Below, in pieces: positions 1 to 64,000 of a DNA stretch of 64,000 nt (position 1 is the stretch's first letter; each line of letters begins with the position of its first letter). The stretch is from Sanderia malayensis (taxonomy: Eukaryota > Cnidaria > Scyphozoa > Semaeostomeae > Pelagiidae). The DNA lies in the NCBI GenBank assembly GCA_013076295.1, contig RQOL01000920.1, positions 1 through 64,000 on the forward strand, written 5' to 3'. Both the position numbers and the translations under genes were made by a program. A model generated the notes under the pieces. That model was not told the DNA's origin. It saw only the letters and a program-made list of their open reading frames with translations, and ran no database searches.

Positions 1-2
1 TC

Positions 3-1004
3 CTTAGCAAGCTTCCTTATTACGGCATCTATGGCACTGAGCACAAATGGCTTTCTGACTATTTATTCAACAGACAGCAACACATATCAGTCAATGGCAC
101 ACACTCCAAACCTGAGCCAATTAACCTTGGGGTTCCTCAAGGGTCAATTTTGGGCCCGCTGTTATTCGTTATCTTAGTAAACGATGCTTACCAAAACCTT
201 GCGAAATGCACTATGTTGATGTACGCTGACGATACTGTTCTCCTGTACTCAGACTCATCTTGTGAAAATATCGGAAAAGTACTTAACCAGGAAGGAGAGA
301 ACCTTGCGAAATGGTTTAAAGAAAATGAACTGATACTTAATCTTAAACCAGGGAAAACAGAAATTGTCGTTTATGGTACTGCCATGAAACTCCGAGGTCA
401 ACCTGATTGTGACGTAAAAATTAACGGTCTCAGTGTCAACAAAAACACAAAATACGAATACCTCGGAGTTGTTTTTGATCACCACCTAACAATGGCTGAG
501 CAGACCTTAAAAGTATATAAAAAAGTTAATCAACGCATAAACCTCTTGAGAAGAGTCCGGCACAATTTAACCAACAAGGCAGCAAAAACCATCTACTGCT
601 CCATGATCGAACCTATTGCTCTCTACTGTGCCCCAATCTACTCTGGAATCCCCATTTTTGCAAATAAAATGAACCGCTTGGAGAGCAAAGCATACGACAT
701 CATTGGCAGCCCAAAACATTACTCATTTGAAAATATCCTAAGAAAGAGAACTGTTACTACTGTTTTTCAGTATATAAATGGAATAAAGAAAAACAAACCT
801 TTGATTAAGTTCAAATTCTTCGATCATAAGATAGGGACAAGGGGTAATCAAAATCTTTTAATAGTCCCTAAATGTAAAAACGAAGCCGCCAGAAAATCAT
901 TTATTTGTCAAGGAACTCTAGTTTTTAACAAACTTCCGTCAGATATAAGGAAAGAGACATCATTTTGTAGATTCAAAAGGGCTTTATTGGATTTGGCCAT
1001 CTAG
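3..1004 (+). CDS. non-LTR retrotransposon reverse transcriptase, C-terminal part
   Basis: An open frame runs in from the window edge and ends at TAG 1002-1004. It encodes the palm and thumb of a LINE reverse transcriptase. The motif GVPQGSILGPLLF is near base 130 and the catalytic YADD is near base 225. Downstream come an LNLKPGKTE block and a C-terminal tail typical of Jockey/CR1/L2-type elements. An initiation codon is not expected here, because the N-terminal endonuclease and early RT lie outside the window. The visible ~333 codons have no stop or frameshift, so this copy is fairly young or only 5'-truncated. Exact clade is not assigned. Confidence 0.9.
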   Translation, partial: LSKLPYYGIYGTEHKWLSDYLFNRQQHISVNGTHSKPEPINLGVPQGSILGPLLFVILVNDAYQNLAKCTMLMYADDTVLLYSDSSCENIGKVLNQEGENLAKWFKENELILNLKPGKTEIVVYGTAMKLRGQPDCDVKINGLSVNKNTKYEYLGVVFDHHLTMAEQTLKVYKKVNQRINLLRRVRHNLTNKAAKTIYCSMIEPIALYCAPIYSGIPIFANKMNRLESKAYDIIGSPKHYSFENILRKRTVTTVFQYINGIKKNKPLIKFKFFDHKIGTRGNQNLLIVPKCKNEAARKSFICQGTLVFNKLPSDIRKETSFCRFKRALLDLAI

Positions 1005-1215
1005 TTTTTTTAGCCCCCCCCCCCCGAGCTTTTGCTTGCAATTTACTTTTCGATACAGATGGTCAAATCCAGAGAGGCTCTTTTGGATCTAAAACATTTT
1101 CTAACCTATAGTAATCTTTTTTAGTTATGCCTAACCTTTTTACTGTGTATATTTATATTTAACTTTTTACTGTGTATATTTATATTTAACTCCTTTTACT
1201 ATATATATATTGTAA
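1005..1215 (+). repeat. LINE 3' tail with C-run and 27-bp tandem repeat
   Basis: Directly after the RT stop there is a C homopolymer (about 1013-1025). Two near-identical ~27-bp units beginning TTTTACTGTGTATATTT follow (about 1137-1191), then a TA-rich stretch. Short tandem 3' ends are common in CR1/L2-like LINEs. This is probably the end of the retrotransposon. Confidence 0.6.
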
Positions 1216-1290
1216 ATCAGGTCCTTCCTTGATAGCAGAATTTTCTGACCGAAGTAAACCTGTAAAAATATGATTTTAATAATAAATAAC

Positions 1291-4065
1291 AACTCCTACT
1301 AGCTTGCCCATGCGTGAGTGAAAAATATAAGCATATTTTCCGAAAAAAATAAGTTGTCAGAAATTGATGAAAGTCACCAGAAAGTACAGTTTGAGGGCGC
1401 TGATTATGAATATCGAGGTCATTTTTAAAGTTTTTGCAATTTAGGGGGTCAAAAAAGGGAGTAAACTTGAACAACTTCTACTCGCTTGCCCATGCGCGAG
1501 TCAAAATTATAAGTATGTTATCGAACAAAACTAAAGTTGTCAGAAATTGATGAAAATCACCAAAAGATACAGTTTAATGGCTCTGATTATGAATATCGAG
1601 GTCATTTTTGAAAAATTTGTAGTTTAGGGTGCCAAAAATGGAAATAAACCTGAACAACTCCTACCAGCTTGCCCATGCGTGAGTGAAAAATATAAGCATA
1701 TTTTCCGAAAAAAATAAGTTGTCAGAAATTGATGAAAGTCACCAGAAAGTACAGTTTGAGGGCGCTGATTATGAATATCGAGGTCATTTTTAAAGTTTTT
1801 GCAATTTAGGGGGTCAAAAAAGGGAGTAAACTTGAACAACTTCTACTCGCTTGCCCATGCGCGAGTCAAAATTATAAGTATGTTATCGAACAAAACTAAA
1901 GTTGTCAGAAATTGATGAAAATCACCAAAAGATACAGTTTAATGGCTCTGATTATGAATATCGAGGTCATTTTTGAAAAATTTGTAGTTTAGGGTGCCAA
2001 AAAAGGGAATAAACCTGAACAACTCCTACTAGCTTGCCCATGCGTGAGTGAAAAATATAAGCATATTTTCCGAAAAAGATAAGTTGTCAGAAATTGATGA
2101 AAGTCACCAGAAAGTACAGTTTGAGGGCGCTGATTATGAATATCGAGGTGATTTTTAAAATTTTTGCAATTTAGGGGGTCAAAAAGGGAGTAAACTTGAA
2201 CAACTTCTACTCGCTTGCCCATGCGCGAGTCAAAATTATAAGTATGTTATCGAACAAAACTAAAGTTGTCAGAAATTGATGAAAATCACCAAAAGATACA
2301 GTTTAATGGCTCTGATTATGAATATCGAGGTCATTTTTGAAAAATTTGTAGTTTAGGGTGCCAAAAATGGGAATAAACCTGAACAACTCCTACTAGCTTG
2401 CCCATGCGTGAGTGAAAAATATAAGCATATTGTCCGAAAAAAATAAGTTGTCAGAAATTGATGAAAGTCACCAGAAAGTACAGTTTGAGGGCGCTGATTA
2501 TGAATATCGAGGTCATTTTTAAAGTTTTTACAATTTAAAGGGTCAAAAATGGGAGTAAACTTGAACAACCTCTACTCGCTTGCCCATGCGCGAGACAAAA
2601 ATGGGAGAATGTATTCGAAAATAACCAAAGTTGTCAGAAATTGATGAAAATCACCAGCAAGTACAGCTTGAGGGCGCTGATTATGAATATTGGGGTCATT
2701 TTTGAAATTTTGCAGATTAGGGTGTCGAAAATGGGAGCAAACTTGAACAACTCCTACTCGCTTGCCAATGCGCGAGTCAAAATTAAGAGCATGTTATCGA
2801 ACAAAACTAAAAATGTCAAAAATTGATGAAAATTGCCAAAAGATACAGTTTAATGGCGCTGATTATGAATATCGAGGTCGTTTTTGAAAAATTTGCAGTT
2901 TATGGTGCCAAAAATGGGAATAAATTTGAACACCTCCTACTCGCTTGCCCATGCGCGAGTCAAAAATAAGAGCATGTTTTCGGAAAAAAATAAGTTGTCA
3001 GAAATTGATGAAAGTCACAAGAAAGTACAGTTTGAGGGCGCTGATTATGAATATCGAAATCATTTTTAAAGTTTTTGCAATTTAGGGGGTCAAAAATGGG
3101 AGTGAACTTGAACAACTCCCACTCGCTTGCCCATGCGCGAGTCAAAATTAAGAGCATGTTATCAAACAAAACTAAAGTTGTCAGAAATTGATGAAAATCA
3201 CCGAAAGATACAGTTTAATGGCGCTGATTATGAATATCGAGGTCAATTTTGGAAAATTTGCAGTTTATGTTGCCAAAAATGGGAATAAATTTGAACAACT
3301 CCTACTCGCTTGCCCATGCGCGAGTCAAAAATAAGAGCATGTTTTCGGAAAAAAATAAGTTGTCAGAAATTGATGAACGTCACCAGAAAGTACAGTTTGA
3401 GGGCGCTGATTATGAATATCGAGGTCATTTTTAAAGTTTTTGCAATTTAGGGTTTCGAAAATGGGAGCAAACTTGAACAACTCCTACTCGCTTGCCCATG
3501 CGCGAGTCAAAATTATAAGTATGTTATCGAACCAAACTACAGTTGTCAGAAAATGATGAAAATCACCAAAAAGTACATTTTTTGGGCGCTGACTATTTAT
3601 ATCGAGGTCATTTTTGAAAAATTTGCAGTCTGGGGTGCCAAAAATGGGAATAAACTTAAACAACTCCTTCTCGCTTGCCCATGCGCGAGTCAAAAATATA
3701 AGCATATTTTCCGAAAAAATAAGTTGTCAGAAATTGATGAAAGTCACCAGAAAGTACAGTTTGAGGGCGCCGATTATGAATATCGAGGTCATTTTTAAAG
3801 TTTTTGCAATTTAGCGTGTCAAAAATTGGAGTAAACTTGAAATTGTGAGACCATGTTATCGAAAAGAACCAAAGTTGTCAGAAATTGATGACAATCACCA
3901 AAAAGTAAAGTTTAAGGGCGCTGATTATGAATATCGAGGTCATTTTTGAATTTTTTACAGCTTAGGGTGTCAAAAATGGGAGTAAAATTGAACCACTTCT
4001 ACTCCCTTGCCCATGCGTGAGTCAAAAATAGGAGCACGTTTTCGAAAAAAACTAAATACTAAATT
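1291..4065. repeat. satellite A: ~182-bp tandem repeat, ~365-bp dimer period
   Basis: The anchor GCTTGCCCATGCG recurs at about 1302, 1484, 1667, 1849, 2032, 2213, 2396, 2578, 2760, 2943, 3124, 3308, 3490 and 3673, a spacing of 181-184 bp. Up to about 2580 two monomer types alternate. One has CGTGAGTG after the anchor and a GAGGGCGCTG box. The other has CGCGAGTC and an AATGGCTCTG box. The period there is therefore a ~365-bp dimer. The 3' units are more mixed, and one unit near 3840 has lost its anchor. Each anchor is a small hairpin (CTCGC...GCGAG) followed by TCAAAA. Repeated short open frames are by-products of the repeat. Confidence 0.95.
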
Positions 4066-7000
4066 TTTAAAAGTAAGTTTTATATTCAAATTCAGGAAGC
4101 CAAAATTGTACTTTCCGCTAAATTTGATGCAAATTGAACGAGTTTGAAAAATTGCATATTGCCCCCTTTTACCCCGTTTTATGCGCTCAAAACATGAAAA
4201 TTTCAAAACCAGTTTCATATTCAAATTCAGCACACCAAATTTGTACTTTCCACAAAATTTGATGCAAGATGAAAGATTTTGAAAAATTGCATCAAAAGTG
4301 GGAAGTCACCGAAAGTGGGAAGTGGGAAGTTACCAAAAGTGGTTTTATCTGAATATAGTGACATTCGTTTCCCATAAGTAAGGCAAGCGGGCAACACAGA
4401 GCATGAAGATTGAACGAGTTTGAAAAATTGCATATTGCCCACTTTTAACCCGTTTTATGCGCTCAAAACATGAAAATTTCAAAACCAGTTTCATATTCAA
4501 ATTCAGCACACCAAATTTGTACTTTCCACAAAATTTGATGCAAGATGAAAGATTTTGAAAAATTGCATCTAAAGTGGGAAGTCATCAAAAGTGGGAAGTA
4601 GGAAGTCAGGAAAAAGTGGGAAGTCATCAAAAGTGGGAAGTGGGAATTCAAGAAATAGTGGGAAGTTGTCAAAAGTGGGAAGTCACCGAAAGTGGGAAGT
4701 AAAAAGTTACCAATAGTGGTTTTATCTGAATATAGTGACATTCGCTTCCCATAAGTAAGGCAAGCTGACAACACAGAGCATGAAGATTGAACGAGTTTCA
4801 AAAAAAGCATATTGCCCCCATTTACCCCGTTATATTCCCCAAAACATTGAAGTTTCAAAAAACAAGTTTCATATTCAATTTCAGTAGACAGAAAATGTAT
4901 TTTCCAAAAAATTTGATGCAAGATGAAAGATTTTGAAAAATTGCATCAAAAGTGGGAAGTCATCAAAAATGGGAAGTAGGAAGTCAGAAAAAAGTGGGAA
5001 GTCATCAAAAGTGGGCAGTGGGAAATCAAGAAAAAATGGGAAGTTGTCAAAAGTGGGAAGTCATCGAAAGTGGGAGGTGGGAAGTTACCAAAAGTGGTTT
5101 TATCTGAATATAGTGACATTCGCTTCCCATAAGTAAAGCAAGCAGACAACACAAAGCATGAAGATTGAACAAGTTTGAAAAATTGCATATTGCCCCCTTT
5201 ACCCCGCTTTATTCGCCCAAAACATTAAAATTTGACAAAATAAGTTTCATATTCAATTTTAGTACACCGAAATTGTACTCTTAACCAAATTTGATGCAAA
5301 TTGAACGAGCTTGAAAAATTGTATATTGCCCCCTTCTACCCCGTTTTATTCCCCGAAAATATTAAAATTTCAAAAAGTAAGTTTCATATTCAATTTTAGT
5401 ACACCGAAATTGTACTTTCCACCAAATTTGATGCAAATAGAACGAGTTTGAAAAATTGCATATTGCCCCCTTCTACCCCGCTTTATTCCCCCAAAACATT
5501 AAAGTTTCGAAAAACAAGTTTCATATTCAATTTCAGTACACCAAAATTGTACTTTCTACAAAATTTGATGCAATATGAACGAGTTTGAAAAATTGCATAT
5601 TGCCCCCTTTTACCCCGTTTTATTCCCCCAAAACATTAAAATTTGAAAAACCAGTTTCATATTCAAATTCAGGACACCAAATTTGTACTTTCCACAAAAT
5701 TTGATGCAAATTGAAAGAGTTTGAAAAAGTGCATCAAAAGTGGGAAGTCATCAAAAGTGGGAAGTGGGAAGTCAGGAAAAAGTGGGAAGTCATCAAAAGT
5801 GAGAAGTCATCAAAAGTGGGAAGTGGGAAGTCAAGAAAAAGTAGGAAGTCAGGAAAAGTGGGAATCATCACACCGAAATTGTACTTTCCACCAAATTTGA
5901 TGCAAATTGAACGAGTTTGAAAAATTGCATATTGCCCCCTTCTACCCCGTCTTATTCCCCCAAAACATGAAAATTTCAAAAAGTAAGTTTCATATTCAAA
6001 TTTTACGCTCTAAAATTGTACTTTCCACCAAATTTGATGCAAATTGAACGAGTTTGAAAAATTGCATATTGCACCCTTTTACCCCGTTTCATTCCCCCAA
6101 AACATTAAAATTTGACAAAATAAGTTTCATATTCAATTTTAGTACACCGAAATTGTACTTTCCACCAAATTTGATGCAAATTGAACGAGTTTGAAAAATT
6201 GCATATTGCCCCCTTCTACCCCGTTTTATTCCCCAAAATTATTAAAATTTCAAAAAGTAAGTTTCATATTCAATTTTAGTACACCGAAATTGTACTTTTC
6301 ACCAAATTTGATGCAAATTGAACGAGTTTGAAAATTGCATATTGCCCCCTTCTACCCCGCTTTATTCCCCCAAAACATTAAAGTTTCGAAAAACAAGTTT
6401 CATATTCAATTTCAGTACACCAAAATTGTACTTTCTACAAAATGTGATGCAATATGAACGAGTTTGAAAAATTGCATATTGCCCCCTTTTACCCCGCTTT
6501 ATTCCCCCAAAACATTAAAATTTGACAAAATAAGTTTCATATTCAATTTTAGTACACCGAAATTGTACTTTCCACCAAATTTGGTGCAAATTGAACGAGT
6601 TTGAAAAATTGCATATTGCCCCCTTCCACCCCGTCTTATTCCCCCAAAACATGAAAATTTCAAAAAATAAGTTTCATATTCAAATTCTACGCTCTAAAAT
6701 TGTACTTTCCACCAAATTTGATGCAATTTGAACGAGCTTGAAAAATTGCATATTGCCCCCTTCTACCCCGTTTTATTCCCCGAAAATATTACAATTTCAA
6801 AAAGTAAGTTTCATATTCAATTTTAGTACACCGAAATTGTACTTTCCACCAAATTTGATGCAAATAGAACGAGTTTGAAAAATTGCATATTGCCCCCTTC
6901 TACCCCGCTTTATTCCCCCAAAACATTAAAGTTTCGAAAAACAAGTTTCATATTCAATTTCAGTACACCAAAATTGTACTTTCTACAAAATTTGATGCAA

Positions 7001-7400
7001 TATGAACGAGTTTGAAAAATTGCATATTGCCCCCTTTTACCCCGTTTTATTCCCCCAAAACATTAAAATTTGACAAAATAAGTTTCATATTCAATTTTAG
7101 TACACCGAAATTGTACTTTCCACCAAATTTGATGCAAATTGAACGAGTTTGAAAAATTGCATATTGCCCCCTTCTACCCCGTCTTCTTCCCCCAAAGCAT
7201 GAAAATTTCAAAAAGTAAGTTTCATGTTCAAATTCAGCGAACCAAAAGTGTACTTTTCAACAAATTTGATGCAAATTGAACGAGTTTGAAAAATTGCATA
7301 TTGCCCCTTTTTACCCCCTTTATTCTCCCAAACAATAAAATTTTAAGAAATAACTTCAATATTCGAATTCAGCGTCCCAAAATTGTACTTCTCATTGAGT
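4066..7400. repeat. satellite B: ~137-bp tandem repeat
   Basis: The anchor GCATATTGCCCCC recurs every 136-137 bp from about 5185 to 7296 (5185, 5321, 5458, 5595, 5927, 6064, 6201, 6337, 6474, 6611, 6748, 6885, 7022, 7159, 7296). Each unit reads roughly AAATTTGATGCAAATTGAACG, then the anchor, an ACCCCGTTTTATTCCCCC box, and TTTCATATTCAATTTCAG. The 5' third (4066-5180) has longer units because GGGAAGT-rich modules are inserted. Sequence and period are unrelated to satellite A. Confidence 0.95.
4284..5870 (+). repeat. GGGAAGT-rich minisatellite modules inside satellite B
   Basis: Blocks of AAAGTGGGAAGTCATC-like repeats occur at about 4284-4345, 4570-4715, 4945-5100 and 5735-5870. The first three are followed by a shared unit containing GGTTTTATCTGAATATAGTG and CTTCCCATAAGTAA. 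That unit is spaced ~377 bp apart (about 4340, 4718, 5096), so it forms its own higher-order period before the plain 137-bp array resumes. Confidence 0.85.
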
Positions 7401-7473
7401 TTCAGCCAGTTTTAATTAAATTGAGTGTTTCATTATTTTTACTTCTAGTGGGACCGGCTGGGCATGTGAGGGT

Positions 7474-8395
7474 TTTAATAATTTTTACACTCGATGTTTG
7501 ATTTCTGAATATTTAGAATAAAATACTTGAACTAATTACAAATTAATATTAAGATACATCATACATTTTATTTATTACCTCTGAGGCAGATAGTCAAGAC
7601 CAATTTTGTGCAAATTTTTATCATGCAAATTGCCTACAGAAGATAGAATCAAAATGACCTTGAGGTGACTCGCGACAGATGGCTTTTATTTCACTGTATT
7701 ATCCAGAAAGTGAAGAAGGTAATATTAAATTAAAGTAGAACTTGCGAGCCTAAAAGTTGAGCTTGAGCAAAACTGAATACCCTGGATTTAATTTTCAGGA
7801 TTGAACGCAGCAAATTCAAAAAACATTTGTTTTGACACCACTCAAGCAAACATTTTGACTTCAGTTTTCGATCTTGTTTCATCAAGGTTAAAAACTTTCA
7901 GTTTCCAAAACAAAAATGAAATACTATAATTGTTGTATTAGTTGCATAAGCATACAGCTAGAAAACTTTTCTTCTTTTCTCCTGATGCTTCCCACAACGA
8001 GTCAAAAATGCTCCCCACCCCGTGTCCGTGCGTGATCGTGCTCTTGGTCCCCCCTGCCACAGCGTGCCCAGCATCTAGCATGGTACGTCATGTTGTTTGT
8101 TGTTTCAACAAGTTTACATTTGATCCAATGAAAAACTTGCAAAGTGATATCATGCTTGGTAGCCTCACTTCAAATCAAAAGTGAACGTTTGAATCTGAGG
8201 CACATACCTTATATGGGCAAAGTAAACAGAAACACAGACACAGAACACAACATTTTTCCCCACACACCAACATATACTCGCTTGCGCATGCGCTTCGCGA
8301 GTCAAAAATAGTTGTAAAATATTCACTATTCTTATAAAAACAGCCTTGCATTTCTTGCCTTGCAAGTGTAAAGAAATTTAAAGATATAACCCTAA
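7474..8395 (+). repeat. direct duplication copy A, with ~660-bp insertion
   Basis: Bases 7474-7642 and 8307-8395 align in order with 9629-9795 and 9807-9895. Shared blocks include TGATTTCTGAATATT, AGAATAAAATACTTGAACT, GGCAGATAGT, GAAATAGTTGTAAAA-like sequence and ACAGCCTTGCATTTCT. Bases 7643-8306 have no counterpart in copy B, so they look like an insertion. The insertion ends with the satellite-A hairpin and TCAAAA. Confidence 0.7.
8278..8306. repeat. isolated satellite-A hairpin
   Basis: CTCGC-TTGCGCATGCGCTTC-GCGAG followed by TCAAAAATAG repeats the satellite A anchor outside the array. It sits exactly at the right edge of the ~660-bp insertion in duplication copy A. Confidence 0.7.
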
Positions 8396-9628
8396 CACAA
8401 ATTAGTTTCACGAGTTTGAGTCATTGGAATTTATGAAAATTGGGCGCTTCCATTCTACAATATTTTTTACACTTCGCAGTGACACATAACAGGAGGATAC
8501 TTCGTTAAATTAATTTGAAACTTCGTAGCAATGTTCAAAGTGCCCCTACTGCTTTTTGTTATTTGTCAATTAAATAATCCCCGGTACGCTGACTTCAGGA
8601 AATTGTTTTTAAATTGTTTCGCTTCATTATTATGTTGACGTTATAACAGCCAACCAAAATTGTTATCTGTAGTTCTGCAAGGCAAGGCAAGGCTTGTGAT
8701 TTTTTGCTATAATTTCAATGCACACAGCACCCCCGTCTTCATCTGTCATCCAATTCATTACGAATTTTTGTTGCTGTTGTTGCCGTGAAAAAATGGCCGA
8801 AGTGTTTTTGCAGCATTGTGAGGTTTTAAAATGCACTAAAACATTACTTTACACCATTGGAAATTTGTTTAAACTTGGCAAGAACCTTTAAAACAGCATT
8901 ATCGACATCTTAGCAGTGTTTTGGAACGTAACGTAATGAACAACCGAACGTCCTGTTACCTTTGTCATGCATAAACAAAACAACTAATGAAGCTGAATTT
9001 AGCTTGAAATTTACTCAATCAAAAGTATCCACTTTGAAAAGAACTGGAAAGTAAAAATAATAATAAAAATATTTACAATGAAAAAATATCATTGGATGTT
9101 ATGTCAGCTTTACAGCCGAGAAGTCTCTTATGATGAGATGATTGCCTCAGTCAGAGTGGAGTATGCATCTCACCTGGTAGGAACCATAAAATTATTGAGT
9201 AGGTAATCTTTTAAAATTTTTTTTTGCAATTCAGCAACAATCAAATAGTTTTATAATTTAGGTTGATAGAAAACGGATTAAGAACAAAATAGGTTACAAC
9301 ATCATTTCTAGATATAGTTGTCTAGGACACTGGGAGAACCAAAACGGTTTTCGAGCCCAGCCAAGCCAGCCCCCTAAAAATCAAATTTTTGATGCAAACC
9401 CATAGAATTAATAGAGAGAATTATCATCACAGTAGTACTAACGAGTAAAGTTCTTGAGTCAATTCAGTTTGGGAGTTTCAATCAGAATCAATTCAATCAA
9501 TTTTTAATCAGAAACAATAACAAGGCAGGCAGTAAAAACCCCAGAGATGAAAAGAAATGGGGCCAAGAAATATTCATAGCTCAAAAGACGTAAACATTTA
9601 TTTATTAAATTAAATACTCGCTATTTAT

Positions 9629-9895
9629 TTTAATAAATTTTATACTCGTTACTTGATTTCTGAATATTAAGAATAAAATACTTGAACTGTTACAAAATAA
9701 TATTAACAGAGACATCATAAAGTTTATTTTATACCTCTAAAAGGCAGATAGTGAAGACCAATTTTATGCAGCCATTCATTTGGCAAATTGCCCACAAAGG
9801 TACAAACTAGAAATAGTTGTAAAAATATTCATTATTCCTATAAGAACAGCCTTGCATTTCTCCAGAAATATAAAGAAATATAAAGATATAAAAAA
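9629..9895 (+). repeat. direct duplication copy B
   Basis: Uninterrupted counterpart of the split copy at 7474-8395, with scattered substitutions and small indels. It shows the state without the ~660-bp insertion. Confidence 0.7.
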
Positions 9896-10623
9896 GCTAG
9901 TTTTTAATAATACAAAATTAACCAAACAAAACATAGGTACACTCTTTTCTTTTTATAAGAATACTTTTTGCTGAGCCTCGATATTCTTAATTTTTTTCTA
10001 TTTTGAGCCTCTGAATATTCTTAAATTAATTCTTAGCGCTGCAGAAAATACAGATATGGCAGTACACTGTTATTATTATCATCAATGCCAAAAACGCGTA
10101 ACTATTATAATTGCTAACAGAATAAGTCTTTATTTCCTGTAGCACAGGTTTTTTCGACACTTTAATCAAAATTTGGATGAGTATATTTAAAACCATTGCC
10201 CGTGAAAAGCACACAAATTAAAAAATAAAAACGCCTGCTAAAAATAATAGTTCCACAAGATCCTGAGCCTGACAATATTCTTGAAATTTTCTTAAATTTC
10301 ACGAATTTTGAGCCTCATTATTCTTATAAAGTTTATTTTTATAAAAAGAAAAGAGTGTAGTGAAATAAAGGACAAGACCATAAATTGCTCTTTCTCGAGT
10401 CAGACAGGGCGAATGTTCAGCTTTCTTCCTCAATCCATTTTTAACACCATTCATACTTTATTTTCACAGGACTACAAAATGGCTTTAGACCATAATCTGA
10501 GAACCATCTTCCTGTAATATAGGTAAGTTCAGATAAATTTTTAACTGGGTCAACCAGAGTTATTTTGCACATTTTATGAGTAAAATTGCTTTTAAAATCG
10601 GAAACATGGCGAAACATAGTAAA

Positions 10624-10657
10624 TACTAAAGCTTTTCGTCTGACAATCATCAGAGTA
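10624..10657 (-). ncRNA. hammerhead ribozyme-like motif, minus-strand copy
   Basis: The inverted-repeat partner of the plus-strand motif. On the minus strand it reads TACT, CTGATGA (10647-10653), stem II TTGTCAGAC, GAA, AAGCTT, T, AGTA. It differs from the other copy only in stem II, where the first pair is lost. Confidence 0.45.
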
Positions 10658-10760
10658 GTACGTCAGAAAGAGAATGAAAATGAAAACCTAACAAACAATT
10701 ATACCCAGAAATGGATCGAAATTGGCCTCTAAAACATCTAAAACTCTAAAACACGACTCC

Positions 10761-10949
10761 GCTATAGGCCAACATTTACTCGACAACCCAGAATGAGCCC
10801 AAAACTACAGTGAGGACTGTTTTCGCATTATCGGCAGAGCTAGATCAAAATTTCACTTAGGAATTTTAGAATCTGTCTACATCAAAACCATGGATCCCAT
10901 ACTGTGTAGACAGAAAGAGTTCGTTTTCCCACTGGGACTCTTTCAATAA
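10761..10949 (+). pseudogene. Penelope-like C-terminal coding remnant
   Basis: This frame reads AIGQHLLDNPE, a TGA, then a tail containing FHLGILESVYIKT and LCRQKEFVF before a TAA. The pattern H-L-L-x-N-P, then a helix, then I-L-E-x-x-Y-I-K-T and L-C-R-Q-x-E is the C-terminal tail of retroelement proteins I associate with GIY-YIG-bearing Penelope-like elements. The TGA most likely replaced a Cys codon. Only about 62 codons survive. Confidence 0.5.
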
Positions 10950-11086
10950 TCTATTGTTTATCACCGGTGATGATTGGTTGTTTTGCACTTTACCAATCAC
11001 TCACCTCTTTTCTGATTGGCCAATTTCGATCCATTTCTGGGTATAATTGTTTGTTAGGTTTCATTTTCGTTCTCTTTCTGACGTAC

Positions 11087-11120
11087 TACTCTGATGAGTG
11101 TCAGACGAAAAGCTTTAGTA
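11087..11120 (+). ncRNA. hammerhead ribozyme-like motif, plus strand
   Basis: The core CTGATGA (11091-11097) is followed by a weak stem II (11098-11106), then GAA (11107-11109), the palindrome AAGCTT (11110-11115) as stem III, and a cleavage-position T (11116). AGTA (11117-11120) pairs with TACT just before the core (11087-11090) as stem I. All conserved core bases are in place. The palindromic stem III would work between two molecules, as in dimeric Penelope-type hammerheads. Stem II has only about two clean pairs, so activity is doubtful. Confidence 0.5.
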
Positions 11121-11162
11121 TTTACTATGTTTCGCCATGTTTCCGATTTTAAAAGCAATTTT

Positions 11163-11504
11163 GAAGTTCTGTACCGATCGAAGACTGTTTATGAGTAAAG
11201 TATATTGACTGGCACAGGTATGTTTTACAACCTGTGACAATTCTTGGTGGAGCACAACTACTTCCGTGGCAGTGGCCCAGGCAAAACTGCCGCAATTCAA
11301 TTCTGTCAAATACTCCTTCGCAGAGCAGAATAAGTTTGCAGAAAACTTTCCCATTTTCTTGACGAAAGACCCAAACAAGATTTGACAAAATAAAATAAAA
11401 ACTAACTGTTAACATGTTAAATATTCTGCTGTGGTTTAAAACCAATAATCATCTTTGTTCCATCATAATTTAAAGCCAGGTATTTATACTGAATTGGCAC
11501 ACTC
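11163..11504. other. no recognisable feature
   Basis: Unique-looking non-coding sequence between the Penelope-like relic and the assembly gap. Nothing supportable was seen on either strand. Confidence 0.5.
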
Positions 11505-11604
11505 NNNNNNNNNNNNNNNNNNNNNNNNNNNNNNNNNNNNNNNNNNNNNNNNNNNNNNNNNNNNNNNNNNNNNNNNNNNNNNNNNNNNNNNNNNNNNNNN
11601 NNNN
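11505..11604. other. assembly gap, 100 N
   Basis: Exactly 100 N characters, the usual placeholder for a scaffold gap of unknown size. Real distance across it is unknown. Confidence 0.99.
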
Positions 11605-13025
11605 CGGCCTTCTCCGTGCGTCCTGTGAGGGAATTGGGATTTGCACATCAACGCAATAAGCTCTCTCATCCCATGGTGCTTTGCTTATGACAAGGTAAAC
11701 TATGCCCGTTACCTATCACCATATCTTGCTGAAATGACAAATCTTCCGCAGAAAAATCCGGAGGTTATGAAGCATTCAAGTCCGGTAAATTTTCTGTTCA
11801 GCTATCCAACATGAATCCTTTTGGTCGCATACCCGTTGACCAGACAACAGAAGTAACAGTTAACAAAGATACACCAAACCCCTGGCGGTACAACAAGATT
11901 TAGCCTGAAAAGATCATCTGTCAAGAGATTTTATTTAACATCAGAGTACCGCAGCGCATTTCTTGGGCAATTGAGAGAAATGGTTAAAGGTCGCTTAAAA
12001 CAGAACTCCATCATTCAGAGTTACAGCAAACTAGAATCCAAACAGACGAGAAAGCTGTTTCAGCAGTTGTTGAACTTCTGCAGGGTGGATTAATCCGTTT
12101 GCAGAAAAAGCAAGACCTTGTTTGCATTCAACTGCAAAGTCCACTCCGAAAGGAATAGCATCTGACCTTATTAAGGCACACGAAATTGGAATGCCGAAGC
12201 TATGCAGCCTTCAAGAAAGAAAGGCTAGAGATAGAGATAAACCCCCTGTCACCCCCTTGGTCCCATTACCGTCGTCCCTGTCAACTCCAGAAGGACTACT
12301 AAGAAAGACCAACAAAGCTTCACTAGCTGAAGTGCTGCAAAGAAAATGGCACCAATAGATAAATTTCCAGAAAAGTGTGCAACAGTGGTCGATGGAATAG
12401 TTTAGTACAAAGAGTCAAAGGTGACCAAGCTACTTTTGAGATATTGCAGCCACAGTATTTTCCATGGAATTAAATGAAGGTGCCAGAATAAAGAATTGAT
12501 GTTGTTTGACACATACCGCGAGAAATCTATTAAGAATAGTGAAAGGTTGCTTCGTGTAAAGAGACTGGACACACATTGCAGGATCACAGGTACACAAATT
12601 GTCCGACCAGTGGAGACGTTTCCTGACTAAGGTTAATAACAAGAACAATCTTATCAGCTTTATAGTTAATGAATGGGTGAAAGCTGGATATCGAGAAAGG
12701 CTACACCACAAAGTCCTTATGCCACGACAAATGAGAAATGCTACAGGATTACAGCTGACGGTAGCAATGAAGTCCAAGCTCTCCAGTGCAAGCAAGAAGA
12801 AGCTGATGGACGCTACCTTTACATGCCGCACATGCTAGCAGTGAAGATATTGCGGTGTTGTATTTGCTCAGAAGACACAGATGTTTTTGTTATGGCTTTG
12901 GCTTTCATGACAAAATATAGAGCCTCATTATTTCAGAAGTGTGGTACAAAAAATAGAGCCAGGATTGTTGATGTTAGTAAGGTTGCAGCTACTCTCAGTG
13001 ACGGTACTTGTAGGGCGCTCATTGG
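11605..13025 (+). pseudogene. Academ-like transposase relic, 5' part, cut by the Polinton
   Basis: A decayed protein can be followed across several frames. It has a FAYDKVNYARYL-like block (about 11680), a block with IPVDQTTEVTVN (about 11830), and then a long stretch from about 12673 with an EEAD box (about 12797) and a CSEDTDVFVMALAF box (about 12870). It ends in CRALIG at 13025. The acidic boxes match those in the intact large protein at 56378-61248, where they resemble an XPG/FEN-type nuclease. The reading frame continues in phase at 32252, beyond the Polinton. Several frameshifts and stops before 12600 show it was already dead or has decayed since. The 5' end lies in or beyond the assembly gap. 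Confidence 0.75.
13020..13025. repeat. Polinton target-site duplication, left (CATTGG)
   Basis: CATTGG directly precedes the first base of the inverted repeat. The same six bases follow the right end at 32246-32251. Six-base duplications are the rule for Polintons. Confidence 0.95.
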
Positions 13026-13496
13026 AGTAGGAGAGGGAGTGGGGGTCCGAGGACACGCATGCGCATTAGAATGTGTTAAGATCACGCATGTGCGTTCGAA
13101 TGCGGCGTTCGAATGTACGCGGCAAATCTCTGTCATGAGAAATCAGAAACTTCTAGAATCTGGTAAAGTTAGTTTAAAGTTGCAAAACATCGCCAAAGCT
13201 GATAAAAAACCATAAAAAGCTTAATAACTAAAAAACGGTTTTGTTTATGAAAAAGATTTTTCACCAATAAAAAGAAAATCTCTTGATTATATTGAATGAA
13301 TTATTTCATATTTTTCATGCACTTATAAGATGATAAGAATTTGTTAAGTAAATCGCAAAAAACACAAAAATATCGAGGAACTGGCAAATTCACGTTCTCG
13401 GCTCGAGATTGAATTCAAAGAACCAATCAGAAACTTTCGAATGCGACGTTCGAATGTACGCGTCAAATCTCTGTCATGAGAAATCAGAAACTTCTA
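13026..13496 (+). repeat. Polinton left terminal inverted repeat
   Basis: 471 bp matching the complement of 31773-32245 with few differences. It contains CGCATGCGCA palindromes resembling NRF-1 sites near 13056 and GAANNTTCNNGAA heat-shock-like triplets at 13146-13158 and near 13489. Two partial copies of a module with GACAGAGATTTG (complement) and TTCGAATG are also present. The same module recurs at about 14545-14690. Confidence 0.95.
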
Positions 13497-13564
13497 GAAT
13501 CTGGAATAATCTAGAAAGTTTTTACAATTTATATTAGTAGAATTTAGAAAAATGAGCCATAAAT

Positions 13565-13675
13565 TTCCATCATACTAACTTTATTTTATAACAATTTTAA
13601 ACGTAACATATGCAGTAAATTTTTCATCATACTAACTTTATTTTATAACAATTTTAAGCACAACATGTGCAGCAT
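13565..13675. repeat. ~57-bp tandem duplication
   Basis: CATCATACTAACTTTATTTT with its flanks occurs twice in tandem (about 13568 and 13625). The second copy overlaps the C-terminal codons and stop of the neighbouring minus-strand gene, so the duplication covers its 3' end. Confidence 0.8.
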
Positions 13676-14393
13676 GCAGTATGTGTCATCTTCTGATATA
13701 GACGTTTTTCATCTTGGGAATCTTCTTCTTTCTTCCGATATAGCATTGTTTCATCTTCTGGATCTTCTTCTGCTATAGACATTTTTTCATCTTCTGAATC
13801 ATCCGTCTCAGCATTTCGGAAAATTATGCCATAGCAATCACACTGAGCGAAACCATCCCATTCTCGACCACAATCACCACAGATCGTTAACGTAGGAATT
13901 TCATCAGTGTACAATCCAGGAGTATAGCGATATAAGATGCATCTGTCCAGCCTATCATCTATCACCCCATATAGATTGAAAATGATTTCTTTTTTCCCCT
14001 CATCTAGACTGAGAAGAATTGAAGATTTTTCTTCAATCGTTAAAAATGGAGGATAGTAACCATATAACATATCCAACAAGTCTTTAAACAGGTAGACAAG
14101 TGTTGACCCAGATTCAAAATTTGACGCATCTCCATCTATTTCATGCTTATCGCATTCTCCCAGTGTCCTTCTTGTTCTTTGCGAAACATATCCCACGCAC
14201 CATTCTTTAGAGGCTTTGCTGTATATGTACGTTGATCGCCTCTGATGAATTGAACTAATGCTTCATAATACACATTTGTATGATACATTGGGGAAAACGG
14301 TAAACCCTCACTACAAAATGATGTAAAAAGAACTTCCACCTCATCAGTTTCTTCAATATCATCTAATGAGATTTTTGATTCAAAACGATACAT
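13654..14393 (-). pseudogene. Polinton accessory protein, acidic with Cys cluster, frameshifted
   Basis: An 85-codon frame starting at ATG 14393 and a 180-codon frame overlapping it near 14136-14196 read as one protein with a frameshift in the overlap. The first part begins MYRFESKISLDD. The second part has a hydrophobic stretch, a C-x2-C-x9-C-x-C cluster (CGDCGREWDGFAQCDC) and an acidic tail of imperfect repeats (EDEKM, EDETMLYRKK, QDEKRLYQK). A TATA box sits upstream at 14457-14466. I do not recognise the family. Its divergent position beside PolB suggests an early or regulatory product. Confidence 0.6.
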
Positions 14394-14890
14394 CTTGACT
14401 AATTACTTCTTTCTTCTTCAACGATTTATAGTTAAATGAAATCTACTCGACTATCCTTTTATATAAGTCTAAAGATGTTCCACTAGTTTCCAGAAGCAGA
14501 AGCTTCCAGAAGTTTCCAGGAGCTATCAACCAATCAGATCACAGGGACTTACACAAAAATATCGAGGAACTGGCAAATTCACGTTCTCGGCTCGAGATTA
14601 ATTCAAAGAACCAATCAGAACTTTCGAATGCGACGTTCGAATGTACGCGTCAAATCTCTGTCATGAAATAGAAATCAGAAACTTCTAGAAGTTTCCAGGA
14701 GCTATCAACCAATCAGATCACAGGGACTTTTCAGAAGTTTCTAGAAGTAGGAAAGTCCTCGGAAAAGTTCTAGAAATTTCTATGACGTCATAAAGAAGTT
14801 TCCAGAAGCAGAAATCTCTACAATCTGATTGGTTGATTTATGTATATAAATCATCCTCGAAATAAAATCACTTCAAATCACGATCTAGTC
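14394..14890. promoter_or_regulatory. divergent promoter with heat-shock-element arrays
   Basis: This region drives the minus gene (TATA 14457-14466) and PolB (TATATAAA 14843-14850). Perfect alternating GAA/TTC pentamers occur at 14499-14516 (four units), 14734-14746 (three), 14768-14780 (three) and 14795-14807 (three). A palindromic CRE, TGACGTCA, is at 14783-14790. ATTGG (inverted CCAAT) boxes sit just before the PolB TATA. A TIR-derived module is embedded at about 14545-14690. HSE consensus is established knowledge; heat inducibility is inferred. Confidence 0.75.
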
Positions 14891-17800
14891 ATGAAGAGGT
14901 CACACGAAGAAAGCGCAGCTGCTAATAATAGCAAGAAAAGAAAATCTCTTGCTATCAATGTGGAAAGTATTCAATAGAATGGCGAATCTAATGGCGCACA
15001 AGCGAACATCTCATAATGTGCAATCGCCACCCAAATTAGTTGGCGAAGGTAGGAAAAAGAAAAAGATAGATGATAAAGCATTTAAAATATATACTAAGGA
15101 AGAGGATATTGAAAATATGAAAAAGATCAAGCAGCACACCATTCGCGAACTTATGAGTGAGATATATACACATAAGCAAGGGATAAAGTATTATATTGTT
15201 CTCGAAGTAGAATTTCATAAGCCGATCGGTGATATCATATCAGATCCACCGCCAGTATTCAGATCTGCTATCTACTCACTGCTGCGATCAGAGATTGAAG
15301 ATATCGAAGAGCTTGAAGACCAAATAGACGACGCCATTAGAAAGTTAAAAAATGACATAGATGAATTTACAGAAAATGGAAGCGGCTGGATATTTACAAA
15401 GTATATCAAACTGCTAGTGAAGATGTTCGACTATGAAGCAATCAAAGGTAAAAAATATTTGCAGCTACCCGCCAACATCAAAAACAAAAAGCAGTCATTA
15501 ACGTGCAAAACGATGATGATAAATGCTTCATCTGGGCAATTCTATCTGCACTACATCCACAATCAAAAATCCACAAAGAGTCGCAAAGTATCAACAGTAC
15601 TTGAACGAGCTTAACTGCGAGGGATTGAAATATCCAGTAAAAGTGCAAGATAAAAAGATGATTGATACATTCGAAATAAACAACAACATTTCAATCAACA
15701 TCTATTTAAATGAAGATGATGAAATTATACCAGTAAGAATAGCGAAAAAAGACTTGGAAAGCATGTGGATTTGCTACTAATAATTAATGATGATGATGAG
15801 AATCACTACTGTTGGATTAAAAGTATGAGTCGTTTGTTGGCCGGACGTCCTGGGCATAAATATCGTGGAAAGCGTTTTTACTGTCTGCTATGCCTGTCAT
15901 CATGCACAAGTCAAGAAAATCTAGATAAACATAAAACATTATGTCAGAAAATCAAAATCTTCCAAGGTGTTGAATATCCAAAGACGCAGAATTAAAGTTT
16001 GAACATTTTAAGAACCAATGCATGCTACCATTCATCATATATGCAGATACTGAATCTATTTTGGAAAGTTCAAACAAGGGAGCTGCTTATCAAGAACACA
16101 AACCAATCAGTTATTGTATTTACGCCACGTCAATCGATGATAGATGGCAACACCGTTGGAATGTTATACCGGAGAAGATTGCATGGAGGTGTTTATGAAT
16201 AGTTTAGATAAGCTAAATGAAGAAATACGAACAGTATTCAAGAAAACCATGCCAATGATTAGATTAACACCGGAAGAAAATGCGGAACATGCTGAGGCTC
16301 TGCATTGCTATTGTTGCAATCAACTATTCAATGATAATGATAGACAAAAAGTCAGAGATCATTGTCACATTACCGGAAAATACAGAGGTCCAGCTTGCAA
16401 GCATTGCAACTTCAAACATCTGGATATAGTAGCAAACTATCACACCATCCCGATCGTCTTTCACAATCTAAAAGGATATGATATGCATCATATTCTGAAG
16501 AATTTGAATGGCAGAAATGCAAAGATCATCGCCAATTCGAAAGAAAAGATCATGACTGCACAGATTGGTGGTTATTCTGAAGAAAATGAAGAAGGTAGAA
16601 ATACCAATACTAATGGAATCAAATACATTGATTCATTCGCATTTTTAAGCACCAGCTTAGCAACACTAGCCAACAACCTGCCGAAAGAAGATTTCATATC
16701 TATGAAAAAATACTTGCATGATGAGATCACCCAACAACAATATCCTGAGTACCTAGAAATGAAGGAGAAAGAGTTACAGAATTGGAAAGAGAACGTCAAA
16801 ACATGTTTGAACCGGGCGTAGCATGCAAAGATCCGCTAAAAAATGAAGATGTTTTGGATTATAGAAATTGGAAAATACCACCAAAGAGAGCTTTAACAGA
16901 AGCAGAAGATGCAGATGTCAAGAAAGCGTTTGATTTGCTGACAAGGAAAGGTGTTTATCCCTATGACTGGGTGGATAGTATAGAAAAAATGCAAGAAACA
17001 TCTCTACCACCAAAAGAAGCATTTTACAACAAACTCTATGATTCCAGCATCAGTGATGAAGATTATACATATGCTCAACAGGTTTGGCAATTTTTCAACT
17101 GTCAGACCTTTCAAGATTATCATGAGCTATATCTGAAAACTGATGTGCTGCTGTTAGCTGATATATTTGAATCGTTCAGAAAGCAGAGTCTAAAATTCTA
17201 CAAGCTTGATCCTGCTCATTATCTAACTGCTCCTTCACTAGCTTGGGATGCAATGTTGAAGATGACTGGTGTAACGCTGGAATTACTATCTGAAGAAAAG
17301 AAGGACATTCACCTTATGATTGAAGATGGTATTCGAGGGGTGTTTCGATAGCAGTGAAACGTCATGCTGAATCGACGGAAAACAACACGTTGATGTACTT
17401 AGATGCAAACAATCTCTATGGATGGGCAATGTCGCAGCCAATGCCTTATGGTGGTTTCAAACAATTTACACAAGAAGAAATTAAAAACACAAACATCGAC
17501 GCTTTGTTGTCAAGATCTGATGAAGATATTGGCTACATTCTCAAAGTTGACTTAGAATATCCAGCTGAGTTACATGATCATCATGCAGATCTACCATTAG
17601 CACCACAAAGATTACAAGTTCAAGAAGAAATGTTATCAAAATATCAAAGACAAGCTTATGGGGAAAAGTTTAAGTCAACACCAAAGCTAATACCAAATCT
17701 ATATGACAAAAAAGAATACACCATGCATGAAAGAAATTTGAAGCAGTGTTTGGAATTGGGTTTGAAGCTAACAAAAGTTCATGAGATTATTGAATTCAAG

Positions 17801-18688
17801 CAAAACTTTTGGTTGAAAAAATATATTGATTTCAACACTCAAAAGAGAACTCAAGCAAGAAACGACTTTGAAAAAGATCTGTTCAAACTGATGAACAATT
17901 CTGTGTTTGGAAAGACGATGGAAAACGTAAGAAATCATCGACGTTTTGAAATCTGCACAGATGGTATAGTCCTGAGAAGATGGGTCAGAAATCCAAAGTT
18001 CTATGGAGTAATTGAAATTAATGAAGATACACTTTTGGTAGAGAAAAAGATTGGGAAAGTTAAACTCAACAAGCCAATGTATGTTGGTTTCAGCATATTA
18101 GATATTAGCAAGACATTGATGTATGATTTCCACTACAACTTTGCAAAACCAAACCTTCCAAACGTTCAACTATGCTACATGGATACTGATAGCTTCATCT
18201 ATGACATACCAATGTCTCAAGATCAAGTTAACAGAGTATTGAAAGATCATGAAGATGGATTCGATTTCAGCAACTATGATAAAGAACATCCAAATTACTC
18301 TGTAAGAAACAAGAAAGTTATTGGGAAAATGAAAGATGAGCTCGGTGGTGGGAAAATGATAGAATTCGTCGGATTGAGATCGAAGATGTATAGCCTCAGA
18401 ATCGATGATGGGCAAACAATCAAAAGAGCAAAAGGAATTAAAAAAGATGTGGTAAAGAAGCAAATAAAGCATGAAGATTACCTAGATTGCCTGAAAGAAC
18501 AGCAAACCTATTCACACAGGCAGCGTAATATTGAATCACACAATCATACCATCTACACAACAGAAAGAACAAAGAAATCGCTGAGCTCTTTTGATGATAA
18601 GAGATACATTCTTGATAATGGTTTTAACACACTGCCATATGGGCATTATTTGCAAGAAAATGCGCAAGCTGCTGAAGAAAGATACTGA
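14891..18688 (+). pseudogene. Polinton protein-primed family B DNA polymerase, multiply frameshifted
   Basis: Starts at ATG 14891, 41 bases after the TATA box, with a KKRK basic stretch. A C2H2-like finger follows but is broken by a frameshift near 14950. Further frameshifts lie near 15500-15520, 15770, 15990-16150, 16800 and 17340. Exonuclease motifs are visible: YADTES (about 16035), FHNLKGYD (about 16460) with a Cys/His knuckle before it, and YLKTDVLLLAD (about 17130). The last open segment, 17354-18688, has the polymerase motifs DANNLYGWAM, KLMNNSVFGKTMEN and YMDTDSF. It would replicate the element by protein priming. At least six breaks make it non-functional. Confidence 0.93.
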
Positions 18689-18731
18689 GAAAAAGACATT
18701 ATTTGAACATTTAAACTACTGAACATTAACA

Positions 18732-19199
18732 TTATTTTAAACTATATCTTCTATTAACATAATTGTAAACATACAAATCATTACTTAACTTATCATTTAC
18801 ATTAAAATATTTATTGATTAATGAGTTCATTGTAACGTTTTTTGTTCTATTAATGAGGAAGAACATGCAATGTTGTCCACAAGTCGCACTCTCATAGGAT
18901 TGAACTTGAGTTTTATTGTAAGTGAGCTTGAACGGATGAATGAAGTTTTTAAATTCTTTCAGCATAGGAGGCTCACCAAACGAATCATAAAAATCCAAAA
19001 CGCCATCATCGCTAATATAGACGGCTACCCAGTGAGTTCCTTTACCAGTAAAATTATCTTCATTGAAAATGAATGAGCAGGGCAGTGAATGCACATCGAT
19101 GTTTTTGATTTCATCTTTTCCAAATACACCATGGAAATAAGGTAGCTTTTCATGTTTCAGAAGTAAGTTATTGATTGTTATATCATCCATCATTACCAA
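18732..19199 (-). CDS. adenain-like cysteine protease (Polinton PRO)
   Basis: 155 residues, close to the usual Polinton and adenovirus protease length. The catalytic set is visible: His56 in GTHWVAVY, acidic residues at 69-72 (DFYD), and Gln100 and Cys107 in VQSYESATCGQHC. The Gln-Cys spacing equals that of adenovirus protease. Family members mature capsid and core proteins during assembly. The 3' end faces the PolB 3' end. Its ATG overlaps the stop of the upstream capsid gene. Open and apparently intact. Confidence 0.9.
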   Translation of the reverse strand: MVMMDDITINNLLLKHEKLPYFHGVFGKDEIKNIDVHSLPCSFIFNEDNFTGKGTHWVAVYISDDGVLDFYDSFGEPPMLKEFKNFIHPFKLTYNKTQVQSYESATCGQHCMFFLINRTKNVTMNSLINKYFNVNDKLSNDLYVYNYVNRRYSLK

Positions 19200-20506
19200 T
19201 CACGAATGATGTTTTTATGACTATCAATTTTAATTGTTCTGTCAAATTCTCCGAGAACAACAATATTCATCAAACTTACAACAGCCGTTGCAAAATTGAT
19301 GCTTATTCTCAAGTTACCCTCTCTTTTAAGCAAGTATTGTTCATCTGCACAATTTCCCTTTGGTGTCAAGTCAAAACCATAAATTGCTGATCCTTGATTG
19401 AATCTCTCATAATCAACCAGACTAGCTGAATTGCCCAGAGTAGTCAACAGACGGCTATAGGCATCGAAATAGTCATTATCATCATAATCCAATCTTAGAG
19501 GGGGAGTGACCTCTTGATTGTTAACAGTCACTTGAACGCCAGAAACTGATCCATGTACAAAGTTGAATGGGTTTTGTTCTGAAGATCCATTAAATGCAGA
19601 ATTATCCACAAGAGCAAAAAACAATCTGTTTGGTACTTTTCCATTAAACACATTGTCTTGAACCCAGCTCGTTGTTGCAGCGGGGACCAAAAAGTTTGTC
19701 ATATGGGGTTGACAAAGAGGATACATGGCTGGAGATTTCATCAGAGTCCTTTCAATTCCTTTCAATACTGCATCTTTAACGTGTATATGACGAAGTATCA
19801 ATTTCACTTCATAAATGAAAAGCTGTGGAGATGTTCCAGTTTTGCTCATTAAACAAAACAAATTACTGTTGGGACTCAATCGCCATTGAAGACGTACGCC
19901 AGGTAGTAGGTATTTGAGTTGATTGCAAATGTTAACATGGGGTTTTGTTAACACTTTGACTTTCTCGCTGTCGTCAAATGGCGCAGATCTTGTGTTCAAT
20001 CCTTGATTTTTCGCTGATGCCGTATTCGTTGGGTAAGCAGCATCTTCCTTACCTAGTGTGTCACTGGCCCAGTTTGTCATTTTCAAATAGTTTTCAGCTT
20101 TAGTTTCGTCAAACGACAACATTGTTTCCAAGTAAGATTGGTATGCATACATCCCGTTTGCTTCTGTGACAGGGGTGTCATTCAAAACCAGCTCTATCTG
20201 CTTCCACATAGATTGACCAATGTTATTTACTACTCCTACAAATTCTGCAGTTGTTTTTCCAATATCAGCTCCATTTGCTTTCTTAATAGCAAGAGTTGAG
20301 ACGAAATAAGAATGATTCAAATCAATCATATGATCTGGCTGGGCAGGAATGTCAAACACAACAGTCTGCTTTGAGGAATTGAGAGCAGCAGTTTGTGGAA
20401 AATACTCAACATCTTTAAAATAATCAACATCGCTTTGAACTATCGGTGTACTGAATAAATCTAAACTCTCACTAGGGCACTCAGTATATTCTGTTTTTAT
20501 ACTCAT
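19193..20506 (-). CDS. major capsid (hexon-like) protein candidate
   Basis: 437 residues. It belongs to the family annotated in animals as F54H12.2-like, whose nematode neighbour F54H12.3 is a Maverick integrase. Visible hallmarks are an N-terminal strand region with NNIGQSMWKQIELVLND, a YQSYLETMLSF block, and VPNRLFFALVDNSAFNGS before a second strand-rich half. This resembles double jelly-roll capsid proteins, the Polinton major capsid. Placement between protease and a basic core-like protein fits. The assignment rests on pattern and context, since no structure comparison was possible. Reading frame intact; overlaps both neighbours by a few bases. Confidence 0.7.
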   Translation of the reverse strand: MSIKTEYTECPSESLDLFSTPIVQSDVDYFKDVEYFPQTAALNSSKQTVVFDIPAQPDHMIDLNHSYFVSTLAIKKANGADIGKTTAEFVGVVNNIGQSMWKQIELVLNDTPVTEANGMYAYQSYLETMLSFDETKAENYLKMTNWASDTLGKEDAAYPTNTASAKNQGLNTRSAPFDDSEKVKVLTKPHVNICNQLKYLLPGVRLQWRLSPNSNLFCLMSKTGTSPQLFIYEVKLILRHIHVKDAVLKGIERTLMKSPAMYPLCQPHMTNFLVPAATTSWVQDNVFNGKVPNRLFFALVDNSAFNGSSEQNPFNFVHGSVSGVQVTVNNQEVTPPLRLDYDDNDYFDAYSRLLTTLGNSASLVDYERFNQGSAIYGFDLTPKGNCADEQYLLKREGNLRISINFATAVVSLMNIVVLGEFDRTIKIDSHKNIIRDW

Positions 20507-21012
20507 TGTAACAATTTCTTCTTCAGCAGTTTCTTCAACAAATTTTTTCTCAAATCTGGACGCTTTGCTTTAGGCTTCTTGCTCTTATTTGGCATGAAGA
20601 TCCCTCTCATGGTGCTTTCTTTTATAGTTCTTTTAGGACGGCTCCTTGATTTCCTACCAGTGACAGAGCGCTTCTTGGCAGGTGGTTTTTTTGCTTTTTT
20701 TACGACATTTACAATTTCTTCAGTAGCTTTTCTTTTAATTCCTCTCATAGAAGATTGTGCGGTATCTTTCATAACATTTTCAACATTTTCACCCGCTAAC
20801 ACTCGATCAACCGCCTTTTCTCCAAAATCTTTTAAAACAGGAAGTACAACTTTTTTTGTAGATTTTAGTCCTTGCTTTTTCAAAACTGGTATTGCAGCTT
20901 TAACAGCTCTTTTGAAAATAGACCCAGCTTTCTTGAAAATAGTACCTACTCCTCTCCCACGCTGGGAAGCATAGAAATATGGAGTTGATTTGTAAATTGG
21001 AAAATCATACAT
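20503..21012 (-). CDS. basic core/pVI-pX-like Polinton protein
   Basis: 169 residues, very rich in Lys and Arg. The N-terminus is aromatic (PIYKSTPYFYASQRGRG). An amphipathic stretch (IFKKAGSIFKRAVKAAIPVL) and a long basic tail with PPAKKRS and SRPKRT runs follow. Adenoviruses and Polintons encode short basic core or membrane-active proteins in this slot beside the capsid gene. Exact equivalence to pVI, pVII or pX cannot be fixed by eye. Start overlaps the upstream gene; frame intact. Confidence 0.6.
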   Translation of the reverse strand: MYDFPIYKSTPYFYASQRGRGVGTIFKKAGSIFKRAVKAAIPVLKKQGLKSTKKVVLPVLKDFGEKAVDRVLAGENVENVMKDTAQSSMRGIKRKATEEIVNVVKKAKKPPAKKRSVTGRKSRSRPKRTIKESTMRGIFMPNKSKKPKAKRPDLRKNLLKKLLKKKLLQ

Positions 21013-22017
21013 GCTTTCTTCTAAAATGTAGCAAGAATGTTGTCTTTGTCTTGTAAAATTGTATATCTTTTCCTAGCTCGTTGTAGACTTTTATAGTAAA
21101 TTCGTTTATGTCGTTGTACAGCAACGGATAGTAGAACAGATTTTCAAATTCTACAAAATTCAGCACATGTTTGTTAATCTTCAATGGAATGAAACGCAAC
21201 AATGGTGTGCTAATTTTTCCGACTACACGGTAGTCTAGCATGGAGCAATATATAAACATATTCTTCCCTTCTGCGTTGACTTGGAAATCTTGATCACCAG
21301 TCACATCAGTTGTTCTTTCGATAGCCTTGAATGTATGATTTGATAGTAATCCAATAGGTGGATCTAGACTATTTGTAAACGGGCAAGGTGTCCATCTCAC
21401 ATCTCTATAATAGACATTATTTATATTGCGACTATATTCCTGCACATCTTCAACAAAACCAAACAATTTACATAAATCTTTTCCCATTGCAATTCTTTTT
21501 GCGTACTTTGGAAATGTTATCTTGACTTTTGAATCCACAATTGAAAACTCTGGTCCACCTTCATAAGGTAAACCTAAATCAGTTACATACTCTTTCAGTT
21601 CTCCCTCTTGTTTTTTTACGTTTTCATTGAAAATTGCAACGATTTCTCTCATTGTGAATTTTTTAATAGTATCTCCACTCGAGATTTCATCATAGAAGTC
21701 GCGATATTGTATCCATCTCTCAGGTTTATCTGCTGCTTGATTCCATTTTTTCGTATATTCATTACTTGACGCTACTCTCACATTTAACTCATCAAACCAA
21801 CCTTATCAGTGCCAAGTTGCATCAATCCATACATTTTCCAACTATTGTAAACACCGTGTTTAAATTGAGCAGGATCAAATACAAGTCTATCACTCAGCTC
21901 ATAGATCATTTCTACCAGCGCCACTTCCCATTTTCCATGTAAATGTAATTGTTCTTTAAGTTTTATTTTTCCATCAGAATCAGTAGGACATGTGAGGTAA
22001 AAATCATTAATCATCTT
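21005..22017 (-). pseudogene. Polinton structural-module protein, frameshifted near 21785
   Basis: Two adjoining frames, an N-terminal piece (ATG about 22011 to stop 21784) and a C-terminal piece (to stop 21005), together resemble one protein. The N-terminal piece has LHGKWEVALVEMIY. The C-terminal piece ends in a strand-rich region with FENLFYYPLLYNDINEF and LLHFRRK. The upstream gene at 22366-23400 has a related N-terminal WEMALLQM and a similar C-terminal layout, so the two may be paralogous minor capsid, penton or fibre proteins. Function is inferred from position and repeated architecture only. The break could also be a true gene boundary with a non-ATG start. Confidence 0.5.
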
Positions 22018-22369
22018 TAACGAATGATAAATCAATTTGACAATTTTCTTCAAATTTATCTGATATATCTTCCAGAGTTTCCCAGTTGATAATTTTAATA
22101 TCGAACGATTTTATGTTAGATCTTGTTACTCTATACGTTGCTGGATTTATAGTTGATCTGTGAATTGATTTTGAATCGTCAATAACTAGCCCCAATAGAG
22201 GAACAGCATCCTTACTTATAATGAAATTGCAACAAACAGCAAACACTTTTTCACTCTCATCTTTTTCTTTTTTATTTAATGTACAAGCAATCATACTACA
22301 TTTCCAATTAGTATCCACTGGAAGTGGATTATCAAAATTTACATGTCTATTATTTAGTGTCACATTCAT
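22007..22369 (-). CDS. small Polinton protein, unknown
   Basis: 120 residues, starting at an ATG that overlaps the stop of the 22366-23400 gene and ending inside the start of the next gene. No signal peptide, membrane segment or known motif is visible. The close packing implies co-transcription with the capsid genes. I do not recognise it. Confidence 0.6.
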   Translation of the reverse strand: MNVTLNNRHVNFDNPLPVDTNWKCSMIACTLNKKEKDESEKVFAVCCNFIISKDAVPLLGLVIDDSKSIHRSTINPATYRVTRSNIKSFDIKIINWETLEDISDKFEENCQIDLSFVKDD

Positions 22370-23400
22370 ATTACTGGCCTAATTCGAACGGTCAGTGATG
22401 TTTCTCCAATATACTGCTTTGCGGAATAGAGAGATGTTAATTTTATAGGATTTCCATCATCATCTACCAATTTTATTTGAATTTGTTGAAACTGCAGCCT
22501 CTCCAGTGGTGTGTAAATTATATTCTTCGGAGCGTAATATCTAACATATGTATCAAGATCTGTATCGTAAAATGCTAGTTTTCTCAAAACTCTTCGTTTG
22601 TTAACACCTCCAAGATAGTTGCTTTCCAATAGATCACATTCTACATTTATAGAAGTATGTTCATTTAGATGAACACCGTCCTTTATTCTGCTTAAGCAGT
22701 TTATCTTTCCTCCAGTCAGCGAGTCACCATCTGCCTTCCTTTTGTAAACAATCAGTTTCATTGTTTGACTGGATTGTATACTATCAGAAATCTTGTAGTG
22801 AAAGTATTTGACTATTGAGCCATTTGGTAAAGTGTGGGTGACCTGATCTTCTAAACCAAGAAAATGTGCCAAAGGTCTTGAAAATGTTATTAAAAGTGCA
22901 CTAGTATATCTCCGTCTTTTACCTCCATGAGTTGCAAAGCCTAATGTTTTCAAATCATCTTTCATTTCAAACTGTATCTTTCCATCAATTAATGATACTG
23001 ATAACATGTTTTTTAATATGTACCCAAATTCAGGGAAATCCAAGACTCTATCATTGAAAAGTCTTTTGAATTCATAATACATCAGAGTATTATCACGGGT
23101 TTCGATAATTTCTTTATCAAGACGGATCTTTTCATAGAAAAAACCATCTGTACCCCAAGAAATCAATTTTCCATCTTCATCGGTAATAGTCACATACTCG
23201 TTGGAAATTGAAAACCAGTATTGATCATGTAATGATTTTTCTCCTCTATCTGGCAGCGTCATTTGTAGTAATGCCATTTCCCATTTTCTTTTATTGTTTA
23301 ATTGAAAAACGTGAGGTAAATCAACTGTGAAATCTACTAGTTTTAATCTATCAGTAACAAATCCCGAAGGAAGAACCAAGTCAAATTCTTCATCAATCAT
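22366..23400 (-). CDS. Polinton structural-module protein, candidate minor capsid/penton
   Basis: 344 residues. An N-terminal strand-rich domain contains FQLNNKRKWEMALLQMTLPD. A central region of alternating strands follows, with the basic patch GGKRRRYTS near residue 160. The C-terminus has PLERLQFQQIQIKLVDDDG and ends in TVRIRP. The WE-A-L motif recurs in the adjacent 21005-22017 product. Polintons carry a single jelly-roll minor capsid protein near the major one, and this is the best-placed candidate, but the fold is not proven from sequence. Frame intact; overlaps both neighbours. Confidence 0.55.
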   Translation of the reverse strand: MIDEEFDLVLPSGFVTDRLKLVDFTVDLPHVFQLNNKRKWEMALLQMTLPDRGEKSLHDQYWFSISNEYVTITDEDGKLISWGTDGFFYEKIRLDKEIIETRDNTLMYYEFKRLFNDRVLDFPEFGYILKNMLSVSLIDGKIQFEMKDDLKTLGFATHGGKRRRYTSALLITFSRPLAHFLGLEDQVTHTLPNGSIVKYFHYKISDSIQSSQTMKLIVYKRKADGDSLTGGKINCLSRIKDGVHLNEHTSINVECDLLESNYLGGVNKRRVLRKLAFYDTDLDTYVRYYAPKNIIYTPLERLQFQQIQIKLVDDDGNPIKLTSLYSAKQYIGETSLTVRIRPVI

Positions 23401-24451
23401 ATTGTCTCTAATTGACTTTCAGCTACCCACTCATCAAACTGGGGAGGATAACCTCTCCACCTGATTAAATAGAAGTTTTTACCTCTTTTTTTCTTAGTTT
23501 CCAACACTTGCTCGACGACGAAGGTTTTTGGAAGATACACATGTTGTAGCTCCTCTTTATAGAAGCGATCATCTATCTCTTCATCTTGGAGATCTTCAAT
23601 TTTATACATTACTGGATACCTTTCTTTAAACACTTTGCTAATCTTGAATATTTCTTCAGTGTAATTTTGTAAATAACCTTTCTTAAACATTCTCTTCTTC
23701 AAACTCAGTCTTACATAATCTCCAATTTTAAAGATCTTTTTATCTTTTTTAGTTTCTTTTTTAAACAGCTTTTTTCGACAGTGCTCACATTGTTTGGATT
23801 AACTTCAGAAGGTCTCATACCAATAGATCTATGATAGGTATTGTTGTAAGAATCAACAAAATCTTGTAGATTATCAATATATCTTAACGTATTTTTGGCT
23901 GTGAAGTATCTATACATTCTTCCTTTAAGTGTTCTATTGAATCTTTCCACAATTGCGGCCTTTACATCATTATTTGCAGTGTAAAAATCGATATCGTTTT
24001 TCTTCAGCAAAGCTTGAAATTCTTTGTTTAAAAACTCAGTACCTTTATCAGATCGTACCTTTTCCGGCTTTCTTTCCAATAAAATTTCTTTAAAAGCATC
24101 GACAATTTCTTTTCCTGTTTTTCTTTTCAGAGGCTTTACCCAAGCATACTTGCTAAAAGTATCAATACAGCATAATAGAAATGTAATGTTGTTGTTTTCT
24201 TTTTTCAAATATGCCATATCAACAAGATCGCATTCCCATAAATAATCAATGTTATTAGTTAGTATCCGCTCACGTTTAAAGTTCTTCCTACTTGGTCTGT
24301 GCAATGAATATGCAAGACTAGTTTTACTCCATTCTTTAACATCTTTTCTTGTTAGATTAGGAATTACTTTTTTAAATTCCTTATATGCTTTATCTAAACC
24401 TCCAAGAGAACCCGGAACAGAAGGATCAGAATATAACTTTTCTAGATTCAT
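23397..24451 (-). pseudogene. Polinton retroviral-type integrase with chromodomain, one frameshift
   Basis: The main frame (23711-24451, 246 residues) holds a complete D-D-E core: Asp75 in WECDLVD, Asp135 in VRSDKGTEF and Glu169 in VERFNRT (spacings 59 and 33). A one-base loss near 23775-23780 shifts the frame into a stop. The remaining part (23397-23702) carries the SH3-like linker and a C-terminal chromodomain with YLIRWRGYPPQFDEWV. The family inserts Polinton DNA and makes 6-bp duplications, matching this copy's own ends. It is the homologue of nematode F54H12.3. The frameshift removes the chromodomain and probably disables targeting. Confidence 0.92.
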
Positions 24452-24678
24452 AACAAATCAATTAATATTTCTAACAATTTATCATTTATAGAGTTTTTCT
24501 TCCGTGGTCTGTATGTTCTTTTCCTTTTGCCACCTGATAGACGCTTTTTAGACTTTCTTCCTTTATTTATGATCTTTTTGGGCTTTTTCTTCGCCGGTTC
24601 ATCAACAGTTGGAAATGATTCGCTAGGTTGTATGATTATCTTTTCAAAAGAAGTCATTTTTGCTGTTTTCATAAACAT
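24448..24678 (-). CDS. small basic Polinton protein
   Basis: 76 residues with a central cluster of basic runs (AKKKPKK, GRKSKKR, GGKRKRTYRPRKK) and a short hydrophobic C-terminus. Its stop overlaps the integrase start and it lies just after the ATPase. A nuclear-localising or DNA-condensing role is possible but not shown. Confidence 0.5.
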   Translation of the reverse strand: MFMKTAKMTSFEKIIIQPSESFPTVDEPAKKKPKKIINKGRKSKKRLSGGKRKRTYRPRKKNSINDKLLEILIDLL

Positions 24679-24686
24679 ATAGATGG

Positions 24687-25361
24687 CTATTTATAACCTT
24701 TTTTAGACTTGTACACTGCTGTGGGAGCTTCATGAGGGAAAATATTTGTTCGAAATCTCATATCTTCATTCATTGATTGGGTGAAATCACAGAGTAGATA
24801 TCCATACATTCTTGCTGTTGCATCATTATAAATGTCAAGAAATGTTTTAGGAGATGCAGGCATAATTTGTCGTGCGAGAAATCTAATTTGACTTCTATCT
24901 CTAGGATTTTTGAAAAGAACTTGATATTGAGTATTGAGAGCCAAATTTCTCATTTCCGTTCCTCTTGGGAAAGGATTTTGCATCATAACAATAACATTAA
25001 TGTTGAGATGAGATCTTCCTTTTGTGAACAATTTTCCCAAATCTTTGAAGTTTGCAATTTCATGCATTAGATCATCAACAACAATAGTTAATCTTTTGTC
25101 TGACCTCTCGATTTCTTCGTACAAGTTTTCAGGTAATTCAGTAATAAATCTACAATTCCCAACAAAACTTTTTTTAATGCGCTCAAATAGCTCTGGCTGG
25201 TTCGTTCCTGAGATCCACATGAGATTGGGATATTGCCTGCCATCATCGATTATATTATTATAATTTTTAAATAGATTTTCTACCCAAGTAGTTTTGCCGC
25301 TTCCGCTTACTCCAGATAAAATCAGAGAAAAAGGTGCTTTAAATCTCAAGTCATAACTCAT
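24687..25361 (-). CDS. FtsK/HerA-type DNA packaging ATPase
   Basis: 224 residues. Walker A is GVSGSGKTT at residues 17-25 and Walker B is LTIVVDDLM at about 91-99. A downstream VMMQNPFPRGTEMRNLALN block carries the sensor or arginine-finger region. Size and motif layout match the A32-like packaging ATPases of Polintons, which translocate the genome into the capsid. The frame is open and all nucleotide-binding residues are present. Confidence 0.88.
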   Translation of the reverse strand: MSYDLRFKAPFSLILSGVSGSGKTTWVENLFKNYNNIIDDGRQYPNLMWISGTNQPELFERIKKSFVGNCRFITELPENLYEEIERSDKRLTIVVDDLMHEIANFKDLGKLFTKGRSHLNINVIVMMQNPFPRGTEMRNLALNTQYQVLFKNPRDRSQIRFLARQIMPASPKTFLDIYNDATARMYGYLLCDFTQSMNEDMRFRTNIFPHEAPTAVYKSKKGYK

Positions 25362-25473
25362 ATTTATAACAAATTTAGAACGTCTCTTTACAACAATAAC
25401 TAACCTCTATTTATAACAATTTTTAGAACAAATAACTAACAACTATTTTTAACACAAATAATGTTTATAAAAC

Positions 25474-26580
25474 TTAAACAAATGGTGTGACTAAATTGTT
25501 TATAATCCTGTTCAATATCTGTAGCAAATATACGGATGTAGAGAGGTTTGTATGTGATAATTCATCATACAGATTTCCGACATTGGATTTGATTGTTTGA
25601 GTTAGACGTCCATTCTTCAACTCATCAAACATTGATTTTTTGAACGATTCTTTCCCCTCAGCCAGCATATCGGCGTTGACATAACTGATGTGAAACGATA
25701 AAAATCTGAAAGCATTGTGAACCATACAATCTTGCTTGTGGTCAGTAGCATCAATTGATGTAGAGTAAATCTTTGTAGTTGAGCATTTTTCACAGTATTC
25801 TTTTGCTTTTTTGAAAATGCGTTTCAAGAGAATTGTAGCATATGCTTCTTGTACTCGTACATCAGCATCTTCTTCTTGGAGTTCAGCATATGCTTTTTGC
25901 AGCATTTCATCATCATTTCCTGATGCTGCTTTAACTGAGGAATCATCAACATGTTCTTTCTTTTTTTGAGCTGTGATATTTTCTTTCTTTTTTTTCTTCG
26001 CATCAGATTCGGCACTTCCAGAAGATGATGGTATAATTAATGATAGAGGCCTTTTGCGGGATGACGGTGCTAGCATTTTCAGATCAGCAAGCTTTCCATG
26101 CAATGCTTCCAACATTTCTTCTTTTAGATTTATTCCAGTTTTAGTTGGTTTCTCATTCTTCCATCTTCGTATTCCCAGGCATAACTTTATGGGAAAATCA
26201 CCATTTTTCTGCAGATAGATTACAACCTTATCTTCATGTGCTTCTTCTTTGCTCAAAACTTCAGTGTATAGGGTTAGAAATTGAGTATACGTTCCCCCAT
26301 ATCGCTTCGTTTCAATGATGGCGCCGTTCTTCTCAAACAGACTTGTAACATCTTCTCCATGAAATTGTAATTTATGATTTATCTCACCGAGATTTATGTT
26401 GCTATCAACTATTTCCAAGAGACGAGCCAGTGCTGCATGAGAAATAGCCATTGATTTTACAGCTAGTGCACCTTTAATCATATCTTTCACCACCAGCACC
26501 CATTTGTTAGAGGCAGCTTGAACAGCAAATGATGTCTTGATTAGGCCCTCTTCATTTCTAACTTCGTAAATTCCTGCCAT
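25474..26580 (-). CDS. Polinton accessory protein, unknown
   Basis: 368 residues, ATG at 26580, with a HSE/CCAAT/TATA promoter directly upstream. The N-terminal ~160 residues look globular and mixed alpha/beta. A charged low-complexity linker follows (AKKKKKENITAQKKK, about 203-217), then a helical C-terminal domain with Cys residues in AKEYCEKCSTTK. The promoter suggests separate control from the capsid cluster. I do not recognise the family. Confidence 0.6.
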   Translation of the reverse strand: MAGIYEVRNEEGLIKTSFAVQAASNKWVLVVKDMIKGALAVKSMAISHAALARLLEIVDSNINLGEINHKLQFHGEDVTSLFEKNGAIIETKRYGGTYTQFLTLYTEVLSKEEAHEDKVVIYLQKNGDFPIKLCLGIRRWKNEKPTKTGINLKEEMLEALHGKLADLKMLAPSSRKRPLSLIIPSSSGSAESDAKKKKKENITAQKKKEHVDDSSVKAASGNDDEMLQKAYAELQEEDADVRVQEAYATILLKRIFKKAKEYCEKCSTTKIYSTSIDATDHKQDCMVHNAFRFLSFHISYVNADMLAEGKESFKKSMFDELKNGRLTQTIKSNVGNLYDELSHTNLSTSVYLLQILNRIINNLVTPFV

Positions 26581-26865
26581 GATTCTTCAGCGATTCTTTA
26601 GTGATTTTTTAAGCTCTGCACTCTTCAACAGCTCCGCACGACTGATTTGATTTAGCTTCCGACGTCTGTTTATGTGTATAAATCAACCAATCAGATTGCA
26701 GAGATTTCTGCTCCTGGAAACTTCTGGAAGCTTCTGCTGCTGGAAACTTCTGGAAGCTTCTGAAAAATCTCTGTGATCTGATTCATCGTTCGAATGTTCT
26801 AGAACCTTCTTCGAAGTTTCTAGTTATTATTGAAAGGTGGTGTTAGCATTCGAAGTTCGAATGTT
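26581..26865 (-). promoter_or_regulatory. HSE-CCAAT-TATA promoter of the 25474-26580 gene
   Basis: Two identical four-unit heat-shock elements (GAAACTTCTGGAAGCTTC) lie at 26717-26734 and 26743-26760, and a further TTC/GAA/TTC run is at 26797-26809. CCAAT is at 26687-26691 and a TATA-like GTATAAAT at about 26676-26683, read on the minus strand. The CAATCTGATTGGTTGATTTAT block matches the one before PolB, so the two promoters share one ancestor. Confidence 0.75.
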
Positions 26866-27417
26866 CTAGAACTTTCTTTCGAAAGTGTTTGAGGCAAATT
26901 CTTCTACAATTTCTGCTTGAACTTTAATCATATCACTTAAAAATTTATCCTGATTCCACTCTATTAAATCTCCAGTTAAATAATAATACAACAACTTTGC
27001 CAACCTTCCATTTCCATCAGGAAAAGGGTGAATCCATAATAACAATGCTGTAAGTTCTATTGGATTATAGTAATGCTGCCTCTTTATTAATTGGTTTAAT
27101 AAAATTTCTATCTGATCAGGTTTACAATATTCTATTATCTCTGTTTCACTCATGCGTGCACATCTTACACTATTTGCAAATTTACCATGATATTCAGGTA
27201 AAATAAATTCATGTGTTTCTTTTACCATGTCAGTGTCGATTGTAAATCGAGAAATGTAATTTCTATCAAGCACAACCTCTCTTATCGTTCTTAGATATAC
27301 ATAAGCATCCTCTAAATTTGCCTTGTTTATACAGTCAACTTCACCTTCTGACTTTAAAATAGAATGCAGCATCTTTCTTTCTACTTCATCAACATTAATT
27401 CTGTATACTCGACTCAT
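26866..27417 (-). CDS. Fic-domain protein (probable AMP- or nucleotidyl-transferase)
   Basis: 183 residues, ATG at 27417. The Fic active-site loop HPFPDGNGRLAK is at residues 130-141. It matches H-x-F-x-D-G-N-G-R-x-x-R except for Lys in place of the last Arg. A flap-like LPEYHGKFANSVR lies at about 73-85, before the loop as in other Fic proteins. Fic enzymes usually transfer AMP from ATP to a hydroxyl on a target protein. No clear inhibitory S/T-x-x-x-E-G/N helix was found. Fic is not a usual Polinton gene, so this is acquired cargo. The target is unknown; modulation of host proteins is a guess. Confidence 0.85.
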   Translation of the reverse strand: MSRVYRINVDEVERKMLHSILKSEGEVDCINKANLEDAYVYLRTIREVVLDRNYISRFTIDTDMVKETHEFILPEYHGKFANSVRCARMSETEIIEYCKPDQIEILLNQLIKRQHYYNPIELTALLLWIHPFPDGNGRLAKLLYYYLTGDLIEWNQDKFLSDMIKVQAEIVEEFASNTFERKF

Positions 27418-27523
27418 TATGAATTATTCTCGAGCTCCTATCTCCACGAACTTCTTATTGGAAATGAGCTTTTTGTCTGAGATTTGTTCATCTATTTCTT
27501 TCAATTTTGTTCATTTAAAAATG

Positions 27524-27970
27524 TTAGGTTCTTACTCTTGCTATTTTTATAGATCTAGTCCCACTTCGTCTACCTTTCATATGCTTCTTCCGCTTCTTAC
27601 GCATCCTCCGCTTTCGGCCGCCTTGCATTTTCCTCATAGCTGTGTCTAAACCATATCCAGCTGCAACGATTGCTCCACCTTTTGCAGCTTTCTTAGCACC
27701 TCTCAATGCCATCTTCTTAACAGCTTGTTTACTAACTCGTTTTGCTATCGCTCTTCCACCCTGTCTTACAGCTTGTTTAATAGCTTGCCTAGCTGCTACA
27801 CGTGCTATCGCGGAACCCATCTTTGTTGATTTCCTCTCTCCTTTTCGTATTCTATCCCTTTTATACTTTCCTTCACCCGTCATTAGTTTAGTCGCTTCAA
27901 CTCCACCATCATCCTTCAACATATCGTCTATCAGCATTGATGCTACAACACTTGCTGCTATACTAGCCAT
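27524..27970 (-). CDS. basic Polinton protein with hydrophobic segment
   Basis: 148 residues. An alanine-rich N-terminus (MASIAASVVASM) is followed by a basic amphipathic region, a hydrophobic segment (AAKGGAIVAAGYGLDTAM, about 95-112), and an extremely basic tail (GGRKRRMRKKRKKHMKGRR). The layout resembles adenovirus-like core or minor capsid peptides that bind DNA and membranes. The identification is by composition only. Confidence 0.5.
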   Translation of the reverse strand: MASIAASVVASMLIDDMLKDDGGVEATKLMTGEGKYKRDRIRKGERKSTKMGSAIARVAARQAIKQAVRQGGRAIAKRVSKQAVKKMALRGAKKAAKGGAIVAAGYGLDTAMRKMQGGRKRRMRKKRKKHMKGRRSGTRSIKIARVRT

Positions 27971-28013
27971 GATTATATTATAGCTATTAAAGCGTTCTTC
28001 CTTCTTTTATAAT

Positions 28014-28292
28014 CTATTTCTTAAATTCTTCATCTGCATATGCCCACTTATCGCGTTGTTTTTTCGGTACTCCGGCAGCTCTCCAAAATTCCCTAGGGAT
28101 GAATTGTAGGGGTTTTGGTTTTTTCCAACCCTTTTTCCATATTGTTGGTTTCAACTCTCGCTGTAATCCTGGTAGTGGTGTTGCCGCAATAGCTGTTTTC
28201 ACAACCCAATTTTGTATGTTTTTAAAAAGACCTTTACCCCTAATTCTCTTAGTGAGCCGTTTCTTTCTACTCTGTCTCTTGCGCTTACCCAT
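28014..28292 (-). CDS. small basic Polinton protein
   Basis: 92 residues beginning MGKRKRQSRKKRLTKRIRGK, followed by an aromatic and proline-containing region (IWKKGWKKPKPLQFIPREFW). It is just downstream of a short leader and in line with the other minus-strand genes. It is likely nucleic-acid binding. No named family recognised. Confidence 0.5.
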   Translation of the reverse strand: MGKRKRQSRKKRLTKRIRGKGLFKNIQNWVVKTAIAATPLPGLQRELKPTIWKKGWKKPKPLQFIPREFWRAAGVPKKQRDKWAYADEEFKK

Positions 28293-28449
28293 CTTTATTA
28301 TGAGGTAAATGCATTGTTTTTATAAGAAATTTAAGACGAAAAAGCTGTTTAATGAATGCGTGCATTGCCCTCCGACATTGTGCCATTTTCATTATTGTAA
28401 TGATGCAGATTCCTTATATAGACCCATGCATACAAATAAAAACACGCAT

Positions 28450-28980
28450 TTACATGAGGATATCATTTTGTGTAATTTCAACATCTCCCCATTCTCTAAG
28501 AACACAATCATATTTAATGTTATAAAGTAAACAATCCACCCATAAACTACTAATGTTGTATTGTTTCTTTGTGTGATGATAGATAATTTGCTTCTCTATC
28601 CAAAGGAGTATCACAGCAAACCTTCCCAAGTTTCCATTTCCATCTGAAAAACTTTCATTGAATAGTGTTTTCAAGGTGTCATTGATCCTGTCTTTCCATC
28701 CATCTTCATTCACCGGAGATTCTTCAATCAGCAACCCATCTTCAGCATCCTTTGCTTGTGGTAGATTTCCAAGATTAACGCTTATTCGAGCAAATCCCAT
28801 AAACTTGTGTAAATTCTTGTATACTTTCCCAAGATATATGCGTCGAACTTGAACCTTTGTATTAATGCCCATTACATCTCTAAAATGTTCCTTCAAATAG
28901 ACCAAGAGCAAATCTTTTTTTGTTCTTTGTAGAAATGACCAAAAGTCATTAATTATAATGTGTGCTAATGTTAACAACAT
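28450..28980 (-). CDS. Fic-like protein with degenerate active site
   Basis: 176 residues. Residues 109-120 read ESFSDGNGNLGR, which keeps F, D-G-N-G and the final Arg of the Fic loop but replaces the catalytic His with Glu and the first Arg with Asn. A hydrophobic helix (FAVILLWIEKQ) follows, as in Fic folds. Upstream, a GFARISVNLGN strand could be the flap. Loss of the His predicts no AMP transfer, so this may be a binding-only paralogue or antagonist of the 26866-27417 protein. The frame is intact, which argues against simple decay. Confidence 0.65.
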   Translation of the reverse strand: MLLTLAHIIINDFWSFLQRTKKDLLLVYLKEHFRDVMGINTKVQVRRIYLGKVYKNLHKFMGFARISVNLGNLPQAKDAEDGLLIEESPVNEDGWKDRINDTLKTLFNESFSDGNGNLGRFAVILLWIEKQIIYHHTKKQYNISSLWVDCLLYNIKYDCVLREWGDVEITQNDILM

Positions 28981-29224
28981 CTTTGCTACTGAGATAATAA
29001 GTGAAATCGATCGTTTTTATAGATTACTCGAAATCCTGCGCATGCGCAGTTAAGAAGCTGGTTCTAGCCCACCTGATTAAAGTATGCCAATTCGAATGAA
29101 GATTATGTAATCATTCAAAGAAGGTTCGAGCCATAAAGTGATGCATGTGCAGTTGAGAGGTAGAAGCATATAAGAATACACACAGTAATATTTTTTCTGA
29201 ATTATCATTTTTAACATAATTAAC
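28981..29224 (-). promoter_or_regulatory. probable promoter of the Fic-like gene
   Basis: On the minus strand a TATAAAAACG box lies shortly before ATG 28980. Further upstream is the palindrome CTGCGCATGCGCAG (about 29036-29049), a match to the NRF-1 consensus. Similar CGCATGCGC palindromes occur in both terminal repeats. Confidence 0.5.
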
Positions 29225-29515
29225 TTATATTTCATCATTATCATCTTCATCATCATTAACATCATCATCATCATTATCATCATTATCACTTAATATATAT
29301 TTTTTTTGTATAGTTTCATCCCTCAATGCGTGGGCAAAAATCTTCATGATCACTTCATCATCATCATCTTCAAAATCATCATCTTCAAAATCATCATAGT
29401 CTTCATCATTATCGTTAGGACATCGATGACTTATGCCCAAGAACGGCAAAAGTGCCCAACACACCGGACATTTAAACGCAATTAATGCCCCGTTTTCGAC
29501 AGTTAATGTATTCAT
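29225..29515 (-). CDS. small acidic protein with Cys/His cluster
   Basis: 96 residues. The N-terminal half has C-x2-C...H-x-C (FKCPVC, then SHRC), enough for one zinc site. The rest is dominated by Asp/Glu/Asn runs (DDFEDDDFEDDDDE and a C-terminal DDNDDDDVNDDEDD stretch). The low-complexity ATC/CAT repeats in the DNA inflate the acidic part, so the true protein could be shorter. Acidic zinc proteins of this size can be transcription regulators or mimic DNA, but no function can be assigned. Confidence 0.45.
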   Translation of the reverse strand: MNTLTVENGALIAFKCPVCWALLPFLGISHRCPNDNDEDYDDFEDDDFEDDDDEVIMKIFAHALRDETIQKKYILSDNDDNDDDDVNDDEDDNDEI

Positions 29516-29663
29516 GTTTCTTCTTCTTTTTCTAACTCCAAAATAAACGAACCATAATCACTAATATTATGAATTAATTCCAAATAAAGCTGTATGGATA
29601 AAAAAGATTTGAAGCAAAAAAAAATGCAACTTACTTTTTGAATGTCCGGTGTGTTTGAATATC

Positions 29664-30123
29664 ATTCCAGATTCCAGAAGTTTCTGCTTTCTCATGACAG
29701 AGATTTGCCACGTACATTCGAACGTCGCACTCGAAAGTTTCTGATTTGTTCTTTGAATTCAATCTCGAACCGAGAACGTGAATTTGCCAGTTCCTCGATA
29801 TTTTTGTGTTTTCTTGCGATTTATTTAACAAATTCTTATCATCTTATAAGTGCATGAAAAATAGGAAATAATTCATTCAATATAATCAAGAGATTTTCTT
29901 TTTATTGCTGCAAAAATCTTTTCATAAACAAAACCGTTTTTTAGTTATTAAGCTTTTATGGGTTTTTTATCAGCTTTGGCGATGTTTTGCAACTTCAAAC
30001 TAACTTTACCAGATTCTAGAAGTTTCTGATTTCTCATGACAGAGATTTGCCGCGTACATTCGAACGTCGCATTCGAAAGTTTCTGATTGGTTCTTTGAAT
30101 TCAATCTCGAGCCGAGAACGTTA
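29664..30123 (-). repeat. internal third copy of the Polinton terminal repeat
   Basis: This segment matches 31773-32165 of the right terminal repeat, in the same orientation. It runs from CAGAAGTTTCTGCTTTCTC through the block with CAAGAGATTTTCTTTTTATT to the TTCGAACG region. At about 30064-30123 it continues into a second partial copy of the inner module rather than the outermost ~80 bases of the terminus. The RING/PHD-like gene is therefore bracketed by direct repeats. Confidence 0.9.
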
Positions 30124-30280
30124 AATTATAGTTCATCATCCTCTTCATCATTTATTATAATAAACCTTCTTTTTTGCAGAAGTTTCTGATGAAAAATTGT
30201 ATATTTTTAGATGATGATTATTTTAATTGAAAAATGCTGGATTTATTTCGCGTACTATTTCACGCCAGAGCTTGAAGAGT

Positions 30281-30457
30281 ATATAAAAGAAATTGTTTTT
30301 CTTTCTCATAAATAATTTCTATAAACATATAGACAATTTAAAACACTTTAAAAACACTTTAAACAACAACAATAAATAATTAAAAATGACCATAGCGGGG
30401 GGTCCATCGGTTTCTGGCCAATTCAAAAACTTGTTCTCTAAAATTAATCATTGTTGA
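30281..30457 (+). other. possible plus-strand promoter and 23-residue frame
   Basis: TATATAAAAG at about 30281 is followed by an A-rich leader and an ATG at 30385. That ATG opens a 23-codon frame (MTIAGGPSVSG...) running antisense to the 3' end of the zinc-finger gene. The longer plus-strand frame downstream is a composition shadow of the zinc-finger tail. A real product is unproven. Confidence 0.25.
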
Positions 30458-31733
30458 TAAAAAGTTTAAGTTCTCTGTGCTAGCATTAGCATATCTCATC
30501 ACAGCCAATAATTGTTCTGGATCATTAATCTCATCTTCTTCATCCTCGTCTTCGATGCTCGGGCTGTATCCGGGATTGACGACTATTGTTGGAGGGATGC
30601 CTCCATCAAATGCCATCCTGGCCATTTCGTTAACTGTGTCCTCCCATGGGCTCGGGAGATCTTGCCGGTCAGTATCCCCCGATGGAACCCATGGCTCTTC
30701 TAATGCTGTTGGTGCTGCCTCTACTGGCTCTTCCAATGCTGCTGGTGACAATGGTGCTATTATTGGCGGCGATAGCATCGTTACTGACGATGATGCTGAT
30801 GATACTGTTATCGGTGATGATGGTGGTGTTGTTGGTGATGCTGCCCTGAGAGACCGACGAGATATAGATATTCTCGATGCCGGTGATGATCTCAGGGACA
30901 GGCGAGTCCGCATCGACGGTGTTGATGTTCTTCGCCGAGATCGGCGAGATCTCCGCACTCCTCGCAGTGGTGCCCGCGGCGGTGTTTGCGGCACCCGCGG
31001 CGATGTTTGCGGCGGTGTCCTGAGTTGAGGCACTGATTGTAATATCTAAAAATAGAAAAAAAAAAAAGATTTAAGCGAAGATCTTTACATTAAAATGTGC
31101 ATTAGAATGAGTAAAAATTATATTAAAAACTACCTCAATCCGTACATATACTGCTGGCGTCAGCCTGCACAGCAGACAGTTGTTGTTGTATTCGCTCCAT
31201 CTAAACATAAGAATAACCAATTAAAAATAATCAATTATTAAGTAAAGAAGCATAATAAATAGATAAACAACAACAACAACTTACTGTATGCTACATGCCG
31301 CATGATACACCTGCCGGCACTGGGTACATCGGTGAAAAGCTCCCTCCTCCGTATCGTCACTCATACATATCCTACAATTTCCCTCGGGGAAAATTTCCTC
31401 TCTTGGCAACCTAGAATAAAAATGTGGTTCGAGTCATTCCAGATTCCGAGTGGTTTGGTTTATATACGAGCACGCAGGAGTCTATGATAGACCCCGGGCC
31501 AGGTGAAGTTTTTGTAAACAGATAATAAAATGATAAGTATTGCATCTTATGCTGTTAACATTACATACCTCAATACACTTCTTCTTGCTCTTGGTCGCTG
31601 AAATATAATAACAACTTATTAAAGCTTTTTAAAGAAAGTTTTACAAAATTTGAAAAGCGTGCCAACTTTCAAAGCTGTTGCTGTTTTTTAAAACACCTGC
31701 TTAGTATTTAAAAACAATAGCACTTACAACCAT
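30380..31733 (-). CDS. five-exon C4HC3 (RING/PHD-like) zinc-finger protein
   Basis: Exons on the minus strand: 31728-31733 (ATG), 31569-31597, 31285-31410, 31134-31200 and 30380-31045. Each intron has GT...AG ends (donors GTAAGT, GTATGT, GTAAGT, GTAGTT; pyrimidine-rich acceptors) and the phases join without a break, giving 297 residues. Exons 3 and 4 together encode one finger, C-x2-C-x12-C-x2-C-x4-H-x2-C-x10-C-x2-C. A Trp follows the sixth ligand, as in RING E3 ligases. The tail is rich in Pro, Ser and Arg, then acidic (EDEDEEDEINDPE). No membrane segment is seen. Transcription would start in or near the right terminal repeat. Ubiquitin-ligase activity is inferred. Confidence 0.75.
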
Positions 31734-31772
31734 TCTTTAGTCTTTATCTTTCTTCTGAAACAAAGGAAAGAC

Positions 31773-32245
31773 AGAAGTTTCTGCTTTCTCATGACAGAGA
31801 TTTGACGCGTACATTCGAACGTCGCATTCGGAAGTTTCTGATTGGCTCTTTGAATTCAATCTCGAGCCGAGAACGTGAATTTGCCAGTTCCTCGATATTT
31901 TTGTGTTTTCTTGCGATTTACTTAACAAATTCTTATCATCTTATAAGTGCATGAAAAATATGAAATAATTCATTCAATATAATCAAGAGATTTTCTTTTT
32001 ATTGCTGCAAAAATCTTTTTCATAAACAAAACCGTTTTTTAGTTATTAAGCTTTTTATGGGTTTTTTATCAGCTTTGGCGATGTTTCGCAACTTCAAACT
32101 AACTTTACCAGATTCTAGAAGTTTCTGATTTCTCATGACAGAGATTTGCCGCGTACATTTGAACGCCGCATTCGAACGCGCATGCGTGATCTTAACACAT
32201 TCTAATGCGCATGCGTGTCCTCGGACCCCCACTCCCTCTCCTACT
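31773..32245 (-). repeat. Polinton right terminal inverted repeat
   Basis: 473 bp, complement of 13026-13496, ending CCCCACTCCCTCTCCTACT. It carries the same CGCATGCGC palindromes and GAA/TTC triplets. It also supplies upstream sequence for the spliced zinc-finger gene. Confidence 0.95.
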
Positions 32246-32251
32246 CATTGG
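32246..32251. repeat. Polinton target-site duplication, right (CATTGG)
   Basis: Perfect match to 13020-13025. Joining the flanks at one copy restores the host frame across a Leu-Ile-Gly-Leu-His junction. Confidence 0.95.
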
Positions 32252-32924
32252 CCTTCATGCATATACTGGATGTGACACAGTGAGCGCATTCGCAAGCAAA
32301 GGCAAAACATCTGCCTTGAAGCTGATGATTGCAAATAAGGATATCCAACAAACGTTCTCAATGGTTGGCGAGCAATGGGATCTCTCTCCAGAACTCATGA
32401 ATGAGCAAGAAGCATTCACATGCCTCCTCTACCCACCCAAGGGAGCATCAACGAAGGTAAATGACCTCAGATACACACTTTTCTGTTCGAAAAAAGGAGA
32501 GATAGAGAGCCATCAACTCCCGCCTTGTAGAGACTGCCTGGAAAAGCATGGGCAAAGGGCCAACTTTCAAGCTGCAGTATGGAAAAGGTGTCTTGAACAA
32601 GATCCAAATGTACCTAGTCCCATCCGTAGAGGATGGAAGATGGAGAGAGAAGAAGGAACAGCGGAGTTAGTAGTTCATTGGATGGATGGATAGCCGGCGC
32701 CTACGGCAGTCCTTGATTTATTAGCTTGTAATTGCTCCAGGAAATGCACCCTGCCAAAATGCGAGTGCATAGCGAATGGGCTTAAGTGTACTGAAATGTG
32801 CAAGCTGAAACACTGTGAAAACCAGGTTACCTTAGAGAGTGAAGAAAGTGAAGATGAAGAAGTAGACGGAGAAGATTTGGATGAAGAGGAAGACGAATAT
32901 GGCAAAGAAGAAGACGAATATTGA
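32246..32924 (+). pseudogene. Academ-like transposase relic, 3' part with Cys8 cluster
   Basis: Continues the protein interrupted at 13025. It starts with GLHAYTGCDTVSAFASKGK, which resembles the helix-turn-helix region of XPG/FEN nucleases, and has a conserved CRDCLEKHGQRANFQAAVWKR block. An in-frame TAG at 32691-32693 interrupts it. Reading on gives an eight-cysteine cluster (CNCSRKC through KLKHC, about 32730-32815) and an acidic tail ending at TGA 32922-32924. XPG-like nuclease plus Cys8 finger is the combination I associate with the Academ superfamily. That link is from memory, not a search. Confidence 0.75.
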
Positions 32925-32939
32925 TTACAACATGCACTG

Positions 32940-33370
32940 ATTATTTCAATAAAAATAGATAAATTTGAATCATTTTTACAAGAACGATGTGACGTCGCGG
33001 TGACGTCACAATGACGTCATCCTACAAAGACAATGTGTAATTACAAAATAAAAAGGTTCCATTGTCGTTATTATAGTTACCTACCAAGTTTCATCATGAT
33101 ATGAGCTGTTATTGTTGAGTTACAGAGAGTCAAGTCTTATTGTACCTACTCCTGTTCGGTAGCAATTTCACAGAGACTGACTTCCATAAAAGGGGCTGAA
33201 AAATTTAGAAAGCTACCATTGATCACATGCTATCACATATTTTCCAACTCTATAGGTATGTATCTTGCAAAAATCGGCAGGAGCCTAATTCCCTCGATAT
33301 GGTACCGGCGGCTCCTTCTGGCTCATTGACTATCATGTTTGTGTGCAGTTAATTTTGTTGAAACTGTGCC
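32940..33370. other. non-coding tail with CRE-like cluster
   Basis: Three TGACGTC-type boxes lie within about 32987-33020. The rest, including a GGCAGGAGCCTAATTCCCTC block, looks like the 3' end of the Academ-like element. No coding region seen. Confidence 0.4.
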
Positions 33371-34016
33371 CGCAAATCACTGATTTGCTATGATTTAAGA
33401 CTCTCTGATACGATTGTCTCCCTTTCTGCCTTGGGAACAATGGGTACAACTTGTCTGAAATCGCCACCAATTTCAGACAAATTTGCCACCAAATGGCTTG
33501 TTAACTCACGTGATATTCCCAACCAGTCTGTCAACTGCTTGTAATGCCAAGGCTGGTATCATTGAGGCCTCGTGCCATATAAAGAGGGTTGTTTCATGCA
33601 ACACTTGTGTTGATCGGCTCTGTCTCTTGACATTGCATGTTGATTCCAGCTTCAATGGAATTGGAATTTGGAATTGTGAATGTGAAGTTCTGCCATTGAT
33701 AAGCAGTGTTGCTGCTATTCCTGACCAAGCCATGCACTGAACTTTGTGTCCAGAAGCATGAAGGTCACGAGCCAAGGTGTTGTAGAGAAATGTTTCCCCT
33801 GTGCCAGCTGGTCCATTGAGAAAGTTACAGTTCTGCTCTGATTGCGCCTCAATTGCTTGAAAAATGGCTGTGTAAATACCACCTGTTGTTCTGGATTCAA
33901 TGCAGCGAGCATTTTTTCTCCTTGCTCTCTTTCATTAGCAACATCCATGTGATCTTCCTCTGATAACACAAACAACAGTTTCATTTGGTATATACAGAAA
34001 TATTTGTTGGGTAAAC
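33371..34016 (-). pseudogene. Helitron PIF1-like helicase fragment
   Basis: Across two or three frames the minus strand reads a PIF1 helicase: ALNPEQQVVF, then a frameshifted Walker A region (about 33800). Next come LARDLHASGHKV, MAWSGIAATLLINGRT and a TLFIWHEASMIP Walker B-like block. A final out-of-frame GGKFV/GGDFRQV region follows near 33450-33490. It is in line with the Helitron piece at 35096-36180, from which a MITE separates it. Stops and shifts show it is dead. Confidence 0.8.
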
Positions 34017-35095
34017 TACACTTAGCTCCAATAAGTATGGAAACGCCTGATGAAAAATGGCGTCTAGAAGTGGCCCTAGGCCTGAGAAAGAAAATTTACA
34101 TAACAATATTAAACTACAAAACGGGTTTCAATAGAGAATATATTTAGCACAAATATACTCAAAATTTCATATATTTTCAAATGAAAACATAATTTAAACT
34201 ATATCATATTGTTTTACAATAATATTAAAAGAAACCTGCGAAGAGGTCCCTTAAAAAATTTTTACGAAAATTTATCGAAGTGGAGAAATTAAAACGCCAA
34301 TAATTATAATTTCTTTCACTTAAAGCAACGCAAATTCTCTCTCATTTAAAAGAGAATGCTTTAAAACTTTGAAAAATATAAGAATTATTTGTGTAACTGT
34401 CTTGACCTTTTACAATTCACGGTTTAAGTCTTTGTTTACAACTTCAGAAGCACATGTGTTTTTTTCAAATTTCAAATTGGGTTTCAAAAAATAAAATTTT
34501 CGCTCACTTCAGAAAATATTAAGCCCCTAAAAATTATATCAAATTATAATATTTGAAACAAATTATAGGAATATCCATGTCTGATTTGTTGTTATGGCGC
34601 TTAACCTTCTTTTTTTACTCTGAAAAAAATATTACGGAAAAATAGGTTTTGTCAAATCAAATTCCTAGAATGATAAACAAAGACTTAAACCGTGAATTGT
34701 AAAACGTCAAGAGAGTTACCTAAATAATTCTTATATTTTTCAAAGTTTTAAAGCATTCTCCTTTAAATGAGAGAGAATTTGCGTCGCTTTGAGTGAAAGA
34801 AATTATAATTATTGGCGTTTTAATTTCTCCACTTCGATAAATTTTCGTAAAAATTTTTTAAGGGACCTCTTCGCAGTTTTCTTTTAATATTATTGTAAAA
34901 CAATATGATATGGTTTAAATTATGTTTTCATTTGAAAATATATGAAATTTTGAATATATTTGTGCTAAATATATTCTCTATTGAAACCCGTTTTGTAGTT
35001 TAATATTGTTATGTAAATTTTTTTTCTCAGGCCTAGGGCCACTTCTAGACGCCATTTTTCATCAGGCGTTTCCATACTTATTGGAGCTAAGAGTA
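34017..35095. mobile_element. Tc1/mariner-like foldback MITE, ~1.08 kb
   Basis: Bases 34019-34439 and 34673-35093 are inverted repeats of about 420 bp, starting CWCTTAGCTCCAATAAGTAT. TA dinucleotides flank both ends (34017-34018, 35094-35095), as expected for a TA duplication. The AATAAGTATGGAAACG terminus resembles Tc1/mariner ends. The ~230-bp core has no transposase, so it is non-autonomous. It splits the Helitron helicase frame. Confidence 0.85.
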
Positions 35096-36180
35096 TTACA
35101 GTGAATATCATGTTATTGAATTTCAAATCACCTTGTTCTGGAATGACAAAGTCGGCCGGTAGCTGAGGAAGGTGATCGTAATTCGCAATTGACAAACCAT
35201 GAACCATCAAAGTGTTGTCAATATCATGTAGACGTTGATAGATGTGTCTGCCTTGGAAGGTTATTTCTGGCTTGTTGAGTTGATCACGTCCGACAAAGTA
35301 TTCATTCATCCCTTTTTTGAAGGTGTCGAAGAGTTTTCTGATGTCTGAAGTGGTTTGAAAGAGTAGCAATGTGGCAAACAAATGTCTGAGTTGTGGTGGC
35401 ATATTAAAGATGACTGCGTTGTGTAAACAGCGTGTGATTTCGGCATCATCTTCTAATAAGCCAAGAGCTAATGCTGCATCTTCGAAGGACTCACAGAGGT
35501 GACCTTCCATGGTGCAAAGGTCTTCAAATGACGTAGCTCCTTGTGTATGCAACAGCAAGAGTCTCAGCGTGAATTTTTGCTCGCAAGGTCTAGGCTGCAC
35601 TTGAGTTACTCTACCAATGATTGGCATTGCTCTTCCTTGTTTGGCTGTCCATGTTTTCGAATGCTCCTCGTAGACATAGTGCCCTAGTATCTCATGATAG
35701 AGGTACTGGCGTGCAGCTGGATCTAACTGTTTGACTTCAAACCTTGCTGTAAGTGTTGTTCTGTCACCTATGTTGTTGAGCCTTTGTTCGTCATCATTGT
35801 CATGAAAGATGACTTGTTTCTCAAATGGTAGATGAACAGAAAGCCATTTGACTATGTGGCTTTTGACTATGTGGCTTTTGACTATGTGGTCCAACATATC
35901 TTGCTGTTATGTATTGATGTACTTCATCATGCTCAATGTCTTGGAGTACTAACAGTACTGCATATTTCCAGGTTGATATGACACTGATATTTGATGAGTA
36001 GGTATGTTTTGTGTGGCAGTACCCAAGTATCATCCAAAATGTGATCATGTACATTGACTTGATAAAGACAGCATTGTCTGTAGAGAGGATAGCCGTTGAC
36101 ATTGATTTGAGTTTCAGCAACTTGTTATTTCGGAACGCGCTTTTTGCATATGCTATTTTCAATTCACACACATCGAGGAC
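35096..36180 (-). pseudogene. Helitron Rep/helicase N-terminal fragment
   Basis: The long minus-strand frame (into the MITE at its 3' end) carries motifs of Helitron proteins: VHLPFEKQVIF, ARQYLYHEILGHYVYEE, a run with FTLRLLLLHTQGATSFEDL, and EITRCLHNAVIF. Upstream, in other frames, are YLLIKYQCHINLEIC and IEHDEVHQYITARYVG, the Rep-proximal blocks. A short triplication of a ~15-bp unit (SHIVK repeated) marks the frameshift near 35850-35890. Rolling-circle Rep His motifs are not in this piece. Confidence 0.85.
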
Positions 36181-36257
36181 TTAAAACTCCACAGGGTCCA
36201 TGTATTATGTGTTTTAGGACCAGCATGTGGTACTTTACATCCTATGGATCTGGTATC

Positions 36258-36600
36258 TCTGCTGATGTTGAGAATTAAGAAACCCAGAGACTGACTTACG
36301 CATCCCTCTTTTTAAGACTGCTAATGGGCAAAAATCATTTTCACATCATGGTGCACATCTTTGGAACAGCCTAAAACCTGAGGTTAAGCAAGCACCCTCT
36401 TTATATACTTAAAGAAAACCGCCTTTAATTTTAATTTCTTTATCATGCTTTTGATTTGTAATTAGATTATTTATTTTTATTGTTGTTCCAAATTGAATGT
36501 GTGGCAGTAGAATGAATGTTCTCTCCGTTCGGTTTAAATCGAGACCTTTCTGGCACGCTCAGAAGTGTCAAATTCAGTAAGTGTCAAATCATGTTTTGTT
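36258..36600 (+). pseudogene. LINE C-terminal tail relic
   Basis: A short plus-strand frame reads RIPLFKTANGQKSFS, then GAHLWNSLKPEVKQAPSLYT and a stop. This is the conserved extreme C-terminus of CR1/L2/Jockey-type reverse transcriptases. An AT-rich 3' tail follows to about 36520. It is 5'-truncated to about 60 codons and separates two Helitron pieces. Confidence 0.65.
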
Positions 36601-37037
36601 TTGCATGTTAAATGAAGGATTACAGTTCACATCTAGGCAAACTTAGATCGTTTTTAACTCCTCCCTTGTTTATTCACATTTGACGTGACATATATTAGAA
36701 ATTTCGGAATTTCATAATGTCTGCAGATTTGTGAAGCATATCCCATGAATTAGCAAACAGAAGACAGACACTACAATGACTGCAAGAAAAGTCAAAGAAA
36801 CCAACCAAAATTAAACACTTGCATGTTTATGAAAAGAACATATTCAGATGACAAAGAACAGGATAAGGACCGTGATGTTGTTGTTTTGTAAGTCAAATTG
36901 TTGATAAGCTATAGTCATTCATAGTCATTAATCCTGAGTCATTAATCTAGCTCTATCAAGATAAAAATTTTTTATTGCTAAAATTGCTTATTTCTTGCTT
37001 TCTTCTTGTTTGAATATTACTATGTGACCTGGTTCTC
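36601..37037. other. no recognisable feature
   Basis: AT-rich sequence between the LINE tail and the propeller-like pseudogene. No motif or repeat supportable. Confidence 0.4.
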
Positions 37038-40000
37038 ATGCTTTCTAATAACTGCCATACCAGTGAGACAATTATCTTTATTTGGAAGGCTAAATGCCGT
37101 TTGTTGATTTTACTATTCATATGGGTTTGCAGCAGTGCACAAGAGAGCAAAGAGCAACAACCAAAAGTTGAGAGCAAATGTGAATTTCCTAAGTATGAAG
37201 AAGAGTTGCTTATTGATTTGACAGGGGAAGAAAATGATTATTGTAAGCTAAAACAGAAAGAAGAAGCTCCAATTGATGCTTTCAAAAACCAATTCCAATC
37301 TAGCCTTGATTTTCATTAACCTTTTGTCAAGTGTAACATCACAGACAGCTCTTCAAATGTCATGATTAATAGAACTGAAAGCAGCGATGTTTTGTGGAGG
37401 ACAGATGCTGTCGAGAATCCATGCATTCAAAGACAAGAGATTTGTTCTTCATGCAGGAGGACCAACCAGTCTTCAATGAGGCAATGCTTAACACTTCCAC
37501 AATTGTATGTGACCATACTGTAGATGACATGGACAACACAGCAGTGCCATATGAAGACAATGATGACAGTGATGATTCCTATGATAGTTGTTCTGACATT
37601 GATTTGCACGAGCTTACAGAACTATCAAACAATGGGACAGTAAATTTGAGATATGTGAGCTCAATTGCAGAAAACGTAATGCAGTTGTTGCTGATGGTAC
37701 ACTCCCTGAAGATCACATCCTTTATCATGTGATCAATAATAGCCTTGGTGTCATGACTTATGACCATAGTAGATCCATAAAGTTCAGGTGGGACCCATTG
37801 ATTGAGAGATGGGTAAGAACAATTGTTAGAGTTGGCAAGGGTTATAGCAGTGCTAATCTCCTTCTTGGGACTTGTGGTCAGAAAACAGCATCTCCAGCTG
37901 GTCCCAGATATGAGGAAATTCGGGATTCCTCTTCCCCACCCAAGGGCAATCCAGAGGAGAAGACCAGGTTACTCCATTGACAATGGTACATACAGAGGAA
38001 TTTTGGTGTCAGCTTTGAAGATTGGTGACAATAAAAGCAAAGCTGTTCTCAAAGATTCTTTGAGTGTGAAAGTAATGACAGCTTGCTATGGCAAAGATGG
38101 AATTAGGCCAAAAACCAGGAAAAAAACAAACAGGAAAAAAAGGCCAAAAACAAAAACCAAAAAAACAAAACAAAACCAAGCCTTGAATTTGACAGAAATA
38201 AAATGGAGCTTGTGGGATCAAAAGACGCTATAGACAATTTATACCTAGAAGAGAATCCTGTACCAAATCCATTTTATTTGAAAGAGAACATACTTACATC
38301 CGCCGAAATTTCTGTCACAACGTTGATTGGCAACAGCTGTAGCTTGCCTGATGGTCATGACTATGTTGTTTCAAAGGAAAATGGAAGTGATGTTTTTGAC
38401 CACGTTGTTGAAAACATTAGATGCCGGCAAGTTTGTCTTCACTGCTTGACAATGCAGGATAAAAAGACTTCAAAAGTACTTGTATAGCTGGAAGCTGTTC
38501 AGGTTTGCAAAAGCATCTGTGAGAACTGTGTTACAAGTAAAAAGGTATGTGAACCTTGCCAAATAAAAGGTCATGTAGATACACTTCCACAACTTCGGGC
38601 TTGTGATACATGTTTTAATGAAGGAAGGAAATGCATTAAATTTGCCGTCCTAGTATATGTATCAGACTGTGAAGAAAAAACAAGAAAGCTGCGGAGTGTT
38701 TGGAAGAAAACGCTGATCCTGATCTCCAACGTCTTTCAGTTATTCCAGATGCTTTTCATAATGCTAAGTCATTGAAAGCGGCATTTGCTAATTGGTGGCT
38801 GTTTCATAGTGGTTCTAGGATCAACCTCTGTCTGCTGCGGACACTGAGGCAAGATTATTACTCTGATATAGGCGCTTCCCTCAGGAAAGTATCAACATTG
38901 GAGCTTTTCGCCACCGGGACAGACAGTCCAGAAATAGTGTTGCATATGTTGCTTCCAAAGCAGTATCAGAATGTCTCCATCGTGTCAAATTTGAACGTGG
39001 AGACCACATTGTGTAGACCCTCATCCCAGACAAGTTCAGAAAGACAGATGACAACCAGAAAGGAACTTTGATAGTGTCAACTGATGTGATAGCTGACCCT
39101 GCTGTTGCATCATTATTTTATTTAACTGATGCAAAGAAAAAAGGGGTATATGAGGTTAAGCTGACATGTCCTGCTACAATCTCACAAGTGAAATGCAATG
39201 CCGAATCTCCTGTAGCATTGGAGTTCGTCAGCAATTGTCTCGTTGTTGCAGATGCCAGCTCTAAGAAGGTCCTAGTTGTCGATCTGAAACGCCAGCTTGA
39301 AATAACAGCCCACAATTTAGAAACATTAAAGAAAGGAAAGCTTCAAGACTTCGCAGATACCAACATCTATGCTGCAGGACCTCAGCCAAGCAAAAAGACA
39401 AAAGCAGCCTTGATTTGCAATATAAAAGAGTTCTTAAAAAACACAGATCACAAGGCAAACAAGCTGAACATTTTGAACGATGAAATTGGCTTGCCAACGG
39501 TATTGGCAACATTTCAAGATGATATTCTCTATGTTGCCGATGTACAATAGAAGATGATCCATGAACTTAGGGTTGAGAATAAAGGATATTGCCTAATAGC
39601 CACTGGCAGATGCGTGTATAGTTATTGTAACATGGAAGTTGTGTTTTCACTTGCAATATCTTTGAGCGGAAAGCTCTTTATTGCTGACACAAGCGAGCAA
39701 GGAGGTTTGCTGTCAGTGGATTTAGAAACTGGAATAAAAGAGACAGTTTTTAAAAATGGTTCTAATGCTTGCACCAGAATTTATGGGCTTACTCACATGG
39801 AAGAAAGAAGGATTGTCTTTACAGATATTGGCGAAAGGAAAATTAATGGATACAATGCTGCAAGCCACAAAGTTGAAAAGATGCTAGGGACAGGAAAATG
39901 CAAGTCAGTTGATGGCCATTCAGTTGTTAGTTCCCTAGAAAAGCCTATGGCAATCACAGGGCAGGGAAAGTCATTGTTTTTTATTGATGCAAACTGTTTG

Positions 40001-41245
40001 AGGATAGTAACAGGGGTTGAGCCTGTTATCCAGTATTGCCAGATCTTGAGTAACAACTACCAAGCATTCAATGTTCATCAAGAAATAATGAAATGTTCGA
40101 CCACACGTGGGCTAGAAGATGCATCACCACTGCTCAGGAATGCAAGCAAAATGCTCGATGATGTTGTAATGATAGCAAAGAGCTTTTTTAATGTGAACGG
40201 CCAATGTCAAGAGCCCCAGGGCACTCCCTCACAGAAGAGCGTCAACTCCGTTTCCAAACTTCTCCATGGTCTGCAGAAATTAGAAAACGATGTTGCTAAG
40301 CATAATCCAGACCTCCAATCAGTAGTTAAAATGAAGGCCCTTACTACATTAACGAACAAATATTTTGATGGGGTTTTAAGGGATTTCAACCCGACTCCGA
40401 CAGTCTTGGGTGTTTCCAGAAATTTCGATGATGCATGCGAAGATACACTTTATTCTCTGGTGTGGGCAGGCTTTCCGTACTACACCAGAGAGACAAGGGG
40501 TTACCAGTTGCCTTCTTCAGAAAACATGTCGTACACAGAGCTTGTTGCAGTAAAGCAGGAGAAGCGAAAGGTATATAACCCCAAAACTGAAGCCAATCTA
40601 CTTTGATATCGTTCAGACTTCGGGCAGGGAATTCGTCAACAGAATACTTGAACCTTCACCACTAAAGATAAGCCGTGAACTTTACCATTGTATATGCATA
40701 GCACAGAAGATGGTAAAAATAGAGATGCTGTGGTTGATGAAGTCATGATGCTCAAAGGTGAAATCAGAGAGCAGAATGTTGTAACAAGTGAAACTGAAAA
40801 TGATGTCGCATGTAGCTGTAGTGAACAATATGTATATATTGTTAGACAGCCACCTCAATCAGGATTTTTTGGATTTCTTCAGCGAGGTAGAAATCCAAAA
40901 TGATATGATGACATAATCACCATCTCTGAAGCAGATTATGTCAAGGCTCTACGACTTTCGCCAGGGGACAATGATGAAGAGGAAGCATTAGCATGTGAAA
41001 ACGGCAGGGAAACTGAAGAAACTACTTTGGAAGGCCAAGCTGACAACTCTGTAACAGTCGAATTGAACCAGAAACGCACATGGCAACACAAAAAAATGAA
41101 ACTCAAAAGTGGTAGAATTGATATAAACTATTATTATTGTCATCTAAACTGTACATGTTTTAATTCTACCATTGGACATTTCTTCGTGATGTTGCGATGC
41201 AATTTACTGCAAACCTCTATATGGAATCAACGGGGCAGTCGATAG
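37038..41245 (+). pseudogene. NHL/six-bladed propeller-like protein gene, decayed
   Basis: Successive plus-strand frames form one protein interrupted by shifts and stops. A Cys-rich region lies near 38500-38640 (CENCVTSKK, CEPCQIKGH, RACDTCFNEGRKC). ANWWLFHSGSRINLCLLRTLR is near 38790. From 39068 one frame runs to 41245 with only nonsense codons at 39548, 40604, 40649, 40673 and 40901. It has several NHL-like blades (ALEFVSNCLVVADASSKKV, LAISLSGKLFIADTSEQ, PMAITGQGKSLFFIDAN). This architecture recurs in multi-copy uncharacterised genes of cnidarians, as I recall them. Whether it is host or mobile is unknown. It lies antisense within the Helitron fragments. Confidence 0.5.
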
Positions 41246-41470
41246 CTTGTATGTAATAACATTTCATTCGGCACAGTTGTTTACTTCGATCAAAATTGGG
41301 ATTACATGGTACCACTAGTTGCAATTTGGGTGGAACCTGGTACCTTGAAGGGTGGAACCTGGTACCAAACCATGTGGAACCGGTACCAAAGACCCCCCTG
41401 TCACCCCCCTCATAAGTTCATCAATTTAGAAATATGAAAAGAAGAATACAAAAAAGTGATGGAAAATAGG

Positions 41471-41850
41471 TTCCGTATTTCCTCTATTAAGCGCCCGGGC
41501 GCTTATTAAATTGGGTTGGCGCTTATTAGAGGGGAGCGCTTAAAAGAGGGGGTGCTTGTTTCACAGTCCTAAAATTTTAAAATCAAACAACATCAAAAAC
41601 AAAAGAATCATCTTGACTGCGTTGCATTTTCCAAATGCTCACTGACCGATGAAAGTTTTTTATCAGCCTCTACGTTATTATTTGAACCAAACAGTGGAAA
41701 TTTAAGGATTAATCTAATATCTAATCTATTAACAGCCCTTGGCGGTTAATAGAGGGAGGTGCTTATTTCACGCTTTTTGATTTTAGGGTGGGCGCTTATT
41801 GGAGGGGGTAGTTAAAAGAGGGTGGGCACTAATTAGAGGATATACGGTAT
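41471..41850. mobile_element. short dispersed repeat, MITE-like
   Basis: Ends CCGTATTTCCTCTATTAAGCG and AATTAGAGGATATACGGTAT are inverted copies of each other. The interior repeats GCGCTTATT and TAGAGGG motifs. No coding capacity. A diverged relative lies at about 51155-51260. Confidence 0.6.
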
Positions 41851-41867
41851 ATTTAGATTACAGTACT

Positions 41868-43175
41868 ACTACTGGTGCGGCATCATTCTTTGTGCTGTAG
41901 ATGGCTGCTATCTCTGATGCTGCTGGATTGTGGTATCTACAATCCTGCCTGGCTCTCGATGTGGTTATCATCTCAAATGTGGGAATAGGTTTGTTTGCTG
42001 CAGTCGCAAGTTCTTGCTGTTGTTGCAGTATCTCGCCAATGTGTTTGTATTCTTGAGCATATATATGGGTTAACTGCAAGAAGTTCGTCTTGCAGCTTCT
42101 TGATGGTGTCTTTGTTCAGGTTCTTGTTGCTAGGGTTGTTTGTTCTCTGTTCAAGTGCTTCAGCTGTGTCCATGATGTAGAGTTCAGCATATTTTGGCTG
42201 TTGTCGTTGCAATGGGCGAATGTGGGCTGAAAAAAGGCACAGGTGGTTAATCACAATTACCTAATTAGTCACTATCACTATTGAGGCAATGATGAAAAGT
42301 TCGCAAATGGAAATCTGTGTAGCACAACAATGAGGGAGTAGAAACACATTGAAGGTACCTGTTCTGCGATATACACTGCCATGTATCGTTATCACAGGTG
42401 GCCCCCTTCCTGGTATCTGCGGTATGTTTGCTGTCCAAGATGCCATTGCCATAGTAGCATTACATTGACAAAATTTTGAAAGAAAATCATTGGATTCTCT
42501 TTGCATATCTTCTGTGTCACCAAGGAAGAGAGGCATGATTGTTGGATGCGGAGGCTGTATTGCAGGTAGTGTGATAGCTCCACCGCAACATCACTTTATG
42601 TACTTCTTTGATGTGTTGAGCTCCTCTTTGAAATACTTGGCACCACAATGTGGACAGGTATTGTTCATTAGTGCCATGTAGTGGAGGGCAGTGTTTTCTG
42701 CTGGATGGTTTGCATTTTGTTCTGGAGATGGTAGCAGGTGTGGAATTTGGGGCTGTCTGCTATTGATCTGGTGGCTGTCCCATGCTGTGTTGCAAATGGA
42801 TGCTTTCTGGCTGTTGTGGCAACTATGGCCTGAATTGGACAGGCTGCATGTGTTGTAGCTGCGGCAGCAATTGGAAGGGATAAATCTGTTGTAACTCTTG
42901 CGGCCAATCAGGTGGGAAGTGGAATGGATAGATCTGTTGAACTGGTTGCTGCAGCAGACGTGGCATGTCCATTTGAAATCCTTTGCCCCCTGCTGGGTAG
43001 GGTACAGGCCAAAGCTGACAGCCTTGTTGCAGTTGCAATGTTGGAATTGCTTGTTGCTGTGCGTGTTGCCACTGTAACTGCAATTGCAGCATCTCGTTGA
43101 GGGCAACAGCAACTGGTTGTTCTGTTGGACGTGTTTGAAGGACCCGAGGCTGTTGTTGATCTTGAGCCCTATCAT
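41868..43175 (-). pseudogene. Helitron N-terminal region fragment
   Basis: On the minus strand a Gln/Pro-rich start (42823-43092) leads, through a frameshift, to MNNTCPHCGAKYF. A TGA at 42591 follows, then CCGGAITLPA and a block with GRGPPVITIHGSVYRRTG. After another shift come QPKYAELYIMDTAEALEQR and NLNKDTIKKLQDEL. These are the conserved blocks before the Rep domain of Helitron proteins. Orientation matches the Helitron pieces at 33371-36180, so all may derive from one element, although about 5.7 kb of other DNA separates them. Confidence 0.75.
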
Positions 43176-46100
43176 AGGCGTTGTTATAAATTATAAATTA
43201 AATACGTTAATACGATACATTAAATAAGTTAAATGTGGTAAGTAAGCGGAAGGATATAAATGTGTATATACAAAGTCCAGTTGTAGACAGTGGATCTGCG
43301 GAAAAGTAGAAAATGACGTATGGAAACAACGTGAAATGAAGGAAAGGGAAAGCAGAAACACAATTTATTTACTCAGTAAAGAATGCAGAGAAGATTGTTT
43401 AAAAGAATTTACCAGGTCTCACAGACGGCGAAATAGTAAGGATCGCTGGAAGTAAAACTGGCAAGCAACAGCAATAATAAGGTGAAAAATCTCGCAGTAA
43501 CAAATTTCGTGTGTCAACAATACTGAGAAATAAAAAATACACTACCCCTTCGTTGCAACACAATAACATAATTGCAAAGCAAAGCGCATTCTGATGGAAG
43601 GAAGGATGTAACTTCCTCGTCAATCAAAGGCCACAGGAACAAAGGACGGTGTCGGATTAGTGCAAAACGCAACGGGGTTCATCGTTTCGAAAACGGTAAA
43701 CAACGCACGTTGGATCTTTCCAGAACCATGACATCATTTCCAATGCCTTTAGGCAGGGGGTCACTGAGCACAGCACGTTTTGTTGCACTGAATGGTTTAG
43801 TACGGATCTAAAGCTCGGGACATCTCCCCCTCACACACAAAACAAAAGCCGAGGAGAGCAGCAGGGACGGCAGTATCTGACAGCAGACAAAGCACAGATG
43901 AGAGGAAAAGAAAGGGGGGAAGAATTTTCGTAAGTAGAAATGTGAACATATCTGAAAGCGATTTTCGAGAAACAAAATCCATATTGCAAATATACAGGTT
44001 AGTGGGAAGAATTGAGAGTGGCTTTCGAAAAGAACAGATTAGGGGAATTTTTGGAGTTGAGTCCGAGAACTTGCGTGGCCGGGGGCCTCTGACCGTGGTG
44101 TCCATCACCGCTACAGAGTTAGGAAATAGTGATTTTTGTTGTTGGTGTTAATGAAATTGAAAGTGGTGAGATGTCTGATTCACCTTGTGATGAACAATTG
44201 GACCAGACTATTGGATCATCTGGCAGGCAGGATGCATTTCCAGCTGAGCTAGGGATTTCTGACAACGTGGCACTGTAAATTTTTGAATTTGTCTTCCTTG
44301 AAATCAGACACTTTAAATTATCTTTTGCTGAGGACTGCTTTGTTTTAGCTTGATCCAAGAAATCCGAACTAAGAAACCTTTAGGGGACTAATTCAAAAAT
44401 TTACAGTATCATTTATATCTTCTTTGAGAAAGGGTTTATTTTTTGTGCAAGAAATAGAGTGAGCAATAAGAGAAAACCGAGATGAAAGATAAACAGTTTA
44501 TTGCATTTACCTGAATGCAATAATCTTTTTATCTGTAGAATATAACACTCCAGGTAGATAATTAATAAAAGAGAAGAAATTTTTGGGTTTAGGCAAGCTC
44601 CTTACCCGATCAAGAATTCATATGATGAATTCAAGGCTTGAAAAATTTTCGAATGGCTTTTCCAGCAGATTATTACTTGCTCTAGAGATGTACACATATG
44701 GACCTCTTTTAATGCTTGTCATATACCAAGACAAAGGCTATAGTAAACAAGTGAGAATTGCAATACAAAAGAACATATTTCATAATAGGATAATTGCACC
44801 ATTTTCAAATTCTAAATTTGCATAATGGGCAACAAAATTTGACTTATTTTTCATTTATAACTTATAAGTGATGTTGGCATTGTACTTCATGTTATCTTTC
44901 GTTTCGCTCACAGGTACTTTTCCACATGCAGCGATACATGGTAGAATAAAGCTGGAATGAGATGAAAAAGGACAAAGGATATCTTGCCTTGCTATGTCTG
45001 CCTGCTTGTGTAATTGTGCAGAGCTTGTCATTTCGTACCAGATCATTTTTGATTAAATGAGTTTTCTATCCAGTGGATAAACAAAACTCATTTCCTTGCG
45101 GGGTTTCTGCTTCTGTTTCCTCTTATTTGTTTTTTAAGAAATAGCAAATGGATATTTATTCATTTTCTAATTTATTCAATTTAATTTTTTTCTGGATGCT
45201 TTGCCATAGAATTCATGCAACCATTTATACTCCCATGCTTGGGAACGACACGATTTTTGGTGGAATTGTTGCTTTATTATATTTTCAATAATAATAGCTC
45301 TGCATCAATTATCAAGTAATCATCATCGAGAAAAATTGTTTGCATTTTTTTGAAATGTAATCACATAACAGAAGATGGTGAATTCTTTTTGAGTTTGCTT
45401 TCAATGCTGTTGGAGAAGGCTATATTAATTTTGTGAACTATGTGCACTATGTAATGCTTTGTTTCCTAGTTGTACAGTAATATTGGAATTGATAATGGAA
45501 AATATTTTTCTGTAGCTGCATGTCGATGATTTTGTGTTTTCAACGATATTATTCATTATGCTCTTAATTGGTTTCACATGTGTCATTTCACTCAGCCTTC
45601 GTCATGGACCCGATGCTCACAGGAAAATAAGGTCTGCGAACAATGGATGAAAACCTGGTTTTGAAGTACATTCAATTGTGCAATCACAGTTTTTATTGTC
45701 TATCTATTCTCATTAGTTATTAAAAACTTATAACAACTTGTTTAATCAGGTCAAAGAATGCGCTTTCGGAAAGTGACAAGGACAATATATTGAATTGTTT
45801 TGCTGTACTTGTGTGATCATTTTTAGCATGGGATATAATCCCTTTCAGATCTATTTTCCAGCAAAAAATCATTGTTTAAAGGGAAAATGATATTATACTT
45901 TTGCGGACATTTGCAATAACAGTCTCTAATAATTAGAATATTTTTGTTTGCAAATTTTAAGATTTTTCATCCTGCCAAACCAACCGTCTCTTCAGCAAAA
46001 TCTTTTTTCCATAATTTCTGATTTGTTTGTCTTTTACAATTGTGAATTGTATTGCTACTTCCCGGTGTTCTCTACACAATGTTTTGTCATTCTTAGTTGA

Positions 46101-46835
46101 TGAGTATATAATCTACATTTTTCCATATCATTTCAACGATAACATCTGAAAGAGTAAACAAGTTTGGTGTTACTTGGATTGGATGAATTTAGCAAATTCG
46201 CAATCTTAATGGGTAAGTTTTTGCCAGAACAAGAACTTGCAATAGAGTAAAAACCCGCAAATAAGAACCAAAATTTTTTAAGCAGTCTCATTCTGGTTCT
46301 TAATTAGAGGGTGCTCTCTCAAATTCAGTGTTACTGGTTCTTAATTAGGTTCTTAAAATAAGAAAATATTCCTTTCCTCTGCATTCTTTGGCGGTGGTTT
46401 ACAACTCGCCTAAATAATAAAATTATTGATTATAATCACTGCATATTGATAAGATAAGCTTAAAATAAAGCAATAAACTAGTTTGATAATTTTATTGATT
46501 AAACACTATCAATTTTAAATAGCTGCTTCAAGTATAAAGTGTTGAATGAAGTGTTTAAGACCCTGTATTTATTGCAAAATAGTTTCTATAACAGTCTCAG
46601 CTATCTTTATATTTAAATATTTTCATATAGCCATCATTCTTTGCCACATTACAGTCCATATTTTCCATTGTACATTTATTTGAAAAAGCTTGCATGAAGA
46701 GCCACAGGATCCTTTGATGGTCCAATTTCAGAAATACTAGCTGGGGCGCGGTCGCTTCGCTCCCTCCCCGGAGCCTCTCAAGTAAAAAAAGCTTAATGTA
46801 TTTGGCTTGCTTCGCGTGCTGCATTCGCTCCCGCT
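43176..46835. other. gene-free stretch
   Basis: No convincing coding region. A 50-codon plus frame (about 44130-44278, ending ELGISDNVAL) has plausible composition but no motif or partner. GGTTCTTAATTAG-type short repeats occur near 46310-46360. Otherwise AT-rich unique-looking sequence. Confidence 0.5.
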
Positions 46836-47215
46836 CATGCCCATACATCCAACATACTATACCTACATACTATACGATCTTACTTTACCTACTATAAAAT
46901 CATACTATACCTACATACTATACCAACATACTATACCTACTATAAAACCATACTATACCTACATACTATAAAAACACACTATACCTACAATACAAACAAA
47001 CAATACCTACTATAAAAAAAGTACTATACCTACATAACTACATACCTCCATACATACCTACATACATACCTACATACCTACATACCTACATACATACATA
47101 CATACATACATACATACATACATACATACATACATACATGCATACCTACATACATACCTACATATACATACCCCACATAAATACATAAATACATACATAC
47201 CCTACAATACATACT
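46836..47215. repeat. TACA/CATACTATAC microsatellite block
   Basis: Irregular CATACTATACCTA units run from about 46850, passing into (CATA)n and (CCTACATA)n to about 47210. GC-rich patches (GGGGCGCGGTCGC at about 46743 and CGACCGCCCCGCGCCC at about 47270) flank it on both sides and are partly complementary. Confidence 0.9.
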
Positions 47216-48535
47216 ATGACGTAACATTTCTAAAACGCGTAAGGTGGGAGGTCGAATCTCCCCCTGGCAAGCGACCGCCCCGCGCCCACCCTGCGCCCCT
47301 GAAAGCCCTTTCTGAATATTGATAATTTCAGTGTAAAGTTTGCAGAAAAAGAGTTGCCACAGAAAATCAATCCATCTTCAGAAATTCCAACTCCTTCCCC
47401 ATTAAAAATTATATCAATACGTAGCTCAGGATACAGCGAACACGGTGCAAACAGTCTCATTTCTTAAATAAGTAATAGTGAATTCTTAGAGACAATTTAG
47501 TGGAATTGGTTTTAATGAATTTTCGAAGCCGTGTAAAAAGCTAAACCTTGGAACACACTTTAGCAAGTAAAAATAGAATTTAACGTGGCAAATAGTGATC
47601 CAGTTGAACTCAAAAAACACCAAAATGAAGGTAATACAATGAACAGTGAACAATTATCGAAAGTGTTTGGGTAAAAAATAATGAATTGTGGCAGGCTGAA
47701 ATTGAATTTTCTTAAATGCAAAAACAACGTGTGTTGAGTGAAAAAATGCTCTTTCCTGAGAGAAAAGCAACTTTGTTCGAAACCGTAAAAAAAAAAAGAA
47801 ACACATTATTTTAGTTGTGTTATTAGACAACACTTGTCAAAAATTTAAATGTGGAAAAACGTGCAAATAGGGCCGGAAAAATTCAAAACTTTGAATCTGG
47901 CCTAAGCGTTTTTAGCATGCCGAAGCAACAATGGCGGTCACCTACTACAAAACCTACAACTATTTCATTCAAAAAACAAAACAAAGCTATCACCTGTGTT
48001 CTCTATTGTTTCCTGCAACTCTCTTTCAAACATTTCAGGGGTCTTTCAAACATTTAAGAGCTCTTTACAGAGATAATTCAGCTGGTAAAACACTTTGAAA
48101 GGCGTCCACCTCACTTTTTATGTGCAAAACAAAAACATGTGTCTTCTCCAAAAGTACCTGCTGCTCAACCCGAGGGCAAATTTGCATGATAACGAAAATT
48201 GCGTGACTGTTCGAGTGAAATCGCGAAAGAGCCAATCAAATTACAGCAAAAGGCAAAACAAGTCACATGAACAGCGAATACTTTGTTCGAAAATGGACTT
48301 TGCGATGCGAATTTGGAAGTTTTGCCACCGTAAACCGTAGTTTTTTCGCACAATTAGCAGAATAATTAATGGAATAATTCAATAATTTGGGAGACAATCG
48401 AAAAACAAAATCCATCACCCTGGTTAAATTAATAAATTAAACACTCAGTGTCAATTTCATTGCCATATACCCACATACCAAAAAGCCTTTGTGATTACAC
48501 CGTTCGCCGTTTCGGCCCATTGTTTTAAGGCGTTC
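47216..48535. other. no recognisable gene
   Basis: Several short frames on both strands lack motifs. Sequence is AT-rich and unique-looking. Confidence 0.45.
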
Positions 48536-48538
48536 GAC

Positions 48539-48994
48539 CTATTGTTTTGTATGGAATCTATTGTTTTTGGCAAGAAAGTGCGTCATCACGCGACCTCCGC
48601 AGAATAGTAGTATCAGATTTGTAACAAAACCATTTTTTGTCAGCTTCCTCCTCAACTTATCTAAGTAATGAATGTTACCAGCAAACTTATAGTCAACAGC
48701 AATTTCAAGTCCTTTCCCTCCACCCAAATTGAATCTGCACCCAATGCGCTCTGCTTCTATTTCACCGTAATTTTGCAGGAATTTTAAGAAACGCTTAGAA
48801 ACTTCAAGTGGCACATGCCCAACTGTTTCTCCAACTTCTGTCTTGATCACTATTGCATAAATATCATATTCATTATCAAGGTCTTATTCACAGTCTAAGG
48901 TGTCGCCAACACAGATATCTTTTGTTAGATTCTTAAAGTATTTGTGATATCCTTGAACACTTGATTCTACATAAAACTCGAACTGCAACGCCAT
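48539..48994 (-). pseudogene. HIRAN-like domain protein with one nonsense codon
   Basis: From ATG 48994 the minus strand reads MALQFEFYVESSVQGYH. After 36 codons an in-frame TAA (48884-48886) interrupts it. The same frame then continues NEYDIYAIVIKTEVGETVGHV and FNLGGGKGLEIAVDYKF to a stop at 48539. The pattern (S-x-x-x-G-Y-H, then D-x-Y-A-I-x-V, then V-G-H-V-P) resembles HIRAN-like proteins that are multi-copy in cnidarians and fish. HIRAN domains bind DNA ends. It is head-to-head with the Tigger-like transposase, 118 bases away. Confidence 0.55.
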
Positions 48995-49112
48995 TTTGAC
49001 ATTCGGCTTTCATTGAATTAAATAATGTTGTTGTTGCTTATCTGTCAGCCTGCTATGTTGCTGTTGTTGTGCATCTTGTGGTGATGGAAGATGGAAAAAT
49101 AACAATTTCGAG

Positions 49113-50683
49113 ATGAGCAAGCTAACGCAAAGTACTTTCTTCAAGTGTGGAGTTTTAAAGCAAATTGAAACAGCAACTGGAAAGAAATACAACATTACCC
49201 CAACACTTCCACAAACTGTGGTGGGAGATCCAAATCAGATTCGATGTGAACTTTGCTCAAAAGCATTCAAAGCAAAAAATCATTTGAACAATCATGTGCT
49301 TTTCAAGCACAAAACACATATTGTGGCAGAGCAGAGAAGTAAGTCGGCTAATATTGAAATGCCTATTCAACATTTGCTTATAGTCAGTGAAATTCCAACA
49401 ACCTCAAAGAGAAAGAGAACATGTAGCAGCAAGAGGAGAAAATCATACACCATTGACTTCAAGGTGCAGACATTGAAATGTCTAGGTAAGCTCAGCAAGA
49501 TGCCAACTGTTAAAGGTAAATGGAGAAATGTGGCTAACGAAAGAGGAATACCAAACAGGTCAACTGTGATAAAATGGAACAGCAACCGTGATAAAATATT
49601 TGAAGAAGTTGTCAGGAATATAAACAGAAAAGGGAAAAGAAACACAACGGCAGTCAGACAAAGAAGGAAACTGTCAGCAGAAAGACCAAACAAAACTGAG
49701 AAATATCCTGCTGCTGCAAAATTAGTTGCCCTTAAATTCAAGTTACGAAGGGCTAAGGGGTGCAAAGTTTCCAAAATGTGGTTTTGTCACAAAATGAAAC
49801 AAAAGGTGGAGCAATTGTATGGGTCAGAAGAAGCAACAATCTTCAAAGCCAGCAATAATTGGTTTAAGAGATTTAAGACAAGACATAACATTTCACTACA
49901 CAAGAGAACAAATAAAAAGAAGCAATCAAGTGAAGAGTGTAAACCTTCAATCCAGATATTTCAACGAAATCTCTGAAAAGCTGTTAAAAGTGTGAGAAGA
50001 AGAAATGAATGAAGGGTTGATCCAAAATGGGGAAGATGACTTCCTTCAAATCGTTATAATGTGGATCAGGTCCCTCTTCCTTTTGTTTTAGAACAAGACA
50101 AGACATAGGAAGATGCAGGTTCAAATCAAGTCTGGGTTTCCCAGCCTTCCTGTGGCTTGGATAAGAGCCAAGCCACTCTTCAACTCTGGGTGAGGGCTGA
50201 AGGAGAACAGATAATTAAACCACCTATTGCTTTTAGAGGAAGGGGTAACATAAAATTGCCTGAAATAAGCCAATATGACCAAAGAGTAGATGTTTATTTT
50301 CAGCAATCAGCATGGATGGATTCTGCAATAAATATGGAATGGACAGACAAAACCTTCATACCAGGCATAAAAGATAAGTCAAATGAAAGTGTTCTTTTTG
50401 CTGATAATGTTTCGTTTCAATGCCTAAAAAAGTTTCACTTGAGGTGTAGAGAAAAGGCCCGCACTGTGGTTTACCTATTACCTGAAAACCAAACCAACAA
50501 AGTGCAGCCATCGATGCTGGTGTGGGCAGAATGATGAAGATGAAGATAAGTGAAGAAATGGAGAAATGATCAGAAGAGGAAGGAAATCTCGAGAAGTGGC
50601 ATGGAAGGATTACAGCCAGAGAAAGGAGAATTTTGATGACCAAATGGACAGGTCAAGCTTGGGATGACATTGAATTTGAATGA
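49113..50683 (+). pseudogene. Tigger/pogo-like DDE transposase, two frameshifts
   Basis: The first frame (49113-49976) has a C2H2 finger (CELCSKAFKAKNHLNNH, about residues 45-61). A CENP-B-type HTH pair follows, with RRAKGCKVSKMWFCHKMKQ and KASNNWFKRFKTRHN. A shift near 49965-49985 moves to a frame with the first Asp (NVDQVPLPFVL, about 50055). GLDKSQATLQLWVRAEG and FADNVSFQ (second Asp, about 50400) come next. Another shift near 50505 hides the third acidic residue before a WTGQAWDD end at TGA 50681-50683. DDE_1 transposases of this type cut and paste at TA sites. No terminal repeats found. Confidence 0.85.
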
Positions 50684-50958
50684 GTTTTTTCGGAAAATTT
50701 TTCAGAAGACTGGCTGTCTTATAACAGCTGATGGCAGCTGTGATGATTTGATAAAGCCCCCAAGGAATTGAAAACTTTGAATTTTAGTCACATTAATTGT
50801 ACATAATTTCAATTTTCACTAAAATGCTGACGAGATGATATTTTCTGTTTATTTGGCTTATGTATTTGCTATTGACAACTGATAAATTATCCAGTTAAGA
50901 ACCGACAAAAACGTAACAAAACAGTTTACCTAAAACAACAAGGACAATTCTTCAGGCG

Positions 50959-51010
50959 TGACTGAGCACCCTTTAGCCCCCTCTGGGCAAGGCTAAAGGG
51001 TGCTCAGTCA
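50959..51010. repeat. perfect 20-bp inverted repeat, 12-bp loop
   Basis: TGACTGAGCACCCTTTAGCC at 50959-50978 is exactly complementary to 50991-51010. It lies about 275 bases after the transposase stop and could be a foldback remnant or a strong RNA hairpin. Confidence 0.9.
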
Positions 51011-51154
51011 GTTGTCACATACGAAAAGCCCACCTGCTCTAAGATGTATCGTGGACATCCAAGTTTGAATTCAGGTCTAAAGGGTTATCAAAGCTGAAAA
51101 TTCTTTAAAGAATGTATCATGGGTTCTGGCGAGTTTAGCCAAAATAGTTATTGC

Positions 51155-51260
51155 ATTTTCTCTAATAAGCACCAAGTCGCTTGCTAAATATTTTGCGAAC
51201 TGGTAAGCGTTTATTGGAAGGACGCTTAACAGAAAAGCTGCTTATTTCCAGGTTTTAAAA
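51155..51260. repeat. diverged GCGCTTATT-type dispersed repeat
   Basis: TTTTCTCTAATAAGCACC, AAGCGTTTATTGGAAGG and GCTGCTTATTTCCAGG echo the element at 41471-41850. Partial and decayed. Confidence 0.5.
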
Positions 51261-51521
51261 TTTCCAAAATAAAATTAATTGACGACAATTTCTAATCTTA
51301 TTAATGCTTTTCATTTTCGTTTGCGTTTTCATTTATTATTTTTCCAGGATTTTATAAAATAAAATTAAAAGATGTTTTCTGAGATTGCACAACATCACAC
51401 TGAATTTGACGTTGAGCTATCCTATTGATGTTCTTATGAATATAGGAAGGCGATGTACATTTACTGGTGCTATTTATATAACGATGTACATTTACTTGTG
51501 CCATATATTATCTTACTATTT

Positions 51522-52600
51522 TTCTTGACCTAAAGAAGGCTTTCGACACGGTCGACCACAGTGTTTTAATGAAAAAATTGCACGCATATGGGATGAGAGG
51601 CAAGTCCGGGGATTGGTTTCAATCCTATCTAACAAATTAGAAGCAATTCTGCTCCCTAAATGGTGTGCATTCAAAATCTAGAACGGTTACTTGTGGCATA
51701 CCACAGGGATCATGCTTAGACCCTCTTCTTTTCATCATTTACTTGAATGACCTTGAAGGGTGCTTGCAATCCTCACGAGCTAGCATTTACGCTGATGACA
51801 CCAGTTTGACAATTGCTTCTAGCAATTCAGTAAAATTGGTGGAAGATGCTCACTGTGAGCTGAAAAGCATCTCAGAGTGGATGAGAATAAATAAACTTAG
51901 TCCTAATCCCAAAAAAACGGAATTCATGGTAATAGGACACCCACTCAAGATCAGAAAACATGACCTTCCAGAGGTTCTGACGCTTAATGGCTCAGATATA
52001 AAAAAGGTTGATCAAGCAAAATCCCCAGGCATTATTATTGACGAAAACCTAACCTGGGATGAGCAATTCAGGCGTGTAAAGGGCAAAATGAGTGCTGGTC
52101 TCTCTGCTCTTAAACGACTGAGAAGTATTCTATCACAATCTCAGCTCTGCAGTGTGCATTATGCTCTTGTTGAGAGTCATCTGCGCTATGGCGACATTAT
52201 TTGGGGCAGCTTATGTAAAACAAAATCAGCTGCTCTTCAGCGTCTTCAATCCCGAGCAAAGTCAATAATTGAAAATGCCAATATTAAAAATCATTGATCT
52301 CGTTCCTGGCTAAATGTAGAAAATATTATCCGTTATGACAGGAACATGATGACCTACAAAATCATAAATAGATTGTATTCTGAAAGCCTTTTTGATAAAT
52401 ACTTGTCCAGATCATGTTTCTCTTCTAAAATACGAGAAATTATCGGGATCTTCAGATCCCTAGATGCAGGACGGAATTCTTCAAAAAGAGTTTTCATTAT
52501 ACATCTATAAAAAACCGGAATGATACACCTTCCACAATTCATGAGTTGCCGACTTTAAATCGTTTGAAACAAAAACTAAAAATGCATTTAATGGGCTAGA
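51522..52600 (+). pseudogene. 5'-truncated LINE reverse transcriptase
   Basis: Begins inside the RT domain at FLDLKKAFDTVDH (motif A, about 51521) in one frame with a TAG near 51640. It then runs open 51665-52297 with CGIPQGSCLDPLLF, YADDTSL (catalytic) and LSPNPKKTEFMV. Downstream a stop follows KNH, and WLNVENIIRYDRN and further pieces follow with stops. The C-terminal tail and AT-rich 3' end reach about 52750. It differs clearly from the LINE at 3-1004. Confidence 0.85.
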
Positions 52601-52750
52601 CTCGCTAAAACACGACTCCCTGGAACAACAGCAGATTAGGAATTTAGGATTTCAATTATATTTTTAGATTTCACTTTGTAAATAATGTTTGTCCTTTTCT
52701 TTTCTTTTTACATTGTATGCTGAAGGGTTTTTATCCTGTATAAATAATAA

Positions 52751-54290
52751 TTAATTATAATATTTAGACTCCACATTATGTTGCCATGCTGGACAACTGA
52801 AAAGCCTGTGAGCATCTTTCTGTTAATCTAGCCCTAGTTCAAGCCAAACCCAAATTTATGTCGTAATTTTTTCTCATAAAACATTGTCAATCAAAGTCAT
52901 ATTAAAAAATGAAATTGGTCAATTGAGGGCAATGGGGTAAAATAAATATGTCCTGATGACAAAAAACGAATTTCTTAAAAGAAATTAAAAGAAATTACGT
53001 ATTATGCTCATAAGCAACAAGTGTGATATTATGTGTGTATCAGAACAGTAATAACCATGGTGATATTTTTTTGCAAAAGATTCCCTTTGATTTTTCACAT
53101 AGCTGGCAATGATGCCATAGAAACTGTATCCGATCTGGACATTGTTGTTCATGCCAAACAAATTTGTCAAGACACCACAGGGTGGGCCAAGTAACCCCCC
53201 TTTTCTTGAAAGGCATCTTGTGAATCATTTTTTGCAAACTTTTACCATATAACAATGTCCAACTCAAAAACATCTTTTGTAAAATATTTTGTATTTATGT
53301 TTTATCATATTTGAGCAGTTGCAATTTTAGAATTTCTAATCGTGAAGCCTACTGTTATGACATTGAATGTTTGTGAATTGACTGCGTTGAAAAACGTGAA
53401 AATGTGTTATCATTTCGAAATTGTTCGGAGGAAAGAAATATGCCCAAAACATCACAAGAAAATAAACATTGCATCCGAAATTTGCCAACTGAGAAAGGTT
53501 GGAAAGAAAGTTTTTCTATTGGCCTGAGAATAACAATCACAATGCTGCACTATTGTGTTAAGCTGTTGAGTAAGCGATGGCGTGGATTAGAAATTTTATC
53601 GCTGGGACGAGAAATTCAGATTTTCTGACAAAAATTTAATAAGCATTTTCGTTTCTGCAAGAAGATAAGAAAATTAGCTAGAACTGAACATAAACAGGAG
53701 AGATTTATTTTCCGGCAAGATCAGAAATTTTCGAAAAAAAAAGCAGTTTAGCTCTACAGGGGTTTTTTCACCCCCCTTACCCGTCTTTATCTACGCAACT
53801 GTAACAGGCATGGGGTTTGCCTTTGCAACAAAAAATAATGACAATAATTTGTACTTGGTCAGAACGACTGCTAGCTAAAATCTATTGAACTGGGAGGAAG
53901 ACACTTTGAAAAATACAACTGCTCAAAACTGGAAAAACATAGTAACAAAATATTTTTCCACAAGATGTCATTTCAGGTGAATATTGTACAGTAGAATTTC
54001 CCGAATGTTTTGTCTTAATATGAATTTCCCGTACAGCCCTCACAGGTCGCTGGGGACCGTTTAAAATAAAATATAAGTTGACAATAGTTGCGACCTAACA
54101 AATTATTATGCAGCGGGGTATCTTTTTGGCCTACTCTGCATGACAATAGACAACAGAATAACAGCAGACTCGGTAAAAATGCTCTGCTCTGTTAAGAAAA
54201 CTTACCCAATCTTTTTATCCTTTCATTTATGATGTTTCTGTTTGTTTATGCTTGTCATGACTCATTGGATCGCTCTTAAATATTATTCAG
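52751..54290. other. no recognisable gene
   Basis: AT-rich sequence with short frames only. No motif, tRNA-like or repeat structure could be supported. Confidence 0.45.
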
Positions 54291-54770
54291 TGTTGCATGC
54301 GAAGCTTTTTTATACACTACTATTAATAGCAAAACTTCGTTTAGAACAAATAAAATTTGAAGTGATGAATTCATTTGTGCGTTCGAATATTTGCTGAGAA
54401 TCACAGACTTCTTTATTGAAATGAAAAAGTATGACTCTTGAGATAAAATCACTGAAGTTCTTTTGTTAAACGGCATCATGGGTATTCAAAATGAAAAACA
54501 AGACAATGTCAAGAAATAGAATACATTCTATATCCCAAAAACATTTTTCTAACCAAATAACAAATTTTTTAAAAAAAATACGGAAACTGTTAAAGTTATG
54601 AGTTTCACACAAGAAAAACACAGCGTTTGGTTGAACATGAACAGCGAATATATAAATGTAGTGAACAGTAGAGTAATAACAGAACAACTAAAGTCAGCAG
54701 TTACGAAGTGAAGTGTCAAACCGCAACTACATGTCAAGATGATTTTTCGCATAATTTAACACTCCCACTG
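54291..54770 (-). mobile_element. copia 3' LTR (inner edge clear, outer edge tentative) and polypurine tract
   Basis: Downstream of the copia RNase H stop (minus strand) the tract CAGTGGGAG (54762-54770) precedes TGTTAAATTATG, a standard copia PPT/LTR junction. A candidate outer end, GCATGCAACA on the minus strand (54291-54300), gives TGTT...AACA ends and a 471-bp LTR. The 5' LTR lies outside the window, so the outer limit is a guess. Confidence 0.4.
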
Positions 54771-54826
54771 GAAAAATAAACTAAACGCTAAAATAAATAT
54801 ACAAGTCTTTGTATATGAGTCTTTTA

Positions 54827-55747
54827 TCAAACTCTATCAGACATACATAGCATTGTACGCAATCTTTTGAACAAGTTCTTTGATAACGCTTTCGTTAACA
54901 TATCAGCCACCATATCATTGGTAGCACAATACCTTAGAAGAATTTCCTTGTTTTCCACTTTATTTCGAATGAAATGACATTTGATATCCACATGTTTTGT
55001 TCTCCCATGGAACTTTGGATTTTTAGACATAGCTATTGCTCCTTGGTTGTCTTCTTCAATTAATGTAGGTGTGTCTTGAGTGAATTTCAAATCAGCCAGC
55101 AATGCTCGTAACCAGATTGCCTCTTGCGTTGCAATACTTGCAGCAATGTATTCTGCCTCAGTCGAGGATAATGCCACTGTTGTTTGCTTTTTACTTAACC
55201 AGCTGATTACTACTTCGCATAGTGTGAAGATATATCCAGATCGTGATTTGCGTCCATTAGGGTCACTACCCCAATCGGCATCTACGAATCCACCAAGTTG
55301 AACGTTTGTCTCTTTAGTTCCGTCAAACTCAATTCCCAAATTGATTCTTCCTTTAATGTAGCGTAATATCCGTTTCACGCTCTGCCAATGTTCTCCACTA
55401 TGGTTAGAACAAAATTGGTTTACAGACCCCAATGCTTGAGCAATGTCAGGTCGTGTTGTACTCGCAGCGTAGGTAAGACAACCGATGATTACTTGATATT
55501 TTTGCTTGTCAATTGCAGCACCATCATTTACAACAAGTGTTGAACCAGTTACCTGAGGTGTTGACACTGGCTTGCAGTCTTGCATCCCGTATTTAAGCAA
55601 CATATCAGACAGATATTTTGCTTGATGCAACAACATCTTCTTCTTGGCTCTGTCGCGTTCAATCTGTATACCAAGCAGATAATGAACTTCGCCAAGACCT
55701 TTCATGCAAAATCGCTTTTGCAATTCTTTCTTCTCCTTCTTATGCAT
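54827..55747 (-). pseudogene. Ty1/copia reverse transcriptase C-terminus and RNase H
   Basis: 306 open codons: FCMKGLGEVHYLLGIQIER (RT end), then RPDIAQALGSVNQFC and ILRYIKGRINLGIEF. The RNase H core follows, with DADWGSDPNGRKSRSGY, ALSSTEAEYIA, EDNQGAI and HVDIKCHFIR, typical of copia elements. The first codons (QMHKK) are in phase with the frame at 61774 once the 6-kb insertion and one ATT are removed. RNase H residues look intact, but the polyprotein is broken elsewhere. Confidence 0.92.
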
Positions 55748-55748
55748 T
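55746..55748. repeat. Academ-like element target-site duplication, left (ATT)
   Basis: ATT precedes the TAGACCAGG terminus. The same three bases follow the right end at 61770-61772. Removing one copy and the element restores the copia frame. Confidence 0.8.
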
Positions 55749-56016
55749 TAGACCAGGCGACAAAGGGGGGTATCGTCAAAGTCGGAGGAACTTTACCCCA
55801 ATAGGTGGATTTGGTCAATTTGGGGGCGCTGATTCCGAATATGGTTGTTATACCAAAGGGCGTGGCGGCGTTTAGCCTCTATTTCAATTTTAAACCTCGT
55901 TTTCGATAAGAATTGTGAAACGTCTCGTTGAGCTAAAATACGTATGTAATACAGTTAAAATTGATGTTACTAAAGCAAATGGAGGATGCTGCATTCAAAT
56001 TTATTGGTTTCTTGGA
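55749..56016 (+). repeat. Academ-like left inverted repeat
   Basis: 268 bp, nearly identical to the complement of 61502-61769, with very few mismatches seen on reading. Divergence begins after TTTCTTGGA. Confidence 0.95.
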
Positions 56017-56377
56017 AAAAATGTTCACTTTTCCTCATTTTCATACTGAGCCTCGTTTCTGAAACTGGAAAAAATTTTATTTGTGGAAAACTTTACAGCG
56101 AAACCTAAATCTCCCACACATCTGAAGTGTGATGCACCTATTTGATAAATAATGTTTTATTTTTAGCAAGAATTGAAGTTTGTTTATAATTTTAGGCTCA
56201 TCTTTCAATCAATTGCATACTTTGCGAATAGTTTTGGCAGAGCTGGGAGATGTTTAACTTCTCAGTTTCACTATAAGTATTTTATTTTCGATATGAAAAG
56301 TGATGAGGTTTACACTGTGTAGAAGCATGTACTGTTATTGAAAGCTTTCGATCGCATTAAATTATGAAGGGTTAAAA

Positions 56378-59300
56378 ATGAGTGGAAGTCCAGGTAGTCG
56401 TGTTCCTAAAATTGCCTGTATCGTGCACTACAAGAATATAAAGGAAGAAAGTATCACTCGCTTGACGGAAAAATCTCACAGTTCGTTGCTAGCAAGTAAA
56501 TCGATAAGAGAAAGACTTGGTGGAGATAACTGGCACAAGGAGCAATGCGAAGGTATTCCTCAGGTATTTTCTGATGATCAGGGTTACCATAGATCTTGCT
56601 ATGCAAAGTTCACGCTTGCAAAATCCTACGCTAAACGCAGATCTTCAGATTTTGCAGAAGGTGTACGAACAGACAGCCAAAGAAGCCTGCGTTCTTGCGA
56701 TCCGACAGCTTCATCTTCTGCAGTGGGAACGATCCTATTTCCAAAGCAATGTATGATATGCAAGAAAAGTACCCCGAAATCGGTGAAAGGAAAAAAACAG
56801 CCTTTATCTTTGATCGTTACGAAGCAGGCAGAAACTACTTTAAAGCAAGCAGCAGCTCTCCATAACGACCAAGAGCTTCTGGTGCAAATACAAGACCAAG
56901 ATTTGATCGCTAAAGAGCTCTTAAAACACAGGAAGTGCTATTTGGACTATACACGGATCGTGGGCAAACTTGTCGAGGATAAAGAGCTGGAAGATGCAGA
57001 AGTTCCCAATAAAACAAATTTTTCAGCTGTTTGTGAACTTGTGCAAACGAACATTCTTGAATTTCAGCAGTCGATATCTATGGAGACATTAATGACAGTA
57101 TACGGTGGATCAAAAGAGAGACAAAATAGGCATTTGCTGAAGGACAGGTTGTCTAAGCAGTTTCCAGGTCAACTACTGTTTGTTAAAACTGACTACCACG
57201 AGCCACATATCGTAATTAGTGCCAGTTGCATTGAAACATCTGCTTTCTCTTCAGTACCATTATTAGACAAGGAATTCTACATTAACAAGGCTGCTTTCAT
57301 TCTTCGTGATGAAGTGCTTGACTTTGTTAAAAGTCTTCCTGAGCTCCCCTGGCCACCGACTGTTCAATCAATGAGCGCAGAAAATCGGCTTGGTCCAGAA
57401 CTATTGTTGAATTTTTACAAGAAGCTTCTTGCAAAAAAGGGATCGCATCATTCGAGTAGTCCACAAGTGAGCAGCTTTGCAGAATCCTTCTCTCAAGATG
57501 TTCTTTTTGCTGTAAGCAGGGGTAACTTCTTGACAGCAAAGCATGTCTTGAACGGATGTGGAATCCATAGTTTGACTGGCCAAAAGCTCCCTATCAGTAT
57601 ACTAGCTAAGCAAGGGCACAGTGTGACGTATGATACAGTCTGTGAAATCGAAACATCCCAGGCAGAACTAACAAGAGTGTTTCAAAAAGAAGGAGCAAGC
57701 TTGCTATTGCAACCAAAGGAGGATTCCAGCATAGTCCCGACATTCTTTTGGTGGGACAACTTCGATCAAAACATAGAAAGCATGACTGGTCACGGGACGA
57801 TTCATACAACACATGGTGAAGCTTTCCAAGAGCATTGTCCAAGCAGCATTGTTCGTGATGAAACACGTAGTTTGGCAAGATCCAAGAGACGTGCTCTTGC
57901 TCCCATTACTGAAAAACCAGTTCCACAAAAGCGAGTATCAGCACACACAGAGCCGCCACCACTGTCAACTGGGACCAGTGTCATTGGTATTGAGGGAAAT
58001 TTGCATTGCAGAAATCTCCATTTGCTCTGGACCTTCGCGCGGAATGTAAACAACAATGAGCAAACCTGTCCCCGATTCATTGGATGGATAACCCGGACGT
58101 TACAGGATAAAGAAGTTAAGAAAACTGAACTAACGTATCTGCCACCCATCCACAAACCCATTACGGAGTACGGAACAATGTTTGAAATTTTCTATCAATC
58201 ACGCAGGTTAGCAGAACAATGCAACATGAAATACACACACATTACTATGGACTGTGGTGCTGCAATGAAAGCGTATCATGTCCTCTGGAACAACCCAGAT
58301 ACATTCTCTGACGTTATCCTACATTTAGGGGATTTCCATGCTATGATGGAGATTTTCAATATCATTGGCACCATAGTAGCAGGGAGTGGTTTTGAAGACA
58401 TAATATTCCAAGCTGGCTTGTGTGCATCTGGAAGTTTGAATGGTGTTATGAAGGGAAAGCACTATAATAGAGCGTGGATGGTTCACGAATCGTTTGCCGA
58501 GGCTGTAGTTAGGCTGTTTCAGGAACGCTGCGACATCACATTGCCTGAGGGGTTACGGAGATATTGCCACAGAGATTGGGATCAACGCGAGGAAATTGGG
58601 AAGGTTTTGGAAAATGAAGAAGTGAGAAATTACATCAAAGAGTACGATCGTTGTCAGAAGAAATGTCTTGAAGGGGAGTTCGGTAAAACTGCACAATTTT
58701 GGATGCAGTACGCTAATGCAGTCGAGTCCTTACACAGATTGAGGTTTGCCATATGCAAGAATGATTTTGATTTGCGCCTTCTTATGTGGCAGTTCTGGTT
58801 ACCATTCATGTTCATGACGAATAAAGTTCATTACTCCCGGTATGGTGCATATTACTGCTTTTTGATGGAGCATCTTGATGCAAACTATCCAGGGGCCCGA
58901 GAGGAGATGGAGATGTATGGATTGTCGGTAAAGCGAAACAATCTGGGAATTGGACAAGCAGTAGATCTGGCAGGTGAACAGACATTCATGAAACATGCTA
59001 AAACAGCAGGTATGTATTGTTTTCAATTTCATTCTCCTCTTCCTTAAATCCCTTTGACGGAGGGTTGGGATGTGTCGCTGTCGCTGGGGATGGTGAAACC
59101 TAATGAAATATTGAAGGAGATCTCCAAAAAATCAACTGGAAAATGTGTAAGATAGATATGCATGTCATCTAATCACATGCATTGTATCAAAGGGAATAAT
59201 TCAAATGCACCACTCGCTAAATCTTGAACCTGAGCTTAGCAAATTAAAAAACATAATATCATATCTGGAAATTTCTTCAATATAGCAGCCCGTATTGCCC

Positions 59301-61248
59301 CAGGGTAATTATTTACTTGTAATTTTTTTGGATGCAGGAAAACTCAAGGATAAATTTTATTTCAGGTGGCTTAAAACAGTGTCTTAACAGTGAAACAGCT
59401 TACGAGAAATGGGTCTTGAATCGACCCATGCAAGCCGAGTACACCGAGGGACTTATGGACTTGTCTGGCTTGTCAAGAAGTATTATGAATCCAAGAAAAT
59501 GTCTTCGACCATCAGAGATCATCAAAAGTGAGGAAATGGTCAAAAGAGTACAAGGGATCATCACGGAAACTTTCGTCAATCCTTTTCAAGCTGATCTTCC
59601 AAAAGATAATCTTTACAACATCGTGTCCGGCAGGCCAGTCGACAGCAAAATACATTCGGATCTTTGCACTATAAGACAAGAAGGAGAAGTCAAGCTTAAA
59701 GAATTCACAAATAGATTTACTGGAGATGACAGCCAATCACACACAAAGAAGTTATTCGATCCAATCAAACGCACCAAACTTAAGACCTTCAAAGAAAGCT
59801 TCAAAAGCCAGAAAAAGAAAGATGGAAAAGAAAAGCAACGGGAAATCGTTGCACAACGAGATGTTCTTGGGCTCCTAGCAGCAAAGTCGCACGAGGAAAA
59901 CGCTCCAGTTGATTTTGACAAGGCTCTTAGTTATCCGTTGTCACCTGTTCCTCTGTTTCTTGCCACCGCAGATGGAGCTATAAGAAAATCAGCAAAAAGC
60001 AAATTGTACCAGTGTGCTTTTGATGATCTACAGGAGGTATCATATGCAGAAATACCTGATGTCAAGATCTTTATCCTAGATTTAGCCGCAGCAGTGCGAA
60101 GTACCAATGCCAAGCAGTGCACAATTCGACAGTTTGCGAATAGGATCCTTCAAGCCATCCCACATCAGATGGAGGTGATATATGTAGCTTGTGATATATA
60201 TTCAGGTCACTCGATAAAGGAAGCTGAGCGAAAACGCAGAGGTGAGGGTGAGCGTTACATCTTGAATTCACCAGATGTCAAAGTTCCAAACGACATCAGT
60301 GGATTCTTGAGTAACGGAGAAAACAAGGAGAGATTGTTCAATCTGATAATGCAAACGTGGATGGAAGAAAAATACAAGCTCGGGAAAAAGGTAATCTACT
60401 TCTCAAGTAAGATCAATTGCCATCTTATTTCAAAGGAAGAGTGCAAAGTTGTTGAGGAGCTTGCCTCTAACCACGAGGAAGCTGACACAAAAGTTGTCTT
60501 CTTGTTGGATCATGTTTTGCAGAGATATGGTCAGCACAGCAGAGTGATACTGAGATCTCCATCCGGTGATGTTGATATCCCTATAATTGTTTATGGCAAC
60601 CAGCTCGATACTGATCTCCGGATTTTCCTTGACAATGGTACTGGGAAAAGCAGGAAGGTTCTAGACATGAACTCGTCGCAGCTTTCATCCGTCCAAAAAC
60701 GTGGTATTATTGGATTTCATGCACTGACAGGCAATGATTACGTTTCTTCTTTCTTTGGAAAGGGCAAAGCAAGCTGCTACAAGATATACACGAAATTCCC
60801 TCATCTTCAGGCAGCATTTTGTAATCTTGGAAACTCGTTTACCGTTGATGAACAGACCAAAGTGGCGTTGAGAGAATTTATCTGCAAAGTTTACGGAAAA
60901 GGAAGGCTGAATGACGTCAATGAGGCGAGAAGAGAGCTTTTTTGGAATCGGCTTCGAAGAGATAACCGAATTTCAGATCTCTCAGTGCTACCCCCTTGCA
61001 ATCGCACAACGGAAATCCACATAAAGAGAGCCAATTTCGTTGCTTTGATGTGGAAAATGGCAAAATCACCAATGCTCAACCTCGAGGACCCGAGTCAGCA
61101 TGGTTGGACAGGAGATTTGGAGCCAGATTGGGGAACTGAGCCTTACCCAGAAGACATAGAACAGCTTTTAGTCCGAGATAACGTTGATGCTGCCAGCGTT
61201 GACAGTGATGACGATTCTGATCTAGAACTGGAAGACCTTGACTTGTAA
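56378..61248 (+). CDS. Academ-like transposase, two exons, 1504 residues
   Basis: Exon 1 is 56378-59009 (donor CAG|GTATGT) and exon 2 is 59366-61248 (acceptor TTTATTTCAG). The 356-base intron is in phase 1, and the join gives K-T-A-G-G-L-K. The N-terminus has Cys/His pairs (QCEGIP, HRSC, CMICKK, HRKCYLDY) suggesting zinc binding. A central region with THITMDCGAAMKAYH and ILHLGDFHAMMEIF resembles a DDE/DUF6589-type core. The C-terminal third has NHEEADTKV, RSPSGDVDIPI and GFHALTGNDYVSSFFGKGK, an XPG/FEN-like acidic set plus helix-turn-helix. The tail is acidic and lacks the Cys8 cluster of the relic at 32246-32924. Fully open. Confidence 0.8.
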
Positions 61249-61501
61249 AGACAAGATGGTATCCTGATAATTTGTTTAGTTTTGGTTATTTGTAAATATC
61301 GTTGTTTATGTTGACATAAGTTTTCTGACGATGGTCATACCGTATACAAACGTTTGCTGTTACTTCATGCAACAAAAAGTCTGAAGTGAAAGCATCAACT
61401 GCAGGCAAAGAATGAAATTTCGTGCAAGTAACATTCTTACGTCATTTTGCCTAGTGTCAGAGTGAGGCTTTGTCGGAATTGATACAAAGGTCAACTTTTT
61501 G

Positions 61502-61769
61502 TCCAAGAAACCAATAAATTTGAATGCAGCATCCTCCATTTGCTTTAGTAACATCAATTTTAACTGTATTACATACGTATTTTAGCTCAACGAGACGTTT
61601 CACAATTCTTATCGAAAACGAGGTTTAAAATTGAAATAGAGGCTAAACGCCGCCACGCCCTTTGGTATAACAACCATATTCGGAATCAGCGCCCCCAAAT
61701 TGACCAAATCCACCTATTGGGGTAAAGTTCCTCCGACTTTGACGATACCCCCCTTTGTCGCCTGGTCTA
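61502..61769 (-). repeat. Academ-like right inverted repeat
   Basis: Complement of the left repeat; ends CCTGGTCTA followed by ATT (61770-61772). Confidence 0.95.
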
Positions 61770-61772
61770 ATT

Positions 61773-62839
61773 TGGACACTGTTACAAGCTACAAACAGAG
61801 AAATAATAATTAATTCCTCTCCCATTCGCTTGATGCATAAGCAATTATCAGACTTTGGTTGTTCATGCCCTTTTTCTTTGAAGAATGTATCCATAGTTGT
61901 AAACCAGCATCTTGAAGCTTCCTCAAGTCTATACAGACTCTTGTTTAGTTTACAAACAAGATTTTCTTTGCCATCTTCAAGAAAACCTTCGGGTTGATCC
62001 ATGTAAATCTCTTCTCGTAACTCGCCATTGAGAAATGCGGTTTGCAAGTCCATCTGGTGCAATTCAAGGTCCAGTTGATTAGCTATGTCAAGAACTGTAC
62101 GTATGGTGGTTTATGGTGCAACTGGAGAATACGTTTCTTCAAAATCGATTTCAGCTTCTTGAGAGTACCCTTTAGCAACAAGCCGTGCCTTGTACCTCTC
62201 AATTGAGCCATCTGCATGATGCTTGATCTTGAATACCCAACGGCATCCAATAGGTTTTCTTCCTTGTTGAAGTTGCACAAGATTCCATGCTTCATTCTTC
62301 ATCAGTGACGAGTATTCACTGTCAAGTGCAGCTTTCCACTTGCCTTTCGCAGGTGAATTCAAAGCTTGTTGAATTGTTCTGGGTTCTTCTTGGCTTTCAT
62401 CAGCAGAAACATGAAGTGAATCTTCCACTTCCCACCAATCTCCAGTTATGCATCCATTTCTCTCTGGAACTTTTCTAATACGATTGGAACATTGTGGTAT
62501 GGCCACATTTTCAGCATTCTGATTATCCTCTCCATTGGCACCAGGATCGATTTGCATATAAGCAACAGTTTTTTCGTCTCCTGTTTCTTGTTCACTGTTG
62601 TCTATACAAAGATCTGGTTGAGAGATAACAGGTGTTTCTGCATGCTGGTCATTGGTTTTCTTCTTTTGCAAACGATCACCAAATTCATTCTCAACAAATA
62701 TTACGTCTCTTGATTCATAGACGTGTTTTCTTTTGGGATCACACAGTCTGTAGCCTTTACTGTGAAGACTGTATCCAATGAAGATGCATTTCTTGGATTT
62801 CGGGTCCCACTTCTTCCTGTCTTCTTTCGCAATATGCAT
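61773..62839 (-). pseudogene. Ty1/copia linker and reverse transcriptase N-terminus
   Basis: The frame from 62839 covers the integrase end (CIFIGYSLHSKGYRL) and linker. The RT start follows (CRWVFKIKHHADGSIERYK, FEETYSPVAP), then a nonsense codon at 62111-62113. The same frame continues LHQMDLQTAFLNGEL and MDQPEGF to IIISLFVACNSVQ at the insertion point. The YVDD catalytic box expected between IIISL and ACNSVQ is absent, leaving only FV. It therefore cannot polymerise DNA. Confidence 0.9.
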
Positions 62840-63999
62840 ATAAGCATCAGAACCAAATATTTTGAAATGAGAGACATCGGGTTTTCTTCCATTGAAGCAT
62901 TAATACGGAGTCATGTTTTCCACTCAAACTGTAGGATTACGATTTCTCAGAATTACTGCTGTTGCCACTGCCTCAGCCCAAAAGTTGTAAGGTAATTCTG
63001 CATCATGTAGGATTGATTGTGCATTCTCTTGAATGGTCCTATTCATTTTTCTGCAACTCCATTCTGTTGTGGTGATCTGGGAATGCTTCTTTGCTTTACA
63101 ATACCTTTACTGGCCAAGAATTCATCAAACACTCTTGAGCTATATTCACCCCCATTATCTGAGCAAAAAACTTTGATCTCCTTTCCAGTAACATTGGTGA
63201 CCATTGCTTCATACTCCTTGAACTTCTGAAGCACTTGATCCTTTGATTTCATAAAGTATACAGCCACAAATCTGGACTTATCGTCGATAAATGTCACAAA
63301 ATACCGATAACCACCAAGACTAACTGTTTGCATCAGTCCGCAGACATCACTATGCACTATACCTAGCAGTTCAGATGAACGTGTAGCTTCATTACTAGGA
63401 AATGAGTTTCTTTTCTGCTTTCCTTTAGAACACCCATTACAGAAACTCATATCTTCTGAATCATTGAAACTTAATCCATTAACAAGCTTCTCATCACGCA
63501 GGATTTTCAAATTCCTCATACCAAGGTGACCAAATCTTTGATGCCATAATTTAGCTGACGTTTCACCAATAGCACTATGAACTTGATGTGATTGATTGTC
63601 CATCATGTTACAATCAAGGATAAACAGCTTACCATCTTTCTTTCCTGACCCCATCACATTTCCACTCTTATTCAAAATGATACATTGGTCATTTTTCAAT
63701 ATCACTCTATGGTCTTTGTCAACAACTGCACGCACCGAGAATAAGTTCTTTGCTAATGAAGGAACATACAAGACGTCTGACAACTCTACAGGTTTGTATT
63801 GTCCATCAGCCATAACTCTTAGCCATACTGTTCCTTTCCCGAGTGCCTCTACTGTGCGATTATCACCCAAACGAACCTTTTCTGGAACTGAGAATTCATT
63901 GTAATTCTTCATCCAGTTCTTGTTACAGGACATGTGCTGAGATGCCCCCAAATCAATATACCAAATAAAACATTCATCACTGTTTGTATTTGATGATCC
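62840..63999 (-). pseudogene. Ty1/copia protease end and integrase, frameshifted
   Basis: Runs in from the window edge with WYIDLGASQHMSCN (protease active site, with Leu where Ser/Thr usually follows Asp). The GAG-pre-integrase zinc region has LWHQRFGHLGM and FCNGCSKGKQ. The integrase core has HSDVCG (first Asp), FCSDNGGEY (second Asp) and SPQQNGVAEK (Glu). A one-base loss in an A-run at about 63047 shifts the frame. The next ~200 bases have two further stops before the frame at 62839 resumes. The element's 5' part lies beyond 64000. Confidence 0.92.
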
Positions 64000-64000
64000 C

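Follow-up and report, generated by a model that had tools for sequence, protein, structure and literature searches.

A predicted five-exon RING-finger gene between subterminal repeats at one end of a Sanderia malayensis Polinton

The window, meaning the whole stretch of 64,000 nucleotides analysed here (positions 1 to 64,000 of contig RQOL01000920.1, Sanderia malayensis assembly GCA_013076295.1), contains a 19.2 kb element that its sequence identifies as a Polinton. Near its right end lies RING-A, a RING gene predicted to be spliced from five exons between 31733 and 30380 on the minus strand, with one terminal stop and a product of 297 aa. The features used below are the following:

13026 to 32245, no strand assigned: Polinton carrying RING-A, 19.2 kb, with terminal inverted repeats; ends AGTAGGAG...CTCCTACT
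13026 to 13517, plus strand: left terminal 69 bp and subterminal repeat, delimited by repeat comparison
13654 to 14262, minus strand: S gene in the left-end cassette, reading outward
23711 to 24457, minus strand: integrase (rve), 43.9 bits against a cut-off of 32.6; query for the count of sister Polintons
29654 to 30127, minus strand: inner subterminal repeat, in direct orientation relative to the outer copy, closing the right cassette
30380 to 31045, minus strand: predicted RING-A exon 5, 666 nt, the tail
31134 to 31200, minus strand: predicted RING-A exon 4, 67 nt, with W55, zinc ligands 7–8 and R66
31285 to 31410, minus strand: predicted RING-A exon 3, 126 nt, with zinc ligands 1–6
31569 to 31597, minus strand: predicted RING-A exon 2, 29 nt, acceptor TTTCAG, donor GTATGT
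31728 to 31733, minus strand: predicted RING-A exon 1, 6 coding nt, ATG and one codon
31772 to 32176, minus strand: outer subterminal repeat, ending 38 bp before the RING-A ATG
32177 to 32245, minus strand: terminal 69 bp of the Polinton, absent from the inner repeat copy

The element has AGT/ACT ends and is flanked by a 6-bp target duplication, CATTGG, at 13020–13025 and 32246–32251; ends and duplication enclose RING-A, which bears out the placing of the gene inside a Polinton in a preliminary description of this DNA. Both the end motifs and the 6-bp duplications are shared with vertebrate Mavericks, as these are described in PMC8097293. An A32-type packaging ATPase scored above its cut-off (Pox_A32, 29.4 bits; cut-off 22.8). 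Scores under the cut-off were obtained for a protease-like ORF (Peptidase_C5, 18.6 bits; cut-off 21.3), a capsid-like ORF (Capsid_N, 13.1 bits; cut-off 24), and one of several broken pieces of the polymerase ORF, taken unjoined (DNA_pol_B_2, 21.1 bits; cut-off 25.8). A protein-set search gave 21 relatives for the capsid-like ORF, with no capsid named among them, and IMG/VR scans with this ORF and with RING-B, an intron-free RING gene of sister Polintons described below, confirmed no relative. The integrase, ATPase, protease-like, capsid-like and Fic genes are each single ORFs, consistent with the earlier remark that Polinton core genes are usually intronless; the polymerase is broken in this copy.

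The Fic/DOC-domain ORF, located at 26866–27423 on the minus strand, encodes 185 aa with an HPFPDGNGR motif (Pfam Fic, 37.3 bits; cut-off 24). It has 151 matches in the genome, many of them unbroken, with relatives at 40–46%, and seems to be a regular component of these Polintons; the occurrence of a Polinton together with a Fic domain was not found in the open-licence literature. The Polinton itself interrupts an ORF on the plus strand (12673–13025 and 32246–32693) that resembles, by eye, the ORF at 59323–61248, and positions 1240–7401 of the window are occupied by long tandem arrays with periods of ~182 and ~137 bp.

The coding parts of the five RING-A exons (6 + 29 + 126 + 67 + 666 nt) add up to 298 codons with all joins in phase, and the four introns of 130, 158, 84 and 88 nt are all GT-AG in the window copy. 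The G+C content is 0.19–0.38 in the introns versus 0.45–0.50 in exons 2–5. A DNA search of the species' own genome (184 Mb, 918 contigs) with exons 1–4 recovered at least 28 matches, at least 22 of them full-length; among the partial matches, four retain exons 4–5 without exons 1–3, and two retain exon 1 with part of intron 1. The ATG is preserved in all 22 full-length copies, and 174 of their 176 splice dinucleotides are canonical. The remaining two are GC variants of the exon 1 donor, GTAAGT in the window, and occur in copies L022 and L023, which share one insertion site. Exons 1–4 are of exact length in 19 copies (exceptions: L017, −2; L021, −3; L029, +1), exon 2 having the same length in all 22, and intron lengths vary among copies (129–133, 149–161, 78–84 and 83–89 nt). 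As a separate observation, an ORF with an OTU-like GGDGNCFFRA motif, recognized by eye, is joined at L031:1613-2605 (plus strand) to a RING-A lacking exons 1–3.

Splice-site conservation by itself says little among copies this young, and more weight falls on the composition step, on the dependence of the domain profile on the exon join (see below), and on a control for chance. In a scan of the window on both strands in 2-kb stretches, a good donor and acceptor joined in phase to give Cx2C..Cx2C..H-x2-C..Cx2C occurred in 1 of 64 stretches, that of RING-A; no finger-making in-phase donor/acceptor join arose in 300 dinucleotide shuffles of the RING-A region. The scan addresses chance and not the choice of pattern, because the pattern was designed after the finger was known. 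The preliminary description had proposed five exons and four GT...AG introns without phase errors; the frames indeed join exactly, the 22 copies support the structure, and we consider the exon chain well supported and the five-exon model confirmed at the level of sequence. It had also looked to related Polintons for finger exons that were out of phase or absent. Of the 22 copies, 21 enter the finger in the correct reading phase, in favor of the model, and, on the other side, many sister Polintons lack RING-A; the defects seen are a frameshift before the finger in L017, a stop inside it in L014, and a stop at codon 5 in L025 and L028.

Exon 5 is the least secure exon, because an ORF on the opposite strand (30396–31028, plus strand, 210 aa) is constrained at least equally: the ratio of non-synonymous to synonymous changes among copies was 0.50 for the antisense ORF (p = 0.016) versus 0.66 for exon 5 (p = 0.14), and substitutions do not settle the coding strand of this region. 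Upstream of the gene, an acceptor-like TTTCAG lies at 31760–31755 on the minus strand, 21 nt 5′ of the ATG, and is kept in 20 of 22 copies. It may mark an intron in the 5′ UTR, with its donor side in the terminal repeat.

The finger, CRICMSDDTEEGAFHRCTQCRQVYHAACSIQWSEYNNNCLLCR, has eight predicted zinc ligands in cross-brace order with the spacing Cx2C-x12-Cx2C-x4-H-x2-C-x10-Cx2C, and the exon 3/4 join (CA|A after CSI) falls mid-domain. That the finger appears only after splicing, with ligands 1–6 in exon 3 and 7–8 in exon 4, had been read from the sequence before and is upheld by the profile scores: exon 3 alone reached 14.1 bits against Pfam zf-RING_2, exon 4 alone had no Pfam match, and the joined exons reached 29.0 bits in the window and 34.1 bits in copy L022, above the curated cut-off of 27.3 bits. 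It is the 76-aa finger piece that passes, the full 297-aa protein scoring 25.4 bits. The profile search of the spliced product against RING, RING-CH and PHD families, suggested as a check, placed zf-RING_2 above its cut-off; the RINGv (RING-CH) score of the joined finger was 15.5–16.7 bits, under a cut-off of 21.6.

The finger might instead be a PHD-type or other zinc-binding reader or DNA-binding module, and the protein a regulator with a disordered tail and not a ligase. The C4HC3 order with Cx2C-x4-H-x2-C resembles that of PHD fingers, unjoined exon 3 scores higher against PHD (18.7 bits) and C1_2 (19.0 bits) than against zf-RING_2, and the basic stretch of the tail would suit nucleic-acid binding. 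Once joined, however, the finger scores only 17.4–18.2 bits against PHD (cut-off 24), far less than against zf-RING_2, and the spacing of 10 residues from ligand 6 to ligand 7, the Trp at +4 and the CPxCR of most copies are RING-like. The top PDB matches are, moreover, E3 ligases. The window finger alone placed Arkadia on top (6.2e-7), and a joint profile of four RING-A and four RING-B fingers recovered 39 sequences at E ≤ 0.01, headed by the RING E3 ligases Arkadia (best, 4.3e-9), RNF38 and RNF165. We regard the PHD-type reading as unlikely.

These RING-H2 ligases share CxIC, C-x3-W and C-x2-C-R with RING-A. They differ at ligands 3–5, where the canonical RING-H2 C-x-H-x2-H is absent from RING-A and replaced in the alignment by Cx2C-x4-H, with an extra Cys three residues earlier. 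RING-A keeps the Ile of CxIC (I26), the Trp four residues after the sixth ligand (W55) and the Arg after the eighth (R66), and position 63 is Pro in most copies and Leu in the window copy and L028. We take I26, W55 and P63 to be the usual E2-contact positions and R66 to be the linchpin position. On these grounds we classify the finger as RING, not PHD or RING-CH, and its product as a probable ubiquitin ligase. The preliminary description, noting that RING-CH and PHD-type fingers share this spacing, had allowed for a ligase role; the ligase direction and the PHD-like ligand order stand, while the class gives way to RING.

The remainder of the protein belongs to no family in Pfam or PHROGs, in agreement with what had been noticed from the letters alone. 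Residues 77–170 are Pro/Ser/Arg-rich and basic (net +18), followed by an acidic part (net −10) and a C-terminal part (net −8). A search of a 5.8-billion-protein set with the 297-aa protein yielded no homologue at E ≤ 10 among 5179 candidates.

Each end of the Polinton in the window starts with the terminal 69-bp piece, followed by a subterminal repeat of ~400–420 bp; a gene comes next, and the repeat then recurs in direct orientation, this second copy being shorter at the left end than at the right. RING-A occupies the right cassette and reads inward, and the S gene occupies the left one and reads outward. This placement in a terminal cassette between two subterminal repeat copies, on which the earlier reading was silent, is, from the arrangement of the repeats, a new finding. 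The outer repeat lies upstream of RING-A in all 22 copies (~0.95 kb off in L024), and the inner repeat accompanies it in 19, the exceptions being L014, L015 and L018.

It is very improbable, in our judgment, that RING-A is a host gene merely beside a Polinton, or a chance join of unrelated ORFs. Introns are a host-gene trait and Polinton core genes are usually described as intron-free, which would fit the former; however, the gene lies within the element ends with the target duplication outside, the outer repeat precedes every copy, and none of the 22 full-length copies was seen at a host locus without Polinton repeats. The shuffles speak against a chance join.

The origin of the gene was pursued in the same genome. 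Searches for a host donor with exon 5, exons 1–4 and the finger returned family copies and RING-B, and no donor. Once family copies were set aside, the finger found its best matches at 32–36% identity, and 10 of 12 such places were RING-B. An introner origin of introns 1–3 was likewise rejected, the 600-bp stretch that holds them matching family copies only. No processed, intron-free copy was seen in the finger search, since no high-identity match crosses the exon 3/4 join.

Sister Polintons were counted through 50 listed integrase matches with 90% or more identity to that of the window, fragments included. RING-A was found within 14 kb of at least 12 of them; among the matches listed, 10 have it on the right side, always on the integrase strand, and two on the left side only, on the opposite strand and reading inward. 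RING-B was near at least seven, always on the right side and on the opposite strand, and S near at least 14 (12 left, 2 right). RING-A and RING-B were never together among the matches listed, with 0 of 50 observed and 1.7 expected by simple multiplication, a difference not significant by itself. In six other Polinton ends read for cassette content, S lies between the repeats in C730 (right) and C569:36068 and also at the left ends of C714 and C440, the C181 end holds a 166-aa ORF and a remnant of S, and at the C317 end two repeats adjoin directly, with no gene separating them.

The S gene (window 13654–14262, minus strand; L053, L054, L057, L058) encodes ~230 aa in unbroken copies and matches neither a PHROGs family nor, above cut-off, any Pfam family. 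The 166-aa ORF of the C181 cassette corresponds to L055:822-1319 (minus strand). An ORF beside RING-B at L048:2-463 (minus strand) is similar to it by eye and has a D-x-E start like DEDD exonucleases; the L055 ORF had no Pfam match, and neither ORF had a PHROGs match.

RING-B (L045–L052) is a single-exon RING gene of ~128 aa that reads outward, 6.3–8.0 kb from the integrase. Eight loci were fetched and seven ORFs aligned, L050 being left out. The two copies scanned score 31.4 and 33.4 bits against zf-RING_2, and RING-B is found as PF13639 proteins in two public sources (P0022, P0023). Across five copies (L045, L046, L048, L051 and L052), dN/dS was 0.22 for the finger, pointing to constraint there, and 0.59 for the remaining sequence; the L048 copy is without the last Cys. 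Within the 3 kb fetched, the 69-bp terminus was present in four of six RING-B loci (L045, L046, L047 and L049), and none of the six yielded the longer subterminal repeat seen in the window. RING-A and RING-B have the same ligand order (Cx2C..Cx2C-x4-H-x2-C..Cx2C), and both lie at the right end. They differ in that RING-B is without introns, lies on the opposite strand and has a different tail. A single gene that gained or lost introns was considered and is not claimed, the two being only ~32% identical across 34 residues (29.3 bits); an ORF at C777:3443231 that looks unrelated matched RING-B at 31.3 bits in a different program.

Selection on spliced RING-A is weak. Pooled pairwise dN/dS among the 22 copies was 0.57 for the finger, 0.74 for exon 5 and 1.2 for exons 1–4. 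With L015, L020, L021, L023 and L028 dropped as duplicates of the same site, 17 copies were retained. Variants present in two or more of them occurred at 1 of 108 non-synonymous finger sites versus 25 of 460 intron sites (p = 0.041), a contrast that is not significant when singletons are counted (p = 0.16) or a three-copy threshold is applied (p = 0.22). Zinc-ligand codons are intact in 173 of 176 cells across the 22 copies, the changes being H48R in L014 and C62S in L015 and L018.

The near-neutral dN/dS outside the finger would also be expected of a dead cassette, recently acquired and hitch-hiking, without function for the Polinton. The whole spliced frame is open in only 6 of 22 copies, the other 16 having stops, frameshifts or truncations, and 38 of the 50 listed integrase matches have no RING-A match within 14 kb, some of these being fragmentary or close to the end of a contig. 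Any transposon, however, is expected to have decaying old copies, which mask selection. Flanks beyond the terminus could be read for 19 of 22 copies and represent 14 distinct sites; RING-A has therefore moved with the element, as a cassette travelling with mobile elements. The conserved ligands, and the constraint on RING-B near the same end, likewise argue against a dead cassette, which we consider rather unlikely.

The explanation we find fairly probable as a whole is that RING-A is a Polinton accessory gene, spliced by the host, that encodes a RING E3 ligase in an exchangeable cassette. Host RNA polymerase II would read it inward from the right terminus, starting 38 bp inside the outer repeat, and host machinery would splice the transcript. 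The N-terminal RING would recruit a host E2 via I26, W55 and, in most copies, P63, with R66 as linchpin, and the basic Ser/Pro-rich and acidic tail may select the substrate, for which a host restriction factor is the likeliest candidate. Action on this factor would help expression or replication of the Polinton. The cassette would be exchangeable, sister ends holding RING-B, S, another ORF or nothing. By analogy, the most likely role is that of a nuclear E3 ligase against host factors. Viral RING ligases of the herpesvirus ICP0 type combine an N-terminal RING and a long disordered tail and are encoded by a spliced nuclear early gene; we liken them to RING-A by general features only, not by sequence.

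Nearer to Polintons, the polinton-like virus CpV-PLV Curly has a predicted E3 ubiquitin ligase, which, its authors suggest, could modify proteins of the virus or of its host and perhaps counter host defences (PMC6459981). The likeness is one of an E3-type gene in a Polinton relative; Curly is, in contrast, a protist-associated virus, and its E3 is described as an ORF. Polinton-like viruses also have introns inside genes, but those reported in PMC12220804 are group I introns of 309–376 bp in a short gene beside the capsid gene, whereas the RING-A introns are GT-AG. Vertebrate Mavericks carry diverse accessory genes in two regions that border the core modules, and genes of intact elements are reported without introns (PMC8097293). 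In a survey of endogenous viruses, genes were called with an intron-blind program for the reason, given in its text, that these viruses “do not contain introns” (PMC10120064). In the open-licence literature, no description of a spliced RING gene in a Polinton was found.

RING-A matters because Polintons are usually described as intron-free and because sisters carry a different, intron-free RING there. A bolder reading, which we hold only tentatively, is that swappable terminal cassettes load alternative counter-host weapons by recombination, both from one element to another and across the inverted ends of a single element, with RING-A and RING-B installed separately and excluding each other. 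If so, this would be modular counter-defence in a transposon, with an intron-bearing accessory gene of a kind described in no Polinton paper found. Spliced accessory genes would escape intron-blind gene calling, and RING-A has no relatives in the protein searches, while the capsid-like ORF and RING-B have them. RING-A also indicates where these Polintons keep exchangeable genes, and points to ubiquitin ligases as a recurring choice there.
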